NCBI GenBank assembly: GCA_029246505.1
Contig: JAQWNC010000009.1
Coordinates: 1 to 64,000 of the forward strand
Source: Arenicellaceae bacterium
GTDB lineage: Bacteria > Pseudomonadota > Gammaproteobacteria > Arenicellales > Arenicellaceae
Direction of reading: 5' to 3'
DNA length: 64,000 nt
Under the pieces are notes generated by a model, which was not told the origin of the DNA, did no database searches, and worked only from the letters and a program-made list of their open reading frames with translations. Positions 1-64,000 of this stretch are shown here, one piece after another; within the stretch, counting starts at the first letter, position 1; each line of letters opens with the position of its first letter. The position numbers and the translations under genes are program-made.

Positions 1-22
1 GTGTATATAAACGAAGGGTAAA

Positions 23-1246
23 TTGTCAGCTCTTCGTTTATTGTGTTTAAGGCACCCCCTAGTTATCGTGAAACAAAACCACCTGATTCGTAACTCAACG
101 CTGGCGCTTGCGCCAGCCGACGATGGCTATTATGCATTCGATATCGAGTCTCGTATATTGCATTGGTATAACCCAACAGCTGCACTTATCATCGAGCTAT
201 GTGACGGATCACGTAATCAGAAGGAAATCAGTTTTTTGCTGGCTCAGTTACAAGAAAGCACTGGTGAATGTACTACCTGGATCCAGCAAGCGCTCGATTA
301 TGGATGGGTAAAACCTATCGATGCCGAGTTTTTAGATGAATATCCCAGTGCACAAACAGTCGTAGATTTAGCCTGGGATCTTCGAGAAGAAGGGGAATAT
401 CTTGCATCTTATGTTTGTCAGGAATACGTGGTTGAGTTACAACCCGAACCGTCAACACACTGGCGCTATTTAGGTGAAATATCCCATATTGTTGGTCGCC
501 GTGAGAGAGCTCTCGAAGCTTACGAGAAATATTTAACATTGAAGCCTTACGATGCTGAGATATCACTAATCGTAGTGGCGCTTAGAGATGAGTCTCCGCC
601 CGAGCGGGCTCCTGATGAGTATATACAGCAAGTCTATACACGTTTTGCTTCTTTTTACGAAGATAACATGCGTGATGAGTTGGGGTATAACGGTCCGGAG
701 CGAGTTGGTAGTCTACTAGATCAATTTTTAGATGATACCGACGGGTTGAATGTTTTAGATATGGGTTGCGGTACGGGCTTATCCGGCGCGCCGTTGAAGT
801 CTAGATCCGAGTCACTGACAGGTATAGATCTTTCAGCCGAGATGTTGAAGAAGGCCGAAACTACAGGCATTTACGATATATTGGAGTGCGCCGAAATAAC
901 CGAATGGTTGGCAAACAACAAAAGCTCTTTTGACTTGATCGTGGCTTGTGATGCATGCATTTATTTTGGGGACTTAGGCCAAATTATACGCCCTGCAAAC
1001 CAGCATCTAAATCCGGGCGGGTGGATGCTGGTATCAGTAGAAAAGGGAGATTTATATCCATTTCGTCTTTCTGATTCAGGCCGCTATTCTCATACACAGC
1101 GTCATATTGAAGAAATAGCAACGGACACGGGCTTGGAAGTTTTAGATATTGACGAAGGGTTTTTAAGGAGCGAATATTCAAAACCTGTTATCGCTTTGAT
1201 GGTGTTGATGCGTAAGCCATTTAAAGCCGATGTTTCTTGTAGATAG
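23..1246 (+). CDS. PqqD-like / TPR / SAM-dependent methyltransferase fusion
   Basis: A three-part protein of 407 aa. Residues ~20-100 resemble the PqqD-like peptide-recognition fold (acidic and aromatic, with a YYAFDIESRILHWYNPTA stretch). Residues ~110-190 look like TPR helices (EALEAY/YLTLKPYDAE pattern). Residues ~200-395 are a class I SAM methyltransferase with motif I VLDMGCGTG, a following acidic GIDLSAEM, and motif IV-like LIVACDACIYF. The likely reaction is SAM-dependent methyl transfer to an unknown acceptor. The start is TTG at 23, preceded by GAAGGG at short spacing. A stop at 8-10 in this frame excludes an upstream start, so the gene is probably complete even though it lies at the window edge. 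Neighbours to the right are on the opposite strand and unrelated. The domain assignments are by eye: the methyltransferase is secure, PqqD-like is moderate. Confidence 0.75.
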   Translation: MSALRLLCLRHPLVIVKQNHLIRNSTLALAPADDGYYAFDIESRILHWYNPTAALIIELCDGSRNQKEISFLLAQLQESTGECTTWIQQALDYGWVKPIDAEFLDEYPSAQTVVDLAWDLREEGEYLASYVCQEYVVELQPEPSTHWRYLGEISHIVGRRERALEAYEKYLTLKPYDAEISLIVVALRDESPPERAPDEYIQQVYTRFASFYEDNMRDELGYNGPERVGSLLDQFLDDTDGLNVLDMGCGTGLSGAPLKSRSESLTGIDLSAEMLKKAETTGIYDILECAEITEWLANNKSSFDLIVACDACIYFGDLGQIIRPANQHLNPGGWMLVSVEKGDLYPFRLSDSGRYSHTQRHIEEIATDTGLEVLDIDEGFLRSEYSKPVIALMVLMRKPFKADVSCR

Positions 1247-1408
1247 ACCTCCTCAAATAAATACTCTTCAATAATGGAAAAATAATTTTTATACTAAGTG
1301 CCCTACTTTAACCCAGATTAAAGTATCAACCTCTACGTATAAATTTTGGCTACTCATATGTGGGCTTCTAATGGGGTAGCTCATATCCCGTGTGAAACAT
1401 ACAACGCG

Positions 1409-1547
1409 TCATCTGTAATAGAAATCGATCATTTGAGCTAACTTTTTGCTGGATATGACGGGGCTTAATACAGCAGCCAATGCTGCTTCACCGCCTTTTC
1501 GTTCGGTAGCTGCTTCGATTATGCGTACAAATTTTTTTACTAAACAT
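1409..1547 (-). pseudogene. Truncated, frameshifted remnant (possibly 3-methyladenine DNA glycosylase-like N-terminus)
   Basis: Just downstream of msrQ, an ATG at 1547 opens MFSKK and then shifts frame at a run of seven A. Removing one A gives a continuous peptide with IEAATERKGGEAALAAVLS and then a TGA at 1409-1411. The ERKGGEAAL segment resembles the N-terminus of 3-methyladenine DNA glycosylase I-like proteins of gammaproteobacteria, but only ~45 codons survive. Read on the minus strand it starts four bases after the msrQ stop codon, as a second cistron would. The rest of the 1247-1550 gap shows nothing else. The family assignment is from memory and tentative; the coding-like character and the frameshift are visible directly. 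Confidence 0.45.
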
Positions 1548-1550
1548 TCA

Positions 1551-2207
1551 CTATTTTTTTTGCGATAACTTGAAAGCAATTCGACTACCTAGTAATAGAA
1601 ACACTACAAAGGCGTATATTGCGGGTTCAGTAATATCTTTTTTTACCTGCCACCAGTAATGCCATACACCTAAGATAGCTACAATGTAAGCACCGTAATG
1701 AATTCGCTGCCAATTTCCCTTGAGTCTACGACGCATGGTATTTGTAGAAGTTGCTGCCATCGCAGTTAGAAGTATCAGCGATATCATGCCTAGCGTAATA
1801 AATTGCCGCTCAAGTACATCCTCGACTATATATTTTAGGGCAAGACCTTGATCAAGGAGGAGGTAAACTAAAAAATGCGACAATATATAAGTGAAGGCGA
1901 ACAGCCCGAGGATGCGCCGGAACTGCCCAAACCATGGTATACGCATTAACTTTTGTAGCGGTGTAACGGTAAGAGCGATAAGAATAAATCTTAAGCCCCA
2001 TTGCCCTAAGTGGTCCATTAGGCTTTCTATAGGGTTAATGCCGAGCCCACCAATATAATTTTCGAATAGTCCGAAAATTCGTGCGACCGCAATTAATAAT
2101 GGAATCAGGCAAATAAAAAATACAATTGGTTTAACTACTCGTCGTACAGCAACTATGGGAAGTTGGCGCAGTCCAACCACGCCTCCGGCGTTAAGTATTT
2201 GTAGCAT
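1551..2207 (-). CDS. msrQ: Haem-binding membrane subunit of methionine sulfoxide reductase, MsrQ
   Basis: A 218-aa integral membrane cytochrome b subunit (YedZ/MsrQ, ferric-reductase-like fold). It takes electrons from the respiratory chain or flavins and passes them to periplasmic MsrP, which repairs oxidised methionine in envelope proteins. About six hydrophobic helices are visible. Characteristic pieces are GLRFILIALTVTPL, RRILGLFAFTYILSHFLVYL with a haem-ligand-type His, and RRRLKGNWQRIHYGAYI with another. It lies 59 bp downstream of msrP on the same strand, the standard msrPQ order. Length is normal for the family. The coding end is close to a decayed reading frame that follows immediately. 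Confidence 0.93.
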   Translation of the reverse strand: MLQILNAGGVVGLRQLPIVAVRRVVKPIVFFICLIPLLIAVARIFGLFENYIGGLGINPIESLMDHLGQWGLRFILIALTVTPLQKLMRIPWFGQFRRILGLFAFTYILSHFLVYLLLDQGLALKYIVEDVLERQFITLGMISLILLTAMAATSTNTMRRRLKGNWQRIHYGAYIVAILGVWHYWWQVKKDITEPAIYAFVVFLLLGSRIAFKLSQKK

Positions 2208-2266
2208 GATTTACAGAGCGATTCTGTGGGGTTCTTACACTTATCAATAGCACCTGGAAATCAAAT

Positions 2267-3235
2267 CTAGAAGTTGCGCCTAAGATTTAATCCATTGTAT
2301 AGATCGGCTACCTGGTCGGCGTAACCATTGAATGGCAGAGTATCTACTTTCGATGCGAAAGACCCTTCACCAATTGGGCGTTCGCGCGCCTGACTCCAGC
2401 GTGGATGATTGACCTCCGGGTTTACGTTAGCGTAGAAACCGTATTCGCGTGGCGCCGAAATATTCCACGATGTTTTGGGTTGTGTTGAAGAGAAATCAAT
2501 GCCAACAATAGACTTGATGCTCTTGAAGCCGTATTTCCAAGGTACTACTAACCTTAGCGGTGCACCATTTTGATTAGGTAGAAGTTCTCCGTACAAGCCA
2601 ACAGCCAGGATGGTTAAAGGGTGCATCGCTTCGGCCATTGTTAGACCTTCGAGGTATGGCCATTGTAAAATCCGGCGGCGCTGCCCCGGCATTTGCTCGG
2701 GATCATTGAGGGTTTCGAAACCGACGTACTTGGCATTAGACGTAGGTTTGTAACGTTTGAGGACATCGGCGAGGGGAATACCGACCCAGGGAACAACCAT
2801 TGACCAGGCTTCTACGCAGCGAAGTCGGTATATTCGTTCTTCTAATACGTGCGGATTAATAAAATCTTCAAGATTAAAAGTGCCTATTTGTTCGGCTTCG
2901 CCAGTAATACTTAAGCTCCAGGGTCTGGTTTGAAAGTCTTGAGCATTCTTAGCAGGGTCCGCTTTGCCAGTGCCAAATTCATAAAAGTTATTGTAGTTTG
3001 TAATAGCATCGTATGAATTAGCAGTGGCGCTGGTCGACAGAGGACTTTCAATAACGCCTTTAAGTTTTGCTCTACGCTGAGTTGGTAGCGTTGCGGCTTG
3101 AGCGGGGAAGGCTATTACTGCTGTCGCGGCAGCTGATGCGCGAAGCAATTCGCGTCTATTCAAGTAGGTACTGTGCGGTGTAATCTCGGAAGGTAGAATT
3201 TTATTGCTTCCAAGGCTGGTATTTCGTTTGATCAT
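2267..3235 (-). CDS. msrP: Periplasmic protein-methionine-sulfoxide reductase catalytic subunit MsrP
   Basis: Molybdopterin-containing catalytic subunit (YedY/MsrP, sulfite oxidase fold) that reduces methionine sulfoxide in periplasmic proteins. The N-terminus carries a twin-arginine signal, [22 protein letters not shown] (residues ~26-47), so the folded cofactor-loaded enzyme is exported by Tat. The molybdenum-coordinating cysteine is Cys140 in [35 protein letters not shown] near residue 235 is the conserved cofactor pocket. The length of 322 aa is typical. It is the first gene of the msrP-msrQ pair; moaA, for molybdopterin synthesis, lies at the far right of the window. Confidence 0.95.
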
Positions 3236-3405
3236 TAATTATCTCCCCACCGGTCAAAGCCGGTATTTCCACTACATAGACCTTAGCCAATATTGGTTTG
3301 TTACAGTAGCAAAATTACTGATTCGCAATCAATTCAAACAAATATAAAGGCTGCTAATAATGAATTGAACACACCATACCAACTTATAGTAAAGTGATTC
3401 AGAAA

Positions 3406-3606
3406 CTATAACCAGCTAGGGCCTTCAAGTGTTTTTTCTATGAATCGAGACAATAGGCCGAAATTTATAAACCCAGTAAACAGAAATCCCCAAATGGCGC
3501 CTGTTAGATGCACCATATGGCCGATGTTATCGTTAGTATTTTTGTCTTGGTACCAGGAGTAAACAAGGTAGCCTACGCCGGCCAATATTTGTGGAATGGC
3601 GATCAC
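3406..3606 (-). pseudogene. C-terminal fragment of a rhomboid-family membrane protease
   Basis: A 66-codon open frame with two hydrophobic helices and the segment DNIGHMVHLTGAIWGF. This matches the last catalytic helix of bacterial rhomboid proteases, where the His of the Ser-His dyad sits in a D-x-I-x-H-x-x-H-x-x-GA context. The Ser-bearing GxSG helix and all upstream helices are missing, and nothing rhomboid-like can be read in the ~135 bases upstream. I call it a 5'-truncated remnant. It could be a short membrane protein starting at GTG 3606, but without the nucleophile it cannot be a protease. Confidence 0.5.
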
Positions 3607-3741
3607 GCCGTATAGATAAACGTTTCTGATTCGCTACTTACTATAAACGCGCGATTAAAGTTGATCGCTTTAGTGATGCTATCTCGATATGCGATTAAGT
3701 TTCTCACATAACCTTTGTCAGTAAAGGATTCTCAGTTCAGG

Positions 3742-4704
3742 CTATTCAGGGTGCACATAGTCACCGATTGGGAAACCCACTGGGTACGCGTCCTGGTAAT
3801 TCCCTGGGGTATCGTTGTAGCCCGGTTCGCGCCAACGGTACATGTTGTCCCACATGGAAATCACGTTCGAATGAAGCCACCAATCATAGTTTTCGTAGTG
3901 GGCGTAATCTTCCATTGTTACCCTTTCCAGAATCTCCTCAATCGTCGCCCCGGGGATCATTTGCGCTAAAACCCTATCGCGGAGAGTCGACACATAGTCT
4001 CGAAAATTAAGAAAGCTCTCTTGTGTGGTTGGACCCATATGCCCGGGCACCACAATATCGACATCGTCCAGCTTGGCTAAAATACCAAGTGTATCGATTA
4101 AATTTTCTATATGCGCATCACGAAAGTCGGGAAACACGATAGCTTTCTCCGTCCCTCCCCAGGCTAGGTCGGGTGCGATTAGAATCCGTTCTTCCGGAAG
4201 GTGAATTTGTATAAGATTATTACTGTGCGTATGGCCAAAGTAATAGAGGTACAAAGTCTTTCCGCCGAGATAAATCTCCATTTCTTGATCAAAGACGATA
4301 TCTGGTATTGAGGTATTTCGGCCTTCTCTAATAATGTGCTTTCGCGTCTTTGTATGAGATATGGTGGTGGCTGTGTCGTCGAAGATTTGCAGGCCACAAA
4401 TATGATCTTCGTGATCATGGCTTAGGATAACGTATTTTACCGGCACGTCGAAACGTCGATCCAGCTCAGGTTTGAGCCACTCCGCATTTCCTTGGCCACG
4501 GCAGGTAGAGTCTATGACGATGAGCCCTTCATCAGTGACGATAACAGAAGTGTTTGCAGCCATGGGCCGGTGTACAACACGATATACACTTTCGGTAAGC
4601 TGAACTAGCCGAGGACTTCCATCCTCAGGAGCCTGTGCCGTTACGGTTTGACAAATCGTCGACGCCAGAAACATTAATCCGGTGCTAAGCTTATTGTATT
4701 TCAT
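3742..4704 (-). CDS. Secreted MBL-fold metallo-hydrolase
   Basis: A 320-aa metallo-beta-lactamase-fold protein with a Sec signal peptide (cleavage near VTAQA, residues ~20-24). The zinc motif is complete: SHDHEDHICG places His96, His98, Asp100 and His101, followed by the downstream GHTHSNN and VPGHMGP histidines. The start has a good ribosome site (GGAG, about 5 bases from ATG). It is the last gene of the minus-strand run beginning at soxB and lies 74 bp after the NhaC gene, so it is probably co-transcribed with the sarcosine oxidase genes. The substrate is unknown. The family covers beta-lactamases, lactonases and glyoxalase-II-like esterases, and nothing here picks one. Confidence 0.85.
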   Translation of the reverse strand: MKYNKLSTGLMFLASTICQTVTAQAPEDGSPRLVQLTESVYRVVHRPMAANTSVIVTDEGLIVIDSTCRGQGNAEWLKPELDRRFDVPVKYVILSHDHEDHICGLQIFDDTATTISHTKTRKHIIREGRNTSIPDIVFDQEMEIYLGGKTLYLYYFGHTHSNNLIQIHLPEERILIAPDLAWGGTEKAIVFPDFRDAHIENLIDTLGILAKLDDVDIVVPGHMGPTTQESFLNFRDYVSTLRDRVLAQMIPGATIEEILERVTMEDYAHYENYDWWLHSNVISMWDNMYRWREPGYNDTPGNYQDAYPVGFPIGDYVHPE

Positions 4705-4778
4705 TTAGTTCTCCGTGCTATTAGGTCGTGTTTAACTATTCGTTGTGTAATCGTTCAACCCGTTTTAGGCGCCACGAG

Positions 4779-6173
4779 CTATTGGGTACTGGTGGGTGGA
4801 GCTTTCCGGAATACTCCAAAGCCCAAGTACGCAAGAACAATAGACAATAGCGGATTGAGGTAGTTAAAAAATGCCCATGGAGCAAATTCCAGCGGTGACA
4901 TGCTGAGCGCTCCAGTAATAAATGCGCCTGAAGTTGTCCACGGTATTATAGATGTGGTGCAAGTCGCGCCTTCTTCCAGACATCGTGACAACATGTGTTT
5001 CTCGAGATTTTGTTCTTTAAATGAGTCTTTGAAAACCTGCCCACCAAATATGATGGAGAGATACCCCTCGCCCATACTCATATTGGCGATGATACAACCA
5101 CCAATCGTGGTCGCCACCAAGCTTGCGGCGCGTTTAATCCTTAATAGTAGGCCGCTGAGCAGTACCCTAACAAAGCCTGCGTGATCGAGAATACCACCGA
5201 GTGATAACGCGATTAGCGCGAGGGACATTGTCCACATCATACTTTGAATACCGCCTCGGGTCAGGAGTACATCAAGACGCTCGAGCCCCGTATTCGCGAC
5301 ATAACCCCCGTTCAGGCTATTGAGCACCTCCGCAGCCGTTCGATCTTGCATCACGACGCCTAATACGGCTGCAGTAGCGACGCTGGCTAACATGCTAATT
5401 TCAGCTGGCATTTTTTTTATGCTAAGAACAAGCAGTACCAGCAAGGGTAGTAGAGTGAGCGGGTTGATGGTGAACTCGATTGCAAGGAAGTGTTTTAGTT
5501 GCACCAACTCCTGCGCCGACAGTGTTTGACCGCTGTAATTCAGACCGGCGAGCGTGAATAAAATTAGGCAGATGGTGTAGGTAGGCACGGTGGTGTACAT
5601 CATCGATTTTATGTGTGAGTAAAGGTCCGTATCCCCGCTCATGGCGGCAAGGTTTGTGGTATCTGAAACGGGCGACATCTTGTCTCCAAAAGTCGCGCCG
5701 GATACAACCATGCCCGCGACCAGTGGTAGGGGAATGCCGAGCGCCTCGCCAAGTCCCATGAGAACTACCCCAATCGTACCTATCGTTCCCCAAGCGGTAC
5801 CCGTCGCGACTGACATGAGACTGCACAGCACCAAACCGGCTGGTAAAAAGACGGTAGGATGTAGTATGTCGATACCGTAGTAGATTAGACCGCCAATCGT
5901 ACCACTCTCAATAAATGCAGCGATCAGAACGCCAATTAGAAAAAAGATAAACATCGCACCCAGGCCCTTCTCGATACCGGAGACCATCGCGGACTTGATC
6001 GCCACAAAGCTAAAGCCTAAAGCTGCAGAGTGAATCGCAACCCAGACGAGGGCGATCAATAGCAGGCTATGCAGACTGATGCCTAGCCACAACAACCCCG
6101 CGATAACTATCACGATGACGCCACCGAAACAGATCAGGGATTGCAAAAAACCGGGATCTTTTGTAGTTTTCAT
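4779..6173 (-). CDS. nhaC: Na+/H+ antiporter, NhaC family
   Basis: A 464-aa integral membrane protein with about 11-12 hydrophobic segments. The NhaC/ArsB-superfamily signature region is clear: ATGTAWGTIGTIGVVL (residues ~120-140), then GATFGDKMSPVSDTTNLAA and, near the C-terminus, EEGATCTTSIIPWTTSGAF. It exchanges sodium, or possibly a small organic anion, for protons. Its position, 41 bp after soxG and in the same orientation, suggests expression with sarcosine oxidase. NhaC-like carriers next to catabolic genes sometimes move the substrate or balance ions during osmolyte uptake, but that role is inference. The ATG is preceded by GAGGTG at good spacing. Confidence 0.88.
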   Translation of the reverse strand: MKTTKDPGFLQSLICFGGVIVIVIAGLLWLGISLHSLLLIALVWVAIHSAALGFSFVAIKSAMVSGIEKGLGAMFIFFLIGVLIAAFIESGTIGGLIYYGIDILHPTVFLPAGLVLCSLMSVATGTAWGTIGTIGVVLMGLGEALGIPLPLVAGMVVSGATFGDKMSPVSDTTNLAAMSGDTDLYSHIKSMMYTTVPTYTICLILFTLAGLNYSGQTLSAQELVQLKHFLAIEFTINPLTLLPLLVLLVLSIKKMPAEISMLASVATAAVLGVVMQDRTAAEVLNSLNGGYVANTGLERLDVLLTRGGIQSMMWTMSLALIALSLGGILDHAGFVRVLLSGLLLRIKRAASLVATTIGGCIIANMSMGEGYLSIIFGGQVFKDSFKEQNLEKHMLSRCLEEGATCTTSIIPWTTSGAFITGALSMSPLEFAPWAFFNYLNPLLSIVLAYLGFGVFRKAPPTSTQ

Positions 6174-6213
6174 TAATTCACCTCTTTACGGTTGTACAGT
6201 TACAATTAAGCGC

Positions 6214-6807
6214 TCAGTGATCGCGGTGCTTCTGGTTGTCATGCTCGGGGTTATTTGCCTCGGCAGCGCGTCCAGCATGATTGACTTCTAGTGGCGCACC
6301 AAGAATGCGGTGCAGATTATCATCGATGAAGTCTGCATAACTTCGATCCACCGCAATTTGAAAGCCCTCACCATCCGCAAAGGCATCGCGAGATAACAAC
6401 GCCTTTGTTTCGAATATTTCTGTATACGTCACCGCATTGTGCGGGAATGTCGTTGAATGGGTGTCGAGTGTACAACAGACTGCAATCACTTCGCTTGCGT
6501 CGGCCCCGCGAATTGAGAAAAATTGCAGCATATCGGATACCTCGACGATGGAAGTATTTCCTTCCTTAATGTCGCTAGTTTGAAACTCTACAGTGAGCGC
6601 GTCCGCTTCAGTTTGCGGTGCTCGTAGGATCCAATGCTGCGGTCCTATCCAGTAGAGCGCAACGTTTCCAAATATCGCTGCGGTATTGGGGGTCTCAGGC
6701 GGTACTATTTTAAGCTTAGTGAGAAGGGTGGTAATATCTGTTCTCGACCCTTTGAGGTCGAACACGCAAAAGAGTTCAAGCCGCTCGATATTTACGCAAT
6801 AAATCAT
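6214..6807 (-). CDS. soxG: Sarcosine oxidase subunit gamma
   Basis: The 197-aa gamma subunit of heterotetrameric (alpha-beta-gamma-delta) sarcosine oxidase. It has the GcvT-like/YgfZ-like fold of the family: GPQHWILRAP (residues ~54-63) and SMLQFFSIRGADA-type segments are the usual landmarks. It has no catalytic cofactor of its own; it stabilises the complex. The start ATG lies one base beyond the soxA stop, so the two are probably translationally coupled. The last ~15 residues are rich in His, Asp and Asn and look like a variable tail. Operon order soxB-soxD-soxA-soxG is canonical. Confidence 0.85.
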   Translation of the reverse strand: MIYCVNIERLELFCVFDLKGSRTDITTLLTKLKIVPPETPNTAAIFGNVALYWIGPQHWILRAPQTEADALTVEFQTSDIKEGNTSIVEVSDMLQFFSIRGADASEVIAVCCTLDTHSTTFPHNAVTYTEIFETKALLSRDAFADGEGFQIAVDRSYADFIDDNLHRILGAPLEVNHAGRAAEANNPEHDNQKHRDH

Positions 6808-6808
6808 A

Positions 6809-9754
6809 TTAATTCTTCATACGTAATGAGTCGGCATCGTAAAAGCACGGCTGCGTGATGGTTGCGGGTACGATTTCACCTTTTAGTCGAATATGCGCCG
6901 TTTGTCCGATTCTGCTGCGGCCGTTAGTCAATAATGCCAGCGCTACGGACCGAGAACTTGCCACGCTCCAGACCGAGGCGGTAACAAACCCTTCAGAAGC
7001 TTCCAGTCGTCCGCTGGGTGTTAACGGCGCACCTTCTGTCACCAACCGGGATGGATCGTCGGTGAGCAATCCAACCAATTCACGCCGTGGACTTTCTACG
7101 CTGCGACGAATCTCGACGGCTCGCTTGCCTATATAATCAACCTTCTTTTTGGACATAATCCAACTCATTCCAAGGTCGTATGGGTCTGCAGTTCCATCTA
7201 CTTCGTGCCCTAACGACAAAAACCCTTTCTCTACACGTAAAACGTGATTAGCTTCCGACCCTATCGGGGTCAATCCTAGTGGTTCGCCTAATTCAAACAG
7301 ACGCTCCCAGAGTTTCAGTGCGAATCGAGATTGTACATTAATCTCAAAACTGAGTTCTCCGGTGAAACTCACCCGAAAAACGCGCGCCTCGATTCCTTCG
7401 ATGGTTCCCTCACGCATCGCCATAAACGGAAATTCGTCTGCCGAGAAATCGATGTCAGACTCTACTCTTGAAAGAAATTCACGCGCATTCGGCCCGCACA
7501 CAGTGGCGTTCGACCATTGCGTGGTTATCGGTGTAATCCACACATTCCACTTTGGCCGCTCGATCTGTAAGAAGTGTTGTATATGTCGATGTACCACTTC
7601 GGCATTCGCGGTGGAAGTCGACATCAGGTAGTGATTCTCGCCAAGCTTTACGGTCACGCCATCGTCTAGAATTCTGCCATCCTCAGTCAGCATCATCCCG
7701 TATCGTCCTGTGCCTACCTTCAAGTTTGAGAACAGATTTGTGTATAGTATGTCAATAAGTTTGGTTGCATCCGGGCCGCAGATATCGAATTTACCGAGCG
7801 GTGATCCGTCGTAGACTGCGAGGTTTGTTCTGGTTGCAAGCGCCTCGCGATTCACCGTTTCCTGAAATGTTTCTCCATTTTTTGCATAATAGCCTGGCCG
7901 GCGCCAACGCGCTCCTGACTCATACATGGTGGCGCCAAAATCTTTATTCCATTGAGTCATCGGTGTGTGACGGTAAGGTAGTAGTGCACTGTTTTCGCGC
8001 CCACCTGCGATCGCGCCGAATTCAATTGGAGCGAAAGGAGACCGATACGTGGTGGTTCCAATATCGCGTAAAGCAACATTAGAGCGATTGGCAACAGCCC
8101 CTACAATGTTGATGCCACCTGTTTTACCTTGATCGATTCCCATACCGCCGGTCGTATATCTTTTAACGTGTTCGATGGCACCGAATCCTTCCCGAATAGC
8201 TAGGTGAACATCATTGAGTGTCACGTCGTTTTGTATATCCACAAAAGCGTTGGCGCTTGTTTCGCTTGAATTGACCTGCCACAGAGGTTCAATGGAATAG
8301 GGCGCTGATGAGGCTGTTGAGGGCACGCTAGTTTCGACACGCTTAAAACCACAATCACTGGCGGCACGTGCTCCTACCTTAATTCCATCTGCAAGAATCT
8401 GACCTAACTCGAATTCCCCTGCTGCGGCGCCAACGCATTCGCAGGCCTGCACAGCCTCATGCGGAATAAAGGCCGCCAAGTCGTCGTTGTACCGCAATGT
8501 GCTTCTTGACTGGGAAAAAAGATGTATCGTCGGATTCCAGCCGCCGGATACACACAGCAAGTCGCAGGGAATGGATCTAGGGTTACCAGTTTCATTTGAT
8601 TGAACTACTACCGCGCGCACGCGTTGTCGACCCAAGGTGCTGGCGACGATATGATTTGTCAGTATTTCTATGTCGCCGGCTAGTTCGCGCATAGCGTTAC
8701 TAGGGCCCGTACGTGAATCAATAATCGATGCGATTTCAATTCCTGCTGCGATCATGTCTACGGCGACTGGGTAGGCGCTATCGTTGTTAGTAAAAATGAC
8801 CGCTCGCTTGCCGGGTAAGACGGCATAACGATTAACATAGGCCTGCACTGCGGATGCAAGCATAACTCCTGGTCGATCATTATTCGCAAACACTAGAGTT
8901 CTCTCGATGGCACCGCACGCGAGAATGACCTGGCGCGCGCGAATTCGCCACGTGCGCTGCAATAGTAACTCTGCTGCCGGTTGACGCTCAGTAACCACTA
9001 CTAGATTTTGTTCTCGGTAAGCCCACGCGATCGATTCCTGTAAACGTAAAACATTACTCAGAGAGTCGAGTTCATCGGTGATGCTGGTAATCCAATCGCT
9101 AGTATTTTTATCATTCACTTTATCTGTTCGATTCAGCAATCCACCACCCGGGTTTGTGCCATCATCGACCAAAATCGTACGTGCGCCACTTCGCGCAGCT
9201 GTCAATGCCGATGTGAGGCCGGCAGGCCCGGCACCAATAATCAGGACATCGCAAAACCAGTTTCTCGATTCGTATTGCCCTTTTGTGGGTGCTTGTTTTG
9301 GTGCATTCGCCAGCCCTGCGATTCGACGAATACTGGGTTCGAAAAAATGCCAATTCGGCCATTTGAAAGTCTTGTAGTAAAATCCGGCTGGAATACATCT
9401 TGTGATTAGCTGGTTGATACTTAATAAATCGTATTTTAGTGAGGGCCAACCACTCACGGACTTTGCGCGTAATCCTTCGCGAAGCAGTACAGTCGTTATG
9501 GGTTGGCTGCTAGATGCATCGTCGTCCAATAGTTCCACGAACGAGGCTGGCTCTTCAGAACCTGCCCCCATGATTCCGCGCGGCCGATGATATTTGAAGC
9601 TACGTGCCGTGAGGCTTACGCCGTTGGCGATTAGTGCTGACGCTAGCGTGTCACCCTCGTAGCCCTGATATCGAGTACCGTTGAACTCGTATCTAATAAT
9701 TTTAGAGCGATCAATATCACCACCACTGGCTAGGCGTCGAAGTTGGCTAGTCAT
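6809..9754 (-). CDS. soxA: Sarcosine oxidase subunit alpha
   Basis: Large subunit that binds NAD and, with SoxB, flavins. The complex oxidises sarcosine to glycine and hands the methyl carbon to tetrahydrofolate. In order: an N-terminal ferredoxin-like/2Fe-2S-fold domain with YEFNGTRYQGYEGDTLASAL; a Rossmann dinucleotide domain with IIGAGPAGLTSALTAARSGA (~residues 170-190); and a C-terminal GcvT-like folate-binding domain with GTGRYGMMLTEDGRILDDGV and ETFQETVNREALATR. I prefer the ATG at 9754, which overlaps the soxD stop by eight bases and gives 981 aa in line with the family. An in-frame ATG at 9784 would add ten residues. Confidence 0.92.
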   Translation of the reverse strand: MTSQLRRLASGGDIDRSKIIRYEFNGTRYQGYEGDTLASALIANGVSLTARSFKYHRPRGIMGAGSEEPASFVELLDDDASSSQPITTVLLREGLRAKSVSGWPSLKYDLLSINQLITRCIPAGFYYKTFKWPNWHFFEPSIRRIAGLANAPKQAPTKGQYESRNWFCDVLIIGAGPAGLTSALTAARSGARTILVDDGTNPGGGLLNRTDKVNDKNTSDWITSITDELDSLSNVLRLQESIAWAYREQNLVVVTERQPAAELLLQRTWRIRARQVILACGAIERTLVFANNDRPGVMLASAVQAYVNRYAVLPGKRAVIFTNNDSAYPVAVDMIAAGIEIASIIDSRTGPSNAMRELAGDIEILTNHIVASTLGRQRVRAVVVQSNETGNPRSIPCDLLCVSGGWNPTIHLFSQSRSTLRYNDDLAAFIPHEAVQACECVGAAAGEFELGQILADGIKVGARAASDCGFKRVETSVPSTASSAPYSIEPLWQVNSSETSANAFVDIQNDVTLNDVHLAIREGFGAIEHVKRYTTGGMGIDQGKTGGINIVGAVANRSNVALRDIGTTTYRSPFAPIEFGAIAGGRENSALLPYRHTPMTQWNKDFGATMYESGARWRRPGYYAKNGETFQETVNREALATRTNLAVYDGSPLGKFDICGPDATKLIDILYTNLFSNLKVGTGRYGMMLTEDGRILDDGVTVKLGENHYLMSTSTANAEVVHRHIQHFLQIERPKWNVWITPITTQWSNATVCGPNAREFLSRVESDIDFSADEFPFMAMREGTIEGIEARVFRVSFTGELSFEINVQSRFALKLWERLFELGEPLGLTPIGSEANHVLRVEKGFLSLGHEVDGTADPYDLGMSWIMSKKKVDYIGKRAVEIRRSVESPRRELVGLLTDDPSRLVTEGAPLTPSGRLEASEGFVTASVWSVASSRSVALALLTNGRSRIGQTAHIRLKGEIVPATITQPCFYDADSLRMKN

Positions 9755-10010
9755 GTGTTTTATTGGCGTAATCGAGAATCTCATGCGTTAACGTATTTCG
9801 TTGTATGGAGAACCACATTGAACAGCCCATCACATGCCACCATTTCTCTGTTACCGGGCCTAATGGATTGGGCGCCTCGATTAGATAGTCAATCCAGTCA
9901 GCATCAGCATATGCATTAGGATTATCTGCTCGTTTCTCTCTGGCTGGACCGCCATTAATAAACTCGCTTTCGTTTCGTGGACCACAAAAGGGGCAGTGAA
10001 TTACTAGCAT
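9747..10010 (-). CDS. soxD: Sarcosine oxidase subunit delta
   Basis: The 87-aa zinc-binding delta subunit of heterotetrameric sarcosine oxidase. The N-terminal HCPFCGPRNESEF and the later HVMGCSMWF supply the Cys/His zinc ligands, and LTHEILDY near the C-terminus is conserved in the family. It lies 12 bp after soxB, and its stop overlaps the preferred soxA start (ATGACTAG arrangement), the usual tight spacing for this operon. The length is typical and no defect is visible. Confidence 0.93.
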   Translation of the reverse strand: MLVIHCPFCGPRNESEFINGGPAREKRADNPNAYADADWIDYLIEAPNPLGPVTEKWWHVMGCSMWFSIQRNTLTHEILDYANKTHD

Positions 10011-10022
10011 GTCGAGTTGCGC

Positions 10023-11270
10023 TTAATGCGCGGTGGTTGCAGGTTCAAGAACAAAGTCGAGGTGATCAAATCGTTTTAACGAAAATGGTTCGCTCAACGG
10101 GTGTTGTTCGTTATTCGCAATTAAATGCGCGAGGGTTAACCCACCGGCCGGAATTGCTTTGAATCCGCCCCACCAGCCTGCGGATACGAACAACCCCGGG
10201 ATGTCAGTTTTACTAATAATGGGTGTTGCGTCGTGGGCTATATCTAGAGCACCTCCCCATTGCCGCAAAAGTTTGACTCTCTTAAAGGAGGGAAATAGCT
10301 CTAACATTGATCGAACAGACTCTTCAAAAACGTTTTGCTTTATGTCTCGCCGGAATGATTGCCCTGAATCTGGCGCGCCGCCGATAACCAGCTCGCCTTT
10401 GTCGGACTGACTCAGATAAACGCCAAGGTCCGGGCAATTCACGATGACATCGATTAGCGGCTTAAGCGGTTCAGATACAAACGCGGTGAGGTTAAATGTT
10501 CTCAGCGGCAAACGAAGCCCGATCGTTTCTGCCACCGTAGTTGTGTGTCCGGAAACCGAGAGCGCGACTTTATTCGCGGTGATTTTCCCTCGGTCGGTGA
10601 CTACGCCGGTTATAGAGCCATCGGAACCTCTCAGTAACTTCTGCACCCCCGTGTTTTGGTGAATTTCTACACCACGATCATCCGCGCCTCGCGCATAACC
10701 CCAAGCAACCGCGTCGTGTCGGCAAACGGCTGCATCGGTGTGTACCATGCCACCGATAATCGGAAGTCGTGATTCTAGGTCGCCACCAGTGAGCGGTGAG
10801 ATACGGCGACGAAGTTCGCTGACACCGATGGGTTCGTAGGTGGAGCCATGAAGGTGCATGGCAAGCATGCGACGCTTTAACTCACGCAGCTTCGGGTAGG
10901 TCTGAACGACGTCAATCATACCTCGTTTGGAGTACATAAGGTTGTAATTGAGTTCTTGGCTTAGCTTCTCATAGAGTTCGAGTGACTTTACGTAGAATGG
11001 AATACTTTCGTCACGCATATAGTTTGACCGAATCGTGACAGTGTTTCGCGCGATATTTCCGCCACCTAACCAACCCTTTTCGAGCACCGCGACGTTTTGA
11101 ATGCCGTGATTTTTTGCAAGGTAATAAGCTGTTGCTAGGCCGTGCCCGCCGGCACCGATAATGAGGACGTCATAATGTTTTTTGAGAGGTGGAGAACGCC
11201 ATGCTTGACGCCAATTCTGATGGTTGCTTAATGCATTGCGTGCCAGGCTGAATACTGAGTAGTTCTGCAT
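10023..11270 (-). CDS. soxB: Sarcosine oxidase subunit beta
   Basis: The 415-aa catalytic subunit of heterotetrameric sarcosine oxidase, an FAD/FMN-dependent N-methylglycine oxidase. The dinucleotide motif DVLIIGAGGHGLATAYYLAK is at residues ~34-53. VCRHDAVAWGYARGA contains His185, which aligns with the histidine that carries covalent FMN in characterised homologues. SAGWWGGFKAIPAGG near the C-terminus is the conserved substrate-proximal loop. It is the first gene of the sox operon, and a perfect inverted repeat lies 36 bp upstream. Folate and glycine genes common beside sox operons (glyA, folD, purU) are not present, but gcvT and gcvP occur 25 kb away. Confidence 0.93.
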   Translation of the reverse strand: MQNYSVFSLARNALSNHQNWRQAWRSPPLKKHYDVLIIGAGGHGLATAYYLAKNHGIQNVAVLEKGWLGGGNIARNTVTIRSNYMRDESIPFYVKSLELYEKLSQELNYNLMYSKRGMIDVVQTYPKLRELKRRMLAMHLHGSTYEPIGVSELRRRISPLTGGDLESRLPIIGGMVHTDAAVCRHDAVAWGYARGADDRGVEIHQNTGVQKLLRGSDGSITGVVTDRGKITANKVALSVSGHTTTVAETIGLRLPLRTFNLTAFVSEPLKPLIDVIVNCPDLGVYLSQSDKGELVIGGAPDSGQSFRRDIKQNVFEESVRSMLELFPSFKRVKLLRQWGGALDIAHDATPIISKTDIPGLFVSAGWWGGFKAIPAGGLTLAHLIANNEQHPLSEPFSLKRFDHLDFVLEPATTAH

Positions 11271-11305
11271 CGGTTATTATTCTTTGCGCTGGCCTAGAGT
11301 AGGGG

Positions 11306-11333
11306 ATTATAATATGTATGCACATATTATAAT
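11306..11333. promoter_or_regulatory. 12-bp perfect inverted repeat upstream of soxB; candidate operator
   Basis: ATTATAATATGT (11306-11317) and ACATATTATAAT (11322-11333) are exact reverse complements separated by ATGC. The element is AT-rich, is followed by no T-run, and lies in the soxB promoter region, 36 bp before the start codon. That fits a dimeric repressor or activator site (for example GntR or LysR type) better than a terminator. No regulator gene lies next to the operon. Confidence 0.5.
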
Positions 11334-11519
11334 TTAGATTATGCTTATATGGCAATAATAATTTTTGCAAAACAAGCTTTGATGGAGTCAGGGTGGTAAG
11401 AAAATCAAAGGTAATATTAATACTTTTATTTACGCCGAGAACTTAAGCCAATTGTGGTGTCTATCATTTGATTTTTAACTATTGCTCGTTTCCATAATCT
11501 TTTCGAGCTTCTTTTGTGC

Positions 11520-11849
11520 TTACTTTAGATTGGTTAGATCCCGCGCCTCTAACATCTCGCAATCATCGTTGATCATATCTTTGATGCTTGCTGGGTAGAC
11601 CCTACAATCTTTTGGTCGGTCGTAATAAATGTCACAAGAATATTGAACTTGATCTGGGTCCTTACGCAGCCAAGGGCAAAGCTCTATTTGTTTGCCAGTA
11701 TCTGGATCCATCCAAATTTTTTCATTTTGAACGTAACGGGATATATCCGGTCTTAAAAGGTCCCATAACGCGACCTCTTCAGCCGATGCTGATAAGCCGC
11801 CATTACTATATTTAATACAACACTTTCCACATGAGTTGCAGTCTTTCAT
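11520..11849 (-). CDS. YkgJ-family cysteine cluster protein
   Basis: A 109-aa soluble protein with the YkgJ/Fe-S-zinc cluster pattern: CNSCGKCC at residues 4-11, then CPWL at ~58, CDIYYDRPKDCRVYP at ~72-86 and a final Cys at ~97. These cysteines are expected to bind an iron-sulfur cluster or zinc; the exact function of the family is unknown. It is monocistronic, with ~250 bp on the sox side and ~200 bp before the divergent NHL gene. The 11271-11519 gap holds the sox inverted repeat and AT-rich sequence with nothing else recognised. Confidence 0.8.
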   Translation of the reverse strand: MKDCNSCGKCCIKYSNGGLSASAEEVALWDLLRPDISRYVQNEKIWMDPDTGKQIELCPWLRKDPDQVQYSCDIYYDRPKDCRVYPASIKDMINDDCEMLEARDLTNLK

Positions 11850-12058
11850 AGAATAGATATTTTTGCGGGCACAACAGAGGGGTTGGACGTTTTCATGTTT
11901 GCCAGCCTACGCTGCTTTAAGTAGGGTGTGTATATTATTTTTAAATAAATTGAAGTGGCGACCCAAAATTAGTATAGCTGGTGATTCAAGTTTCGCTTAT
12001 GCTCTAACAGTTTTACAAAAAAAGGATCCTGTATTAGCCACTTTAGAGAGATATTTTT

Positions 12059-13105
12059 ATGCGTATTTTTGTCATTTTATTTTCATTATTTGCTAGTTCT
12101 AGTCTTGTCGCGCAAGAAGAGTTGCAATTTACAGTTGATCCAACCTGGCCGGGGCCTTTGCCTGACACCTGGGTTAATGGGCAGTTGGGTGGTGTATGCG
12201 TTGATTCGCACGATCATGTTGTGGTGGTAGATCGACGTAATATTACAGAGGAGGAACACCAGACATCTGTACAAGCGCCATCTATGATCATGTTTGATAA
12301 AGACGGTGAGATGCTTGCTGCCTGGGGTGACCCTGACGTTGTTCCGGAGTCAATTCACGGTTGTAGTTTTGATACTGATGACAATGTATGGGTTGCCGGA
12401 AATAATGATGGCATTGTTCAGAAATATAGCCACGGTGGTGAGTTGCTAATGCAGATTGGCGATCGAGGGCACTTTGATTCTAACGATGATACTGTGCGTG
12501 GTAATCCACTCAATGCGAACCCGGAACGCCTGTTTCGTCCTTCTGCTGTAGTTGTGGATCCAACTAACGGCGATATTTATGTGTCTGATGGGTATGGTAA
12601 CCGGCGGATCGCAGTGTTTGATAAAGATGGAAATTTTTTGCGCCAGTGGGGCCGTCAGGCAACGCAAGAAGAGATTGAGTCAGGTGAGCCGGGTGCTTTT
12701 GCCCAAGTGGTTCATTGTGTAATGCTGGGTAACGATGGCCTAGTTTATGTTTGTGATCGACAGGGCGACCGCGTACAGGTATTTGACAAAATGGGGGAAT
12801 TTGTGCGAAACATATGGGTTAGAACGGGAACTGATACGCTTCCGGATGCTCGCGGTACGGTATGGTCAATTGAGTTTTCAAACGATGCAGGTCAGAAACA
12901 TATGTACATTGTAAATGGCGGCAACGAGCGGATCCATATTCTAGATCGTGAGAGCGGAGAGATTCTATCTACCTTTGGGCGGCCTGGGCATCAGGCAGGT
13001 AACTTTACCCACGGGCATACGATTGCGGTGGATTCCAGCGGGAATATCTATATTGCAGAAACCTCTACAGGCCGTAGAGTTCAGCGATTTAATCCTTCAA
13101 ACTAG
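12059..13105 (+). CDS. Secreted NHL-repeat beta-propeller protein
   Basis: A 348-aa protein with a Sec signal peptide (MRIFVILFSLFASSSLVAQ) followed by about five or six NHL blades. Repeating units of the form 'xxVxVDxxDxVxVxDxxNxRIxVFDxDGxFLRQWG' are visible at residues ~45, ~90, ~165, ~220 and ~290. Homologues are annotated as peptidyl-alpha-hydroxyglycine alpha-amidating lyase-like or as 6-bladed propellers; the enzymatic label is not supported by anything I can see. It is likely periplasmic. A hairpin terminator follows between it and the convergent MBL gene. An overlapping short frame at 11863-12096 looks non-coding. Confidence 0.85.
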   Translation: MRIFVILFSLFASSSLVAQEELQFTVDPTWPGPLPDTWVNGQLGGVCVDSHDHVVVVDRRNITEEEHQTSVQAPSMIMFDKDGEMLAAWGDPDVVPESIHGCSFDTDDNVWVAGNNDGIVQKYSHGGELLMQIGDRGHFDSNDDTVRGNPLNANPERLFRPSAVVVDPTNGDIYVSDGYGNRRIAVFDKDGNFLRQWGRQATQEEIESGEPGAFAQVVHCVMLGNDGLVYVCDRQGDRVQVFDKMGEFVRNIWVRTGTDTLPDARGTVWSIEFSNDAGQKHMYIVNGGNERIHILDRESGEILSTFGRPGHQAGNFTHGHTIAVDSSGNIYIAETSTGRRVQRFNPSN

Positions 13106-13154
13106 CCGGTCGACTTTAGTACTTGGTAAGACTTGGCAAGGGTAGTGGTATAAA

Positions 13155-13185
13155 GCAGCAGCCTATGCGATTACATGGCTGCTGC
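13155..13185. terminator. Hairpin between convergent genes
   Basis: GCAGCAGCC (13155-13163) pairs with GGCTGCTGC (13177-13185), a perfect 9-bp G+C-rich stem with a 13-base loop. Short T-runs follow on each strand, so it could terminate both the NHL gene (+) and the MBL gene (-). Confidence 0.6.
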
Positions 13186-13199
13186 ATTTGACCCCGTTA

Positions 13200-14084
13200 T
13201 TACTGACCTTGCTTCGCCTTGGCCTCAGCAAGAATCTCGTAAGATTCAGCGATTTTTTCGGTTAACCAACGTTGCCATTCTTCTGGTGCGACCCAAGGGT
13301 GTGGATCGCCGGCTTGTCGATTTTTAAGTCGTTCAGCCCGAACAAAAAGATCGTCTGCACCAGCTGGAACGATGTCCGAGTGATTGATCAGCGTCACGTC
13401 AATATTTGGAATGGTCTGAATTCGTTCAAGATCGTCAATGAAACGCTGGATTTCTTCAGGAACATCAGTTCGGATAGCCGATCCACCATGAAAGTAGGTC
13501 AAATATTCTTGACCGTCGTCAAAAACTGAAAACCTCATGGATGTGGTGCCAGCGGTGTGTCCAGGGGTATGCTCGAAGCTCAAAGTAGTATCACCCAAGG
13601 TGAGGCTGGAGCCATCGTCAATAATCATGTCTCGGGCGATAGATTGATCGCCCAAATCACCTTCCATCCGCTCCCAGTCAAGTAATGACATTCCGATAGT
13701 TGCGTCGGTCAGCTGAGGTTTTAACTCCCGCAAGCCACCATAATGATCGCGATGCGCTTGCATAACGATGACGTATCTAATCCCCGCAGGGTCCAGACCA
13801 ACAGTCCGGATATTTTCAAGAAGATTTTCTGTAAAGCCGTCAAAGCCGTCAAGCGTGTCGATCAGTATCAACCCTTCACTAGTTTTGATCACATAGCTTG
13901 CTACAGCCTGAATGCCTACAAAATAAACATTATCAAAAATCTGAAATGGTTCAGTTGCTTGAGCACTAATATCGTTTCGTTCAGTACGCGTGAAGCCATA
14001 TTCATCAACTTGTGCAAACGCGTTACTCAGAGGCAAGACGAGAACGAGTGCAATTAGTAAAGTACTAATTTTTTGTCGATACAT
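13200..14084 (-). CDS. Secreted MBL-fold hydrolase with Gln in the first metal-ligand position
   Basis: A metallo-beta-lactamase-fold protein of about 294 aa starting at ATG 14084, chosen because AAAGGAG sits at ideal spacing and a signal peptide (MYRQKISTLLIALVLVLPLS) begins there. An upstream TTG frame at 14141 has neither. The metal motif reads MQAHRDHYGG, giving Gln109-x-His111-x-Asp113-His114, not the usual HxHxDH. The third and fourth histidines are in HTPGHTAGTTS and LINHSDIV. A Gln at this position is known in subclass B3 GOB-type beta-lactamases. Physiological substrate unknown. It is not closely similar to the other MBL protein at 3.7-4.7 kb. Confidence 0.85.
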   Translation of the reverse strand: MYRQKISTLLIALVLVLPLSNAFAQVDEYGFTRTERNDISAQATEPFQIFDNVYFVGIQAVASYVIKTSEGLILIDTLDGFDGFTENLLENIRTVGLDPAGIRYVIVMQAHRDHYGGLRELKPQLTDATIGMSLLDWERMEGDLGDQSIARDMIIDDGSSLTLGDTTLSFEHTPGHTAGTTSMRFSVFDDGQEYLTYFHGGSAIRTDVPEEIQRFIDDLERIQTIPNIDVTLINHSDIVPAGADDLFVRAERLKNRQAGDPHPWVAPEEWQRWLTEKIAESYEILAEAKAKQGQ

Positions 14085-14130
14085 AAATTTGTACTCCTTT
14101 GTAGGTGCCAGTTTTTGTGGTATCGCTAAG

Positions 14131-14790
14131 CTAGTCCACACGGTTGTTTACTCTGCGGACTAAATCACCATTTTCATCCCAATCATAACGAATGCGCACT
14201 CCCTCTTTATCTAAAATCCCTAGTCCCTGTTGGAAATGACCTTGCGGTGGATAGCCCTCAGGCACTCTAGCTTCAATAATATATAGACGCGCCTCATGCA
14301 AATATATACCCACATAACTGCTGGAATTATCGGCATTGGTAATATTTAGCTGGTGCCCTGCAATCCTGTCTATGTGATGCCAAGCGTCGTAATTTACTTT
14401 GCCGCCGCGATTGCGATACTTGGTGGCAGCATAATCAACTGATGCAATCACATCAATTCGCCAATACTCATAACCTACCGGCGCATCAGCTTCTGTGGTG
14501 TTGGTGCGTGCTTTATGGATATTATAGGCATCGGTATAATCGATAACGGTTAATGAATATACACTCTCGCCCTTCTCTACTGTATAAACGCGGGCCGGAA
14601 AGACAGCGTCGTATTCAGAAGCCCAGGTAATTTCTTCCACCGTTGGCTCGATGCCAGGGGGGATGTTGATAGAGAAGAAGTCATCCATATTGTTATACTG
14701 GACCCAACTCTGTCCGAAGCCTGGACTTGCAAGGAGTAGCGAATAGACTAGAAGCGAAAGTACAATTGGTAATTTATTTTTTGTACGCAT
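14131..14790 (-). CDS. Secreted protein of unknown function, paralogue A
   Basis: A 219-aa protein beginning at ATG 14790 (GGAGAG at good spacing; the 23 codons upstream are extra frame). A signal peptide ends near ASPGFGQ. I do not recognise the family. The mature part contains SINIPPGIEP, VYSLTVIDYTDAYNIH, a WRIDVIASVDYAATKYRNRGG stretch and HHIDRIAGHQLNI. A close paralogue lies at 17720-18397, identical at most positions through this region. Both copies directly follow a DUF6152 reading frame, so the two products probably work together in the periplasm. The C-terminus is acidic and hydrophilic. Confidence 0.75.
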   Translation of the reverse strand: MRTKNKLPIVLSLLVYSLLLASPGFGQSWVQYNNMDDFFSINIPPGIEPTVEEITWASEYDAVFPARVYTVEKGESVYSLTVIDYTDAYNIHKARTNTTEADAPVGYEYWRIDVIASVDYAATKYRNRGGKVNYDAWHHIDRIAGHQLNITNADNSSSYVGIYLHEARLYIIEARVPEGYPPQGHFQQGLGILDKEGVRIRYDWDENGDLVRRVNNRVD

Positions 14791-14804
14791 ATTATCTCTC
14801 CGAA

Positions 14805-15185
14805 TTAGTCCCACATCATTTCTTCGCCATTTGGCGGAGTAACAAACCCTAGCAGACAACCGTTGGTGTTATCTCTTAGTTGGTGGCATCGCACAGAGAT
14901 TTTGTCACCTACTTTGATGCTATCTTCACTCCAGCCACGCCTTGTGAGTGCGCTGACCCCGCCGCCCTCCATTGCCCAAATAGTATTTTTGCCATCTTCA
15001 CCAGGCACCGAAACATATAACCAGGCATGTGGATTCATCCAATGCACTTCCGTAACTGTGCCTGATAGGTGAGTGTATTCAGTCATGCGGTAGTTACCAT
15101 GGGAATGATGTCCCCAGGCAGGTATTAGCCATGCGGTAGCCGCAAGAAGAGTCGCTAGAACAAAATATTTTTTACTACTATTCAT
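14805..15185 (-). CDS. DUF6152 family secreted protein, short form
   Basis: A 126-aa single-domain DUF6152 protein of unknown function. The signal peptide runs to about AWG (residues 23-25), so the mature chain is predicted to begin His26-His27-Ser28. The conserved HWMNPHAWL follows (His53), then GEDGKNTIWAMEGG, TRRGWSEDSIKVGDKISV and CHQLRDNTNGCLLGF. An N-terminal His plus a second conserved His suggests copper binding (see findings). It lies 14 bp upstream of the unknown secreted protein and downstream of the ricin-like gene. A broken copy of this gene is at 18412-18670. Confidence 0.85.
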   Translation of the reverse strand: MNSSKKYFVLATLLAATAWLIPAWGHHSHGNYRMTEYTHLSGTVTEVHWMNPHAWLYVSVPGEDGKNTIWAMEGGGVSALTRRGWSEDSIKVGDKISVRCHQLRDNTNGCLLGFVTPPNGEEMMWD

Positions 15186-15333
15186 ATCGTATTGGTACTC
15201 GCTAATAAATGGTTAAATATTTTCTTACGCTGATGCTAGCAGCAACGCTAAGCGTTACGAATATTACATTACAAATTTTTAGAGGTCGAATTAAAACTCA
15301 CCTCCAAAACACGAAATTTATGCCTATTATTGC

Positions 15334-15876
15334 TTAGTCAGCTTCTGTTCGTAAGCGCCATTGTTGGCGGGCATCGCGGCTAGGGTCACAAACTTCCAGA
15401 GTAAGATCACGAATTAAGTGCACCGGTTCGCCACCACCACCGTGACGGCTTGGGCCTTCGCTCGCAGTTGCACAATTGCCCGGTGCTGCTTTTGCCATAA
15501 CTCGGCCATTGTCTCTATGCTCGAATTGTTGGAGTGCTCCACCATCGCAGGGTTCTAACGCAAACTTGCTTCCGGCGGAAGTGCCCGTAAGCGTCATGCA
15601 AAGGTCGAAATCGATGATCCGAAAAATTCCATTCGGGATCTGGTCCGCGTCAAATGCCTGATCGACCGCAAGCTGACCTTGATAGCTATAGCAGCTATGC
15701 GTTTGCAGGCCTTCTTCCGGGCGTGCTCGAGTCTGAAAGCCTAACGTATCGAAGCAGAAACCTCGGGCTTCATCTAGTTTGTCTACTAGGGTAACTTCCA
15801 CCTTGGTTTCAGCCAACACTGATGATGACATTACCAGGCCGATTAACAGCGACCGGAATTTATTGAGTAACCCCAT
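15334..15876 (-). CDS. Secreted ricin-type beta-trefoil (lectin-like) protein
   Basis: A 180-aa protein with a signal peptide (cleavage near VLAE, residues ~20-23). Three repeating pieces suit a beta-trefoil: FCFDTLGFQ, LCMTLTGTSAGSKFALEPCDGGALQQFEHR and LEVCDPSRDARQQWRL. The QQF and QQW motifs are the QxW signature of ricin B-like domains. It probably binds carbohydrate; there is no catalytic domain. It stands at the head of the three-gene run ricin-DUF6152-unknown. A short remnant of its 3' end, with the same SRxARQQ ... RTEAD ending, is preserved at 18713-18756. Confidence 0.65.
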   Translation of the reverse strand: MGLLNKFRSLLIGLVMSSSVLAETKVEVTLVDKLDEARGFCFDTLGFQTRARPEEGLQTHSCYSYQGQLAVDQAFDADQIPNGIFRIIDFDLCMTLTGTSAGSKFALEPCDGGALQQFEHRDNGRVMAKAAPGNCATASEGPSRHGGGGEPVHLIRDLTLEVCDPSRDARQQWRLRTEAD

Positions 15877-16028
15877 GATTTCCCCATATAGTGTTAAGCG
15901 TTGCTAAATATAGCGTGCAGCAGACAATCATATCCCATTCGTGGCGGAAATGTATATGTCGCTTGGTTGACAGCGCTTCTTCGGTCATACTTATTTTTTG
16001 ATTCCCTAATTAATATGAGGGCGAGAAT

Positions 16029-17072
16029 ATGAACAAACGTCAACATTGGGTAGTAGTCTTTTTATGGTTGTCGTGCTCTGTCGCGCAGGCGCTTGACGGA
16101 ACATTACTGGTGACCAACAGAAGCGGTGGTAGTATTTCGTTTTTTGATTTGGCTACTCTCACAGAGATTGCTCGCGTGCCTATAGGACCGACTATTCCCC
16201 ATGAAGTGGCAGTATCACCTGACGGAAGACAGGCAATTACTGCGGAGTACGGCGTGGGTCAGAATCACGGCCGGCATGTAATTTTGATTGATATAGCGAG
16301 TGCTAGAGTTACTGGCCGCATTGACCTTGGTCCAAATTCCCGTCCGCACACTGTATTGTTTATGCCTGACGGTCGTCATGCTGTAGCCACTATGCAGGAT
16401 TCTGATCAAATTGCTTTTATCGATCTTGAAACAATGAAGATGATCCGCACTTACCCGACCGGTGGGCGGGAGGGGCACATGATGCGCCTGAGCCCGGATG
16501 GATCTCGTGCGTATGTGACCAGTCGCGGAGCCGAAGGCACGCTGTCGGTTGTATTTCTTAATGAAGATCGCGATCCGGTTGTTCTGCAGACTGGCTTGGG
16601 TGCAGAAGGTCTGGAAGTAACCCCCGACGGTAAGGAGATATGGGTTGCCGATCGACAGGAGGAGTCGGTCTCTATCATTGATAGCGAAAGCTTACAGGTC
16701 GTCGAGCGGTTTAAGGCCAGGCCTTATGCGGGACGAATTGCGATGGCTTCGGGCGGGCGAGCCGTTATGCCTAACGGTGGCGGCGGTGGTGAACCGGTTC
16801 CGCAATATTTGCGCCTTTTGGATAGAGCCACGCGCGAGATGGTTGCCGAGGTACCGCTTCGGGATGGCGAACCGCAGTACGGTAACTTCGGAATATTAGT
16901 TCATGACGGGTGGGCGTTTGTTAGCGATCCGTACGCGGGTACGATTCAGATGTTCAATCTGGGTACGCTTTTAAATGATGAGCCAGAGCGCGAGTTTATC
17001 TCAAGCGATCACGATACACCCGATGGCATGGCGTGGTCGCCAATTAGAGTAGGTGTTATGGGTGATGAGTAA
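16029..17072 (+). CDS. Secreted YVTN/YncE-type seven-bladed beta-propeller protein
   Basis: A 347-aa protein with a signal peptide (residues ~1-21, ending AQALDG) and several YVTN-type blades: LLVTNRSGGSISFFDLATLT, HEVAVSPDGRQAI, PHTVLFMPDGRHAVATMQD, MMRLSPDGSRAYVTSRGAEG and LEVTPDGKEIWVADRQEESV. The family (YncE/cytochrome D1-like) is periplasmic and often accompanies quinoprotein or cytochrome systems, but no haem or quinone site is visible. The start is supported by GAGGGCGAGA upstream. It is divergent from the ricin-DUF6152 run. The 15877-16028 gap shows only promoter-like AT-rich sequence. Confidence 0.82.
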   Translation: MNKRQHWVVVFLWLSCSVAQALDGTLLVTNRSGGSISFFDLATLTEIARVPIGPTIPHEVAVSPDGRQAITAEYGVGQNHGRHVILIDIASARVTGRIDLGPNSRPHTVLFMPDGRHAVATMQDSDQIAFIDLETMKMIRTYPTGGREGHMMRLSPDGSRAYVTSRGAEGTLSVVFLNEDRDPVVLQTGLGAEGLEVTPDGKEIWVADRQEESVSIIDSESLQVVERFKARPYAGRIAMASGGRAVMPNGGGGGEPVPQYLRLLDRATREMVAEVPLRDGEPQYGNFGILVHDGWAFVSDPYAGTIQMFNLGTLLNDEPEREFISSDHDTPDGMAWSPIRVGVMGDE

Positions 17073-17158
17073 GCTAATTTCGATCAAAAAAGTCGGTTTT
17101 AGGCACATTTTAGTTTATCTTGTAATCCTATCTATACGGGGTTGAAATTTAAGCTCTG

Positions 17159-17182
17159 GTGAGCTGGTGAGCTGGTGAGCTG
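17159..17182. repeat. Three tandem copies of an 8-bp unit
   Basis: GTGAGCTG is repeated exactly three times (17159-17166, 17167-17174, 17175-17182), directly before the 114-aa open frame. Because each unit shifts the frame by one and contains TGA, three copies close all three forward frames. This is consistent with slippage expansion. Confidence 0.85.
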
Positions 17183-17191
17183 GCGGCACAG

Positions 17192-17536
17192 ATGTCCGCG
17201 CCAAAAGTAGATGATGCGGAGCATTTTGTGACAATTTCGTTCTGGAGGACTGATGATTGTAGTGGCGAGCCAGTGGCCTCCAATAGTTTTCCGGTAGATT
17301 ACGGCAGCGAGCGTTGTGATAGCTGGCCTGGCCGTTCCGGTTCCAATTCAGCGACAAACTTTATGTGCGCTGCTGATAGTTTTACTTATACACAATGGAC
17401 AACAATAACCTGCAGCGGCAGCAGGAATCCGCCTGGAATGGTTAAAACAAATTATTCAGATCAATGTACGCAGGATGTGCCGCCAGCACTTTATACAAAA
17501 GTTACAGACTTTAGTGGTTGCGAGAATTCGCAATAG
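17192..17536 (+). CDS. Cys-rich hypothetical protein lacking its signal peptide (possibly 5'-disrupted)
   Basis: A 114-aa frame with six cysteines spaced as in a disulfide-stabilised secreted domain (CSGEP, ERCDSW, FMCAAD, ITCSGS, QCTQD, GCENS). The composition, polar with Trp, Tyr and Cys, looks like a real exported protein, yet no signal peptide precedes the ATG. Upstream, three copies of an 8-bp repeat close every forward frame. The 5' end may therefore have been lost or pushed out of frame. I do not recognise the family. The downstream sequence is a decayed fragment on the opposite strand. Confidence 0.4.
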   Translation: MSAPKVDDAEHFVTISFWRTDDCSGEPVASNSFPVDYGSERCDSWPGRSGSNSATNFMCAADSFTYTQWTTITCSGSRNPPGMVKTNYSDQCTQDVPPALYTKVTDFSGCENSQ

Positions 17537-17576
17537 GCTAAGCTAAATACCAAGTTAGATAACAAGCTACATTAAC

Positions 17577-17755
17577 GCGTGCATTCGTAGCGCTTGATTT
17601 GTGTGCAGGGTGCTCACATCCGATACCCGTTTAGCGTAAACGCTTCCGAATATTACATTGGGTCAGTTACGCTAGCCGTACAGTCTAGGCATGTATCGTT
17701 CTCGCTAGGTGCAAAGTGTTCAACATTCACCGATTTGGCAAGGGTACCCCCCAAA
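17577..17755 (-). pseudogene. 3'-end remnant of the 363-aa DUF6152 gene
   Basis: Read on the minus strand this gives EHF, ENDTCLDCTASVTDPM-stop-YSEAFTLNGYRM-stop and APCTQIKRYECT. These align step for step with the end of the intact gene at 18774-19865 (EYF, KDDTRLDWTARVTDPMYYSEPVTL, APGTQIKRYECTL). Two in-frame stops are present and everything upstream is missing. The final codons of the neighbouring 17720-18397 gene run into it in another frame. Confidence 0.8.
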
Positions 17756-18397
17756 ACTTTCACGTTGGATCAACTTACCATTTTCATCCCAGTTATAACG
17801 AATTCGTATCCGGTCTTCATCCAAAAACCCCAACGACTGTTGAAAATGTCCCTGTGGAGGATACCCCTCAGGGACGCGGGCTTCAATGATGTAAAGTTTG
17901 GCTTTGTGCAAATACATGCCCACATAGCTACTAGATTGATCGGCATTGGTGATATTTAATTGATGCCCCGCAACGCGGTCAATATGATGCCACGCATCAT
18001 AGTTTACGGTACCGCCTCTGTTGCGGTATTTGGTGGCAGCAAAAGTAACCGATGCGATCACATCGATTCGCCAGTAATTATAAGGTGCATCGGCTTCCGT
18101 AGTATTGGTGCGTGCCTGATGAATGTTGTAGGAATCGGTGTAATCGATAACAGTTACCGAGTAAGTGCTGTCGCCTTTTTTTATCGTGTATATACGCCCC
18201 GGAAAGACAGCATCATATTCTGATGGGTAGGTGATTTCTTCTATCGTAGGTTCGGTCTCTGGTGGAATATTGATCGTGAATCGATCTGTCATGTTCTGGT
18301 AGGTGACCCATGATTGTCCATAGCTTGGGTTTGAAAGCAACAGAGTCAAAAGTAAGGTTGTCGAAACTATTACTGATAATATGTTTACTATACGCAT
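17720..18397 (-). CDS. Secreted protein of unknown function, paralogue B
   Basis: Close paralogue of the protein at 14131-14790, starting at ATG 18397 (GAGGAG upstream; eight codons of extra frame precede it). The signal peptide ends near SYGQ, then SWVTYQNMTDRFTINIPPE, VTVIDYTDSYNIHQAR, WRIDVIASV and AWHHIDRVAGHQLNI parallel copy A throughout. The last ~15 residues (ESFGGYPCQIGEC) are unlike copy A because the frame now reads into the remnant of another gene, so the original C-terminus has been replaced. About 225 aa. Function unknown. Confidence 0.7.
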   Translation of the reverse strand: MRIVNILSVIVSTTLLLTLLLSNPSYGQSWVTYQNMTDRFTINIPPETEPTIEEITYPSEYDAVFPGRIYTIKKGDSTYSVTVIDYTDSYNIHQARTNTTEADAPYNYWRIDVIASVTFAATKYRNRGGTVNYDAWHHIDRVAGHQLNITNADQSSSYVGMYLHKAKLYIIEARVPEGYPPQGHFQQSLGFLDEDRIRIRYNWDENGKLIQRESFGGYPCQIGEC

Positions 18398-18411
18398 GTT
18401 ATTTCTCCTCA

Positions 18412-18670
18412 TTAGTCCCACATCATTTCTTCGCCATCGGGCGGTGCAACAAAGCCTAGCAGGCAGCCATTAGTGTTGTTTCTTAGCTAATAACATCGCG
18501 CAGAAATTCCATCGTCTTGTGAAATGCTATCTTTACTCCAGCCGTATCGGGTTAGCACAGAAACGCCGCCTCCTCTATTTCCCAGAGAGTAATCTTACCA
18601 TCTTCACCGATAGCACTAGCCGCACGCTGGCTGTAATGATGGGCCCGAAGGTTAAGAGTTTTTTATTCAT
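18412..18670 (-). pseudogene. Decayed second copy of the short DUF6152 gene
   Basis: Starts with ATG AAT AAA AAA like the intact gene at 14805-15185. It has then lost the region encoding the HHS and NPH motifs, resumes with IGEDGKITLWEIEE, and shifts frame to give GVSVLTRYGWSKDSI and ISARCY-stop-LRNNTNGCLLGF. It ends in PPDGEEMMWD exactly as the intact copy does. A CAG codon has become TAG. It keeps the same position directly before paralogue B, so it marks an old tandem duplication. Confidence 0.88.
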
Positions 18671-18712
18671 AGTCGTATGCTACTCAACTAATGGATCCTA
18701 ATACTACGAAAA

Positions 18713-18756
18713 TCGGCTTCGGTCCGCTGTCACCTTTGTTGGCGTGCAGCACGGCT
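18713..18756 (-). pseudogene. 3'-end remnant of a second ricin-like gene
   Basis: The minus-strand translation SRAARQQR-stop-QRTEAD matches the last residues of the intact ricin-like protein (SRDARQQWRLRTEAD). It sits immediately before the broken DUF6152 copy, as in the intact three-gene order, which shows that the duplicated unit included the ricin-like gene. Confidence 0.7.
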
Positions 18757-18773
18757 AATACCAGACTAAAGCA

Positions 18774-19865
18774 TTATAGCGTGCATTCATAGCGCTTGAT
18801 TTGTGTGCCTGGTGCCCATGTCCAATGCCCGCTTAGCGTAACCGGTTCAGAATAATACATTGGGTCAGTAACGCGAGCAGTCCAGTCCAGCCGCGTGTCG
18901 TCCTTGCTAAGTGCGAAGTATTCGACCACGCTAGCCGCAGGGCTTTGTGGTGAACCAACATCATCAAAGAACGGGTAATCGATTCCAGTAGTGGTGACGA
19001 TTAAAGTATTATCCTCCCAGCGGCCTACTGAGTATCCCATTTGTGGCACAACAAGTTCGGGTGGAGTAGGGCTTGGAGTCATATATATGGTACGGATACC
19101 ATCCCACTCTTCCAGGCGCATGATAATTTTTTCATTTTCATTAGTGAATTCAAAAGGGTAGGGGTTATCCATGGCAGCCGGTATGCCAGGTGGGATACAT
19201 TTCAGGGCTGGATCGTCTGTTAGAGGGTCCCACGAATCTTTGGCGGCCTGACCCTCCGGTGTTAATGGCCAGACATATAATCCAGAGCCCGTGAAAGGTC
19301 TGGAAACCGGCACCCAAACCCGAAATATTCCCTGTGCAGCTTCCCGGGATTCCTTAATCACATCATCTGCTATTGCTAACTCATTTGCTCGTGAGTCGTT
19401 AAAGTTGGGTAGCAAACGTGCAGCAAGGTTCGGGTTAAGAATGACCTCTTCGCCATCGGCAAAATTTATACTTACTGCGAACATGGTATCTAAGCCGTGC
19501 AGCGATGCTGGGCCGGAAACACGAAGTGTTTCTCCAACTCGAAGTGTGTCTTTGCCAACACCATTTCGCTGCAAGGTGTTTAACGAACCCGCCTCCATAT
19601 CCCATATAGTTTCGCTACCAAGTTCATTAGTCACCTTCAATTTGAACCGTATATGCGGGTTTCGCCATACTACCAATACCACCTCGCCTTCCACTTCTAC
19701 TAGTTTGCTCATGTCGTAGAACGCGCCAAAGGAATGATGCGCATTTCCGACTGCTGGTAGGCACAAAGAACAAACCAATAAGTATTTGAGAGCCGATAGC
19801 CACTGTTTCGGTAGGGTTATTTTAGGGGTCAGCATTAAACTTTTCGCAGTATATTGGGTGGTCAT
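18774..19865 (-). CDS. DUF6152 family secreted protein, long form
   Basis: A 363-aa protein. An N-terminal leader ends VGNA (residues 39-42), so the mature protein is predicted to start His43-His44-Ser45. WRNPHIRFKL gives the second conserved His (His71), then LGSETIWDMEAGSLNTLQRNGVG. A C-terminal domain of ~200 residues includes CIPPGIPAAMDNPYPF, MRLEEWDGIRTIYM, YSVGRWEDNTLIV and a GHWTWAPGTQ ending. The same two-domain form occurs at 24446-25477. It follows the tannase gene by 43 bp and is probably the last cistron of that operon. The start at 19865 is uncertain; M11 is the alternative. Function unknown, probably periplasmic. Confidence 0.83.
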   Translation of the reverse strand: MTTQYTAKSLMLTPKITLPKQWLSALKYLLVCSLCLPAVGNAHHSFGAFYDMSKLVEVEGEVVLVVWRNPHIRFKLKVTNELGSETIWDMEAGSLNTLQRNGVGKDTLRVGETLRVSGPASLHGLDTMFAVSINFADGEEVILNPNLAARLLPNFNDSRANELAIADDVIKESREAAQGIFRVWVPVSRPFTGSGLYVWPLTPEGQAAKDSWDPLTDDPALKCIPPGIPAAMDNPYPFEFTNENEKIIMRLEEWDGIRTIYMTPSPTPPELVVPQMGYSVGRWEDNTLIVTTTGIDYPFFDDVGSPQSPAASVVEYFALSKDDTRLDWTARVTDPMYYSEPVTLSGHWTWAPGTQIKRYECTL

Positions 19866-19908
19866 AGTTTGATCCGCATATCTAAGGTATTAATTGCGCG
19901 GTTAGTAT

Positions 19909-21492
19909 CTATTCCGGTGGCGCTACGCAGTGAAAGTTTTCGGCATTATTTGAATCCAAGTCTGCAGCCTTAAGTCTAGCCACTTGAGGGTAGGGGCACC
20001 ATGGACGCGATATTCCTCGTTGCTCGTGAGTAGCAAGGATTGAATCTGGTGCTGTACCTTCAACAACCCACTTGTCGATTGCCGCCAGAACAGACTGGGT
20101 ATAATTATTAGGCCCGTCACCACCCTGGCAATGGCCCATGCCCGGAGCCATAAACAATCGTACATGATCACGAAAATCATCTATCCCTCGTTTCCGGGAC
20201 ACCGTGCTTTCCATCGCGTCGTATATTTCAACAGTAGGATAGGGCGTTACGTTGATATCAGCCCAGCCGTGATACACAATTGCTTTACCTCCGCTTTGCA
20301 CAAACGGGGTTACGTCCGAATTGTCCGCTCGGCTAACAGTTGAGAAGTAGCTAGAATCCGCAGCGGCAACCTGTTCAGGATTATTAATACTGAAATTGTT
20401 TAGTAGATCCATTTCAGGGTTTTGAAACCAGGCACGGCCAAGGTAGTCACACCGCCCAGAACCTGCTTCATTGGTGCAATTCGACTTTAGAAAAGTTTGC
20501 CAACCACCTTGTCGACCGCCAGATTCACCACCTGGGACTGCTCCTGGGTAAATCCTCTCACCTTTTTGTGTGACCGGTCCCTGATAAATCGTGCGTACAA
20601 AATCTACCTGAATGTCAGTTAAGCAGGAAGCAGCTGAACTTGTTGATTCGCAGCTAAGTTCGGCAGGATCGAAGTTGCATTGACGAGGGTCATCGATGAT
20701 TCGGTCTGCAAGACCGTCTACTGCATCACAGTTGCTCAAAACAGCCTCCTTGATCGATGCAAGTTGATCGTCGTTTAGTGTCTCATCTTGGTCACTAAGT
20801 AATTGTATTTGTTGCCCTTTCCATAGCTGAGACATATTCAATCGAGTCAGGGAGTAGACAGGTGCCCCTGCAACAATACCATCGAAATCATTGGGATAAC
20901 TCTGCATTGCTCTTAGCCCTTGGCGTCCACCTGTCGAGCAACCGAAGTAGTATGAGTATTCTGGTGCTTGTTCGTAAAACTCGTCGACAAACTGTTTGCC
21001 GACAACGGTGGTTAAATGGATTGCTCGATGAGAGAAGTCATCCATGGCTACATTGTTCGGAAGCATGGTGCCGGAGTCAGACTCCTTCATTACCCAGTTC
21101 TCTGCTTCGCCCCTGATGCTAGTATGCCCCGTATCAGTTTGACCTGTTGCGTAGCCTAACTGTAGTACGGCATTAACGCGTTCTTCACCCTGGAAGGAGC
21201 CAGCGGTGCCACCGTTTCCAACAACCAGAAACTTGCCGTTCCAAGCCGCTTCGCCGGGCAAGCGGATTCGGAATTTAATCTGACTTTCCCCATCTTCAGC
21301 ATTAGCGATGTTGCCTTCTACCTGGCAATATCCGCCCATTTTATCGATCACATCAGCACTACTGAGCGTGACCCCGTTTGGCGAGTCAGCAGCCAGTTGC
21401 TCAAATATAGATACGTCACAATCGGCTGCATAGGAACTCAAAGGCATGAGCAGCAGTAGGGAGGCGTTTAAAAGCTTTTTATTTTTGGTCAT
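19909..21492 (-). CDS. Tannase / feruloyl esterase family hydrolase
   Basis: A 527-aa secreted alpha/beta hydrolase of the tannase/feruloyl esterase family (signal peptide to SYAAD, residues ~1-24). The nucleophile elbow is FGCSTGGRQGL (Ser near residue 180). The Asp is in YHGWADINVTPYP and the His in APGMGHCQGGDGP, the expected triad order. Paired Cys residues (CDVS, CQVE, CNFDPAELSC) fit the disulfides seen in this family. It would cleave phenolic esters or a related ester in the periplasm. It sits between cstA and the long DUF6152 gene, with gaps of about 50 bp, suggesting one operon. Confidence 0.88.
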   Translation of the reverse strand: MTKNKKLLNASLLLLMPLSSYAADCDVSIFEQLAADSPNGVTLSSADVIDKMGGYCQVEGNIANAEDGESQIKFRIRLPGEAAWNGKFLVVGNGGTAGSFQGEERVNAVLQLGYATGQTDTGHTSIRGEAENWVMKESDSGTMLPNNVAMDDFSHRAIHLTTVVGKQFVDEFYEQAPEYSYYFGCSTGGRQGLRAMQSYPNDFDGIVAGAPVYSLTRLNMSQLWKGQQIQLLSDQDETLNDDQLASIKEAVLSNCDAVDGLADRIIDDPRQCNFDPAELSCESTSSAASCLTDIQVDFVRTIYQGPVTQKGERIYPGAVPGGESGGRQGGWQTFLKSNCTNEAGSGRCDYLGRAWFQNPEMDLLNNFSINNPEQVAAADSSYFSTVSRADNSDVTPFVQSGGKAIVYHGWADINVTPYPTVEIYDAMESTVSRKRGIDDFRDHVRLFMAPGMGHCQGGDGPNNYTQSVLAAIDKWVVEGTAPDSILATHEQRGISRPWCPYPQVARLKAADLDSNNAENFHCVAPPE

Positions 21493-21546
21493 AGTTAATT
21501 TGTAGCTATTCCGTATAAGTTTGTATTTAGGTTAATGTTGTATTGC

Positions 21547-23235
21547 TTAGGCCTTTGATTTTTCCGCGCGTTGTTTGGCGCGCTCTTTTGAGATAACAGA
21601 AAGGGATTCCAGCACAACTAGTAGTGAGGTGATTAATACCACGGCGTTTATCACCATTAGCAAATAGTTACCTTCGCGCAGGAATTGCATAAAGATGATC
21701 GCAGATGCGATTACTGACATACACAATACAAAAACCATCGGGACTAAGGTAACCATAGCAGGGCGTCTTTTTTTAATTAACATGACCGATAGTACTAACA
21801 GGGTCATGCCGGCTAATATTTGATTAGTAGAGCCAAACAGCGGCCAGATAGTCATTCCACCGTTACCTTCAAGGCCTCCAGCACCAAAGGCCAATACCAA
21901 ACAGGCGCCAACGGCTATACCCGTGGCAACAATGCCATTGGTGATCCACTTAATATTATAGATTTCACCCCATTCCTGAATTATGTAGCGCTGCAATCGC
22001 ACCCCGGAATCCATGGTAGTCCCGGCAAATAGCGCTACCATCGTCGCGAGTAGTGTTGAGGCAAGCCCTGCTGATATTCCCCAACCACTTTCTATTAGAT
22101 TAGCGCCACCCTTAATAAATGCACCAACAGAACCAGCTCCAAAATGTGAATAGGTTTCGTGCCACTCCTCTGGTGTCGCAGCAAGTGCTACGCCAGTGAC
22201 GGCGATAAGGGTAATTAAAGCTAAAGCACCTTCGCCCAGAGCGGCAAAATAGCCAACAAATCTTGTATCGGGTTCTTTATCGAGCTGTTTTGATGTAGTA
22301 CCGGAGGCAACAATTCCGTGGAAGCCGGAAACTGCACCACAAGCGATGGTAACAAACAGCAACGGTACTAAAGATGGCGTGCCTTCAGCGAGTTGATTAT
22401 TAAATGCCGGTGCAGTTATTTCCGGGCCAGAGATAAGTACCGCGCCGTATAACAGCAACAAGCCTACGGCAAGTTGCATGCCATTAATAAAGTCGCGTGG
22501 TTGAAGAAGCATCCACACCGGCAGCATTGAAGCGATTGCCGCGTAAACAAACAGAATAACGATCCAGGTTGCAGGAATGCCCAGACCCGGTAAACCCGAT
22601 GGCAGGCTTAATGGCATTTCGCTTCCCGCATAAATAGAAGCATAAAGCACCGCAACACCGATAGCCGTTAGCACGCCAAGCTTCATCATATTACGATGTA
22701 ATAGCTGGCCGATGACCAGAGCAACTACGATTGCCGACCAGGCCGGTAACACCGAACTCGGCGTGCTCACAAATGCGTTGGCTATAACTACGCCGAAAAC
22801 AGAATTCACCATTAACAGTACTAAAAATACCACCACCATGTATAGCGCACGGGTACGAGGTCCAATAACATTTTCCGATAGTGCTCCAATCGATTTGCCC
22901 TTGTGTCGTACACTGGCCCACAGCGCGCCCATATCGTGTACGCCGGCGAAAAATATGGATCCAAAAATAACCCAAAGAACAGCGGGCACCCACCCCCAGT
23001 AAACAGCGATCGCGGGGCCAACTATCGGCGCAGCACCTGCTACCGAGGTGAAATGATGTCCCCATAACACATATTTATTGGTAGGAATGTAATCAACGCC
23101 GTCTTCGAGTTCATGGGCAGGCGTTTCAAAATCGGGGTCTAATCGAAATATATGCACAGCCACATACTTTGAGTAAACGAACCAGCCGAAACACAGGCCA
23201 ATAATACCAAGAATTAGAATAGTGATTGCGCTCAT
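21547..23235 (-). CDS. cstA: CstA-family carbon starvation / organic acid transporter
   Basis: A 562-aa polytopic membrane protein with about 15-16 hydrophobic helices. It has CstA landmarks: YVLWGHHFTSVAGAAPIVGP (residues ~55-75), GSIFFAGVHDMGALWAS, VASGTTSKQLDKEPD and FAGTTMDSGVRLQRYI. Characterised CstA/BtsT members import pyruvate or peptides. In this operon, behind an esterase and a cytochrome, it may take up a product of ester cleavage, but that is inference. Good AAGGAG ribosome site before the ATG. It is somewhat shorter than the ~700-aa E. coli protein, as in many marine species. No ybdD-like small partner gene follows. Confidence 0.9.
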   Translation of the reverse strand: MSAITILILGIIGLCFGWFVYSKYVAVHIFRLDPDFETPAHELEDGVDYIPTNKYVLWGHHFTSVAGAAPIVGPAIAVYWGWVPAVLWVIFGSIFFAGVHDMGALWASVRHKGKSIGALSENVIGPRTRALYMVVVFLVLLMVNSVFGVVIANAFVSTPSSVLPAWSAIVVALVIGQLLHRNMMKLGVLTAIGVAVLYASIYAGSEMPLSLPSGLPGLGIPATWIVILFVYAAIASMLPVWMLLQPRDFINGMQLAVGLLLLYGAVLISGPEITAPAFNNQLAEGTPSLVPLLFVTIACGAVSGFHGIVASGTTSKQLDKEPDTRFVGYFAALGEGALALITLIAVTGVALAATPEEWHETYSHFGAGSVGAFIKGGANLIESGWGISAGLASTLLATMVALFAGTTMDSGVRLQRYIIQEWGEIYNIKWITNGIVATGIAVGACLVLAFGAGGLEGNGGMTIWPLFGSTNQILAGMTLLVLSVMLIKKRRPAMVTLVPMVFVLCMSVIASAIIFMQFLREGNYLLMVINAVVLITSLLVVLESLSVISKERAKQRAEKSKA

Positions 23236-23295
23236 GCTGCGGCTCCTTAATTTAAGCGGTTAGGCTTGGTTTAATTTAAACTTTATAGACCTTTC

Positions 23296-24360
23296 TTATG
23301 GCTGAAGTGACGCAATATACGCTGAAATCGCAATAATATCATCTTGAGTAAGGCGGTTTACGGCCAATTCCATCGTAGCCGCCATAGCACTATTTCGATT
23401 ACCTTTCTGCATATCATACATTTGACGGCCAATATAACTTGGTTGACGGCCAGCAATAGGCGGTGCTATTGCAGTTCCTCGTAATTCTGGACCATGACAG
23501 GTTAAACACTCGACGCTAACGTCTCCACCAGTGGTAACCAGCTCCTCACCACGTGCCAGACTGCCGATAGGAGCGTAAGCGATCATTCCAGATCGGGGAT
23601 TGCGAAGATAATTGGTGTCATAGGCACTTTTAGGCAGTTCGATTAGTCGTTGCCCAAGTGGTTCTGTCTCATCACCTTCGTTTTGAGTAAGCAGTCCATT
23701 ACGTGAGGCAGAGAATTTTGGAACGGTGTCAGACTCTACGACTTCTACCCAGTGTTTGAATGGTATCGAAGAGTAGTATTCAGCCGCTTCTCTTGCTTGT
23801 TCCGGGGTTAGCGCTCTTGCGATTGCTGCCATTTCAAAGCCGTTAGCTTTGTGCGGGTCTGACGTCACTCGTTTACCACTGGCTAAATCGTCAAGCTGTT
23901 GCAAGAAATATTCGACCGACAACCCAGCAACCGGCGCATTTTGCATCAAACCTTGACCATTAGGTAAATGACAGATGGCGCAGGCTCTTAAGCCAATTTC
24001 TTCGTTCCCGTGAGCCACAATTTCAGGCATTGGCGGGTGGTCCCCAGGGAACCAGTCAGCCGGAGTAAAAGGTGAGGTGATAACCGCTAGAGTAAACTCC
24101 AGATCACTGCCTTCAACCTGTAATAGCTTATTGGTTGGATCCTTGGGCATTCCTCCAGGTCGGTCACAGTCTCTTGGTCTGCTACCCATACAACTTTGTG
24201 ACCAGTCTTCAGGTGGTTCTGGGGGCGTGATATAGCCGTATGCCCAAAGTGGGAAATCAGCTTGATGAGAAGGAGCGACTGACTCCTGTGCCTGAGTAGC
24301 TATGCTACCAAGCAAAAGGCATATCACAATAGGGATCAACCTGTTACTACACTTGGTCAT
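23296..24360 (-). CDS. Periplasmic dihaem cytochrome c
   Basis: A 354-aa protein with a signal peptide (to ATQAQ, residues ~1-25). Two c-type haem sites are present: CAICH at 127-131 and CLTCH at 285-289, each in a class I cytochrome c domain with later Met candidates. An N-terminal stretch of ~100 residues rich in Pro and Cys (DWSQSCMGSRPRDCDRPGG) precedes the first haem domain and is not part of a standard cytochrome. It is the second gene of the apparent operon, between the 343-aa DUF6152 gene and cstA. It probably accepts electrons from a periplasmic oxidation; the donor is not visible here. Confidence 0.88.
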   Translation of the reverse strand: MTKCSNRLIPIVICLLLGSIATQAQESVAPSHQADFPLWAYGYITPPEPPEDWSQSCMGSRPRDCDRPGGMPKDPTNKLLQVEGSDLEFTLAVITSPFTPADWFPGDHPPMPEIVAHGNEEIGLRACAICHLPNGQGLMQNAPVAGLSVEYFLQQLDDLASGKRVTSDPHKANGFEMAAIARALTPEQAREAAEYYSSIPFKHWVEVVESDTVPKFSASRNGLLTQNEGDETEPLGQRLIELPKSAYDTNYLRNPRSGMIAYAPIGSLARGEELVTTGGDVSVECLTCHGPELRGTAIAPPIAGRQPSYIGRQMYDMQKGNRNSAMAATMELAVNRLTQDDIIAISAYIASLQP

Positions 24361-24445
24361 TATAAATCTCCGTGCTCGCTGTTTGCGGCCCAGCCAAAAA
24401 GTTAGGCCGCATTCAGCATGGGCATTAGTACTTATTCACGTTCAG

Positions 24446-25477
24446 TTAGATACGATCCATCTGGTTCTCGCAATCCCATTCTCCAATGGCGATTTCGGGG
24501 CGCCAGATAAAATAACGGCTCAGTTCGAACGGTTCAGTGAATGTTTCAGAGTCAGTAAACGCAATGCTGTAGTTGAGTCGTTGCTCATCTTCACTCAATG
24601 TGAGTCGTTCAGTGGTTTGAATATTATCGGTCTGCGGGGTACCGCGGTCATCAAATTCAGGCGCATTTATATTCGTGGTTTCAATAACCAGAATATCTCC
24701 TTCCCAACTACCTCGTGAATATCCAAGAAAGGAGAAAGCTTCAGGAGGGCTATCGTCATTCATGTGAATAACGCGTTCGGTATCATCCTCTTCAAATCGA
24801 ATCACAATGTCATCGTCGCGACGAGTTATTTCTAACGGGATCGGGGTGATCATCAGAATTGGCATTCCTTTTTCCCAACAACTCAGTAGTTGGTCAGAAG
24901 ATGGATTCCAGTCGGCTTTGATCTGTGCCGCTTTTGCTGTCAGAGGGTAGTCACCTTTAAACATAGGGAAGGAGTCGCGGTCAGTTAATACGGTAGACCA
25001 AACACGAAATATTCCATCGGCGTTAGCACGTGCCGCTTCGGAAATTTGGTCGTCGAACACCGGATCAAGCATCTCTCCAGTAGTCGAGACGGTAAAGTAG
25101 GCTTCTGATCGGGTGGCAAGCAGTACCTCTGTCCCATTAGGCAATAAGACATTTCTGGCCCACATTTCTGGTTCACCATGGCGTGAGGGGTGGCCATAGA
25201 TTTTTATTCGATCGCCAGGTTGCATAAAATTCTGATCCAGACCACGCGATTTTAAAACGCTCAACGCAGACGCTTCGATCTTCCACTCTTCGGTAGTGCC
25301 GTCGGCAGCCGTCACATCGAGCGTAAAACGAATATGCGGGTTACGCCAAGTAATATTCGTTAATACCCCTTCGACTTCTGATCTTTCTTCGGGGTTGAAA
25401 AAACCAAGAGTGCTATGGTGCGCGCGGGCAAGTCCACTTACTAATAGTAATAGAACGAACGGTAGATATCGGTTCAT
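24446..25477 (-). CDS. DUF6152 family secreted protein, long form
   Basis: A 343-aa paralogue of the 18774-19865 protein. The signal peptide MNRYLPFVLLLLVSGLARA gives an ideal cleavage site, leaving His20-His21-Ser22 at the mature N-terminus. WRNPHIRFTLDV holds the second His (His48), followed by EEWKIEASALSVLKSRGL, PGDRIKIYGHPSRHGEPEM and a C-terminal domain with YSRGSWEGDILVIETTNI. A strong GAGGAG site precedes the ATG. It is first in the run of five minus-strand genes down to 18774, so its promoter should lie in the ~280 bases upstream. Confidence 0.85.
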   Translation of the reverse strand: MNRYLPFVLLLLVSGLARAHHSTLGFFNPEERSEVEGVLTNITWRNPHIRFTLDVTAADGTTEEWKIEASALSVLKSRGLDQNFMQPGDRIKIYGHPSRHGEPEMWARNVLLPNGTEVLLATRSEAYFTVSTTGEMLDPVFDDQISEAARANADGIFRVWSTVLTDRDSFPMFKGDYPLTAKAAQIKADWNPSSDQLLSCWEKGMPILMITPIPLEITRRDDDIVIRFEEDDTERVIHMNDDSPPEAFSFLGYSRGSWEGDILVIETTNINAPEFDDRGTPQTDNIQTTERLTLSEDEQRLNYSIAFTDSETFTEPFELSRYFIWRPEIAIGEWDCENQMDRI

Positions 25478-25764
25478 TATTGTCTCCTCAAAAATAGGTT
25501 TTTAATTTTAACTAGTAGAACTGTTTAGTTGTGACTTCAATGCTAATAGTGGTCGTGTGGGTATTGACCACTGGCGATAGTGAATATAGCGCCAGGCTGA
25601 AGAAAAGCGGTACAAATATGTGCATGAATAGACAGCCCTAAAATTAAACAGCGTCCATTCTGCCGGAATGGAGGTGCAATGGCTAGGTTCGATGTTGCAG
25701 TGCTGGCGCGCCAATCGAAGGCTTGGAGTCGTCAGGGTTTATTGCCCCAATGGTCTTCGTCAGA
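25478..25764. other. Unassigned intergenic sequence upstream of the DUF6152-cytochrome-cstA operon
   Basis: This stretch should carry the operon promoter. A 68-codon minus-strand frame (25508-25714) is open, but its Cys/Tyr/Trp-rich product resembles nothing I recognise and has no ribosome site. I see no repeat, RNA or terminator in it. Confidence 0.4.
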
Positions 25765-26060
25765 TTACAGCGCTTGTTTGATCATTTCTGAAGCAGAATG
25801 GTTGTGTGCGATTAAAGCGTCAAGATCGTGGCGTATATCGAGAGACTCTTGAATCATTTTATAATCATGAGAGAGAAACGCGCGCGCCATATTTTCAGCA
25901 TGAGCCTCATCCATACCCAAGTTTTAGAGGGCTTTTCTTCCCAGCGCTAAGCCTCCTCTAACGGTGATCCATTCGGTGCAGTCGACCTACGCATCAAATA
26001 AATCGTACAGGTGATTTCGGTTGCGGGCGCGGGCCAGAACTTTGGCTTTTTCGATAGCGG
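25765..26060 (-). pseudogene. C-terminal remnant of a Kef-type potassium/proton antiporter (RCK domain)
   Basis: The minus strand reads VLARARNRNHLYDLFDA-stop-VDCTEWITVRGGLALGRKAL-stop-NLGMDEAHAENMARAFLSHDY and ends SASEMIKQAL with a proper stop. ARARNRxHLYDL and the following GRKAL-x-NLGM match the cytosolic NAD-binding C-terminus of KefB/KefC-like CPA2 transporters. Two nonsense codons interrupt an otherwise single frame, and the membrane domain is absent. The 26061-26243 stretch beyond it holds nothing I can identify. Confidence 0.7.
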
Positions 26061-26243
26061 TACGATCAAGCAGGTAAACGCGAGAAATATAAAAACCGAT
26101 TGTAGTAACCCGCCATCTATAATTTATAACCTAAAGTTAGCTATACACGTGATCGAGACAGCTACTAAAACCGGGTTGCATGCGCAATCCTTCCAATGTA
26201 ATACGCACCATGCGAAAGGAATACCGGTGCAGCGGATACTCGT

Positions 26244-26966
26244 TTAACGAACTGGAGGGGTACCAAACTGTATTGTGTGAGAGTTACCCATTACGCGCAT
26301 ATTATTGGTTGAAGAGTAGAACGCTTCCAGCAGTCGGGTTTCTCGCACACCACCAATAAGAGCAGGCACGAAGCTCATATCGGTAAGTATCTTAGTTACC
26401 CAATTTACTGCGGCTTCATCGCCGGCAACACTTACATGGTAGTTAAGCCCTAGCGTCTCGGAGAACTCCATAAACTCCGCGGGGATATGGTTTAAGGTTT
26501 TGGCAAAAAAAGCATTGGGCGCTATTTTTTTAAATTTCTCAGTGCTTGATTCCAGGCTAGGCGGAACAGATAAACCGGCTTCATTAATATCTCGCGGGTT
26601 GGTTGGGTCGATTACAATCTTTCCAGACAGATCGCCGAGCCCAGCTACTACTTCTTCCCCTACAGCCCATGGCACCGCTATTACCACTACGTCTGCACCG
26701 ACAACCGCTTCCGCTGGAGTTTTGGCTGAAGCATTTCCGCCAGTGGCTGCTACCAGAGCTTGCGTCGATTCTCTTGCAGGGTCGCGCGAACCGTAGACGA
26801 TAGTGTGCCCACGGTTACTCCAGTTTTTACCTAAGGCGCTACCCACTGCGCCGGTACCAATCATTGCAATTGTATCTGCGTAACTTATCTGGGTGAATGT
26901 GGCTGATAAAATAAGGGCTAACGTGCCTAAAAAACCTCGTGCATAGTAAGTAACCATCTTGCGCAT
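26244..26966 (-). CDS. NADP-binding F420-reductase-like oxidoreductase with a signal-like N-terminus
   Basis: A ~240-aa Rossmann-fold protein of the NADPH-dependent F420 reductase/NADP oxidoreductase family. MIGTGAVGSALGKNW is the dinucleotide-binding loop, VYGSRDP is the basic NADP-selecting strand end, and IVDPTNPRDI-type and FAKTLNHIP segments follow. Start chosen at ATG 26966, with GGAGAGA just upstream; the longer frame begins with TTG. Unusually, the first ~30 residues (RGFLGTLALILSATFTQISYAD) look like a Sec signal peptide with a cleavable A-x-A-like end. That would place an NADP enzyme in the periplasm or anchor it to the membrane. Cofactor F420 itself is not implied. Confidence 0.75.
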   Translation of the reverse strand: MRKMVTYYARGFLGTLALILSATFTQISYADTIAMIGTGAVGSALGKNWSNRGHTIVYGSRDPARESTQALVAATGGNASAKTPAEAVVGADVVVIAVPWAVGEEVVAGLGDLSGKIVIDPTNPRDINEAGLSVPPSLESSTEKFKKIAPNAFFAKTLNHIPAEFMEFSETLGLNYHVSVAGDEAAVNWVTKILTDMSFVPALIGGVRETRLLEAFYSSTNNMRVMGNSHTIQFGTPPVR

Positions 26967-27130
26967 TTCTCTCTCCAAGTTTGTTTTGTTGCGATTTTGA
27001 GGCTAGCTATATTACCCTGTGTAAGTGCGGCGAGTAAGCACGGGTTTTATACGATCATGTTTGTGGGGCTATACTCAATCGGCTGTAAGGTGCAATTTTC
27101 AATAAAACATAGAATGTGGGGAATCAAATC

Positions 27131-27514
27131 GTGGAAGAAATAGCAGCTGTAAATAGTGTGGCCGTCATAGTTGGCACAGTGGTTTCGTTTATTATTGGGT
27201 GGTTTTGGTATAGCCCAAAATGTTTTGGAACCAAGTGGGCGCAAGGTTCTGACGTTTCGCTGGAAAAAGCTGAAAAAATTCCAATGTTCCCTATGGCCAC
27301 GCAATTCATTAGCTCGTTTCTATTGGCACTAGTAATCGGTGTTACCACTAATGCAAATACCCTGACCACAGCAATATTAACGATTTTGGCTGCTGCCACA
27401 TTTGCTGTAAGTAATGGCGCCTGGACTAGAAAAAGTAGTTTTGCACTAGCCGTCGATTTCTTTTATATAGTCGTTTCTGGCGCGGTGATGATTGCCGCAC
27501 AGGGTATCCTATAG
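27131..27514 (+). CDS. DUF1761 family small membrane protein
   Basis: About 127 aa, four hydrophobic helices. SFIIGWFWYSPKCFGTKWAQ (residues ~15-35) and the final FFYIVVSGAVMIAAQG match the DUF1761 pattern; function unknown. The frame continues upstream, but no credible start codon was found there, so I place the start at GTG 27131, which gives the family's usual short N-terminus. It is a single gene, divergent from the oxidoreductase. Confidence 0.7.
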   Translation: MEEIAAVNSVAVIVGTVVSFIIGWFWYSPKCFGTKWAQGSDVSLEKAEKIPMFPMATQFISSFLLALVIGVTTNANTLTTAILTILAAATFAVSNGAWTRKSSFALAVDFFYIVVSGAVMIAAQGIL

Positions 27515-27648
27515 AACACCTGACTCGGTTTTCAAGTAAGCAAATGTATAGTTGCTCCGTATGGCGAAAGTGCAGCGCAACTAATTTTTTAACCTATTTT
27601 TATCTCCTTTTTTACTTCGGATTTATTACTCAGTAAATGACTCCGGCT

Positions 27649-27668
27649 CAAAAAGCCTTTAACAGGCT
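27649..27668 (-). terminator. Hairpin with T-run after the efflux gene
   Basis: On the minus strand AGCCT-GTTAA-AGGCT is followed by TTTTGAG. The stem begins inside the efflux gene's stop codon region. Short (5 bp) but well placed. Confidence 0.4.
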
Positions 27669-28852
27669 CAAAAACTTTCCTCTTTGTGGCGCTGGCTGTA
27701 ATACAGCAGAATTAAAGCCAGGCTCGACATCAACAAAAACCCACCAGTGAGAGGCATTACCGTCTTGTTGTAAAGTTGGCCAATGGTTGTGCCAATAATA
27801 ATCGACATCATGGAAGAAACCGAGCCAATCACGGCGGCAGCGATACCGGCTACATGCCCCATAGGTTCCATCGCCATCGCGTTTAAATTACCGAATACCA
27901 TCCCAAGGTTAAAAAATAAAATAAGCATATAGGTCATAAACATCCAAAGATGAATGTTGACGTAAAACTGAATGACCGTAAAAGCGATTGAGGTTAAAAC
28001 AATAGCCAAATATGCCCGGCTAGCAAGATGGTACATACCAAGTCGTTCAACAAGTCGAGAATTAAGCATAGATGCTGCACCCAGGGCTAAGGCCAGTGAC
28101 CCGAAGTACAGGCTAAACATTTTACCAGTTTCAAACTGCACCTGAAATATCTGCTGTGACGAATTCAGGTAGCCGATAAAACTACCAAAACTAAGCCCGG
28201 TGGCAAGCGTTATGCTGATAGTGACTCTATTGCTTACTACTTCTTTGAAGCCAGCGATAAACCCGTCAACGGTGAATGGAATGCGCTGCTCTTTAGGTAG
28301 GGTTTCAGGTAATCGAATATTTATCCAGACCATAATAAGTAGTGCATAAAACAGGTATACGGCAAAGATGCCGCGCCAAGGTGATACAAACAATACGGCT
28401 TGCCCTAGGATCGGCGCGAAAGCAGGGACCAAAACAAAGATCATCATAACCAGCGACATGATTTTGGCCATGCCACGGCCCTCGAATTTATCGCGCACCA
28501 GCGAGACGGAAGAAACGTACGGCCCTGCGCAACCCAAACCTTGAATAACTCGGCCTATTAATAAGGTAGTTATATTGCTACTAAAGAAGCAAACAATAGT
28601 GCCGAATAGGTATACCACCAGCCCGCTATACAACACCGGTTTGCGCCCCAAGGCATCAGATAGTGGTCCACATATTAGCTGCCCAAGTGCCAGGCCTAGA
28701 AACAACATACTGATAACCAGTTGTGTTTGGTTGGCGTTTATTATTCCCAGTTCCTGAGTAATTAAGCCCAATGCTGGTAATAACGCATCAATCGATAACG
28801 CAACAATCGCCATTAGCGTTGCAACAAATATTGAAAATTCTCTGGAGAACAT
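27668..28852 (-). CDS. Bcr/CflA-family multidrug efflux MFS transporter
   Basis: A drug/proton antiporter with 12 predicted helices (Bcr/CflA, MFS DHA1). LATLMAIVALSIDALLPALG-type N-terminus, GQLICGPLSDALGRKPVL (motif A, residues ~60-80 of the longer frame) and RVIQGLGCAGPYVSSVSLVRD (motif B/C region) are diagnostic. I start at ATG 28852 (MFSREFSIF), the usual beginning for the family; the open frame extends nine codons further to a TTG. Likely exports small hydrophobic or peptide-like compounds. A single gene with a hairpin terminator downstream. Confidence 0.88.
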   Translation of the reverse strand: MFSREFSIFVATLMAIVALSIDALLPALGLITQELGIINANQTQLVISMLFLGLALGQLICGPLSDALGRKPVLYSGLVVYLFGTIVCFFSSNITTLLIGRVIQGLGCAGPYVSSVSLVRDKFEGRGMAKIMSLVMMIFVLVPAFAPILGQAVLFVSPWRGIFAVYLFYALLIMVWINIRLPETLPKEQRIPFTVDGFIAGFKEVVSNRVTISITLATGLSFGSFIGYLNSSQQIFQVQFETGKMFSLYFGSLALALGAASMLNSRLVERLGMYHLASRAYLAIVLTSIAFTVIQFYVNIHLWMFMTYMLILFFNLGMVFGNLNAMAMEPMGHVAGIAAAVIGSVSSMMSIIIGTTIGQLYNKTVMPLTGGFLLMSSLALILLYYSQRHKEESF

Positions 28853-29010
28853 GCGGCGTGGATAATTGGCGGTGGGCAAGTATTGGGTATTATGGCCAAT
28901 ACTGCGTAAAAATGCTGAAGATTTTCTGAGTGATTATCTAAAGATTACTTGTTAGATCCCCATCAAATAGGGAGGCGGACGAGCGTATTAAGCTGTTGCC
29001 TGAAAGCTAG

Positions 29011-29406
29011 CTAGCAGCGTCGCTGGAATACGTTTCCATTGTCCCATGAATCCAGTGGATTGGCTTCGCGTATTTTAAAGCAATACATTTTATCGCTAAT
29101 TAAAAATCTCTCCTGTCTTCTGCCGCCTAGCAGTTTTTCTGATTCGACTCGCATTGCCTCTGGTTCGACAAAATTAGGTTCTGGGTCTGAGGCGAATAGA
29201 TCGCCCAAGTTGATAAGGCTTCTGCGTTTAGCCGTGACAACATTTTCTTCTAAAGGTGCGCGTTCTGGTTCTTCAACTTCTTCGATGTTGCTCTGAACAT
29301 TAACAACATAGGCGTCCGCCTCTTCGACCTGCGATTGCGCTGAGAAAGAGATAGATGTTAGAAAAAATATTGCGCTGAGTATGAAGAATACCGGTTTGGT
29401 GACCAC
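29011..29406 (-). CDS. Hypothetical secreted protein
   Basis: A 131-aa protein starting at GTG 29406, with a hydrophobic signal (FFILSAIFFLTSISFSAQSQ). The mature part is acidic at first (EEVEEPERAPLEE), then basic, and ends with KMYCFKIREANPLDSWDNGNVFQRRC: two cysteines that could form a disulfide. I recognise no family. It stands alone between the efflux gene and fumarase. The 29407-29640 gap holds no recognisable feature beyond likely divergent promoters. Confidence 0.6.
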   Translation of the reverse strand: MVTKPVFFILSAIFFLTSISFSAQSQVEEADAYVVNVQSNIEEVEEPERAPLEENVVTAKRRSLINLGDLFASDPEPNFVEPEAMRVESEKLLGGRRQERFLISDKMYCFKIREANPLDSWDNGNVFQRRC

Positions 29407-29640
29407 AGGTAAATTTGAGGTTTAGGGTTACGCCAATAATTAGGAACACCAGTTATTGGGTTAGGGTAGGTACTCTTTTGTGACCGCACAATCTGATTAA
29501 TATTAAATTAACTCCATTGAGTAGCCGCCTAATTCCTTTTAGTTTTCATTGTATTTGTAGAGCTACCGATTCCCACTAATAGGTTAATAGCGCTAGAATA
29601 GCCAACCCTATATCGGGACTGTATATATCCGGAATTCATA

Positions 29641-31155
29641 ATGACCACAATCAAACAAGCCGACCTTATCGATAGCGTCTTCGACGCTTTGCAATTTATT
29701 TCGTATTACCACCCCAAGGACTTTGTGGATGCGATGCACGATGCGTATAAGCGGGAGGAGTCGCAGGCGGCCAAAGATGCAATTGCCCAGATTCTGATTA
29801 ACTCTCGTATGTGTGCTGAAGGGCATCGGCCAATTTGTCAGGATACCGGCATTGTTACGGTGTTTGTTCGGGTCGGCATGTATGTGCAGTGGGACGCCGA
29901 GATGAACGTTACCGATATGGTTAACGAGGGTGTGCGGCGAGCGTATTTGCATCCAGATAACGTACTTCGTGGATCTATTTTGGCTGACCCTGCCGGTGCG
30001 CGAATAAACACCAAAGACAATACGCCAGCGGTTATTCATTACGAAATAGTTGAGGGCGACACGGTTGAGGTTGATATAGCCGCCAAAGGTGGTGGCTCTG
30101 AGAACAAAGCCAAATTGGCGATGTTGAACCCCAACGACGATATTGTGAAGTGGGTGCTTAAAACGGTACCCACAATGGGTGCGGGTTGGTGCCCGCCAGG
30201 TATGCTGGGTATAGGAATTGGCGGTACTGCAGAAAAAGCGGTGGTAATGGCCAAAGAAGTATTAATGGATGCAATAGATATTCAAGAGCTGATTGCGCGT
30301 GGCCCAGCCAATCGGGCGGAAGAACTGCGTATTGAGCTTTATGAAAAGGTAAATAACCTTGGTATTGGCGCACAGGGTTTGGGCGGTTTGACGACCGTGC
30401 TGGATGTGAAGATTAAAGATTACCCAACCCATGCTGCAAGTAAGCCAATCGCAATTATTCCAAACTGTGCTGCCACGCGGCATGCTCATTTTGAGTTGGA
30501 TGGTTCGGGGCCTTCTTTGCAAACCCTACCGAAGTTAGAAGACTGGCCAGAGATTACCTGGGAAGTGGGACCGACCGCCAAACGCGTGAACCTCGATTCG
30601 ATAACGCCTGAAGAAGTGCAAACCTGGACGCCGGGGCAAACTATTTTACTGTCTGGTAAATTGCTTACTGGTCGCGATGCTGCACATAAAAGAATTCAAT
30701 CTTTGCTGGAAGCAGGCGAGCCAATGCCAAATGGAATCGATTTTAAGAATCGGTTTATATATTACGTTGGGCCAGTAGCCGCGGTGCGTGATGAGGCCGT
30801 TGGGCCAGCCGGGCCAACCACTGCAACCCGAATGGATAAGTTTACTGAGATGATGCTGGGTGACATGGGTTTGCTTGGCATGGTGGGCAAGGCAGAGCGT
30901 GGGCCGGGCACTATCGAACAGATTAAAAAGCACAAGGCGGTCTACTTAATGGCGGTAGGTGGTGCTGCGTATTTAGTTAGCAAAGCGATTACCAAGTCTA
31001 CCGTGGTCGCGTTTGCAGAGCTGGGTATGGAAGCAATTCACGAGTTTGAAGTGAAAGACATGCCGGTTACCGTTGCCGTTGATACTACCGGTGAGTCGGT
31101 GCACACCACCGGGCCTGCAGAGTGGAAAGAAATTATTTTTAAGAAGCGGGCCTAG
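29641..31155 (+). CDS. fumA: Class I (iron-sulfur) fumarate hydratase
   Basis: A 504-aa class I fumarase: reversible hydration of fumarate to malate in the TCA cycle, using an oxygen-labile 4Fe-4S cluster. RPICQDTGIVTVF (Cys66) provides one cluster ligand; NCAATRHAHFELDGSGPS and PTMGAGWCPPGMLGIGIGG follow in the alpha domain. The C-terminal beta domain has GKLLTGRDAAHKRI and GPAGPTTATRMDKF. The length is that of the fused alpha+beta form. Pirin follows after 23 bp, probably co-transcribed. No class II fumC is seen in the window. Confidence 0.93.
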   Translation: MTTIKQADLIDSVFDALQFISYYHPKDFVDAMHDAYKREESQAAKDAIAQILINSRMCAEGHRPICQDTGIVTVFVRVGMYVQWDAEMNVTDMVNEGVRRAYLHPDNVLRGSILADPAGARINTKDNTPAVIHYEIVEGDTVEVDIAAKGGGSENKAKLAMLNPNDDIVKWVLKTVPTMGAGWCPPGMLGIGIGGTAEKAVVMAKEVLMDAIDIQELIARGPANRAEELRIELYEKVNNLGIGAQGLGGLTTVLDVKIKDYPTHAASKPIAIIPNCAATRHAHFELDGSGPSLQTLPKLEDWPEITWEVGPTAKRVNLDSITPEEVQTWTPGQTILLSGKLLTGRDAAHKRIQSLLEAGEPMPNGIDFKNRFIYYVGPVAAVRDEAVGPAGPTTATRMDKFTEMMLGDMGLLGMVGKAERGPGTIEQIKKHKAVYLMAVGGAAYLVSKAITKSTVVAFAELGMEAIHEFEVKDMPVTVAVDTTGESVHTTGPAEWKEIIFKKRA

Positions 31156-31178
31156 TACGCTTGGCACGGAGAATATAA

Positions 31179-32072
31179 ATGAGCGATTCCAACGTAATCG
31201 AGCTGATTATTGAGCCGGGTGAGAAAGATCTTGGTGAATTTACGGTACGCCGTGCTTTGCCATCAATTAAGCGAAGAATGGTTGGGCCGTGGTTGTTTTT
31301 TGATCATATGGGGCCAGCGGTATTTGCGCCGGGTCAGGGTGTTAGTGTGCGGCCGCATCCGCATATTAATCTGGCTACCGTGACGTATTTGTTTGACGGT
31401 GAGATTTTGCATCGGGATTCACTGGGCAGTGTGCAGACGATTCGGCCGGGTGACCTAAACTTGATGGTCGCTGGCAAAGGCATTGTTCACTCAGAACGTG
31501 AGCGGCCAGAAGTGACGGCGGTAGAGCACGGTCTGCATGGTTTACAGCTGTGGTTAGCCTTGCCAGAGAAAGATGAAGAGGTAGAGCCTGCTTTTTATCA
31601 CTACCCGAGTGATGTATTACCTGCGATTGACGTTAAGGGTGTTTCGGTGCGAGTAATGATTGGGGCTGCATATGGGCAAACATCGCCTACTAAAACGTAC
31701 GCGGACACTTTGTATGTTGAAGCGGATTTAAAAAAGGGCCAGACATTGGTGCTACCCGAAGCTGACGAACGAGCGTTGTATCTAGTGGGTGGACAGGTTG
31801 AGGCGCAAGCGGTCGGTGGGGGCGGTGAAACTACTCAATTGGAAAAATTCAATTTAGCGGTACTTAAAGAGAACGCTGACGTTCAAATTACTGCACTCGA
31901 AGATAGTCGACTGGCGTTGATCGGTGGCGAAAATGTTGGGCCACGCCATTTATTCTGGAACTTTGCCTCCAGTAGCAAAGAGCGAATGGAACAAGCAGGG
32001 CAGGATTGGAAAGACGGAAAGTTCCCTAAAGTTCCTGGAGACGAAGAGGAATTTATACCGCTGCCAGAATAG
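31179..32072 (+). CDS. Pirin-family protein
   Basis: A 297-aa bicupin of the pirin family. The iron-binding histidines are in RPHPHINLATVTYLF (residues ~50-65), and HRDSLGSVQTIRPGDLNLMVAGKGIVHSER carries the remaining His/Glu ligands. Some pirins act as quercetin dioxygenases and others bind central metabolic enzymes; which applies here cannot be told. Good GGAG site. The overlap with fumarase transcription suggests a shared promoter. Confidence 0.9.
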   Translation: MSDSNVIELIIEPGEKDLGEFTVRRALPSIKRRMVGPWLFFDHMGPAVFAPGQGVSVRPHPHINLATVTYLFDGEILHRDSLGSVQTIRPGDLNLMVAGKGIVHSERERPEVTAVEHGLHGLQLWLALPEKDEEVEPAFYHYPSDVLPAIDVKGVSVRVMIGAAYGQTSPTKTYADTLYVEADLKKGQTLVLPEADERALYLVGGQVEAQAVGGGGETTQLEKFNLAVLKENADVQITALEDSRLALIGGENVGPRHLFWNFASSSKERMEQAGQDWKDGKFPKVPGDEEEFIPLPE

Positions 32073-32219
32073 AGACCTTCGCACGATTATTATTTTGTCC
32101 TCTGCCCGCGTTAAAAGCGTACCCAATCAGTCCAATTATGTAATATAAACTCCCTCTTTCCGTTCATTTTTGCCTTGTCAGAGAACAAAATCTTTGCTCC
32201 TGCGAAGGCCTCTAAGGCG

Positions 32220-33599
32220 CTAATCTAAAACAGCCAGCATCTCTTCAACAGTGAGGAACTTTTCTCGTGGCTTGTCGCCTTTGGCACGTGCAACTTCGGC
32301 ATCGGATATTTTTGTCCAGTCGGCAAAGTCTATGGGGCGTTTGCCCTCGCGGACTAACTGCTTTCTTAGTGCATCACTGCTACGGTTTGGTGCAGCATTC
32401 AAAGTTTCAACATCTTCTACTATCTTGGTGATTGTTTCTTTACTGTCGACCTTGTTGGTACCGATAACGCCACTCGGGCCACGTTTGATCCAGCCGCTGG
32501 TGTAGAGGCCGGTCTGCACTTCGTTGTCGACGATCACACGGCCTTCCACATTGGGTATACCCCCCCATTTCTCATCAAAGGGAATACCTTCAATTGGTCT
32601 GCCTCGATAGCCGATGCAGCTAAACACCAATCCGCATGGGATGGTTACGGTTTCGTCAATCGAGTTAGCTTTGCGCGAGCCAGCGGGGCCACTTAAACGA
32701 TTTGTTTGCAGGGTGATTTTTGCTACTTTGCCACTGCCTTCGCCATCGTCTTCAATAGAGATCGGGCTACGCAGGAAAAGGAATTTTATGTGGTGCTCGG
32801 CATTAGTTGGCTGATCAGCATAACCCTCAAATACCGGCATAAATTTACGGGCGTGGCCGTGGTCTTTGAATTCCAGTTCTTCAAGGTCTTCGGCGTCGAG
32901 GGCCATGGCATCATCGTTGATATGGAAAGCAGTATTTTCCAGGTGGTCAAATTCACGAATCTCTGGTGAAGTGAAGCTGGCCTGTACCGGGCCACGACGA
33001 CCCGCGATGTAAACTGTTTTTACATTACTGGCGGCCAGTTTGTCGATGATGGGCGTTGCCATATCGGTTTTAGCCAGTTCCTCGGGGGTATGCGCAAGAA
33101 TGCGCGCAATATCCAATGCAACGTTACCGTTACCGACGACTACGGCGGTGTCGCTAGAGAGATCAAAGTCCTTAAGTTCAATCGCCGGGTGTGCGTTATA
33201 CCAGTTAATAAACTGCTCAGCGCTATAGCTGCCTTCCAGTTCTTCGCCAGGAATACCTAGTCTTCGAGGTTTCTGTGCTCCAGTGGAGATGAGTATGGCA
33301 TCGTAATACTCACGCAGCGTATCAACACTGACGTCGGCACCCAATCTGGTATTACCGAAATAATTGAAGTGTTCTTCGTCACCAGTTTTATCAAAGCGGT
33401 TGATAACTGTACGCATTTTGGGGTGGTCGGGTGCTACGCCGTGGCGAACTAAACCATAGGGGCAGGGGAGAGATTCAAACAGGTCGACTTCGCAATGAAT
33501 GTCGTTTCGTAACAGAAGTTCTGCTGCGTAAAATCCTGCTGGCCCCGCTCCTACAACGGCAACTCTAAGCGGTAAATCGGACGAACCTAGCTTCGCCAT
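32220..33599 (-). CDS. Ferredoxin/adrenodoxin-type NADP+ reductase (FprA-like)
   Basis: A 459-aa FAD- and NADP-binding reductase of the adrenodoxin reductase/FprA type. VAVVGAGPAGFYAAELLL is the FAD site (residues ~13-30), VVGNGNVALDIARIL the NADP site (~150), and GWIKRGPSGVIGTNK the conserved C-terminal FAD loop. It moves electrons between NADPH and ferredoxin. It lies ~95 bp downstream of gcvP on the same strand but has its own ribosome site (AGGATTTC); it may be a separate unit. It converges with pirin across a 147-bp gap in which I see no clear terminator. Confidence 0.9.
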   Translation of the reverse strand: MAKLGSSDLPLRVAVVGAGPAGFYAAELLLRNDIHCEVDLFESLPCPYGLVRHGVAPDHPKMRTVINRFDKTGDEEHFNYFGNTRLGADVSVDTLREYYDAILISTGAQKPRRLGIPGEELEGSYSAEQFINWYNAHPAIELKDFDLSSDTAVVVGNGNVALDIARILAHTPEELAKTDMATPIIDKLAASNVKTVYIAGRRGPVQASFTSPEIREFDHLENTAFHINDDAMALDAEDLEELEFKDHGHARKFMPVFEGYADQPTNAEHHIKFLFLRSPISIEDDGEGSGKVAKITLQTNRLSGPAGSRKANSIDETVTIPCGLVFSCIGYRGRPIEGIPFDEKWGGIPNVEGRVIVDNEVQTGLYTSGWIKRGPSGVIGTNKVDSKETITKIVEDVETLNAAPNRSSDALRKQLVREGKRPIDFADWTKISDAEVARAKGDKPREKFLTVEEMLAVLD

Positions 33600-33694
33600 A
33601 AGTAGAAATCCTAAAATATTTTAGTTATTGTGTGACCAATTCTAGCGGGGAAATCTCAAGATTACGATAGCCTTTTTGCAAAAAGTGCGTACAG

Positions 33695-36532
33695 CTAATC
33701 TTTTAAGTAGTCCGTTAGTGGTGGGCAACTGCAAACAAGATTTCTATCGCCATATACATTATCGACCCGGCCAATCGGTGGCCAGTACTTATCTACCGGA
33801 TTAGCCTGTTCGTCCGGACTAAGTGCCTGGCGAATAGAATATGGGCGATCCCATTCCATAACGCTTTCCAACGTATGGGGCGCGTTAGATAAGGGGTTAT
33901 TGTCTTCGGGCAGTTCACCACGTTTAATTGCTAGGTATTCATCGTGGATAATTAACATTGCTCGGCAAAAGCGTTCAATTTCTTCCAGCGATTCGCTTTC
34001 GGTGGGCTCTACCATGAGTGTGCCCGGTACCGGGAAAGACATAGTGGGTGCATGAAAGCCAAAATCGATTAGGCGTTTGGCAATGTCGTCAACGGCTACA
34101 TTGCCATCGGCTTTCATGGGGCGAGTGTCAATAATACATTCGTGGGCGACTAAACCGTTATTGCCGATATACAGCACGGGGTAGACGTTTTTAAGGCGGT
34201 GCGCAATATAGTTGGCATTTAATATTGCGACCTGAGTTGCTTTTTTTAAACCTTCGGCACCCATCATGCGGATGTACATCCAGGATATTGGCAGGATGCT
34301 GGCACTACCAAATGGTGCGCCGCTAATGGTTGCACCAATACGTTCTTTGTTCAGGGCATCTTGCGGTAAGTAGCGCGCCAGATGCTCTGCAACTGCGATT
34401 GGACCCACACCGGGGCCACCGCCACCGTGCGGAATACAAAATGTTTTGTGTAAATTTAAATGCGATACGTCGCCACCAAAATGTCCGGGTTTGGCTATCC
34501 CAACCATTGCGTTTAGATTTGCACCATCGATGTAGACTTGCCCACCGGCGTCGTGAACCTTGCCACATACTTGCGACACATGGTCTTCGAATACTCCGTG
34601 AGTCGAAGGGTAGGTAATCATGATGGCGGCAATACCGTCTTGATGCTCTGCGATGCATCGATCAAGGTCGCCCAGATCCACATTACCGGCGTCATCGCAG
34701 GCGACTACCATAACTTGCATATCCACCATTTGTGCGCTGGCCGGATTGGTTCCATGCGCCGATTGCGGAATCAAACAAATGTTTCGTTGTGTATCGCCAT
34801 TGGCAATATGGTATTGACGTATCGCCAGTAGGCCCGCGTACTCGCCTTGCGAGCCCGCATTGGGTTGTAGCGATACCGCTGCGTAACCCGTGCAAACACA
34901 CAGCATTTCTTCAAGCTGTCGAATCATTTCGCGATAGCCTTGCCACTGTTCGGGTGGTGCGAAAGGATGAATGCTGTTTATTTCTGGCCAGCTCACTGGC
35001 ATCATTTCTACCGCTGCATTGAGCTTCATGGTGCAAGAGCCGAGCGGGATCATCGATTGATCTAAGGCAATATCTTTATTCGATAAGCGCTTTAAGTAGC
35101 GCATCATTTCAGTTTCGCTGCGGTATTGGTGAAATACCTGCTGACTCAAAAAGGTGTCGGTTCTTAACAGCGAGTTGTCTATGCTGATGCCGTCAGTGCT
35201 GTTGTTGCTATCACTTGTAAGTTCAAGACCCAATGCGGTAGCTAATTGTTCGAGATCATCTGCAGACGTGGTTTCGTCCAGACTGATGGATAACTGATCG
35301 TCATTTAATTTACGCAGGTTAAAACCGGCAGCGACGGCGGCCTTTAACAGGGGATCAGTATTTTTGCCGCTGTTAAAACTCACGGTATCGAAGTGTTGTT
35401 CACCAGCTATTACATAGTTCCCATCGCTGAGCGCTTTTTTAATTTGTTCCAGCTTGGCTTGGACACTGAGGGCAATTGCCTTTAAACCATCTGGCCCGTG
35501 ATACACGGCATACAAGGTGGCCATAATGGCAAGCAAAGCTTGTGCGGTACATATGTTTGAAGTCGCCTTTTCGCGGCGTATATGTTGCTCGCGGGTTTGT
35601 AAGGCAAGCCGGTAGGCGGGATTCCCTGCCGAGTCAATAGATTCACCCACCAAACGACCGGGCATGGTGCGTTTTAATTTGTCCTTAATCGCAAAAAAGC
35701 CAGCGTGTGGGCCGCCAAAACCGAGAGGGACGCCAAACCGTTGTGAGTTTCCGACGACCACATCGGCACCAAGTTCGGCAGGCGACTTTAATAAGGTCAG
35801 CGCAAGTAGATCGCTGGCGACGATTGCGATTACACTGTTCTCATGTGCACTATTGAACAGTTGAGAGCAGTCAAGAATGCGTCCGTCAGTAGTCGGGTAT
35901 TGCACAATCAGTCCAAATACCTCATCCCAATCCAGTTTGCTTTGGTCATTTTCGCTTTCATCAAAGTAAGCTAGCTTGATGCCAATAGGTTCCGCACGTG
36001 TGATTAATAATTCGATCGTTTGTGGGTGGCATAATGTAGAAACCAAAAGTGTCGATTTACGACCTTTTGCCTGGTGGTGAGCGAGGGTCATCGCTTCGGC
36101 TGCTGCTGTTGCTTCATCTAAAAGAGATGCATTGGCAATGTCCATGCCGGTTAGCTCGGTGACCATGGTTTGGTAGTAGAAGAGTACTTCTAATCGGCCT
36201 TGTGAAATCTCCGGTTGATACGGCGTATATGCGGTATACCAGGCTGGGTTTTCAAACACATTGCGTTGGATAACAGCAGGTACCAGAGTATTGGAATAAC
36301 CCTGTCCAATTAAACTTTTTAATACAAGATTCTGGTTGGCAAGAGCTTTTAACTCCGCTAGTGCCTGATGCTCGGTGGCGGCCGGGGCAAGTGCTAATTC
36401 TGAGTCATCCAAAATACTTTTGGGCACCACTGCCTGGGTTATATCTTCAAGGCTTTTATAGCCCAACGCATCAAGCATGGTTTGAAGGTCAGATTCGCGC
36501 GGGCCGAGATGTCTTTCGCTAAAAGCACTCAT
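33695..36532 (-). CDS. gcvP: Glycine dehydrogenase (decarboxylating), P-protein
   Basis: The 945-aa PLP-dependent P-protein of the glycine cleavage system, single-chain form. It decarboxylates glycine and transfers aminomethyl to lipoyl-GcvH. [12 protein letters not shown] is the typical N-terminus. The PLP lysine lies in [17 protein letters not shown] (residues ~690-710), and [19 protein letters not shown] and [12 protein letters not shown] are conserved. It starts two bases after gcvT, a tightly coupled pair. No gcvH lies between or near them in this window, so the H-protein gene must be elsewhere. Confidence 0.97.
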
Positions 36533-36534
36533 GA

Positions 36535-37665
36535 TTATTTCCCTACTTGGCTAATACCGTTTTTAATGAACGGTACTGGCACAATACGTGCTGCGACGGG
36601 TTTGTTGCGAATTTCTACGCTACAATTATTACCGGCATCACCTGTGACTCGCGCTAGGGCAATTGATTTCTCCAGACTTGGTGACCACGTGCCACTGGTG
36701 ATTGCACCGCGTTCTTGTCCATTGATTAGAACCTTTTGGTGACCACGCAATACACCGCGATCTTCAAGCACTAAACCGACTAGTTGTTTATGCGAGGATT
36801 GTATCTGATCTTCCAGCGCTCGTCGGCCAATAAAGTTACGGTTTGGGTCTTGTAGCGAAACAGTCCAAAGTAAACCAGATTCGAGCGGGGTGTGTTGTTC
36901 ATCAAGATCATTACCGTATAAGCTTAATCCTGCTTCAAGTCGCAAGGTGTCGCGTGCACCCAGCCCGCACGGTTGAAGGCCGACGTTTATTAACGACTCC
37001 CAGAGCCCTGCAGTATCCCGGTTAGGCAAAATAACTTCTATGCCATTTTCGCCAGTATAGCCGGTACGACCAATAAACCAATCGCTAATCTGTATGGAGC
37101 AAAATTTTTTGAGTTCGTCTACTGGTTCCCCAACTATTGGCCTTACTACCTGATAAAACTTTTGCCAAGCATCGGGCCCCTGTACGGCAATGAGCGCTAA
37201 TTCGGGTTGTTCGATTACGTTGACGGTGAAGTCGCTGGCTTGTTCGAGTAGCCATTTTTTAACTTTTTCGCGTGGCCCTGCATTAGTAACTACTCGGCAA
37301 TGGGTGTCGGATAAATAATAGGCAATCAGATCGTCGACTACTCCACCATTTTCATTCAGTAAGCAGGAATATATCGCCTTGCCTGGTGTATTACTGACAC
37401 GCTCGATGTCGTTGGCGAGTATTTTGCGTAAATAGGGAATGGTCTCATCGCCTTCCACATCCCAGACTGTCATGTGAGAAACGTCGAAAATACCGGCACT
37501 TTTTCTTACTGCAAGATGCTCTTCTATTTGGGAACCGTAGTTGACCGGTAATTGCCAGCCACCAAAGTCGACCATGCGCGCCCCGAGGGACACATGTTGA
37601 TGAAATAGTGGGGTTTGCTTGGGGTCAGTGGCAGGCTTACTATTCGTCGAGGAGCTGGAAGTCAT
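36535..37665 (-). CDS. gcvT: Aminomethyltransferase, T-protein
   Basis: T-protein of the glycine cleavage system: releases ammonia from aminomethyl-GcvH and makes 5,10-methylenetetrahydrofolate. [22 protein letters not shown] and [14 protein letters not shown] are the classical N-terminal motifs, and [13 protein letters not shown] and [18 protein letters not shown] the folate-binding ones. I place the start at ATG 37665; an in-frame TTG at 37719 would add an 18-residue leader without a ribosome site. It is preceded by a tandem glycine riboswitch, so it is expressed when glycine is plentiful. Confidence 0.95.
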
Positions 37666-37762
37666 AATCTGTGAGCGAAAAGTTCGCTGTCTCAGTAGCC
37701 GTGCTGTTAAAAGGGTCAAATATTATGTGCGACAGCAATAATTCGCCATAACACGATATTTG

Positions 37763-38047
37763 CCCCTCTGTCCGGTTACCTGAGAGATCTAGGTGCGTGG
37801 TAAATCAATTGATTAATCACGCACCTGCTACCCCTTCGGTGGATTGCTTATTTCAGCTTTTAATCAACCACTATTAGATTAGCAGTTAACGAATAAACTG
37901 AAATCAATTCGCTCTCCAGAGACGGTGTATCAAATCTGCGGTCCTGATTGCCTGAGCGGTTACGGGCTCGTTGCGCCTTCGGCGGATTCTTTGCGCTTTT
38001 ATTGTATTACCAATAGTGCAGTGCAAAGAAACTCTCTCCCGCAGATT
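37763..38047 (-). promoter_or_regulatory. Tandem glycine riboswitch controlling gcvT-gcvP
   Basis: Two glycine aptamers in series on the minus strand. Aptamer 1 (about 37933-38047) is closed by a perfect helix, AATCTGCGG pairing with CCGCAGATT, and contains GGGAGAG, GCCGAAGGCGCAA and CTCAGGCA. Aptamer 2 (about 37763-37921) contains GGAGAG, CACCGAAGGGGTAGCA, CTCTCAGGTAACCGGACAGAGGGG. These blocks are the signature of the class. The first gene start is ~100 bases downstream. Tandem copies normally activate glycine cleavage genes on glycine binding. Confidence 0.93.
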
Positions 38048-38315
38048 GTTCACCATGACGCTATTATAAACCATTCGGGATATTCGCGAGAGTGAAACTT
38101 GAAAAATGAGAGGTTTAAATTTAAGGCTAAAAAGTTAGCCTTGCGCTAGATATGCAATTTTTTTGGTTTGATTAGCTAGCGGACAGCTAGTGTTTATATA
38201 AATGTGTAAGTAATAGATAAAAAGTAAAACTTTAGTGAAATAATTTTCCGTTTATATAGGTCTATATGTTTGTATGTTGATTCTTTTTGTCATTTTGGGG
38301 TTTGGTACCCTCATT

Positions 38316-38428
38316 ATTAATAGTCAATAGCTTCTGTTATCGACTATTAATGCTTGGCGAAAAATACGGGTTACATATAACTCCCTATCGTAGCGAGTCG
38401 GAACTTCGGTTCTGGCTCGCTATTTTTT
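38316..38428 (+). ncRNA. Candidate small RNA ending in a strong intrinsic terminator
   Basis: The 38056-38479 gap has no gene, yet its plus strand carries a 10-bp stem (ATTAATAGTC 38316-38325 with GACTATTAAT 38342-38351), ~40 bases of single strand, and a 14-bp terminator hairpin. No plus-strand coding frame precedes it: the nearest plus gene upstream is pirin at 32 kb. A terminator with nothing coding to terminate suggests a short transcript. A possible promoter lies around 38287-38312, but the boxes are weak. It matches no RNA family I can name. Confidence 0.4.
38391..38428 (+). terminator. Rho-independent terminator with UUCG loop
   Basis: TAGCGAGTCGGAAC pairs with GTTCTGGCTCGCTA over 14 positions (two G-U pairs) around a TTCG tetraloop and runs straight into TTTTTT. 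The T-run is on the plus strand only, so it does not serve the minus-strand gene ending at 38480. Confidence 0.85.
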
Positions 38429-38479
38429 ATCCTGTGAGCGCACTTTTTTTATGATGCTACTTATACGACTGGCTGATCT

Positions 38480-39385
38480 TTATAGAAAAATAACCCAAAT
38501 AAAAAATGCGAATAGCATGAACTTAATTACGTAGTATAGTTTTCGATTAAATAGCTTCAGTTTTTTTGCGACAATACGAGTGTAGTAAAGCACTCCGAAT
38601 ACGCGGTTTAGAAACCCGACAGATTCGTTGGCCTCATTTTTTGCAGCACTCGCTTTGACCATATGAGTGCTCACCCAATTGTTAATGCAGTCAGCCCAGG
38701 CATAGCGCATAGGGCGGCTGATATCGGCAAACAAAATAATGCGCTGTTCCTCAGATTGATTGCTAGCCGTATGAATAAAGGTTTCATCAAAGACTACGGC
38801 CTCACCATCTTGCCACCAGTGAGGTTGACCATCGACATTTATGTAGCATTTTTCTGAGTTTGGTGTGATTAGACCCAGGTGATATCGCATTGAACCGGCA
38901 AATGGATCGCGATGCTCAGGCAACGTTGCGGCGGGGGGTAATGAAGCGAACATGGCAGCTTTCATGTAGGGAATTTGTTTTACCAGTTCAACTGTTCGCG
39001 GACAGTGCTCAAGTGCTGAAGGCATAAAGTCGTCATACCACTTTAAATAAAAGCGTGTCCACCCAGTGCGAAAGAATGAATTAAAGGCAAGATCGTCGTA
39101 ATTGTCGGATGCCTTGATGTGCTCAGCCTTAGCTAGAGCGAGGGCCTCATCACGAATAATTTCCCAGTTGTCTTCAAGAATTTTTAATTCGGGATAATAT
39201 TTGTCAACTTTGGGGAATGGGACATTAGGAACTTTTGAGAAAAGGTAGATAAAAACATTAAATGGCGCGGTTAAATTCGTGTGGCTCGTTAGCTGCCGCG
39301 CGAACGAATACCTGACATTGCCGCGGAAATGAATAACCATTCCAGAGCCAACCAAAATCGCTAAAATTATGATGCCTATACTCAT
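38480..39385 (-). CDS. Aspartyl/asparaginyl beta-hydroxylase family protein (LpxO-like)
   Basis: A 301-aa Fe(II)/2-oxoglutarate-dependent hydroxylase with hydrophobic helices at both ends. The metal motif is PEHRDPFAGSMRYHLGL (His and Asp, residues ~155-172) with the distal His in VVFDETFIHTASN (~207), followed by the 2-oxoglutarate Arg region EEQRIILFADISRP. Membrane-anchored members include LpxO, which hydroxylates a lipid A acyl chain at the inner membrane; the flanking hydrophobic segments fit this better than the protein-hydroxylating type. Single gene. Substrate not certain. Confidence 0.82.
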   Translation of the reverse strand: MSIGIIILAILVGSGMVIHFRGNVRYSFARQLTSHTNLTAPFNVFIYLFSKVPNVPFPKVDKYYPELKILEDNWEIIRDEALALAKAEHIKASDNYDDLAFNSFFRTGWTRFYLKWYDDFMPSALEHCPRTVELVKQIPYMKAAMFASLPPAATLPEHRDPFAGSMRYHLGLITPNSEKCYINVDGQPHWWQDGEAVVFDETFIHTASNQSEEQRIILFADISRPMRYAWADCINNWVSTHMVKASAAKNEANESVGFLNRVFGVLYYTRIVAKKLKLFNRKLYYVIKFMLFAFFIWVIFL

Positions 39386-39518
39386 GCTGCGTATTGTAGT
39401 CTCACAGGACTAAATTTGTCCCGCTAGATTGTGAAAATAATCTCGAATTGATGCTTTTTACGAATAAACTTGCGCTGACTGTAAACTTATTACCTAGTTT
39501 GAATGCATACCTGAATTG

Positions 39519-40397
39519 ATGAGATTGCTACCTCAAAAAAAGTTTCCTTCACCGATTGAACGGTTGGAGGGTTCATTGTTTCCTAATGTCGGCGTTGATG
39601 TGTGGGTGAAGCGTGATGATTTAATTAATCCTGATGTATCGGGCAATAAATGGCGTAAGCTTAAGTATAATATTGAAGCGCTGTCACCCAAAGCGCATGT
39701 GCTCACTTTGGGTGGTCCATATTCAAACCACGTTCGAGCGGTTGCTGCGGCAGGTAAATATTGTGGTTTTGAGACAAGCGCCCTTATACGGGGCGAATTG
39801 GTCGAACCGCTGAACTCGGTGCTTGCATTTGCCGCTGCCCAAGGAATGAAGCTTTTGCCAGTGAGTCGTGAAGATTATAGAAACAGGCATGATGCTGAAT
39901 GGCTGGAAGCGATGAGAAAAGAAACTGGCGCCACCGACGTTTGGCCTGAGGGTGGTAGCAATGCGTTGGCAGTAAAAGGATGTAAGGAAATATTGGCTGA
40001 AGTGGAACAACACTTTGACGCAGTCTGCGTTCCGGTGGGTACGGGTGGAACGCTTGCCGGATTGATCGCTAGTGGTCGACAAAACACATCGGTAGTAGGA
40101 GTGTCTGTGCTAAAAGGTGGCGAGTTTCTAATTGATGATGTACGTCGATTACTTGCTGATGCTGGCGAAGTAGAGTTGTCACGATGGAGCATCGAGCTAG
40201 ATTACCATTGTGGTGGGTACGCGAAGTCGACCGGCGAGTTGCATGCCTGGATGGTGGATTTTTCAATGCGTTCAGGGGTTCCGTTAGAGCCAGTGTACTC
40301 AGGTAAATTGTTCTATGCTGTTTACGATATGATCGCCAAGCGCAAATTTTCGGCAGGTTCTCGAGTGCTTATTGTTCACACTGGTGGCGTATATTAA
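39519..40397 (+). CDS. ACC deaminase / D-cysteine desulfhydrase family PLP enzyme
   Basis: A ~292-aa PLP fold-type II enzyme. VWVKRDDLINPDVSGNKWRKL carries the Schiff-base lysine in SGNK (residue ~45), LTLGGPYSNHVRAVAAAGK follows, and VCVPVGTGGTLAGLIASG is the phosphate-binding loop. Members deaminate 1-aminocyclopropane-1-carboxylate or desulfurate D-cysteine; sequence alone does not decide, and most marine homologues are of the D-cysteine type. ATG 39519 is preferred over the adjoining TTG. Slightly short for the family (~300-340 aa). It lies 35 bp before the GDPD gene, likely one transcript. Confidence 0.85.
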   Translation: MRLLPQKKFPSPIERLEGSLFPNVGVDVWVKRDDLINPDVSGNKWRKLKYNIEALSPKAHVLTLGGPYSNHVRAVAAAGKYCGFETSALIRGELVEPLNSVLAFAAAQGMKLLPVSREDYRNRHDAEWLEAMRKETGATDVWPEGGSNALAVKGCKEILAEVEQHFDAVCVPVGTGGTLAGLIASGRQNTSVVGVSVLKGGEFLIDDVRRLLADAGEVELSRWSIELDYHCGGYAKSTGELHAWMVDFSMRSGVPLEPVYSGKLFYAVYDMIAKRKFSAGSRVLIVHTGGVY

Positions 40398-40432
40398 GGA
40401 GTAATTTAGAAAATGAGTTATTATCTATCGTT

Positions 40433-41443
40433 ATGAAAACCCCCCTGATAATTGGTCACCGTGGAGCTTGCGGGTATCGACCTGAGCATACTGCTGCTTC
40501 GTACCGACTAGCGGTGGAAATGGGTGCTGATTTTATAGAACCTGATTTGGTGTCTACAAAGGATGGGCATTTAATCGCGCGGCATGACAATGTGCTTAAT
40601 TTGACCACTGATGTCGCAAAATGTCAGAAATTTACCACTAAGAAAACGACCAAGATAATAGATGGCGAGAGCATCGAGGGCTGGTTTAGCGAAGACTTTA
40701 CCCTGCAAGAAATTAAGATGCTAAGAGCGATAGAACGCATGCCTGAAATACGGCCCGAAAATACTGAGTACGATGGTCAATTCGAGATTCTTACTCTCGA
40801 TGAAATTATTGCGCTGACAAAAGATTTGGAGCGCGAGTTCGATCGTACCGTTGGGCTTTATATAGAAACAAAGCACCCGAGCTATTTCACTTCCCTAGAT
40901 TTACCTCTGGAGCCACCGCTACTTGATGCTTTGAGTAAAGCTGGATATACGGGCAAAGATGCACCGATTTTTTTGCAGTCGTTTGAGACAGAAAATTTAA
41001 AGTGGTTGAGACGTTATACGCAACTGCCGTTAATTCAGCTTCTATGGCTCGAAGGTCAACCTGCCGATATACCACTTCGGGGTGGAAGCCTGAGCTATGA
41101 TGATATGGCTACTCCTGAAGGGCTAAGGGATATTGCTTTGTATGCAGATGGAGTTGGTCCGGAGAAAAGTCATTTTATATTGGCTGCCAATGCTAAAGGT
41201 CAGCTCGACCCGGCACGCGCTAGTAGTTTTATTGCGGATGCGCATGCAGCGGGATTAGCTGTGCACCCTTACACATTTAGGCGAGAAAACGCATTTTTAC
41301 CGGCAGATTTGCATTCCCCTGGTGGTGACGACAAGCCGGGCCAGCTAGAAGAAGAGATGCTTTTGTTCATGGAACTAGGCGTGGACGGCGTGTTCACTGA
41401 TAACCCCGATATTGGTTTACAGGCCAAGCAGAGGTTTTTGTAA
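40433..41443 (+). CDS. Glycerophosphodiester phosphodiesterase
   Basis: A 336-aa GDPD-family TIM-barrel enzyme (GlpQ type): hydrolyses glycerophosphodiesters to glycerol-3-phosphate and an alcohol. IIGHRGACGYRPEHTAASY holds the catalytic His-Arg and Glu (residues ~8-20), and DFIEPDLVSTKDGHLIARHD the metal Glu/Asp and second His. LAVHPYTFRREN and GVDGVFTDNPDIG close the barrel. No signal peptide is visible, so it should be cytoplasmic, unlike E. coli GlpQ. Probably co-transcribed with the upstream PLP enzyme. Confidence 0.92.
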   Translation: MKTPLIIGHRGACGYRPEHTAASYRLAVEMGADFIEPDLVSTKDGHLIARHDNVLNLTTDVAKCQKFTTKKTTKIIDGESIEGWFSEDFTLQEIKMLRAIERMPEIRPENTEYDGQFEILTLDEIIALTKDLEREFDRTVGLYIETKHPSYFTSLDLPLEPPLLDALSKAGYTGKDAPIFLQSFETENLKWLRRYTQLPLIQLLWLEGQPADIPLRGGSLSYDDMATPEGLRDIALYADGVGPEKSHFILAANAKGQLDPARASSFIADAHAAGLAVHPYTFRRENAFLPADLHSPGGDDKPGQLEEEMLLFMELGVDGVFTDNPDIGLQAKQRFL

Positions 41444-41536
41444 GGTTGTATACCTGTTTCCCGCTTACATTAACAATTGCGCGTTCATTACTACGCGTTG
41501 TTAAGCTAATTTGAAAAACTGGTCTGAAATCGCGCC

Positions 41537-41738
41537 TTAGTTTGCTTCAGGCCCGGCTGGCGGTCGTCGGTCAAGTGTTTTGAATGCAGAGGCTGTGGCG
41601 CTCTGCATCACCCTATCGAAGTAATCTGCGTCGAGGTTGCTTGCCAGTCAGCATACTTTATTGAGAGTTCTTGTTTTAGGGTCTCTGATGCGGCTGCTCT
41701 CTCGACAGGGCCCGAGATGCACCGAAAGTTTTGTCGCT
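41537..41738 (-). pseudogene. Decayed gene remnant of unknown family
   Basis: The 41444-41865 gap is otherwise non-coding. On the minus strand one frame reads NFRCISGPVERAAASETLKQ and on through ELSIKYADWQA. A shifted frame then continues NLDADYFDRVMQSATASAFK to RRPPAGPEAN and a stop. The composition is protein-like and the two halves join naturally across one frameshift near 41635. No family recognised. I see nothing else in this gap. Confidence 0.4.
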
Positions 41739-41865
41739 GGATTTTTGTGTAAAAGACTTATTTGTTAATTAAGGTCGTTTTTACCTCGACTGTATATTCC
41801 ATCTAAATAGTTCATCTATTTACTTGAGTGGTAATTCTCGTTACCCACAAACCGAATGCGCGATA

Positions 41866-43554
41866 TTAGCCCGAACGTTTTGCCCAGGAATCGCGCAGTG
41901 TAACGGTTCGATTAAATACCGGCGTTTCCGTACTGTGATCTACTGAGTCGGCAGAGAAAAACCCCAGCCGCTCAAATTGATAGTTCGCACCTTTTTCGGC
42001 TAATAGCAGCGATGGTTCCAGTTTACATTGGGTGAGCACTTGCAGTGATTCGGAATTCAAATGCTCAGTAAAGTCATCGCTCGCTAACGGGTTTTCTACA
42101 CCGAACAGGCGATCGTATAGCCTAACTTCGGCGTCGACGGCTTCGGTTGCTGATACCCAATGAATAATACCTTTAACCTTGCGTCCGTCTGGCGTTTGAC
42201 CACTCCCAGTTTCCGGATCATAGGTACAACGCAGTTCAATTACATTGCCCGTATCGTCTTTAATAATTTCATTACAGGTTATGCAGTAGCCATAGCGCAA
42301 TCGCACTTCTCGGCCTGGACCAAGGCGAAAAAACTTGCGTGGTGGGTCTTCCATAAAATCATCTTGTTCTACGAAAATTTCACGGCTTAAACGAATTTCT
42401 CTGGTGCCGAACGAATCGTCTTTAGGGTGATTACGTGCGGTCAAGGTTTCGCTGCTGTTCTCTGGGAAATTCGTAATCACGAGTTTAAGTGGTTTGAGCA
42501 CTGCAAGCGCGCGCGGTGCTTTGCTGTTTAGATCTTCACGAACCGAATTCTCCAGCACACCCATATCGACCATACTGTTATTTTTAGTTACGCCAACACG
42601 TTCGCAAAAGTCCCGAACCGCATCAGCGGTGTATCCGCGGCGACGTATTCCAGAAATGGTTGGCATGCGAGGATCGTCCCAGCCGGTCACGTGGCCTTGT
42701 TCGACCAACTGAATTAGTTTTCGTTTGCTCAATACTGTGTATTGCAAATTTAAGCGTGAAAACTCGGTTTGTTCCGGCCGCGACGGTGAGGTCAAGGTTA
42801 CATTGTCGAGTACCCAGTCATACAGTGGGCGATGATCTTCGAACTCAAGTGTACAAAGGGAGTGAGTAATGTTTTCCAACGCATCTGATAAGCAATGCGT
42901 ATAGTCATACATGGGATAAATACACCATTTATCGCCGGTGCGGTAATGATCGAGGTGACGAATTCGATATAGTACGGGGTCGCGCATATTCATATTAGGT
43001 GAGCTCATGTCGATACGTGCGCGTAATGCATGCGCTCCATCTTCAAACTCGCCACTTTTCATACGTTCGAACAGGTCCCGGTTTTGTTCAATTGTGCGGT
43101 CGCGGTGTGGGCTGTTCTTGCCAGGCTCAGTTAGTGTGCCCCGATATTCGCGCATTTGTTCCGCGTTGAGGCTATCTACATAGGCAAGGTTTTTGTCGAT
43201 GAGTTCAAGTGCAAATTGATACAGAGCATCAAAATAGTCAGATGCATATCGCAATTCGGTCCATTTGAAGCCGAGCCAACTTACGTCTTCTTTTATTGAA
43301 CGCATGTACTCGTCGTTCTCTTTTTCCGGATTGGTATCGTCGAAGCGTAGATTGCAGTGCCCGTCATACTGCTGTGCCAAGCCAAAATTGACACAGATGG
43401 CTTTGGAGTGCCCCAAATGTAAGTAGCCGTTTGGCTCTGGCGGAAACCGTGTGTGTACTCGTCCGCCATGCTTATTATTGGAGATGTCTTCCGCAATTAA
43501 ATTGCGGATAAAGTTGCTGGTGGGTGCGTCGCTAGTCGAGGTGTCTTTGTTCAT
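41866..43554 (-). CDS. glnS: Glutaminyl-tRNA synthetase
   Basis: A 562-aa class I aminoacyl-tRNA synthetase that charges tRNA-Gln directly. [16 protein letters not shown] is the HIGH-type motif (residues ~40-55) and [12 protein letters not shown] the KMSKS-type motif (~270). [17 protein letters not shown] and a C-terminal two-barrel anticodon-binding domain follow. The length and order are canonical. It is transcribed away from yjbQ, with a 171-bp shared promoter region. Its presence indicates the direct glutaminylation route typical of gammaproteobacteria. Confidence 0.97.
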
Positions 43555-43725
43555 GAAAACTGGTGGTATCCGATTCTTGGCAAAAGCATCAATTTATAAC
43601 GCGAATTTGGTTGAAGTGTGCTTGTTGTTATTAGCAAAGATTATACCTTAGAGGTATTGTGAACTAATACCTCAATTATTCCATACCTGACTACCAAACC
43701 TCGTGGGCCTGCGTAAAATAGGTGT

Positions 43726-44142
43726 ATGTGGTATCAACGACAAATTCAACTAACAAGCAGTGGTAGAGAAACGATCGATATTACCGATAAGGTTTCTAGT
43801 TTGGTTCGAGAATCTGGAGTGCAAACCGGATTGGCTCATGTGTTTATGCAACACACCAGTGCGTCGATAATGTTGTGTGAGAATGTAGATTCTGCGGTGC
43901 GTAAGGATTTAGAGACCTTGATAGTGCGAATAGCCCCGGATGGTGATCCTGCGTATCAGCATGACTATGAGGGTGAGGATGATATGGCTGCGCATGGCCG
44001 ATCCGTGTTCACCACCAATGATATTAGCTTGTCGATTGCAGGTGGGGAGCTGGCGCTTGGAACCTGGCAAGGATTATATATGTGGGAGCATCGTTATGAG
44101 CCGCATCATCGGAATATTATGGTTACTGTTCAAGGTGAATAG
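43726..44142 (+). CDS. yjbQ: YjbQ family protein (secondary thiamine-phosphate synthase type)
   Basis: A 138-aa UPF0047/YjbQ protein. HVFMQHTSASIMLCENVD (residues ~38-55) and YEGEDDMAAHGRS (~85-97) are the family signatures, and GTWQGLYMWEHR near the end is conserved. E. coli YjbQ has weak thiamine-phosphate synthase activity; the true role is unclear. It is followed 27 bp later by dusA, possibly as an operon. Confidence 0.9.
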   Translation: MWYQRQIQLTSSGRETIDITDKVSSLVRESGVQTGLAHVFMQHTSASIMLCENVDSAVRKDLETLIVRIAPDGDPAYQHDYEGEDDMAAHGRSVFTTNDISLSIAGGELALGTWQGLYMWEHRYEPHHRNIMVTVQGE

Positions 44143-44169
44143 CCCGGTTAGTTTGCGGGATGTACGGAT

Positions 44170-45156
44170 ATGGATAAAAAGAAGATTTTAAATCGGCGTT
44201 TTTCCGTCGCGCCAATGATGGATTGCACTGATCGTCACTTTCGATATTTGGCTAGACTGATCTCTAAACAGACCCTGCTGTATACCGAAATGATTACTTC
44301 TGCTGCATTGGTTCATGGTGATCGTGAGTATTTGTTGGGGTTTGATGTTAGTGAACACCCCTTAGCGTTGCAGCTTGGAGGAAGCAAGATAGATGAAATG
44401 ACAGAGGCTGCCGAACTCGCCGAAACATACGGGTTTGACGAAATAAACATTAATTGTGGTTGCCCAAGTGATCGAGTGCAATCTGGCCGGTTCGGTGCGT
44501 GTTTGATGTTGGAGCCAGAGCTGGTAGCGGAAAATGTGAAAGCACTCCAAAAGGCATGTAATTTGCCAATAACCATAAAGTCTCGAATTGGCGTAGATGA
44601 AAATGATAGCTATGAAGAGCTTGTCCATTTTGTCGTGAGTAATGCTGTTGCGGGCTGTAAGACCTTTATTGTTCATGCTCGGAAAGCCTGGTTAAGTGGT
44701 CTCAGTCCAAAGCAAAATCGTCAGGTGCCACCGCTCAACTACCAGCATGTGTATCGCTTAAAGCAGGATTATCCTGAATTAGAGATTATTGTTAATGGGG
44801 GTATAAACTCACTTGCTGAAACCGCTGAGCATTTGAATTATGTTGATGGCGCTATGATGGGAAGGGAGGCGTACAGAAATCCGTATATTTTGTCTGAAAT
44901 AGATGCACAGTTTTATGGTGGCGGCGGGGTAGTCACCCGTGAAAAAATACTCCAACAATACATGGAATACTGTGTATACCAATTGGCGTCGGGTACGCGG
45001 ATGCACCATTTGGCAAGGCCCGTCATTGGCCTGTTTCATGGCGAACCACGCTCACGTTTGTGGCGGCAATATATAAGTGAACAGGCGCACAAACATAGCA
45101 GCGGTGTAGAAGTGTTAGAGCAAGCTTTTTCACGAATGGAGCTACTGGCTACTTGA
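44170..45156 (+). CDS. dusA: tRNA-dihydrouridine(20/20a) synthase DusA
   Basis: A 328-aa flavoprotein that reduces U20/U20a of tRNA. VAPMMDCTDRHFRYLARLIS (residues ~12-31) is the DusA-specific start, ININCGCPSDRVQSGRFGAC (~92-111) carries the catalytic Cys, and IIVNGGINSL binds FMN phosphate. EVLEQAFSRM near the end matches DusA not DusB/C. The length is normal. Confidence 0.95.
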   Translation: MDKKKILNRRFSVAPMMDCTDRHFRYLARLISKQTLLYTEMITSAALVHGDREYLLGFDVSEHPLALQLGGSKIDEMTEAAELAETYGFDEININCGCPSDRVQSGRFGACLMLEPELVAENVKALQKACNLPITIKSRIGVDENDSYEELVHFVVSNAVAGCKTFIVHARKAWLSGLSPKQNRQVPPLNYQHVYRLKQDYPELEIIVNGGINSLAETAEHLNYVDGAMMGREAYRNPYILSEIDAQFYGGGGVVTREKILQQYMEYCVYQLASGTRMHHLARPVIGLFHGEPRSRLWRQYISEQAHKHSSGVEVLEQAFSRMELLAT

Positions 45157-45253
45157 TGATTTTTAACCGCGAGAAACCTAGCTGTAATTTTAATAAAGTA
45201 ATTACGCGGCGCGCGTTAAACTCTTATCGATATATTTTGAAGGGCATGAAAAG

Positions 45254-47404
45254 ATGATAAAACTATTTAAAGTACTGGGTTGGTTGGTCTCGACACTGTT
45301 CGTGTTAATTTTACTTGCAATAGCAGTGTTACCACGGGTTTTTGATCCGAACGATTATCGAGATGAATTGGTCGACTTGGTTAAGGAGCAAACTGGGCGT
45401 GAATTAAGTCTCGATGCTGATCTTTCGCTTAGTGTATTTCCGTGGCTGGGTGTTAGTACTGGTGCGGTGTCCTTATCTCAGCCAGCAGGTTTCGATGCTC
45501 CTGATATGTTAAGTGTGACTGCGGTCGACCTGCGAGTTAAGCTAATGTCCTTGCTGCAGTCGAAGGTAGAAGTCTCGACGATAATTCTGAACGAGCCACG
45601 GGTGCATATGATGGTGATGGCATCAGGCTTAACCAGTTTGGATGGCTTGGCCGGAGAAGGTGCCAGTGAACAGGAATCCAGTGATGATGCAGCCGGTGCT
45701 GCTGTTGCATTGGCTGTTGCGGGGGTGGAATTAACCGATGGTAGTCTGATTTTTGATGACCAACAAGCTGGTCAGAGGTACGAATTAGATGATCTGCAAG
45801 TAGTCACCGGTAACTTGTTAGGTGGCGGCCTTGAGGACATATTGGTTAGCGGTACACTGATCGATAGTGCGCAGGCTGACCCGATTGAATTTAGACTAGA
45901 AGGTGATGGGTCGATAAATACGGAGAGTTATTCTCTTACTATGGCGGGACTGGCAATCAACGTTGCCCAAGGCTTGGTTAGTGCTGAATTAGACATTGGT
46001 AGACTCGAATTCGCTCAAGAAACTGGTCAGGCGGAATTATCGGGGGTCTCTGCAACCGTTAATATGTTACCTGAGAGCATTGAGTTTAGTTTGCCTGCCG
46101 CGACATTGGATTTGCAGGCGCAAACCCTGGAGGTGCCGGAGCTAATAGTCGCAATTGGAGATATGCAAATGGCTGCAAGCACATCAGGGCAGCAGATAAT
46201 TAATGCCCCGGTGTTTAGCGGAAATTTAAATGCAGCCGAATTTGACTTGCAGGCTTTGCTTGCTGGTTTGGCAGTGGATTATCAAACTAATGATCCTGAT
46301 GCTATGCGGGCAGTAGCACTAAACGCGGATTATCAAGCTACATTGGACAGTGTGTCGTTAAGTGGATTGGTTGCCCAATTAGATCAAACGAGATTGGAAG
46401 GTTCATTCTCGGCACAAAACTTTATAGCACCACAATTGACGTTCGATCTTGACATGAATGTCATGAATATTGATCGGTACTTAAGTCTGGATGTCGAAGA
46501 GGAAGACTCTGAGCTAGCTAGTTTGGCCTTGGTGTTACCAATTGCCGGATTGCGTGGTCTAAATGCCAATGGTTCTTTTGATGCAACGTCTATGACTGCG
46601 GGTGGAATGAAGCTCACGGACATTAATGTCAGTGTGGTAACCGTTGGTAATACGATGACAATTACTCCCAATGCTGCTCTCTACGGCGGTGCTATTCGTG
46701 GTGAAATAAAATTTATCGACCAACAAACTGAAGCCCTGGTAATCGTCAAGCAGGATATTTTTGACGTTGATTTAGGCGCGCTTCTTGCAGATACCGACGT
46801 AACTGATCGCTTGAGTGGGAACGGAACCTTAAATATAGACTTAACCGTAATTGAAAATGCAGCAGGTCTCAGTAATCAAGGATCGATTAAAGTTTTGGCT
46901 CGTGATGGTGCCTTAAAAGGTGTTGATATTAAGGCTATTCTTGACCAGGTCGCAGAATTGTATGCGCAAATTAAAGATAGTGAGGCCAGCGAAGACGTCG
47001 AACAAGAGCCTGAAAGCAGTGATGAAACTAAATTTTTTGAATTGACAGGGACTTTTAATATTGATGATCAGTTGATTACTAATAACGACTTTTTGATGAA
47101 AGCACCGTTGTTTCGTATGCAAGGTGAGGGCGAGATTGACCTTGCGAGCGAGTCGTTGAACTATTTAACCACGGTGGCTATTGTTACCAGTAGCGAAGGA
47201 CAGGGTGGCAAGAACAGATCAGACCTGGTTGGGCTAAATATTCCTGTGCGATTTTTCGGCAATTTATTGGCACCATCCTATAAGATTGATTTTGGCGAAA
47301 TGCTTAAGCAATTCGCTCGTTCAAAGGTGAAAGAAGAGGGAGATAAGATAAAGGAAAAGTTGGGTGAGGAAGCTGGAGAACTGTTAAAAGGGCTATTCAA
47401 TTAA
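45254..47404 (+). CDS. AsmA family protein
   Basis: A 716-aa envelope protein anchored by an N-terminal helix (LGWLVSTLFVLILLAIAVLP, residues ~8-28). The AsmA domain begins FDPNDYRDELVDLVKEQTGREL (~30-52) with LSVFPWLGVSTG. A C-terminal AsmA-like region has GIDIKAILDQVAEL-type and LTGTFNIDDQLI pieces, ending KIDFGEMLKQFARSK. AsmA-like proteins are thought to bridge the periplasm and move phospholipids. The C-terminal tail is charged (KEEGDKIKEKLGEEAG). It stands alone with ~75-100 bp on each side. Confidence 0.88.
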   Translation: MIKLFKVLGWLVSTLFVLILLAIAVLPRVFDPNDYRDELVDLVKEQTGRELSLDADLSLSVFPWLGVSTGAVSLSQPAGFDAPDMLSVTAVDLRVKLMSLLQSKVEVSTIILNEPRVHMMVMASGLTSLDGLAGEGASEQESSDDAAGAAVALAVAGVELTDGSLIFDDQQAGQRYELDDLQVVTGNLLGGGLEDILVSGTLIDSAQADPIEFRLEGDGSINTESYSLTMAGLAINVAQGLVSAELDIGRLEFAQETGQAELSGVSATVNMLPESIEFSLPAATLDLQAQTLEVPELIVAIGDMQMAASTSGQQIINAPVFSGNLNAAEFDLQALLAGLAVDYQTNDPDAMRAVALNADYQATLDSVSLSGLVAQLDQTRLEGSFSAQNFIAPQLTFDLDMNVMNIDRYLSLDVEEEDSELASLALVLPIAGLRGLNANGSFDATSMTAGGMKLTDINVSVVTVGNTMTITPNAALYGGAIRGEIKFIDQQTEALVIVKQDIFDVDLGALLADTDVTDRLSGNGTLNIDLTVIENAAGLSNQGSIKVLARDGALKGVDIKAILDQVAELYAQIKDSEASEDVEQEPESSDETKFFELTGTFNIDDQLITNNDFLMKAPLFRMQGEGEIDLASESLNYLTTVAIVTSSEGQGGKNRSDLVGLNIPVRFFGNLLAPSYKIDFGEMLKQFARSKVKEEGDKIKEKLGEEAGELLKGLFN

Positions 47405-47481
47405 CTGTATGTAAATAGATAAAGCATCTGTGTAACATCTAGGGGTACACTTGGTATGAATTGGTCAGGAGTAGGAGAGAT

Positions 47482-48057
47482 ATGAAGTTGAATAAGCGCT
47501 GCGGCTTGTTGCTTAGCTATTTGCTATTGATGACGGTTGCTCATTCAGTGCACGCGGCCAAAATTATCAATGGCAATGTCGATCGGAAAGATGGAATTTT
47601 TAGTGTGGACTACATTGCGGAAGTAGATGTGAGCCCACAGGTACTTGCGAACGCTATATTAAATTATGAAGAATATGTTCGTCTGTCGCCGCTAGTTGAG
47701 GACATTAGTTTTAGTCAAGCGGCCACCGACTTTCCCCGAGTGAACGTTAAATTACGTATCTGTATATTGTATCTCTGCCGTTCGGTTAACAAATTAACAG
47801 ATGTAATAGTCCGGTCACCTCGTGAGTTTGAATTTAGAGGAATTGACGGCGAGGGTGACTTTAAGCAATCGAGGGAAATAACAAAGATTATTGATATAGA
47901 CGGCAATCCCAGTAGGGCAATTTTTGAGTATTCAGCAAAGTTAAACCCTAAGTTTTTTGTGCCACCATTTATTGGAAGTTGGATAGTTGGACGCCAGGTG
48001 ACAAGGGAGCTTATGGGTACTTTGCGTCGACTGGAAGAGGCGCAGGAACAACAGTAG
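47482..48057 (+). CDS. Secreted SRPBCC (START-like) domain protein
   Basis: About 191 aa from ATG 47482, selected because GGAGAG lies just upstream; seven extra codons are open before it. The signal peptide ends VHAAKI (residues ~22-26). The remaining chain has the SRPBCC/polyketide-cyclase profile: VDVSPQVLANAILNYEEYVRL at the first helix, then REFEFRGIDGEGDFKQSREIT and a long C-terminal helix with IVGRQVTRELMGTLRRLEE. Probably binds a lipid or other hydrophobic ligand in the periplasm. Similar proteins can lie beside AsmA genes, which fits a lipid role. Confidence 0.7.
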   Translation: MKLNKRCGLLLSYLLLMTVAHSVHAAKIINGNVDRKDGIFSVDYIAEVDVSPQVLANAILNYEEYVRLSPLVEDISFSQAATDFPRVNVKLRICILYLCRSVNKLTDVIVRSPREFEFRGIDGEGDFKQSREITKIIDIDGNPSRAIFEYSAKLNPKFFVPPFIGSWIVGRQVTRELMGTLRRLEEAQEQQ

Positions 48058-48220
48058 TGAGTTGTATAAGCGCGAAGCCTTAATAGAGTTGCTACAATTT
48101 TTGAGCGCTAAGCGCTAGAATCGCCGGTTCGTTTTCAATGTTGATTAGTAGCTAACAACTAACCAGCATTTAATTTTTGATTGACCAGTAAACACTTTTT
48201 TTAACAAAAACCGGTTTAAC

Positions 48221-48226
48221 TATAAT
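48221..48226 (+). promoter_or_regulatory. Consensus -10 box immediately upstream of ilvD
   Basis: TATAAT at 48221-48226 is a perfect -10 hexamer, 12 bases before the ilvD ATG. Transcription from it would begin at about 48233, giving almost no leader. The -35 region is weak (TTTTTA at 17-bp spacing). Confidence 0.45.
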
Positions 48227-48237
48227 TATATTCAGCA

Positions 48238-49914
48238 ATGGCTCAGATTAATAGATTTAGTTCTCGGGTAACTCAACCCAAGTCACAAGGAGCGTCACAA
48301 GCTCAGCTTTACGGCACTGGAATGTCTCGTGAAGACATGGACCGTGCGCAGGTAGGCATAGCAAGCATGTGGTGGGAAGGAAACACTTGCAATATGCATT
48401 TGAATGATTTGGCCGCAGAGGTAAAAGCTGGTGTGACTGATGCAGATATGGTCGGCATGCGGTTTAATACGATTGGTGTGAGCGACGGTATTGCCAACGG
48501 TACTTCAGGTATGTCGTATTCACTTCAATCAAGAGATATTATTGCTGATTCAATTGAAACTGTTGTATCGGCACAATGGTATGACGGTGTGATCACTATT
48601 CCTGGGTGCGACAAGAATATGCCCGGTTGTATCATTGCCATGTCACGACTCGATCGCCCCGCGATCATGGTTTATGGCGGTTCAATCAAGCCTGGACTAT
48701 TGGGGAAAATTTCGCTGGATATAATTTCTGCATTTCAGGCATATGGCGAATACTTGTCTGACAAGATTGATGATGATGAGCGCATTCGGGTAATACAAAA
48801 ATCCTGTCCTGGCGCTGGCGCCTGCGCAGGAATGTATACAGCGAATACCATGGCTAGCGCGATTGAAGTAATGGGCATGAGCCTGCCTTATAGCTCGTCT
48901 ATGCCCGCTATTGATCTAGGCAAACTCGATGAGTGTCGGCGAGCGGGGGCGGCGCTGAAAAATTTATTGAAAAAAGACATCAAGCCTAGTGATATTTTGA
49001 CTCGTGCATCATTTGAGAACGCGATGGTTTTGATTACGATATTGGGCGGTTCCACCAATGCTGTGTTGCATTTACTGGCAATGGCACGTGCTGCGGGGGT
49101 GGAACTCAATATCGATGATTTCCAGGCGGTCACCGATCGAACCCCGTTACTCGCTGATCTTAAGCCTAGTGGTCGTTATTCTATGTTGGACCTGCACGAA
49201 AAGGGTGGCACACCAGCAGTGATTAAATTTTTACTGGCAGAAGGTTTGCTCGATGGTAGCTGCATCACCGTAACCGGGAGAACTTTGGCTGAAAACGTGG
49301 CTGATCTCCCAGGCTTGGAGGCAGGTCAGGGTATTATTCGACCAATAAACGATCCAATCAAAGCCGAAGGCCATATCCAGATACTAAAAGGAAATTTGGC
49401 CCCTGGAGGCGCAGTGGCAAAGATTACCGGCAAGGAGGGCGAACGCTTTGTTGGCCCTGCTCGAGTGTTTGATTCGGAAGAATTGATGCTTGCTGCGTTG
49501 GAGCAAGGTAAGATACTTGCTGGTGATGTTGTGGTTATCAGATATGAAGGCCCGAAGGGCGGCCCGGGCATGCCTGAAATGTTGACTCCGACGTCTGCTG
49601 TTATGGGCGCCGGACTGGGAGATAAAGTCGCGATGATGACCGACGGTAGGTTCTCCGGTGGATCACATGGTTTTATTATTGGTCATGTTGTTCCAGAAGC
49701 TCAGGAAGGTGGGCCACTCGCGCTTATAAATGATGGTGACGTAATAACGCTGGATGCTGTAGATAATCGTATTGATGTTGATGTTTCAGATCAGGAGATG
49801 GTTGAACGACGAGCAAATTGGATAATGCCGGCCTACAAAGCAAATCGCGGTACATTGTTTAAGTATATTAATACTGTAAAAGATGCATCGAACGGTTGTG
49901 TAACCGATGAATAG
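48238..49914 (+). CDS. ilvD: Dihydroxy-acid dehydratase
   Basis: A 558-aa iron-sulfur enzyme of branched-chain amino acid and pantothenate synthesis: removes water from 2,3-dihydroxy-isovalerate and its homologue. Cluster cysteines: [12 protein letters not shown] (~50), [10 protein letters not shown] (~120) and [18 protein letters not shown] (~195). [20 protein letters not shown] is the expected N-terminus, so the start is right even though no ribosome site precedes it. [17 protein letters not shown] is conserved near the end. gloA follows after 18 bp. Confidence 0.96.
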
Positions 49915-49932
49915 ATTGATTTTGGAGATTAG

Positions 49933-50316
49933 ATGAGAATATTACACACGATGTTGCGGGTTGGTGATCTGGACCGATCTATAGCTTTTTATACCGAAAT
50001 TCTTGGAATGAAGTTGATGCGTAAGGATGATTACCCTGAGGGTAAGTTCACTAACGTATTTATCGGTTATGGTGATGAAACGACTGATGCTGTGCTTGAA
50101 TTAACGCACAACTGGGAAACGTCTGAGTATGATATTGGTTCAGCTTATGGGCATATCGCAATTGAGGTCGATGACGTGTATCGAGCGGTTGAAGATATAC
50201 GGAAACGTGGCGGCGAAATCTCGCGTGAGGCGGGCCCGATGAAAGGTGGAAGCCGTGTGCTGGCATTTGTACGGGACCCTGACGGATATGCCATAGAGTT
50301 GCTTGGAGTAGAATAG
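49933..50316 (+). CDS. gloA: Lactoylglutathione lyase (glyoxalase I)
   Basis: A 127-aa metal-dependent isomerase converting the methylglyoxal-glutathione hemithioacetal to lactoylglutathione. [20 protein letters not shown] holds the metal His (His5), [16 protein letters not shown] a Glu, [13 protein letters not shown] the second His and [10 protein letters not shown] the final Glu. This is the short bacterial Ni-type form. It is close behind ilvD and likely co-transcribed. The ribosome site is TTGGAG. Confidence 0.95.
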
Positions 50317-50476
50317 TATTTATTGGATGTGAATTTATTGAAAAATTCGGTTAAATTTTATTCATAGTTAATAGTGGCTGCCCTTTGCCGCAGGTTAAAC
50401 TGACGTTACAATACCGTGTATAAGTTAGGGGAGTCACAGTATTAGTGATTCGCAAATAATCTATAGAGGAAAAAAT

Positions 50477-50863
50477 ATGAAATATGCACTTTCAATGTTA
50501 GCCATGGCGGTTTTTACAGCACCTGCATTTGCACAGGACTTGTCTGCGCCACCTTCTGATTTAGTTGAGATTGTTGTTCCTGATCTAGCGGCTGCTTGTG
50601 AATTATCCGAACCGCCTGCCGCGATAGAAGACGGCGCTGGTTACGATGCTTTGGTCGCTGCTCAAGGTGATGTAAAAAGCTTTCAGACAAGCGCAGAGGC
50701 TTATCGTGAATGTCTGGACGGTGTGCGTGACGCGCCTGATTTGACTGAAGGTAACGAGATTGCTTTAAATGCGCTGCATGACCAAAGTGTTGATTTGGAA
50801 GAACAAGTTGCTGGTAGATTCAACGAAGCAGTAAAAGCTTATAAGGCTGCAAATCCTGATTAA
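50477..50863 (+). CDS. Hypothetical secreted helical protein
   Basis: A 128-aa protein with a clear signal peptide (MKYALSMLAMAVFTAPAFAQ). The mature part is acidic and Ala-rich, with two Cys (AACELSEPP, AYRECLDGV) and long amphipathic helix potential from residue ~60 to the end (ALHDQSVDLEEQVAGRFNEA). No family recognised. A GAGG ribosome site is present. It stands alone between gloA and rarA. Confidence 0.65.
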   Translation: MKYALSMLAMAVFTAPAFAQDLSAPPSDLVEIVVPDLAAACELSEPPAAIEDGAGYDALVAAQGDVKSFQTSAEAYRECLDGVRDAPDLTEGNEIALNALHDQSVDLEEQVAGRFNEAVKAYKAANPD

Positions 50864-51013
50864 GTCTAGCTTGTTCGTGACTTTATTTTAAAGTAATACC
50901 TGGTAGTAGGCTTGAATACTGAACTTAGAGCTGATTGCCTTAATAATTACTTGCCTTTTTAACTGCGAAATATAGCGGAGTGAGCTATAGATACTCGACC
51001 GCTAGCAGATAGA

Positions 51014-52270
51014 ATGCGGCCCAGTCACCTCGACGAGGTGACTGGGCATTTGCATTTATTGGGTGAGGGAAAGCCTTTGCGCAGGGTCATTGAGGCCGGG
51101 AAATTACACTCAATGGTGTTTTGGGGACCGCCGGGCACCGGTAAAACTACATTGGCCAGATTGCTGGCGAACCATACAGAGGCAGAATTTATAACCTTGT
51201 CTGCGGTGCTCGCGGGGGTGAAGGATATTCGATTAGCCACTGAAACTGCCTGGGCTCGGCAGCAGGCAGGTTTGGGCGATACGGTTTTGTTTGTTGATGA
51301 AGTACACCGCTTCAATAAAGCCCAGCAAGATGCATTTCTTCCGCATATTGAAGATGGCACGATTATATTTATCGGCGCTACGACTGAAAACCCGTCTTTT
51401 GAATTAAATAATGCCCTGCTATCCAGATTACGTGTTTACGTACTTAAATCGCTTGATGGAAATGAGCTGCGATCGTTGATTAATCGCGCCCTTAAAAATA
51501 CAGAGTGTGGATTGGGCGGCTCTGATCTGAGCATAGATGAAGGGGCTGTCTCCGCGTTAGTGAATTACGCTGATGGCGATGCCAGACGTGTTTTAGGTGC
51601 ATTGGAACTCGCAGCTGATTTGACTCTTGATGGAAAAATTAGTCTACAAGTGTCGAGCGAGGTGCTGGCTGGAGGGTCGGTGCGCAGGTTTGATAAAGGC
51701 GGCGACGCATTTTATGAGCAGATTTCTGCGTTGCATAAATCCGTGCGGGGCTCATCACCCGACGCTGCACTTTATTGGCTATGCCGAATGTTAGATGGGG
51801 GTTGTGACCCTCTATACGTTGCACGCCGTGTAGTCCGAATGGCGTCAGAGGACATAGGTAATGCGGATCCACGCGGTTTGGCTTTAGCTTTGGATGCGTG
51901 GCTGGTACAGGAACGATTAGGTAGCCCTGAGGGTGAATTAGCAATTGCTCAAGCGGTGGTTTATCTGTCAGTAGCGCCAAAAAGTAACGCCGTTTATGCG
52001 GCCTATAAGGCGGCGATGGTAGATGCGAAATTATATGGATCGCTTGAAGTGCCAATGCATTTACGAAATGCTCCGACCAAACTAATGAAGGATATGGCAC
52101 ACGGAGAAAGGTACAGATATGCTCATAATGAAGAAGGTGGATATGCTGCGGGCGAAAATTACTTTCCTGACGAGATGGAGCCTGGAGTCTATTACCATCC
52201 GCTTGACCAAGGGTTGGAGATAAAAATTGCTGAAAAGATGGCTCGTTTGAGACAAAAAGATAAGGAATAG
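51014..52270 (+). CDS. rarA: Replication-associated recombination protein A (RarA/MgsA), AAA+ ATPase
   Basis: A AAA+ ATPase acting at stalled replication forks, related to clamp loaders. Walker A WGPPGTGKTTLARLLA (residues ~36-50), Walker B TVLFVDEVHRFNKAQQDAFL, sensor 1 GATTENPSFELN and SRLRVYVL follow in order, with the C-terminal tetramerisation region (KSNAVYAAYKAA). The first ATG at 51014 gives 418 aa. However, codons just upstream read PLADR-MRP, matching the PLAxRMRP block that usually lies within the N-terminus, and only an ATA (50987), with a good GGAG site, is available as a start. The true N-terminus may be nine residues longer. Confidence 0.93.
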   Translation: MRPSHLDEVTGHLHLLGEGKPLRRVIEAGKLHSMVFWGPPGTGKTTLARLLANHTEAEFITLSAVLAGVKDIRLATETAWARQQAGLGDTVLFVDEVHRFNKAQQDAFLPHIEDGTIIFIGATTENPSFELNNALLSRLRVYVLKSLDGNELRSLINRALKNTECGLGGSDLSIDEGAVSALVNYADGDARRVLGALELAADLTLDGKISLQVSSEVLAGGSVRRFDKGGDAFYEQISALHKSVRGSSPDAALYWLCRMLDGGCDPLYVARRVVRMASEDIGNADPRGLALALDAWLVQERLGSPEGELAIAQAVVYLSVAPKSNAVYAAYKAAMVDAKLYGSLEVPMHLRNAPTKLMKDMAHGERYRYAHNEEGGYAAGENYFPDEMEPGVYYHPLDQGLEIKIAEKMARLRQKDKE

Positions 52271-52379
52271 CGTTAAACCCTACAATTGTATAGTGGGGTA
52301 TGAACTGTATAAAAATTGGAGTAAAGCATTCCGGTTAGTGGCAAACTTAACTGTGTAATAACAGGAAACAGGGTCTAAC

Positions 52380-52796
52380 TTGAGTAAGCAATATTTTAAG
52401 AATTTGGAAACAGCTGAAGTCGGTGAGCAACGCTCTGTAGATGAACTAGTTGATAATATTCGGTTTAATGAGCAGGGGTTGATTCCTGCTGTTTCGCAGG
52501 ACATCGTTACTGGTGAGGTGTTGATGTTGGCCTACATGAATATTGAAGCACTTAAGAGAACGCTTGATTCCGGGCACATGACGTTTTGGTCGCGTTCTCG
52601 CCAGACATACTGGCGGAAAGGGGAGGCGTCTGGGCACGTACAAAACTTAATCGAGATGCTTGTTGATTGTGATGGGGACGCGTTGCTTTGCAAGGTTGAA
52701 CAGAGCGGGCCCGCGTGTCATACCAATCGGCGAGGGTGCTTTTATTTAAGAGTTAATGGAGATACTGCCATCGTCGAAGTTATGGATAGTATTTAG
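52380..52796 (+). CDS. hisI: Phosphoribosyl-AMP cyclohydrolase
   Basis: A 138-aa single-domain HisI: opens the adenine ring of phosphoribosyl-AMP, third step of histidine synthesis. [39 protein letters not shown] and the zinc/magnesium segment [20 protein letters not shown] with a later RRGCFY are all present. The HisE (pyrophosphohydrolase) domain is not fused and no other his genes are nearby. The start is TTG, with AGGAAACAGGG upstream. The N-terminal ~30 residues form an unusual short extension. Confidence 0.93.
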
Positions 52797-52807
52797 CAGG
52801 CCAGTAG

Positions 52808-53296
52808 CTAGGTTTGGCTTTCGCAGGCGCCGCATAGGCCGGTTATTTCAATAGATTGTCGGTTGGCGTTAAAACCAGTGGACGCTGCAGTGGCATCAAT
52901 TGCTTTAATGATTCTTAGATCCTCGATTTCCGCAACACTTTTACATTGGGTACAGATTAGAAACTGACCTTGATGACCTTCATCTGGTGCGGGGCAGCCT
53001 ATGTACGCGTTTAGCGATGCCAGCCTATGAATTAGTTTGGCATGGACCAAAAAGTCCAAAGCTCGGTAAGCAGTTGGCGGCGAAGGTTTGTGGCCTCGTG
53101 TCCGTAGTTCTTCCAAAACATCATACGCGCCAACTGGTTTATGGGTTTGCCAAACTATTGTTAGAACTTCTTTTCTTAGTGCAGTTAGTTTGAGGCCTTT
53201 GCCGGCACAGCTCACTTCAGCTTGTTCAAGGGCCTCCTGAGTACAATGTGCGTGGTTGTGCTGCCCGAAAAACGGGCTGATAATTTTGTCACTCAA
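52808..53296 (-). CDS. zur: Zinc uptake regulator Zur (Fur family)
   Basis: A 162-aa Fur-family repressor, most like Zur. CAGKGLKLTALRKEVLTIVW and GYxxPPTAYRALDFL-type segments (SPPTAYRALDFLVHAKLIHR) form the DNA-binding winged helix. QFLICTQCKSVAEIED and ITGLCGACES supply the two CxxC structural zinc pairs, and a His-rich NHAHCTQ lies at the N-terminus. The start is TTG at 53296. A palindrome just upstream could be its own operator. Divergent from the MerC-like gene, which is often found with zur in marine gammaproteobacteria. Confidence 0.9.
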   Translation of the reverse strand: MSDKIISPFFGQHNHAHCTQEALEQAEVSCAGKGLKLTALRKEVLTIVWQTHKPVGAYDVLEELRTRGHKPSPPTAYRALDFLVHAKLIHRLASLNAYIGCPAPDEGHQGQFLICTQCKSVAEIEDLRIIKAIDATAASTGFNANRQSIEITGLCGACESQT

Positions 53297-53309
53297 TGGG
53301 TCACCTTTT

Positions 53310-53329
53310 TGTTATAGTATTACATAACA
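53310..53329. promoter_or_regulatory. Candidate Zur operator between zur and the MerC-like gene
   Basis: TGTTATAGTATTACATAACA is an imperfect 20-bp palindrome (outer TGTTAT/ATAACA exact). It resembles the AT-rich Zur/Fur-type box GTTATA-n-TATAAC and is placed 14 bp from the zur start, where it could repress both divergent genes. Confidence 0.55.
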
Positions 53330-53418
53330 GTGGTCGGTGCCAAAGCTGATATTAATGGGTCTCAAACCTATTGGATCAGGCGCATGTTCTATACTTTTAC
53401 CTTATTGGTTGTATTATT

Positions 53419-53838
53419 TTGAGTGCTCAATTTTCCCGCCGTTTAGACAAACTAGCTATCATTTTTGCAGGACTATGTCTGGTGCACTGCCTGTTGTTGC
53501 CGCTAGTGCTGACCGTCGGCTCGATCGCAAGCGTTGGATTTATGGGGCATGATCAGTTCCACCAATTTATGTTATGGATGGTTCTTCCCGTGAGTTTAAT
53601 AGCACTCGGTATTGGCTGCGCACGGCACCGGAATGGCCTGGTTGCGGGAACCGGAATATTTGGTTTATGTTTAATTGTGTTGGCATCCGTGACCCAGCAC
53701 GGCTTGTTGCCTGAGCCTTTTGAATTAACTTCGGCGGTTGCAGGTTCTTTTCTGCTATCGATTAGTCACGCGCTTAATTATCGTCAGTGCCGCACTAGCC
53801 ACTGTTGCGAGCATGACCCAGGTGTGATTGGCGAGTAG
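53419..53838 (+). CDS. MerC-domain small membrane protein
   Basis: A ~139-aa membrane protein with four helices. DKLAIIFAGLCLVHCLLLPLV is the MerC signature (Cys and His-Cys-Leu in helix 1), GHDQFHQFMLWMVLPVSL follows in helix 2, and the tail RTSHCCEHDPG is rich in Cys and His. The family carries Hg(II) in mer operons, but here zur is the neighbour and a zinc-related role is more plausible. The start at TTG 53419 gives the standard short N-terminus; the frame is open 16 codons further up. Confidence 0.78.
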   Translation: MSAQFSRRLDKLAIIFAGLCLVHCLLLPLVLTVGSIASVGFMGHDQFHQFMLWMVLPVSLIALGIGCARHRNGLVAGTGIFGLCLIVLASVTQHGLLPEPFELTSAVAGSFLLSISHALNYRQCRTSHCCEHDPGVIGE

Positions 53839-53902
53839 TTACAAGTTTAGAAGGGTCTAAATTAAGGCAGACTTTGATTGGGGGTTGGGGGTTGCGCGTT
53901 AC

Positions 53903-55789
53903 TTAAGCGCAGTAACGGCTTGCTGGAGTGTCTCTTATTTTTTGAATATTCCATCGGCGGCATCGATTTGCACGCACTACACTAATATTGCGAACCCAGG
54001 GATTGACCGTCCCCAACTCTCGGGCTTTCTGCAACGCTTCGATTTGCGTTCGATAGCTACCATATAATAAATAAGCCTGAGCATGTCTGATGCTGGTATG
54101 GGTAAATTGCTTAAGCAATGAATCTCCAGAAAGTCGATTTTGTACTAAGTACTGCGTGAGTCCAGCTGGTGTTTGGAATTTGGCTAATTGAATCGTGAAG
54201 TTGCCGGGTTGTTGAGCAAACAGCCAGGTATCATCCTGTGTGGCTGCGAATTTGGTTGGTGCTGGTGCGTCGGGTGCGCTTAGTGCTGCAACCTGTGTTG
54301 CGGGGCGGTTGGGCAGTGACTGATTTGAAGGGGGTGCAGGGCAAACGGATGCAGCTATAGGGGCGGGTGCACCACTATGATGGGCCAGAACCCAACCTGT
54401 AAAGTCGCTTGGAGAGGTGATGAATGACCAGTCGCGACCAGAGCACTGGACTCCAACCGCTTCACCATTTTGTAGGTAACCAAGTTTATTGGTGTCGTTT
54501 ATTATGGGAGTTGCACGGACGTTGACCGAGTCGCCAGTGATGCGTCCGGCATCGGTAGTTGTCGTCCGTAAATACCGTGAACTTACCCACATAGGTATTC
54601 CGGTTCGACGGCGAATTTTCAGCCAAGGACCACTTTTCTCTATAACATCAACGCGTTCGCTGGTTGGTAATATTCCCAGGGTATTACTGTGTGTATCAGA
54701 ATCCTGATAAATAACCATGGCTCGATCAATACTAAAGGTGTCGATTAATCTATTTGACGAGCGGGCGCTACTGTTCGAAGCGGCAACGGCTATTGTATTT
54801 GTTGCCTGACTAGTTAAGGATAGTCTGGCGCGAGTTGTTGGCAAGCTTGGTGTGGTAACGTTTTCTTGGCTGGCGGTTAGTCCACCTATCGCCTTATTCG
54901 CTAAGTGCAGCGGTACTGTAGTTTCGTCATCGAGCTGGACGTTTGCAGTTTCTGGCAGCGGTGTAGGCTCGACTGCGGGTGCTGGCCCAGCTGCCAGTAG
55001 AGGGGTTGGTTCAGGTTCCGTTGCCAGTGAGGGGGTAGTTGGCTGGGGTATTGGTGGAGTTTCAGCTACTGTTCGTGTTGGCTTCGTAGTTGCTGTATTT
55101 GAATCTGTTGTAGCAGGGCCGGTTTCGGTGTTCCAACCCAGTCGATTAACCAATGCCAGCGATCGAGACTCACCTTGTTCAGCTGCTGCAACAAACCAGC
55201 GTTTGGCCTGATTTTCGTCCTTGGTCGCGCCGATACCCATGTAATAGGCTCGGCCTACGTTAAACTGGGCTAATTCGTCGCCGGCCTCGGCAGCAGATGT
55301 CCACCAGCGCACTGCTTCTGGCTCATCTTTTTCTGCGCCACTGCCAGACATGAAGGCATGTCCTAAATTGTATTGTGCGGCAATGTGATCCTGGCGAGCA
55401 GCCTGAAGGTACCAATATACGCTTTGTTTAGGGTCTGGAGTAATGCCTTGGCCTTCCCGAAACATCGTACCAACTTTAAATTGGGCCTCCGCTTCTCCCT
55501 CGAAAGCCTTGATCATCCACGCATCGAGAGCTTCTTTGTGTTTCCCTTCTTGGTAGAGCAATTCGATTTCGTCAGGGTCTGAGGTGAACCCGTCGGTTTG
55601 GCCATGCGCGTTGTCGAGCATTACAGCCGATAGCACGATAGTGATAACCATAATTGCGCTGAGCTTACCCAAGAAGTTAAGCGGTAGTGGCGCCGTTGCT
55701 GTGGGAGAAAGATCTTCATGTACCTCCCCACATACCAGAGCCATTTCTGTTTTCGCTCTTCGCCCCATATCTACCAAGCTTCGCTCCAA
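53903..55789 (-). CDS. Membrane-anchored Sel1-repeat / SH3 / SPOR protein
   Basis: A 628-aa envelope protein. Order: a cytoplasmic N-terminus; one membrane helix (KLSAIMVITIVLSAVML, ~42-58); about four Sel1-like repeats (VGTMFREGQGITPDPKQSVY, LGHAFMSGSGAEKDEPEAVR, VGRAYYMGIGATKDENQAKR); a Pro/Thr/Glu-rich linker (~230-310); two bacterial SH3 domains (MVIYQDSDTHSN..., ending MWVSSRYLR, then SVNVRATPIINDTNKLG); and a C-terminal SPOR domain (FTIQLAKFQTPAGLTQYL) that should bind denuded peptidoglycan. The start is TTG 55789 or ATG 55768; neither has a clear ribosome site. Probably cell-division or envelope related. Confidence 0.82.
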   Translation of the reverse strand: MERSLVDMGRRAKTEMALVCGEVHEDLSPTATAPLPLNFLGKLSAIMVITIVLSAVMLDNAHGQTDGFTSDPDEIELLYQEGKHKEALDAWMIKAFEGEAEAQFKVGTMFREGQGITPDPKQSVYWYLQAARQDHIAAQYNLGHAFMSGSGAEKDEPEAVRWWTSAAEAGDELAQFNVGRAYYMGIGATKDENQAKRWFVAAAEQGESRSLALVNRLGWNTETGPATTDSNTATTKPTRTVAETPPIPQPTTPSLATEPEPTPLLAAGPAPAVEPTPLPETANVQLDDETTVPLHLANKAIGGLTASQENVTTPSLPTTRARLSLTSQATNTIAVAASNSSARSSNRLIDTFSIDRAMVIYQDSDTHSNTLGILPTSERVDVIEKSGPWLKIRRRTGIPMWVSSRYLRTTTTDAGRITGDSVNVRATPIINDTNKLGYLQNGEAVGVQCSGRDWSFITSPSDFTGWVLAHHSGAPAPIAASVCPAPPSNQSLPNRPATQVAALSAPDAPAPTKFAATQDDTWLFAQQPGNFTIQLAKFQTPAGLTQYLVQNRLSGDSLLKQFTHTSIRHAQAYLLYGSYRTQIEALQKARELGTVNPWVRNISVVRANRCRRWNIQKIRDTPASRYCA

Positions 55790-55974
55790 GTTAACGGACT
55801 ACTTACAATTGTTAAGCCAACCTTTATAAGTGAATTCGTACGATTGTAATTTAAGTGTTCGATTTTCGCCACACAAAAAACACTAAGTTGTGTGTTTTGT
55901 TATTGCCTTACCTATACATATAGTGAAATATACGCATTATGTAGTTGGTCTAAATTTTCGAGGAGATACTTGGT

Positions 55975-56640
55975 ATGCGTGATTTGTGTAAGTTTTTGAA
56001 TTTGGTGTTGTTGGGTTTTGTGCTTTTGCCATCGACAGTCATGGCCGAAGGCAGAGCGGTAGGTTTAAAGGTGTCAACTTTGGGCGTCGGAGTTGAATTG
56101 GTGCAATCGTTCAATAAACACCTCAATGGTCGGTTGTCTGCCCAATATTATAAGTATAGTGACGACTACTCTTCTTCCAGTGTGAATTATGTTGGGGATC
56201 TGGAGTTGAAGTCGATACTTGGCACTCTGGATTACTATCCCTTCGAGACAATAGCCCACTTTAGTGCTGGCGCTTTACTTAACGGCAACAAAATTAATAT
56301 ACGAGCGAGGTCTGTCAATGGCGTCTCGATTGACAATAGTTTAATCGCGGCGCTATTTGGTGACCTAAATGGTGAGGCGACGCTAAATATGGTTGCACCT
56401 TATGCCGGGATTGGTTTTGGCAACCCGGTCGCAGGCGATGAGGTTGGTTTCAAGTTCAAGGCGGATATTGGTGTGGCCTTCCACGGCAATCCGACCGCAT
56501 CGTTAACTTCGAATGGTTTGTTATCTGGGACGCCTCTCGGTCAGGCGCTGATTGCTAATGAAGAAGCTGAACTACAGGAAGATGTAGATGGATACAAATG
56601 GTATCCAGTAGTTGGTGTGAGTTTGTTGTATCGCTTCTGA
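55975..56640 (+). CDS. Predicted outer-membrane beta-barrel protein
   Basis: A 221-aa protein with a signal peptide (ending STVMAEG, residues ~20-26) and alternating hydrophobic strands such as VGLKVSTLGVGVELV, LNGRLSAQYYKYSD, LELKSILGTLDYYPF and FSAGALLNGNKI. It ends in VVGVSLLYRF, a C-terminal Phe-type signal recognised by the BAM machinery. It resembles small OmpA/OmpW-like barrels but has no extra domain. Function unknown. Good GAGGAG ribosome site. Confidence 0.72.
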   Translation: MRDLCKFLNLVLLGFVLLPSTVMAEGRAVGLKVSTLGVGVELVQSFNKHLNGRLSAQYYKYSDDYSSSSVNYVGDLELKSILGTLDYYPFETIAHFSAGALLNGNKINIRARSVNGVSIDNSLIAALFGDLNGEATLNMVAPYAGIGFGNPVAGDEVGFKFKADIGVAFHGNPTASLTSNGLLSGTPLGQALIANEEAELQEDVDGYKWYPVVGVSLLYRF

Positions 56641-56748
56641 TCTAGCATGGTTAGCGACGGAAGTTCGGTCTGCCTACAGCCTTGGGCGATGCGTAAAAAA
56701 ATATCGAGCGCCTCAAACCATAAAGATTAAAAAACTGTTAAAAAAGTC

Positions 56749-56813
56749 TTGCACTTTAGGCGGCATCCCATTATCTTTGGGGTACCAGTTGTTGAAACCA
56801 CAACATGTAGTGG
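56749..56813 (+). promoter_or_regulatory. nrdA promoter overlapped by two NrdR boxes
   Basis: TTGCAC (56749-56754) and TATCTT (56772-56777) form a promoter with 17-bp spacing. A weaker NrdR-like box (56766-56781, TCCCATTATCTTTGGG) covers the -10, and a good one (56798-56813, CCACAACATGTAGTGG) follows. Their centres are ~32 bp apart, the standard spacing for paired NrdR sites. NrdR with dATP would block RNA polymerase. The rest of 56641-56953 holds only the leader. Confidence 0.7.
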
Positions 56814-56953
56814 TTGATAGTAAAAGTCTTGAGAATCAATTATATCCCTATTACTTTAAAAGTAATTTGGTAGCCACACAGAATAAGCTAAACCCATTTG
56901 GCAAGTTTCAAGATTGAGGTGGTCATTTAAATGCGCGGAGGAAAACTATAGTT

Positions 56954-59905
56954 ATGCAGTCCGAAGAATCAGTAGACCAAACTAAAGTTGCTACTTCGAC
57001 CGTAACATCGGTCGAAGTAGATGCAAATTCAAGTGAAGAATCATTGCAGGGTGACCCCAGTGCGGTCGCTGAAGTAGCTGCAAATCAACCAGGTGCGATT
57101 CGGGTTATTCGTCGTAATGGCAAAGTTACTTTATTTGGTAAGGATAAAATTTCGGTTGCGGTAACTAAAGCATTTTTAGCGGTTGAGGGTGGAACTGGAG
57201 CTGCCAGCGCCCGAGTGCGAGAACATGTAGCCAATATTACCGAGCGCGTTGTGAACGCAGTCACCAGAAATTTAACCAGTGGTGGCACTATTCACATAGA
57301 GGATATACAGGACCACGTAGAGCTAGCGTTAATGCGTGGTGGACACCATAAGGTGGCACGAGAATACGTATTGTATCGTGATGAGCAATCACGCAAGCGT
57401 CGTGAGCAAGCTGCGTCTGTGCAAGTTTCGGAAGTAGAGGCAGAAGCTACACGAGTAATTAATGTTGTGTTGCCTGATGGCTCACGGCAAGCGTTAAATG
57501 AAGGCCGATTACAAACTCTTGCATCAGAAGCCGCCGAAGGGCTAGAGGGGCTGGATTCAAGCTTGGTGTTTAACGAGACCATTCGTAACCTGTTTGATGG
57601 AGTAGCTCTAGCCGATGTGAATGTAACGTTGGTAATGTCTGCTCGTACTTTGATAGAGAAAGAGCCGAACTATTCTTACATGGCGGCTCGGTTGTTATGC
57701 GATTCATTGCGAACCGAAGCTTTGACCTACCTTGATCTGAAAGCGAATCAAGCTACTCAGCATGAAATGGAAGTGATGTACGGTGAGGTATTTCAGGCTT
57801 ATATAGGCAAGGGCGTAGAGCTAGAATTACTTGATTCTGAATTACTAAATTATGATTTGGATCAGTTAGGCTCGGCGCTAAAAGGGGAGCGTGACCAGCA
57901 GTTGACTTATCTTGGGTTACAAACTTTATACGACCGTTATTTCATTCATACCGACGGGGTTCGTATAGAGTTGCCGCAAGTGTTTTTCATGCGCGTAGCC
58001 ATGGGCTTGGCGATTAACGAAGAAGACCGTGAAAGCCGGGCAATCGAGTTTTATAACTTGTTGTCATCATTTGATTTCATGAGTTCTACACCGACATTGT
58101 TCAATTCAGGGACTTTAAGACCACAATTGTCGTCTTGTTATCTGACTTCTGTGCCTGACAACCTGGATGGTATTTATGGTTCTCTGCGTGATAACGCTTT
58201 GCTATCAAAATTTGCTGGCGGCTTGGGTAATGATTGGACCAGGGTCCGTGCAATGGGTGCATATATTAAAGGTACCAATGGCAAGTCTCAGGGAGTAGTA
58301 CCGTTTCTGAAGGTTGCGAATGACACAGCGGTAGCGGTGAATCAGGGCGGTAAGCGCAAGGGTGCGGTATGTGCCTATTTAGAAACCTGGCATCTGGATG
58401 TAGAAGAATTTTTAGACCTGCGAAAAAATACCGGTGACGATCGTCGTCGTACGCACGATATGAATACTGCTAATTGGGTCCCTGATCTGTTTATGAAGCG
58501 AGTGGCAGAAAAAGGGTCATGGACTTTATTTTCACCTGATGATGTCACTGATTTGCATGACCTTTACGGTTTGGATTTCGAGCAGGCTTATGCGGGCTAC
58601 GAAGCGCAGACTTTAAATGGAGAGATTAAACACTTTCGAACACTGCCGGCGGTTGACCTATGGCGCAAAATGCTCGGCATGATTTACGAGACTGGTCACC
58701 CATGGATGACATTCAAAGATCCGTGTAACCTGCGTTCGCCACAACGACATGCGGGCGTGGTGCACAGTTCAAACTTGTGTACCGAGATCACATTAAATAC
58801 ATCAGATGCCGAAATTGCTGTATGCAATCTAGGTTCGGTAAATTTGCCACAGCATATGACCGAAGAGGGGCAAGTTGACCACGGTAAACTTGAAGCAACT
58901 ATCACCACGGCAATGCGCATGCTCGATAATGTGATTGAGTATAATTATTACTCAGTCCCTCAGGCACGTAACTCCAACTTGCGTCATCGACCTGTAGGTT
59001 TGGGTGTGATGGGTTTTCAAGATGCTTTGTATATTAAGCGCTTGGCCTACGGAACCCAGGAAGCCATTCAGTTTGCCGATGAGTACCAGGAAGCAATTAG
59101 TTATTACGCTATTCAAGCGTCATGTCAATTGGCCGAAGAGCGAGGTAGTTATGAAAGTTATGAGGGTTCTTTGTGGAGTCAGGGCATTATGCCGATCGAT
59201 TCCATTCGCTATCTAAAGGAATCACGTGGCAAGTATCTGGATCAGGACACCAGCTCCAGTATGGATTGGGATGACTTACGTTCTGCTGTTAAAGAATATG
59301 GGATGCGTAATTCTAATACCATGGCTATTGCACCAACGGCGACCATTTCAAATATCTGTGGTGTGTCGCAATCAATAGAGCCGACCTATCAAAACTTGTT
59401 TGTGAAATCTAATTTGTCTGGTGAGTTTACTGTTGTTAACCCGTATATGGTGCAGGATCTCAAAAAGCTGGGTTTATGGGATGAGGTGATGGTGGATGAC
59501 CTTAAGTACTTTGATGGGTCTTTGCAGCCTATCGACCGCATTCCAGAGGAAATTAAAGTTTTATATGCGACAGCGTTTGAGTTGGATGCTCGTTGGTTAA
59601 TAGAAGCGGGTAGTCGCCGACAAAAATGGATTGATCAGGCCCAGTCTTTAAATTTGTATATGGCTGAACCCGATGGTCAAAAACTCGATAATTTATACAA
59701 ATTGGCGTGGATTAAGGGGCTGAAAACGACTTATTACTTGCGCACCATGGGTGCGACGCATGTCGAAAAATCAACCGTGGCAGACACTGGACGATCGAAC
59801 TCGTTGAATGCAGTTGGTGGTGACGCCCAGAAAGTACAATCAGCAGGCAGTGAGGCCCCACAGGCTTGCTCTATTTTAGATCCGGAATGTGAGGCATGTC
59901 AGTAG
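56954..59905 (+). CDS. nrdA: Ribonucleoside-diphosphate reductase class Ia, alpha subunit
   Basis: The 983-aa large subunit that makes deoxyribonucleotides. A ~45-residue acidic leader is followed by an ATP-cone (IRVIRRNGKVTLFGKDKISV, ~49-68) and a second, cone-like unit (VVLPDGSRQALNEGRLQTLA, ~170). The barrel contains the Cys of LSSCYLTSVPDNLDG, LCTEITLNTSDAEIAVCNLG, and PTATISNICGVSQSIEP. The C-terminus ends ILDPECEACQ with the CxxC that re-reduces the active site. The double cone recalls Pseudomonas-type NrdA. nrdB follows. Confidence 0.96.
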   Translation: MQSEESVDQTKVATSTVTSVEVDANSSEESLQGDPSAVAEVAANQPGAIRVIRRNGKVTLFGKDKISVAVTKAFLAVEGGTGAASARVREHVANITERVVNAVTRNLTSGGTIHIEDIQDHVELALMRGGHHKVAREYVLYRDEQSRKRREQAASVQVSEVEAEATRVINVVLPDGSRQALNEGRLQTLASEAAEGLEGLDSSLVFNETIRNLFDGVALADVNVTLVMSARTLIEKEPNYSYMAARLLCDSLRTEALTYLDLKANQATQHEMEVMYGEVFQAYIGKGVELELLDSELLNYDLDQLGSALKGERDQQLTYLGLQTLYDRYFIHTDGVRIELPQVFFMRVAMGLAINEEDRESRAIEFYNLLSSFDFMSSTPTLFNSGTLRPQLSSCYLTSVPDNLDGIYGSLRDNALLSKFAGGLGNDWTRVRAMGAYIKGTNGKSQGVVPFLKVANDTAVAVNQGGKRKGAVCAYLETWHLDVEEFLDLRKNTGDDRRRTHDMNTANWVPDLFMKRVAEKGSWTLFSPDDVTDLHDLYGLDFEQAYAGYEAQTLNGEIKHFRTLPAVDLWRKMLGMIYETGHPWMTFKDPCNLRSPQRHAGVVHSSNLCTEITLNTSDAEIAVCNLGSVNLPQHMTEEGQVDHGKLEATITTAMRMLDNVIEYNYYSVPQARNSNLRHRPVGLGVMGFQDALYIKRLAYGTQEAIQFADEYQEAISYYAIQASCQLAEERGSYESYEGSLWSQGIMPIDSIRYLKESRGKYLDQDTSSSMDWDDLRSAVKEYGMRNSNTMAIAPTATISNICGVSQSIEPTYQNLFVKSNLSGEFTVVNPYMVQDLKKLGLWDEVMVDDLKYFDGSLQPIDRIPEEIKVLYATAFELDARWLIEAGSRRQKWIDQAQSLNLYMAEPDGQKLDNLYKLAWIKGLKTTYYLRTMGATHVEKSTVADTGRSNSLNAVGGDAQKVQSAGSEAPQACSILDPECEACQ

Positions 59906-59957
59906 CGTCTATAGGCGTACTGATTTAAATAGAATTGATGTTGGCCGTGGAGTTAAA

Positions 59958-59979
59958 GCATTTGTGTCACAACAAATGC
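59958..59979 (+). other. Hairpin in the nrdA-nrdB intergenic leader
   Basis: GCATTTGT (59958-59965) and ACAAATGC (59972-59979) form a perfect 8-bp stem with a 6-base loop. No T-run follows, so it is more likely an mRNA stability or processing element than a terminator. The gap of ~207 bp is long for an nrdAB pair. Confidence 0.35.
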
Positions 59980-60112
59980 ATTAGCAAGTACTTCCACAAA
60001 ACAAGTGACAAGTATCGTAATGAAGCACTAGGTTTAGTACTGACAACGATCACTCTGCTACATAAAGGTAACTCATTGTGAGTAACCACCTAAAATATAA
60101 GAGGATAGTATT

Positions 60113-61417
60113 ATGTTGAATTGGGATGACCCATTGGCTGCCACCGATAATAAGCAAAAGACGCCAGAGTCCTTAGCACCGAATATAGTATCGAATACTT
60201 TGCAAGCTGACGCACAGCCCCATACAAGTAGTGATGGGGTGCCGCGACCTGGAGATGGCTTACAAACAAATAGCGCAATAATGGCAACGGCGGGTGCAGC
60301 ACCTATAGTTAACCCAGACATAAGCGCGGATGTAAGCTCAGAGCAGCTGGATGAGGGAAGTTTGCGATCTACTGGTCTGGAAACTATTGAAATGGGTGCC
60401 TCGCGCATCCGTGTGGATGATAAGGCAATTATTAATTGCCGAGCTGACGTTAATCAGTTGGTACCGTTTAAGTATGAATGGGCCTGGCAAAAGTATTTGG
60501 ATGGTTGTGCAAATCACTGGATGCCACAAGAAATTAATATGACAGCAGACATTGCGTTGTGGAAAGACCCGAATGGTCTGACAGATGATGAACGCACTAT
60601 CATTAAGCGGAATTTGGGGTTTTTCTCTACCGCTGATTCATTGGTAGCTAACAATTTAGTATTGGCAGTTTATAAGCATATTACTAACCCCGAATGCCGC
60701 CAGTATTTGTTACGACAGGCGTTTGAAGAAGCCGTGCACACCCACGCATACCAGTATTGTGTTCAGTCGTTAGGGTTGGATGAAGGTGAAATATTTAATA
60801 TGTACCGCGAGGTACCGTCTGTAGCTAGAAAAGCAGAGTGGGCCTTGCCATTTACTCAACATTTGGCAGATCCAAACTTTCATACCGGCACGCCGGAGAC
60901 TGATCAAAAGTTACTGAAAGAACTTTTTGCATTCTACGTAATATTTGAAGGTATTTTCTTTTACGTTGGTTTTACTCAGGTTCTTTCTATGGGACGGCGT
61001 AATAAGATGACGGGTGTCGCAGAGCAGTTTCAGTACATTCTGCGTGATGAATCGATGCACATGAATTTCGGTATAGATGTATTTAATCAAATCAAAATAG
61101 AAAACCCACATTTGTGGACAGCAGAATTCAAACAAGAGCTGATCGATATTTTACTTGAAGCGATTGACTTGGAAATTCAATATGCACAAGACACTGTGCC
61201 GCGAGGAATTCTTGGCTTTAACGCACAGATGTTTGCTGAGTACCTGCAGTTCATCGCGAACCGTCGTTGTTCACAAACTGGCTTACCGGAGCAGTATCCA
61301 GGCGCGACTAACCCGTTTCCGTGGATGAGTGAAGTGCTTGACCTTAAGAAAGAGAAGAACTTTTTTGAGACTCGGGTAACCGAATACCAAACTGGTGGAG
61401 CACTTAATTGGGATTAG
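60113..61417 (+). CDS. nrdB: Ribonucleoside-diphosphate reductase class Ia, beta subunit
   Basis: The 434-aa small subunit that houses the diferric-tyrosyl radical cofactor. The ferritin-like core starts near residue 105 ([20 protein letters not shown]). [21 protein letters not shown] (~205-225) carries iron ligands and the radical Tyr region, and [14 protein letters not shown] another Glu/His pair. It ends [10 protein letters not shown], the peptide that docks in NrdA. A ~100-residue low-complexity N-terminal extension precedes the core. Interestingly, the N-terminus MLNWDDPL echoes the C-terminal motif. Terminator 190 bp downstream. Confidence 0.96.
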
Positions 61418-61608
61418 AAGCGATTTAAAAATTCTTTTATCAAGAAGTAGTGGAAAGTACTGATGATTAGGCGGGATATGGCCAGGTATTAAAACCTGAT
61501 AAGCGTTACTTACAACCACTAAGTAACGCCATTAAGCGAAAGATTACCCTACATATAATAATAATCTTGTGAGGAGAGTGATGGGGTCATGGATGGCCTC
61601 TTTTGGCG

Positions 61609-61629
61609 CCCCCTTGATTGGGGGTTTTT
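61609..61629 (+). terminator. Intrinsic terminator after nrdB
   Basis: CCCCC-TTGATT-GGGGG followed directly by TTTTT. On the plus strand downstream of nrdB, so it should end the nrdAB transcript. Confidence 0.75.
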
Positions 61630-61645
61630 ATTTTGCAGATTAAAT

Positions 61646-61759
61646 TTGAATCATACATGTAGAGATTGTGGTGAGCGGATTTTAGGATCGGACAAGCTTA
61701 ATCGATGCCCGGTATGCAATTCTATGTATCTGATCCCTCAGAATGATTCGGAAGATTAA
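61646..61759 (+). CDS. 37-aa zinc-ribbon-like microprotein
   Basis: A very short frame reading NHTCRDCGERILGSDKLNRC-PVCNS and ending QNDSED. Two CxxC knuckles 13 residues apart make a clean rubredoxin/zinc-ribbon-type site. The start is TTG at 61646 with no strong ribosome site; an in-frame ATG at 61589 would give 56 aa but would read through the terminator. The Cys spacing is unlikely by chance. Function unknown; it sits between nrdB and a small membrane protein. Confidence 0.45.
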   Translation: MNHTCRDCGERILGSDKLNRCPVCNSMYLIPQNDSED

Positions 61760-61854
61760 TCAAACCAAGGCAGCAGGCATACTCAAAGTAGTTCGTACAG
61801 CCAGTTAGATGACTTTCCGGGTTCCGGTAGAAAAATTACGCTTGGCGAGCGCTG

Positions 61855-62199
61855 GTGGTGCGCATTTTGGGCTTCTTACTTGGCTGCTTAACATTTTTTA
61901 TTTGGTTAGTTGAAATCTCCATTGTCGCCGTGATGTTGGATGGTTTATCTGCGGTCGAATCTTTTGAAACCGGAATCACATTATCAATAGCGATTGGCTT
62001 TGTTTTAGCGGTAATCGGATTTGCGATAGGGGCAGACCGATTCGCCGACTATATGGGGTTACTGTTGGGTACTAACAACGGCCCTGATAGTGATCAATCG
62101 GGTGGCGGTTTGTTAGCGGGCTTAATTCGACTAATCAGAATCGCGTTGTTCGCAGGTGGTGTTATCGTGTTCATTTACTATCTGGGAGTGCGTGGATAG
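61855..62199 (+). CDS. Hypothetical small membrane protein
   Basis: A 114-aa protein beginning at GTG 61855. Three hydrophobic segments are evident: ILGFLLGCLTFFIWLVEISI (~4-24), GITLSIAIGFVLAVIGFAIG (~40-59) and a last one after a Gly/Ser/Asp linker (RIALFAGGVIVFIYYLGV, ~95-112). No family recognised and no clear ribosome site. Possibly in one transcript with the zinc-ribbon frame. Confidence 0.55.
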   Translation: MVRILGFLLGCLTFFIWLVEISIVAVMLDGLSAVESFETGITLSIAIGFVLAVIGFAIGADRFADYMGLLLGTNNGPDSDQSGGGLLAGLIRLIRIALFAGGVIVFIYYLGVRG

Positions 62200-62281
62200 T
62201 AATGGCACAAAATGTTACCAACAATAGGGATATCTGCTGCATAATGCGTCAAAATTGACACATTAAGAATGGGCATAACAA

Positions 62282-63580
62282 ATGAGTGACAACAAATCAG
62301 GCTTGATTGCGGTACTTCTGAAAAAGGCTTCGCAGATAGAAGAGAACGAAATTAAAGCGACCGTTATGTCGTTTTTGTTTGTTTTTATCTTAATGGCGGC
62401 ATATTACCCGCTCCGCAACGTTCGGGATGCGATGGCTAGCAACTGGACTGATCCTGAAATTAGTTGGTTGTGGACGCTGAATTTTTTCATCAGCACGCTG
62501 ATTGTTGCTATTTACGGCTTTGCTGTTACTCGAATTCCGTTTAAGAAGCTCGTCCCCAGTATTTATCTTTTCTTTGCTGCAAGTTTTGTTGTGTTTTTTG
62601 TTGTAACGGTTGGGGAAGAGAGGACGGTCTTTGTTGATAAGGCTTATTACGTCTGGATAAGTGTTTTTGCCTTGCTCCACCTTTCGGTTTTTTGGAGCTT
62701 TATGGCTGATATCTACAATAAGAATCAGGCAAGTAGGCTTTTTGGGCTTTTTGCCGGTGCGGCTAGTTTGGGAGCGATTTTTGGCCCATTAATGACTGCG
62801 ACTTTGGGTGAAAGCCTTGGAATTGGTGGGCTAATGCTGGTTTCGGCGGTCATGCTGTTAATACCAATTCCGATTATTCTGGTTTTAGATCGGCTCAAAG
62901 TTACCGAGCTTGGTAATGCCGCGCACAACCTAGATACCGAACAGGCCAAAATAGGTGGTAATCCACTAAAAGGCTTTTCGGACTTTGTTAAAAACCCCTA
63001 TCTATTGGGTATTGGAGGCTTTTTAGTTCTTTATACCGGTATTGGTACCTTTGTCTATTTCCAGCAAGTTGACCTGTTGAGGGCTATTGAAGACGAGGCC
63101 CGGCGTGCGGCGATATATGGATATCGAGATGTAGCCGTAAATACTCTGACCTACCTGCTTGCCTTCTTTGTTACTGGTCGCTTAGTAACCAAGCTGGGAA
63201 TGCCTTCGGCACTGATGTTAGTGCCTGCGGTACTTATTGTTGGCATGGCTATTCTGGCCTTTACGCCTGTGTTGCTGGCAGCGGTGACTATGCATGTTGT
63301 ATTGCGCGCCGGCAACTACGGTTTGACTCGCCCATCTCGTGAAATGTTATTCACCGTAGTAGATCGTGAAGAGAGATTTAAGGCCAAGCCTGTTATCGAT
63401 ATCGTTGTCTATCGAGGCGGCGATGTAATGATGGGTTGGTTCTATACGCTATTGAGCACTGGCATTGGTTTAGGATTGGCAGCGATTGCTGGTGTTGGTG
63501 TATTGGTCGCAGCGCTCTGGGCTTTTGTTGGATATAAATTGGGTAAGTCTTTCGAAGCTAAAGACGTAGCCGTTAAGTAA
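62282..63580 (+). CDS. Tlc/NTT-like MFS carrier (ATP:ADP antiporter-related)
   Basis: A 432-aa membrane protein with about 12 helices. AAYYPLRNVRDAMASNW (residues ~40-56) and HLSVFWSFMADIYNKNQASRLFGLFAGAAS (residues ~132-162) are typical of bacterial members related to the nucleotide transporters of Rickettsia and Chlamydia. In free-living gammaproteobacteria the substrate is not known, and ATP/ADP exchange should not be assumed. The conserved REMLFTVVDREERFKAKPVIDIVVYRG loop near residue 360 is a landmark of the group. It converges with moaA. Confidence 0.78.
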   Translation: MSDNKSGLIAVLLKKASQIEENEIKATVMSFLFVFILMAAYYPLRNVRDAMASNWTDPEISWLWTLNFFISTLIVAIYGFAVTRIPFKKLVPSIYLFFAASFVVFFVVTVGEERTVFVDKAYYVWISVFALLHLSVFWSFMADIYNKNQASRLFGLFAGAASLGAIFGPLMTATLGESLGIGGLMLVSAVMLLIPIPIILVLDRLKVTELGNAAHNLDTEQAKIGGNPLKGFSDFVKNPYLLGIGGFLVLYTGIGTFVYFQQVDLLRAIEDEARRAAIYGYRDVAVNTLTYLLAFFVTGRLVTKLGMPSALMLVPAVLIVGMAILAFTPVLLAAVTMHVVLRAGNYGLTRPSREMLFTVVDREERFKAKPVIDIVVYRGGDVMMGWFYTLLSTGIGLGLAAIAGVGVLVAALWAFVGYKLGKSFEAKDVAVK

Positions 63581-63651
63581 CAAGAATCAGGAGAATAATT
63601 TAACTTCTTGTTTGAATTCTACGGGTTAACTCTCTAGGTTCAATCTCTGCT

Positions 63652-64000
63652 TTAACCGCCGGTCATATTCATAAATCGAATAATGTCGGTTTTATTTGCG
63701 TCGAAATGATGTTTTTCGGGTTTGCGAGTTATTGCATCTCGAATGGCGATTGGTAGATCAACCTCTGCATTGGTGTTATCGCGCACGATTTCTCTTAAAT
63801 CCATAGAGTGTTCGTTGCCGAGGCAGAGTAATAATTTCCCTTCGGATGTTAGTCGTACTCGATTGCAGCGGCTGCAAAAATTATCGGTCATTGGCGAAAT
63901 AAAACCAATTCGGCCGGTGTACCCGCTAACCTTTTGATAGCGCGATGGGCCTTTATTGGATAATTGGTTTGAGTTTAAATCGAGATTGTTTTCTGGTTCG
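63652..64000 (-). CDS. moaA: GTP 3',8-cyclase MoaA, C-terminal part (runs off the window)
   Basis: The 3' portion of a radical SAM enzyme starting molybdenum cofactor synthesis. The visible chain includes GRIGFISPMTDNFCSRCNRV and LLLCLGNEHSMDLR, with Cys-x2-Cys and a third Cys binding the C-terminal 4Fe-4S cluster that holds GTP. It ends FMNMTGG, the catalytic C-terminal Gly-Gly tail. The 5' part, with the radical-SAM CxxxCxxC, lies beyond position 64000. The cofactor it makes is needed by MsrP. Confidence 0.93.
   Translation of the reverse strand, partial: EPENNLDLNSNQLSNKGPSRYQKVSGYTGRIGFISPMTDNFCSRCNRVRLTSEGKLLLCLGNEHSMDLREIVRDNTNAEVDLPIAIRDAITRKPEKHHFDANKTDIIRFMNMTGG

Follow-up and report, generated by a model that had tools for sequence, protein, structure and literature searches.

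A rare PqqD-TPR-methyltransferase fusion predicted to act on leader-bearing glycine-lysine repeat proteins

A gammaproteobacterial gene lying at the very edge of a contig joins a PqqD-like domain, TPR-like helices and a SAM methyltransferase in one chain. What would such an enzyme methylate, and does its N-terminal domain select the target? The original prediction, made from the 64,000-nucleotide stretch analyzed here (hereafter the window), had proposed peptide or protein methylation, perhaps of a RiPP precursor encoded to the left. We followed this up with profile searches, structure prediction and a comparison of orthologous loci.

Gene model and domain architecture

The reading frame at 23-1246 on the forward strand is open throughout and is bounded on its upstream side by an in-frame stop at 8-10. 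Alignment with the start of the 50% identical orthologue at locus L143 favors GTG 68 as the start codon, with TTG 23 as an upstream alternative (Table 1). The claimed arrangement of a PqqD-like domain, TPRs and a SAM methyltransferase in a single chain was borne out by Pfam, orthologues, hhalign and the predicted fold.

The methyltransferase assignment is beyond doubt. Seven Pfam models scored above cut-off, including PF13489, PF13649 (50.3 bits against a cut-off of 27), PF08241, PF08242 and PF13847, and together with motif I they identify a class I SAM methyltransferase. Within DMGCGTGLSG, which we take to be SAM-binding motif I, the residues G, C, G, T, G, L and the final G were invariant in an alignment of four full-length orthologues. 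The nearest solved relatives of the domain are mixed and include small-molecule enzymes; METTL27 (7qcb) was a profile match with E 1e-11, and the best equivalog-type matches, UbiG and BioC, both fell far under cut-off. The preceding segment contains about two TPR-like repeats, with TPR_9, TPR_CcmH_CycH and TPR_2 matching residues 132-184 (407-aa numbering), each under cut-off. A full-length structure predicted from two sequences was poor (pLDDT 49.5).

Table 1. Coordinates of the enzyme gene, its parts and the partner homologue (window positions unless a contig is given).
Feature	Coordinates	Strand	Details and basis
CDS of RRE(PqqD)-TPR-methyltransferase	68..1246	+	392 aa, GTG start; ORF and L143 alignment
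PqqD-like / RiPP recognition element domain	68..325	+	about residues 1-86; PF05402, hhalign, fold
TPR-like helical repeats	350..607	+	about residues 95-180; sub-cut-off Pfam; helices in low-confidence full-length model
Class I (seven-strand) SAM methyltransferase domain	614..1222	+	about residues 183-385; Pfam over cut-off; Foldseek matches to class I methyltransferases
Presumed SAM-binding motif I, DMGCGTGLSG	758..787	+	sequence
Remaining upstream sequence before contig end	1..67	+	frame-1 stop at 19-21
Own-genome partner homologue	G000 C6:139236-139568	-	110 aa; right end of contig C6; leader HMM

The N-terminal domain resembles leader-binding RREs

A profile search of the N-terminus recovered the expected similarity to PqqD (PF05402, E 0.0011), but at 19.7 bits it stayed under the cut-off of 23.4. 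The same model matched at the same N-terminal place in three orthologues with 23.6, 19.6 and 17.8 bits, of which only the first passes, so that three of the four fusion members scanned, the window protein included, are sub-threshold. When the N-terminal 101 residues were searched against 369 genomes of the same class, four genomes besides the window's own matched at E<=1e-3. One match, at L038, is a PqqD flanked by ORFs that read as PqqC and PqqE; the other three are small stand-alone PqqD proteins (PF05402 at 39.7, 72.2 and 55.0 bits). An hhalign comparison of seven fusion domains with seven stand-alone PqqDs, several of which had been chosen for their similarity to the window domain, gave 99.4% (E 2.5e-21). 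Searching the fusion-domain profile against PDB sequences returned the lasso RRE TfuB1 (6jx3) as the top match, with E 0.0049.

Structure prediction for the domain, from an alignment of six sequences of which four are stand-alone PqqDs, reached a pLDDT of 86.6. The first four Foldseek rows were a lasso B1 protein with leader, the PbtF RRE with peptide and TbiB1 with leader twice; the best match had E 1.3e-3 and probability 1.00, and none reached E 0.001. VIA-align gave Z scores of 10.1 for MibB, 9.9 for NisB, 8.2 for 6jx3 and 7.2 for PqqD 5sxy, followed lower down by the protein-lysine methyltransferases Rv2067c (7.4), PKMT2 (7.0) and PKMT1 (6.3), where a Z under 8 may reflect merely a common arrangement. 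Because the orthologues, the stand-alone PqqD matches, hhalign and the predicted fold agree, the sub-threshold PF05402 match is not a chance one. Judged from sequence profiles and the model, the domain is a PqqD-like domain of the RRE winged-helix type, predicted to bind a leader.

This enzyme does not belong to the PQQ proteins. The PQQ-specific model TIGR03859 scored 12.5 bits where 46 are required, the partner described below does not read as PqqA-like, and the window's own genome contained no second PqqD above E 0.05 or the cut-off.

The fusion is a rare, monophyletic family

TPR-methyltransferases as such are widespread, with 66 of the 369 class genomes, the window's own included, matching at E<=1e-20. 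Among the class-wide matches listed, every alignment except the window's own starts at residue 108 or later. No TPR-methyltransferase was found at E<=1e-20 in the 20 other listed genomes of the genus and family. A phylum-wide search of 349 genomes gave 26 matches at E<=1e-40, again including the window's own; the earliest starts among the others were at model positions 69 and 71, past the PqqD core.

The N-terminal domain was used for a pattern scan across 84,980 genomes and hit six loci. One of these, L143 from an Acidobacteria MAG, has the whole architecture. A profile built from the window protein and L143 then matched eight of 396 Acidobacteriota genomes at E<=1e-40, full-length in three (G474 itself, G1061 and G880). 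In the order of G1061, G1061 itself was the one match in 15 genomes; in the order of G880, five of 139 matched at E<=1e-60, four of them full-length including G880 and the fifth (G1278) cut by a contig end. Across the two phyla covered with the fusion profile, the window's own and Acidobacteriota, seven fusion relatives were thus found, six of them full-length and all from Acidobacteriota. The first contig scan and three scans of viral contigs revealed no relative. Plasmids carried TPR-methyltransferases, but no fusion alignment covered the PqqD core; a match on an Azospirillum plasmid begins at residue 49 and was taken for TPR, not for a PqqD fusion.

In a tree built from the TPR-methyltransferase part only, the window protein and all seven relatives form one clade (100/100) apart from 24 controls, and the window protein groups beside L143 and L166 (97/94); L143 is also its nearest orthologue in sequence. 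The PqqD-TPR-methyltransferase fusion is therefore a rare, monophyletic family. Since the gammaproteobacterial window gene falls in a clade with Acidobacteriota relatives, it looks to have been acquired horizontally, an interpretation drawn from this tree.

A leader-bearing repeat protein is encoded beside most readable Acidobacteriota fusions

In five Acidobacteriota loci (L166, L167, L174, L175 and L176), the fusion gene is directly preceded on its own strand by an ORF whose product has a conserved leader and then a Gly/Lys/Arg-repeat tail. The leaders of these five partners share the consensus MSxEVxxxLExLLKxVPTxRRQALRRLLxGAGxLA, which resembles a twin-arginine signal, and the tails consist of 41-53% Gly, 15-24% Lys and 7-14% Arg, with Lys outnumbering Arg in all five. 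A purine-rich stretch resembling a ribosome site precedes each of the five starts, and differences between leaders are distributed over codon positions as 53/31/77 (four sequences, six pairs), a coding pattern. The NCBIfam model TAT_signal_seq (TIGR01409, cut-off 16.7) was run on two of the Acidobacteriota partners and gave 15.0 bits for that of L166 and no hit for that of L167.

Seven orthologous loci were available; L177 is unreadable upstream, with its contig ending 2 bp above the gene. The partner thus lies upstream in five of six readable loci, against none of 24 TPR-methyltransferases without PqqD. The control detector, which looked for an RR motif plus a Gly/Lys/Arg-rich stretch, was tuned on the positives and shows only that the controls lack such a gene; 20 of the 24 control loci were picked from listed matches of the class-wide and Acidobacteriota searches with upstream room. 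The sixth readable locus, L143, has no adjacent partner within 2,050 bp upstream, and its neighbors read as a phosphofructokinase, a lipocalin-like exported protein and an ECF sigma factor, together with a tRNA-Ala.

As a separate observation, the partner gene of L174 is immediately preceded by a degenerate piece of the same TPR-methyltransferase, about 0.3-0.7 kb before the enzyme frame, which suggests local duplication and decay.

A partner homologue lies elsewhere in the window's own genome

The window corresponds to C4:1-64000 of genome G000, that is, its position 1 is the first base of contig C4. In the short sequence left upstream of the enzyme gene, the frame-1 stop could close a putative upstream gene whose product would end in VYINEG. 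The left end of C4 overlapped none of the 59 other contig ends (exact overlap of at least 15, or blastn E below 0.67). A chimeric contig end was considered and is unlikely, because the GC3 of the gene (0.40) falls within the range of its neighbors (0.37-0.55).

Downstream of the enzyme gene, at 1551-11270 on the reverse strand, the ORFs read as MsrQ-like, MsrP-like, metallo-beta-lactamase-fold, NhaC-like and sarcosine oxidase subunit-like genes. All of them run opposite to the enzyme gene and have no evident link to it. In a genome of the same genus (G001), the sole MsrQ match sits at a contig edge.

We built an HMM from the five leaders and searched 15,713 ORF segments with it. Beyond its own members it gave one clear hit (E 1.3e-10), which lies in the window's genome (Table 1). 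The protein reads MSKHDKKHLEAILEQVSPTRRKFLRSSLIAGGAAVLAAPVSSSLAQ, then continues into a tail finishing as a (KG)n run, where a lone Arg comes last and Arg is otherwise almost absent, and it passes TAT_signal_seq with 19.1 bits against 16.7. The leader HMM does more than detect Tat signals: the window's MsrP-like protein, which has a Tat-like start and is presumably itself of the Tat type, did not reach E 5. Of the 2.64 Mb in this genome the HMM search covered about 0.41 Mb, so further partner copies are possible.

Enzyme (C4) and partner (C6) are on different contigs. The last 82 bp of C6 equal the first 82 bp of C11 with one mismatch (L118, L093) and span the first codons of the partner and its 5' region. 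On the simplest reading C6 and C11 adjoin, which places the partner away from the enzyme; alternatively, there may be two partner copies, one of them leading into C4. A scan of the ORFs running outward off contig ends showed none with a leader-like start; the C6 copy reads inward. The idea of a RiPP-like precursor for this enzyme was thus upheld in part: a leader-repeat gene precedes five of six orthologues and has a homologue in the window's genome, but none adjoins L143 and the own-genome copy is on C6.

Proposed function and competing explanations

Comparative genomics lends good support to the idea of a PqqD-guided methyltransferase whose substrate is a leader-bearing peptide or protein. 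By gripping the leader, an RRE places the substrate for an enzyme that is fused to it or docked, as in NisB, lasso B1 and PqqD. Because an RRE is here fused to a methyltransferase and the leader is the conserved part of the partner, docking of the leader followed by modification of the tail is the economical reading. That RREs bind leaders is also stated in passages of PMC7470986.

We regard the pairing of enzyme and partner as highly probable. Leader binding by the RRE, the partner as substrate, methylation of its tail and Tat export we infer from these comparisons. In the proposed mechanism, the N-terminal domain would serve as an RRE that binds the leader of the small partner protein, and the TPR-like helices would help to hold the partner chain. 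In the cytoplasm, the C-terminal class I domain would then use SAM to methylate the basic Gly-Lys/Arg repeat tail, most likely on lysine side chains; the partner would afterwards leave through the twin-arginine (Tat) pathway and lose its signal. Tat exports proteins that are already folded or modified, which fits modification before export. Methylation of the partner tail is reasonably likely, and we lean with similar confidence toward leader-guided methylation of the basic tail in the cytoplasm ahead of Tat export; that lysine is the main acceptor we propose only tentatively.

In an alternative that we consider unlikely, another target is methylated, the PqqD-like domain is a structural or dimerization winged helix as in Rv2067c and the rickettsial PKMTs, and the upstream repeat protein is a neighbor with a role of its own. 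The same fold does occur at the C-terminus of Rv2067c and PKMT1/2, the Pfam PKMT winged-helix model weakly matches one fusion domain (L167, E 0.018), and L143 has no partner gene beside it. However, the closest relatives of the domain by both sequence and fold are leader-binding RREs rather than PKMTs, and the conserved partner leader recurs with the fusion in two Acidobacteriota groups and in the window's genome.

Alternatively, the RRE binds the leader as proposed, and methylation takes place at another site of the partner (the N-terminus after cleavage, Asp/Glu or the C-terminus) or on arginine instead of lysine. Class I methyltransferases use many acceptors, the solved relatives are mixed in this respect, and the partner tails contain both Lys and Arg; yet Lys exceeds Arg in every Acidobacteriota tail and the own-genome (KG)n tail is nearly free of Arg, and we rate this variant as slightly more improbable again. 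That the protein is an ordinary small-molecule TPR-methyltransferase with a PqqD-like domain, linked to the repeat protein by accident, is suggested by how widespread such enzymes are and by the distant UbiG and BioC matches, but is very improbable given the partner at five of six loci against none of 24 controls and the independent hit in the window's genome.

Returning to guided methylation of the partner, its fullest form may be a RiPP-like class in which an RRE-TPR-methyltransferase hypermethylates the lysines of Gly-Lys repeats, Tat exports the resulting polycation, the leader doubles for docking and export, and the system has spread between Acidobacteriota and a gammaproteobacterium; we advance this as a possibility suggested by the sequences. 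Such a system, if true, would amount to RRE-guided methylation of poly-lysine, with one leader used both to dock the enzyme and to reach Tat. Now that a partner gene has been identified for an RRE-guided enzyme, how the target is chosen can be tested directly on just two small genes, and as substrates the (KG)n tails are unusually simple.

Tat-like leaders near stand-alone PqqD genes

In several phyla, stand-alone PqqD genes have short ORFs nearby whose start is Tat-like (RR plus hydrophobic), for example DPTRRSFIKKLVAAGAAAPVV. Such loci are L144 (8241-8891), L145 (8975-9451), L147 (8262-8567), L148 (7899-8662, three copies) and L039 (149-1438, three copies). Marginal next-best hits of the leader HMM include L145/L037 (E 0.015) and L144 (E 0.14). 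In a Mesorhizobium MAG, an ORF at L146 4599-4859 on the forward strand has a similar leader, ESRRGALRKLVVTASFAPPVVASF (HMM E 0.012), about 3 kb from a stand-alone PqqD. At L145 (contig of G432:C92), PqqD stands beside ORFs read as HPr-kinase-like and nucleotidyltransferase-like and a Tat-like small ORF, a locus that resembles the NCBIfam HPr-rel-A system (PqqD_rel_X at 34.3 bits against a cut-off of 35). PqqD-type domains may read twin-arginine-type leaders widely, which, if true, would provide a searchable signature for unrecognized modification systems.

Comparison with known systems

Ordinary TPR class I methyltransferases, which we take to be COG4976, share 27-37% identity with the window protein over the shared part, among the matches listed in the class-wide search. 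Those listed have longer TPR arrays or other N-termini, with no PqqD in the aligned region.

Among protein methyltransferases, rickettsial PKMT1/2 have a domain of similar fold (Z 6.3 and 7.0), a likeness in the fold of one domain only, which is C-terminal in the PKMTs and N-terminal here. Passages of PMC10739865 liken the substrate trough of Rv2067c to that of PKMT1/2. Methylation of many lysines of one exported bacterial protein is described in parts of PMC11784438, for OmpB and for AtaA by KmtA. The targets of PKMT1/2 and of Acinetobacter KmtA are autotransporters, whereas here they would be Gly/Lys repeats with a Tat leader.

The closest parallels are the RRE-dependent RiPP pathways (PqqD, lasso B1, NisB/MibB). 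As in these, a PqqD-like domain is accompanied by a short gene whose product opens with a conserved leader, here at five of six readable orthologous loci. RiPP-type maturation, with the core modified and the leader removed, may follow. Both discrete and fused RREs are known. Here, however, the RRE is fused N-terminally to a TPR-methyltransferase, the leader is twin-arginine-like, the 'core' is a Gly/Lys/Arg repeat of 59-86 residues in place of a short peptide, and no peptidase or radical SAM gene was recognized beside the fusion. DUF2063/HvfC systems use a different modifying enzyme. Their RRE pairs with DUF2282 precursors that start with a Sec export signal, according to passages of PMC12710340, so that an RRE combined with an export-signal precursor is common to both, with a Tat-type leader and a methyltransferase here. 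In the portion consulted, the same 2025 RRE survey mentions for Streptomyces actuosus a predicted methyltransferase with a discrete RRE close by, the two being unfused. In the open-access PMC literature we found neither a PqqD-TPR-methyltransferase nor a Tat-leader RiPP partner described. RRE-guided modification as such is known; the RRE-TPR-methyltransferase would be a form of it not described in that literature and, if the methylation is true, possibly a new class.

Follow-up and report, generated by a model that had tools for sequence, protein, structure and literature searches.

Two juxtaposed gene units and an expanded DUF6152 family with predicted N-terminal histidines in an Arenicellaceae bacterium

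The five genes that run from 18774 to 25477 in the window (the whole stretch of 64,000 nucleotides analysed here, from an Arenicellaceae bacterium) are a conserved trio and an extra pair, and not one conserved system. The best explanation, whose chance of being right in all its parts together we put slightly above even, is that a genus-conserved trio and a tannase/DUF6152 unit have been juxtaposed in this species, that DUF6152 proteins would combine a metal site with a ligand barrel, and that the cytochrome c and the CstA-family carrier would be their partners. DUF6152 forms about 4% of the genes of this genome, and no mention of "DUF6152" or "PF19649" was found in the literature searched.

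The first-pass annotation had described five genes on one strand with gaps of about 43 to 85 bp. They were recovered on the minus strand at exactly these places (Table 1), with gaps of 85, 60, 54 and 43 bp, and the domain assignments (DUF6152 twice, Tannase, CstA and cytochrome c) were all confirmed by Pfam. A count of two DUF6152 proteins is too low, since the window has a third, short copy and the remnant of a fourth, and the genome has 100 matches. The Pfam gathering cut-off for DUF6152 (PF19649) is 27 bits, and three window proteins lie above it. The remnant belongs to a duplicated unit (14167-15002 versus 17777-18608, 72% identity over 841 bp).

Table 1. Features of the five-gene locus and related DUF6152 sequences in the window
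Feature	Position	Strand	Evidence
Long DUF6152, 343 aa; conserved trio gene 1	24446..25477	-	PF19649, 66.4 bits (Pfam)
Codons of His20-His21, predicted mature N-terminus (His1-His2) of 24446-25477	25415..25420	-	
Codons of Asn-Pro-His, residues 46-48 of 24446-25477; His48 is mature His29	25334..25342	-	
Dihaem cytochrome c, 354 aa; trio gene 2	23296..24360	-	PF00034, 42 bits (Pfam)
CXXCH motifs of the dihaem cytochrome c	23968-23982 and 23494-23508	-	DNA reading
CstA-family carrier, 562 aa; trio gene 3, the last	21547..23235	-	PF02554, 450 bits (Pfam)
Tannase/feruloyl esterase family enzyme, 527 aa, catalytic motifs intact	19909..21492	-	PF07519, 346 bits (Pfam)
Second long DUF6152, 363 aa	18774..19865	-	PF19649, 64.5 bits (Pfam)
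Short DUF6152 remnant, internal stop and frame change, within duplicated unit	18415..18617	-	tblastn with the 14805-15185 protein
Short DUF6152, 126 aa, N domain alone	14805..15185	-	PF19649, 103.9 bits (Pfam); syntenic in sister species
Stretch missing from the sister's collinear locus	17062..21568	-	blastn, window versus sister

Then, could the five genes act as a single operon, in which a secreted esterase cleaves a phenolic ester, the cytochrome oxidises the product and CstA imports it? The genes are co-directional, the four gaps are short and contain no terminator-like sites, and the tannase belongs to the feruloyl esterase/MHETase family with its catalytic motifs intact; promoter- and terminator-like sites occur in about the same numbers as in shuffled sequence. 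From this arrangement, co-transcription of the five genes appears possible. However, the neighbourhood comparison does not bear out a conserved operon. Collinearity between the window and the sister species ends at 17061 and resumes at 21569, and the intervening sequence of about 4.5 kb, missing in the sister, holds a copy of the 14131-type gene, the dead short DUF6152, the long DUF6152 and the tannase. The syntenic sister locus has three of the five genes, namely DUF6152 (68% identity), the dihaem cytochrome c (80%) and CstA (85%), and lacks both the tannase and the second DUF6152. The full set was found in this genome alone, the other genomes examined showing parts of it at most. Moreover, the tannase and the last DUF6152 (18774-19865) lack good ribosome-binding sequences, and the two long DUF6152 proteins of the window belong to separate clades with 35% identity, according to the tree and the pairwise identities. 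In two other MAGs the tannase also has a DUF6152 neighbour, but the DUF6152 proteins there are of a different clade, with 34-35% identity to those of the window, and are not orthologous, and related tannases elsewhere adjoin sulfatases as well. These results do not support a unit for the degradation and uptake of a phenolic ester, and we regard the single operon as improbable.

Nor does anything indicate a phenolic ester in particular; the first-pass annotation had proposed a phenolic or similar ester. The tannase aligns with the MHETase 6qz2 at an E-value of 1.1e-57, its GCSTGG, YHGWAD and PGMGHC motifs matching GCSEGG, YHGMSD and PGMNHC. It shares family and catalytic motifs with MHETase and feruloyl esterase B (PDB 6qz2, 3wmt), and such enzymes elsewhere are not linked with CstA or the cytochrome. 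The CstA protein scores 227.8 bits against its nearest named family, a pyruvate symporter, far under the NCBIfam equivalog cut-off of 1188 bits, and from its sequence a role as an aromatic carrier is not evident. The cytochrome has two CXXCH motifs, CAICH and CLTCH, after a signal peptide. Its N-terminal region, earlier described as unusual and Cys/Pro-rich, is indeed Pro-rich, but the mature part has two Cys only, and full-length homologues at 43-80% identity have the same region, which is thus a family trait rather than a peculiarity.

The cytochrome adjoins an N-domain gene in five of 30 loci and CstA in three of 10, although these tests are few, partly dependent and weaker when the background rate is doubled. 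The DUF6152 partners of the cytochrome, CstA and the tannase come from different clades. Hydrolases, propellers and cytochromes often occur as neighbours of DUF6152, and metal transporters are not among the frequent kinds. Note that genes were called here by a simple longest-ORF script, so some of the gene starts are wrong.

The view of DUF6152 as a redox or metal component gains support from its histidines. Among the 61 paralogues of this genome, whose N domains have 26% mean identity, the sole invariant columns are H20, H21, P47 and H48. His20-His21 is also invariant in a set of 70 rows; within the NPH motif the Pro and His are invariant and the Asn is invariant or nearly so in the two sets. 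Of 232 N-domain genes, 219 encode the His-His pair after a signal-peptidase motif, versus none of 671 other genes whose encoded N-terminus is hydrophobic, and the pair is kept in essentially all intact copies. The mature protein is therefore predicted to start with His1-His2 after signal-peptide cleavage. Both hallmarks of N-terminal-histidine metalloproteins, a predicted His at residue 1 and a further conserved candidate metal-coordinating residue (the His of NPH), are present. Such a start after export across about 100 secreted proteins of one small genome of a marine bacterium would indicate an unstudied, hugely diversified metal-binding class.

The 24446-25477 protein is predicted to have a signal peptide, an OB-fold carrying the NPH motif and a C-terminal FABP-like barrel, in this order (AlphaFold model with pLDDT 91 and pTM 0.87). 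The structural matches of the N domain are OB-folds, and a PDB sequence search with the DUF6152 profile gave matches at chance level only, though to OB-fold proteins. The top Foldseek matches of the C-terminal domain are nearly all of the FABP/CRABP type (best E-value 9e-4; TM-score 0.5-0.6 by target and 0.4 by query), and this domain has two invariant Cys. Alternatively, the invariant His might serve structure, export or contact with other proteins and bind no metal, in a diversifying family of surface or periplasmic binding proteins, and the lower model confidence at residues 1-10 (pLDDT 71), as well as the common occurrence of the C domain alone, without His-His, would agree with it. However, a metal site would be expected to show just this pattern, with three His and one Pro as the sole invariant residues of so diverged a domain, and the His lies exactly at the predicted cleavage site, so we think a metal-free role unlikely.

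DUF6152 is expanded to 100 matches in this 2.64-Mb genome and 40 in the sister, versus none in 39 further genomes from its family or order and at most eight elsewhere in a sample of 397 genomes of the phylum. With an estimated 2,300-2,500 genes, about 5% have either domain. Relatives occur in 29 MAGs, with one to at least 117 copies each; in many of them the number lies between 50 and upwards of 117. As 117 looks like a ceiling of the scoring, such counts are lower bounds. That the expansion is an artefact of assembly or binning might be argued from the related loci with named records, found by a scan of genome contigs with a five-row alignment, which all come from metagenome-assembled genomes. 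But the 100 matches are spread over 20 of the 30 contigs of a genome that is 97.5% complete and 0.22% contaminated, three DUF6152 genes of the window lie beside housekeeping genes, and the pattern recurs in the 29 other MAGs, which, to judge from record titles, stem from several independent projects. Contamination is thus rejected as the source of the copies, and an artefact of assembly or binning seems barely credible. Recent duplication is likewise rejected as the chief origin, because the 61 long copies fall into 48 tree groups with a median best within-genome identity of 42%; by this divergence the copies are old. In the RarA tree, based on one gene and with several weak nodes, the expanded genomes occur at three or more places, and the genus of this bacterium adjoins a family member without DUF6152. 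The expansion has thus apparently occurred in three or more lineages, and a single ancestral expansion is disfavoured.

Taken together, we infer that the DUF6152 proteins are secreted metalloproteins that combine an N-terminal-histidine site with a barrel for an organic ligand, some of them coupled to cytochrome c. Signal-peptide cleavage would leave His1-His2 at the N-terminus of the OB-fold, where a transition metal, most likely copper, could be chelated by the amino group and side chain of His1 with His2 and/or the NPH His29. The barrel, probably held by a disulphide, may bind a lipophilic or aromatic ligand, which would differ among the approximately 100 paralogues. In the trio, electrons may pass between the cytochrome and the metal site, and CstA may import a small organic product. 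A bolder and rather unlikely extension would make DUF6152 a new class of secreted copper oxidoreductase, in which an OB-fold with an N-terminal-histidine site is joined to a lipid-type substrate barrel and in some cases wired to dihaem cytochromes, and of which several unrelated uncultured marine lineages would each keep tens to more than 100 diverged copies as a combinatorial toolkit to oxidise varied dissolved organic compounds. Similar expansions do occur in several uncultured bacterial lineages, many of them marine by record titles. If the metal site is real, the family would be exceptionally large per genome for a metalloprotein, and could offer a handle on organic-matter use by DUF6152-rich organisms.

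The closest known systems are the N-terminal-histidine families, which have a His exposed by signal-peptide cleavage and bind Ni, Co and Cu (PMC12537917). The "signal strapping" families DUF4198 and DUF6702 (PMC12537917) resemble DUF6152 in the mature N-terminal His, a further conserved His (His1, His28 and His32 in the DUF6702 model versus His1, His2 and His29) and low model confidence at the apo N-terminus. For DUF6702, tight binding of Ni, Co and Cu and no oxidase or peroxidase activity was found (PMC12537917). By this shared anatomy, DUF6152 may be a non-catalytic metal carrier or sequesterase for uptake or buffering, its barrel and neighbours being incidental. But buffering alone hardly explains why about 100 copies have diverged so strongly, with a diversified barrel of the ligand type in each, nor would a carrier be expected to have the neighbours described above in place of metal transporters, so this reading is possible though doubtful. 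The known N-terminal-histidine families, DUF4198 and DUF6702 included, are beta-sandwiches, whereas DUF6152 is a predicted OB-fold in which no beta-sandwich was found, and the window DUF6152 proteins have no Pfam match to DUF4198 or DUF6702. The N-terminal His is kept in 79% and 65% of DUF4198 and DUF6702 members, respectively, versus essentially all intact DUF6152 copies. Unlike these families, DUF6152, with its putative metal site, often carries a ligand-type barrel as a fusion and has grown to about 100 copies. Like the LPMOs with their copper histidine brace (PMC10952591), DUF6152 is a secreted protein in which the N-terminal His and another His would probably ligate a metal, but no relation between the two in sequence or fold was found, DUF6152 having a predicted OB-fold in place of the LPMO fold. 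The FABP/CRABP-type lipid-binding barrels match the C-terminal domain consistently at the fold level; the similarity is moderate, with 9-15% identity, and the DUF6152 domain differs in being secreted and having two invariant Cys. Finally, the SAR202 bacteria, uncultured and marine, show large and old expansions of paralogous catabolic enzymes, which have been proposed to let them use more kinds of organic matter (PMC5395668, PMC6946804); there the families are flavin monooxygenases and other known enzymes, whereas DUF6152 is uncharacterised and its catabolic role is a proposal.

DUF6152 (PF19649) matches number 100 in the 2.64 Mb genome of this bacterium, spread over 20 of its 30 contigs, and 40 in that of its sister species. 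No match was found in 39 other genomes of the same family and order, and the positive genomes were 4 of 368 others in a class-wide sample (at most 5 copies each) and 44 of 396 others in a phylum-wide one (at most 8). Scanning species genomes once turned up 79 related loci, every one in MAG records, and 29 of these MAGs carry between 1 and at least 117 copies each, 117 being apparently a ceiling of the scoring; first-look candidates in MAGs reached 192 in 4.5 Mb. Long copies combine the DUF6152 domain (N domain) with a C-terminal barrel domain, for which there is no Pfam match, while other copies have only one of the two, often as adjoining N and C genes, and the barrel stands alone in many genes. 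It has expanded in parallel, with 91 copies in this genome and 0 in two family members.

The N domain of 61 paralogues is invariant only at H20, H21, P47 and H48 (precursor numbering of the 24446-25477 protein), with a mean column identity of 26%, and the C domain at C200, G252, E290 and C336. The three histidines are also invariant in a 70-row set including MAG sequences. In 219 of 232 N-domain genes a hydrophobic stretch precedes the HH, and the residue directly ahead of it is Ala, Gly or Ser in 216; the 13 exceptions mostly look truncated or have mis-called starts. Among 671 other genes whose N-terminus is hydrophobic, the motif did not occur. For the mature protein, in which H20-H21 are predicted to be His1-His2, the AlphaFold2 model has a pLDDT of 91 overall and 71 over residues 1-10, and a pTM of 0.87. 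In Foldseek the matches of the N domain are OB-folds (SSB, PriB, LysRS); those of the C domain, also when it is folded alone, are fatty-acid- and retinoid-binding barrels. Since this similarity is moderate (best E 9e-4), FABP-like describes the fold here, with no claim of family membership.

The 61 long copies form 48 groups in the tree, interleaved with MAG sequences, and their median best identity within the genome is 42%, which shows that the diversification is old; gene transfer possibly contributed as well. In a RarA tree, genomes with very many copies occupy at least three separate places, with labels including Rhodospirillaceae and Gammaproteobacteria. This hints at repeated expansion or transfer, and the number of events is provisional because the tree is based on a single gene and has several weak nodes.

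Features of the window discussed in the text
Feature	Position	Strand	Gap to next gene (bp)
Oxidoreductase gene	2267-3235		
Stretch without counterpart in the sister's collinear locus (~9.6 kb)	~3620-13210		
14131-type gene (no Pfam match)	14131-14859		
Short DUF6152	14805-15185		
Unit copied in the extra stretch	14167-15002		
Gene pair, first copy	14131-15185		
Gene pair, second copy	17720-18617		
Dead short DUF6152	~18415-18617		
Extra stretch (4.5 kb)	17.06-21.57 kb		
Long DUF6152	24446-25477	-	85
Dihaem cytochrome c (two CXXCH)	23296-24360	-	60
CstA	21547-23235	-	54
Tannase	19909-21492	-	43
Long DUF6152	18774-19865	-	

The first-pass annotation placed the last five genes exactly, and its family names agree with Pfam and PDB searches. 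No terminator-like site was found in their four gaps, and promoter- and terminator-like sites at the locus are about as numerous as in shuffles, so the five genes may be co-transcribed. Of the five, only the long DUF6152 at 24446-25477, the cytochrome and CstA have good ribosome-binding sequences ahead of them.

In the sister species (G001, MAG SI074_bin90, from Saanich Inlet according to its isolate name; L052/L076), the collinear locus holds, in order, an oxidoreductase gene like that at 2267-3235, an MBL hydrolase, a 14131-type gene, a short DUF6152, a YncE-like propeller, directly followed by CstA, the dihaem cytochrome and a long DUF6152. The window DNA is collinear with it to 17.06 kb and again from 21.57 kb; the extra stretch contains a copy of the 14167-15002 unit (72% identical, dead short DUF6152 included), the 18774 long DUF6152 and tannase. 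The five genes are thus two units, and the difference may be either a gain in the window species or a loss in the sister.

Some further features were noted in this region. The ORFs of ~3620-13210 include, by eye, antiporter-like, sarcosine-oxidase-like and amine-oxidoreductase-like ones. In 7 of the 9 cases sampled (p 7e-6), the 14131-14859 family directly adjoins a gene with a DUF6152 domain, and its pair with a short DUF6152 is duplicated in the window, the second short DUF6152 being dead.

The five genes had been proposed to form a unit for ester degradation and uptake. Tannase is followed by DUF6152 in two other MAGs (L155/L140, tannase 65% identical; L177, 60%), and those DUF6152s are 34-35% identical to the window's and of a different clade. 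The closest relative found of the tannase-side DUF6152 (L139_7, 61-62%) adjoins a RidA-type gene, and related tannases (45-64%) in L156, L176 and L158 directly adjoin sulfatase-like genes. Consequently, the ester unit fails the neighbourhood comparison that had been proposed as its test, although DUF6152-cytochrome-CstA is kept within the genus. As an operon finding, the proposal is ordinary and in part wrong.

Adjacency to an N-domain gene was seen for the cytochrome at 5 of 30 loci (p ~7e-4; 0.013 with doubled background), for CstA at 3 of 10 (p ~0.001; 0.01 with doubled background) and for the tannase at 3 of 28 (p 0.03 to 0.15). Several tests were made, and the sister supplies one locus in each of the first two counts. 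The DUF6152 partners of cytochrome, CstA and tannase belong to different clades. For these reasons, the adjacency is only suggestive of a coupling to the dihaem cytochromes.

Other neighbours were also recorded. CstA homologues ~70% identical in L217, L219 and L220 lie directly downstream of an apparent short-chain fatty acid transporter, named by eye. In three MAGs (L205, L207, L209) the dihaem cytochrome is followed by a gene that, by eye, encodes a phytoene-desaturase-like FAD oxidoreductase, and two of the three have a long DUF6152 just upstream too. Secreted families recurring near DUF6152 (own-genome loci L001-L045 and MAG loci) are sulfatases, NHL propellers, RidA-like proteins, arylsulfotransferases, Amidohydro_3 and ricin-type lectins.

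A histidine that becomes the N-terminus on export is a natural chelator of metals. In the reading we prefer, DUF6152 proteins would be metalloproteins that are secreted and have a barrel for an organic ligand; paralogues would differ in that ligand, and some may be coupled to dihaem cytochromes. An unstudied family of about 100 members that carries an N-terminal-histidine signature in several lineages of uncultured bacteria is a surprising outcome and easily tested. Families found by an export-exposed N-terminal histidine bind metals, namely Ni for DUF4198 and Ni, Co and Cu for DUF6702, and in the DUF6702 model the metal is held via His1, His28 and His32, with His1 of the apo-form at low model confidence (PMC12537917). 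The anatomy of DUF6152 is comparable with that of DUF4198 and DUF6702, but its fold is different.
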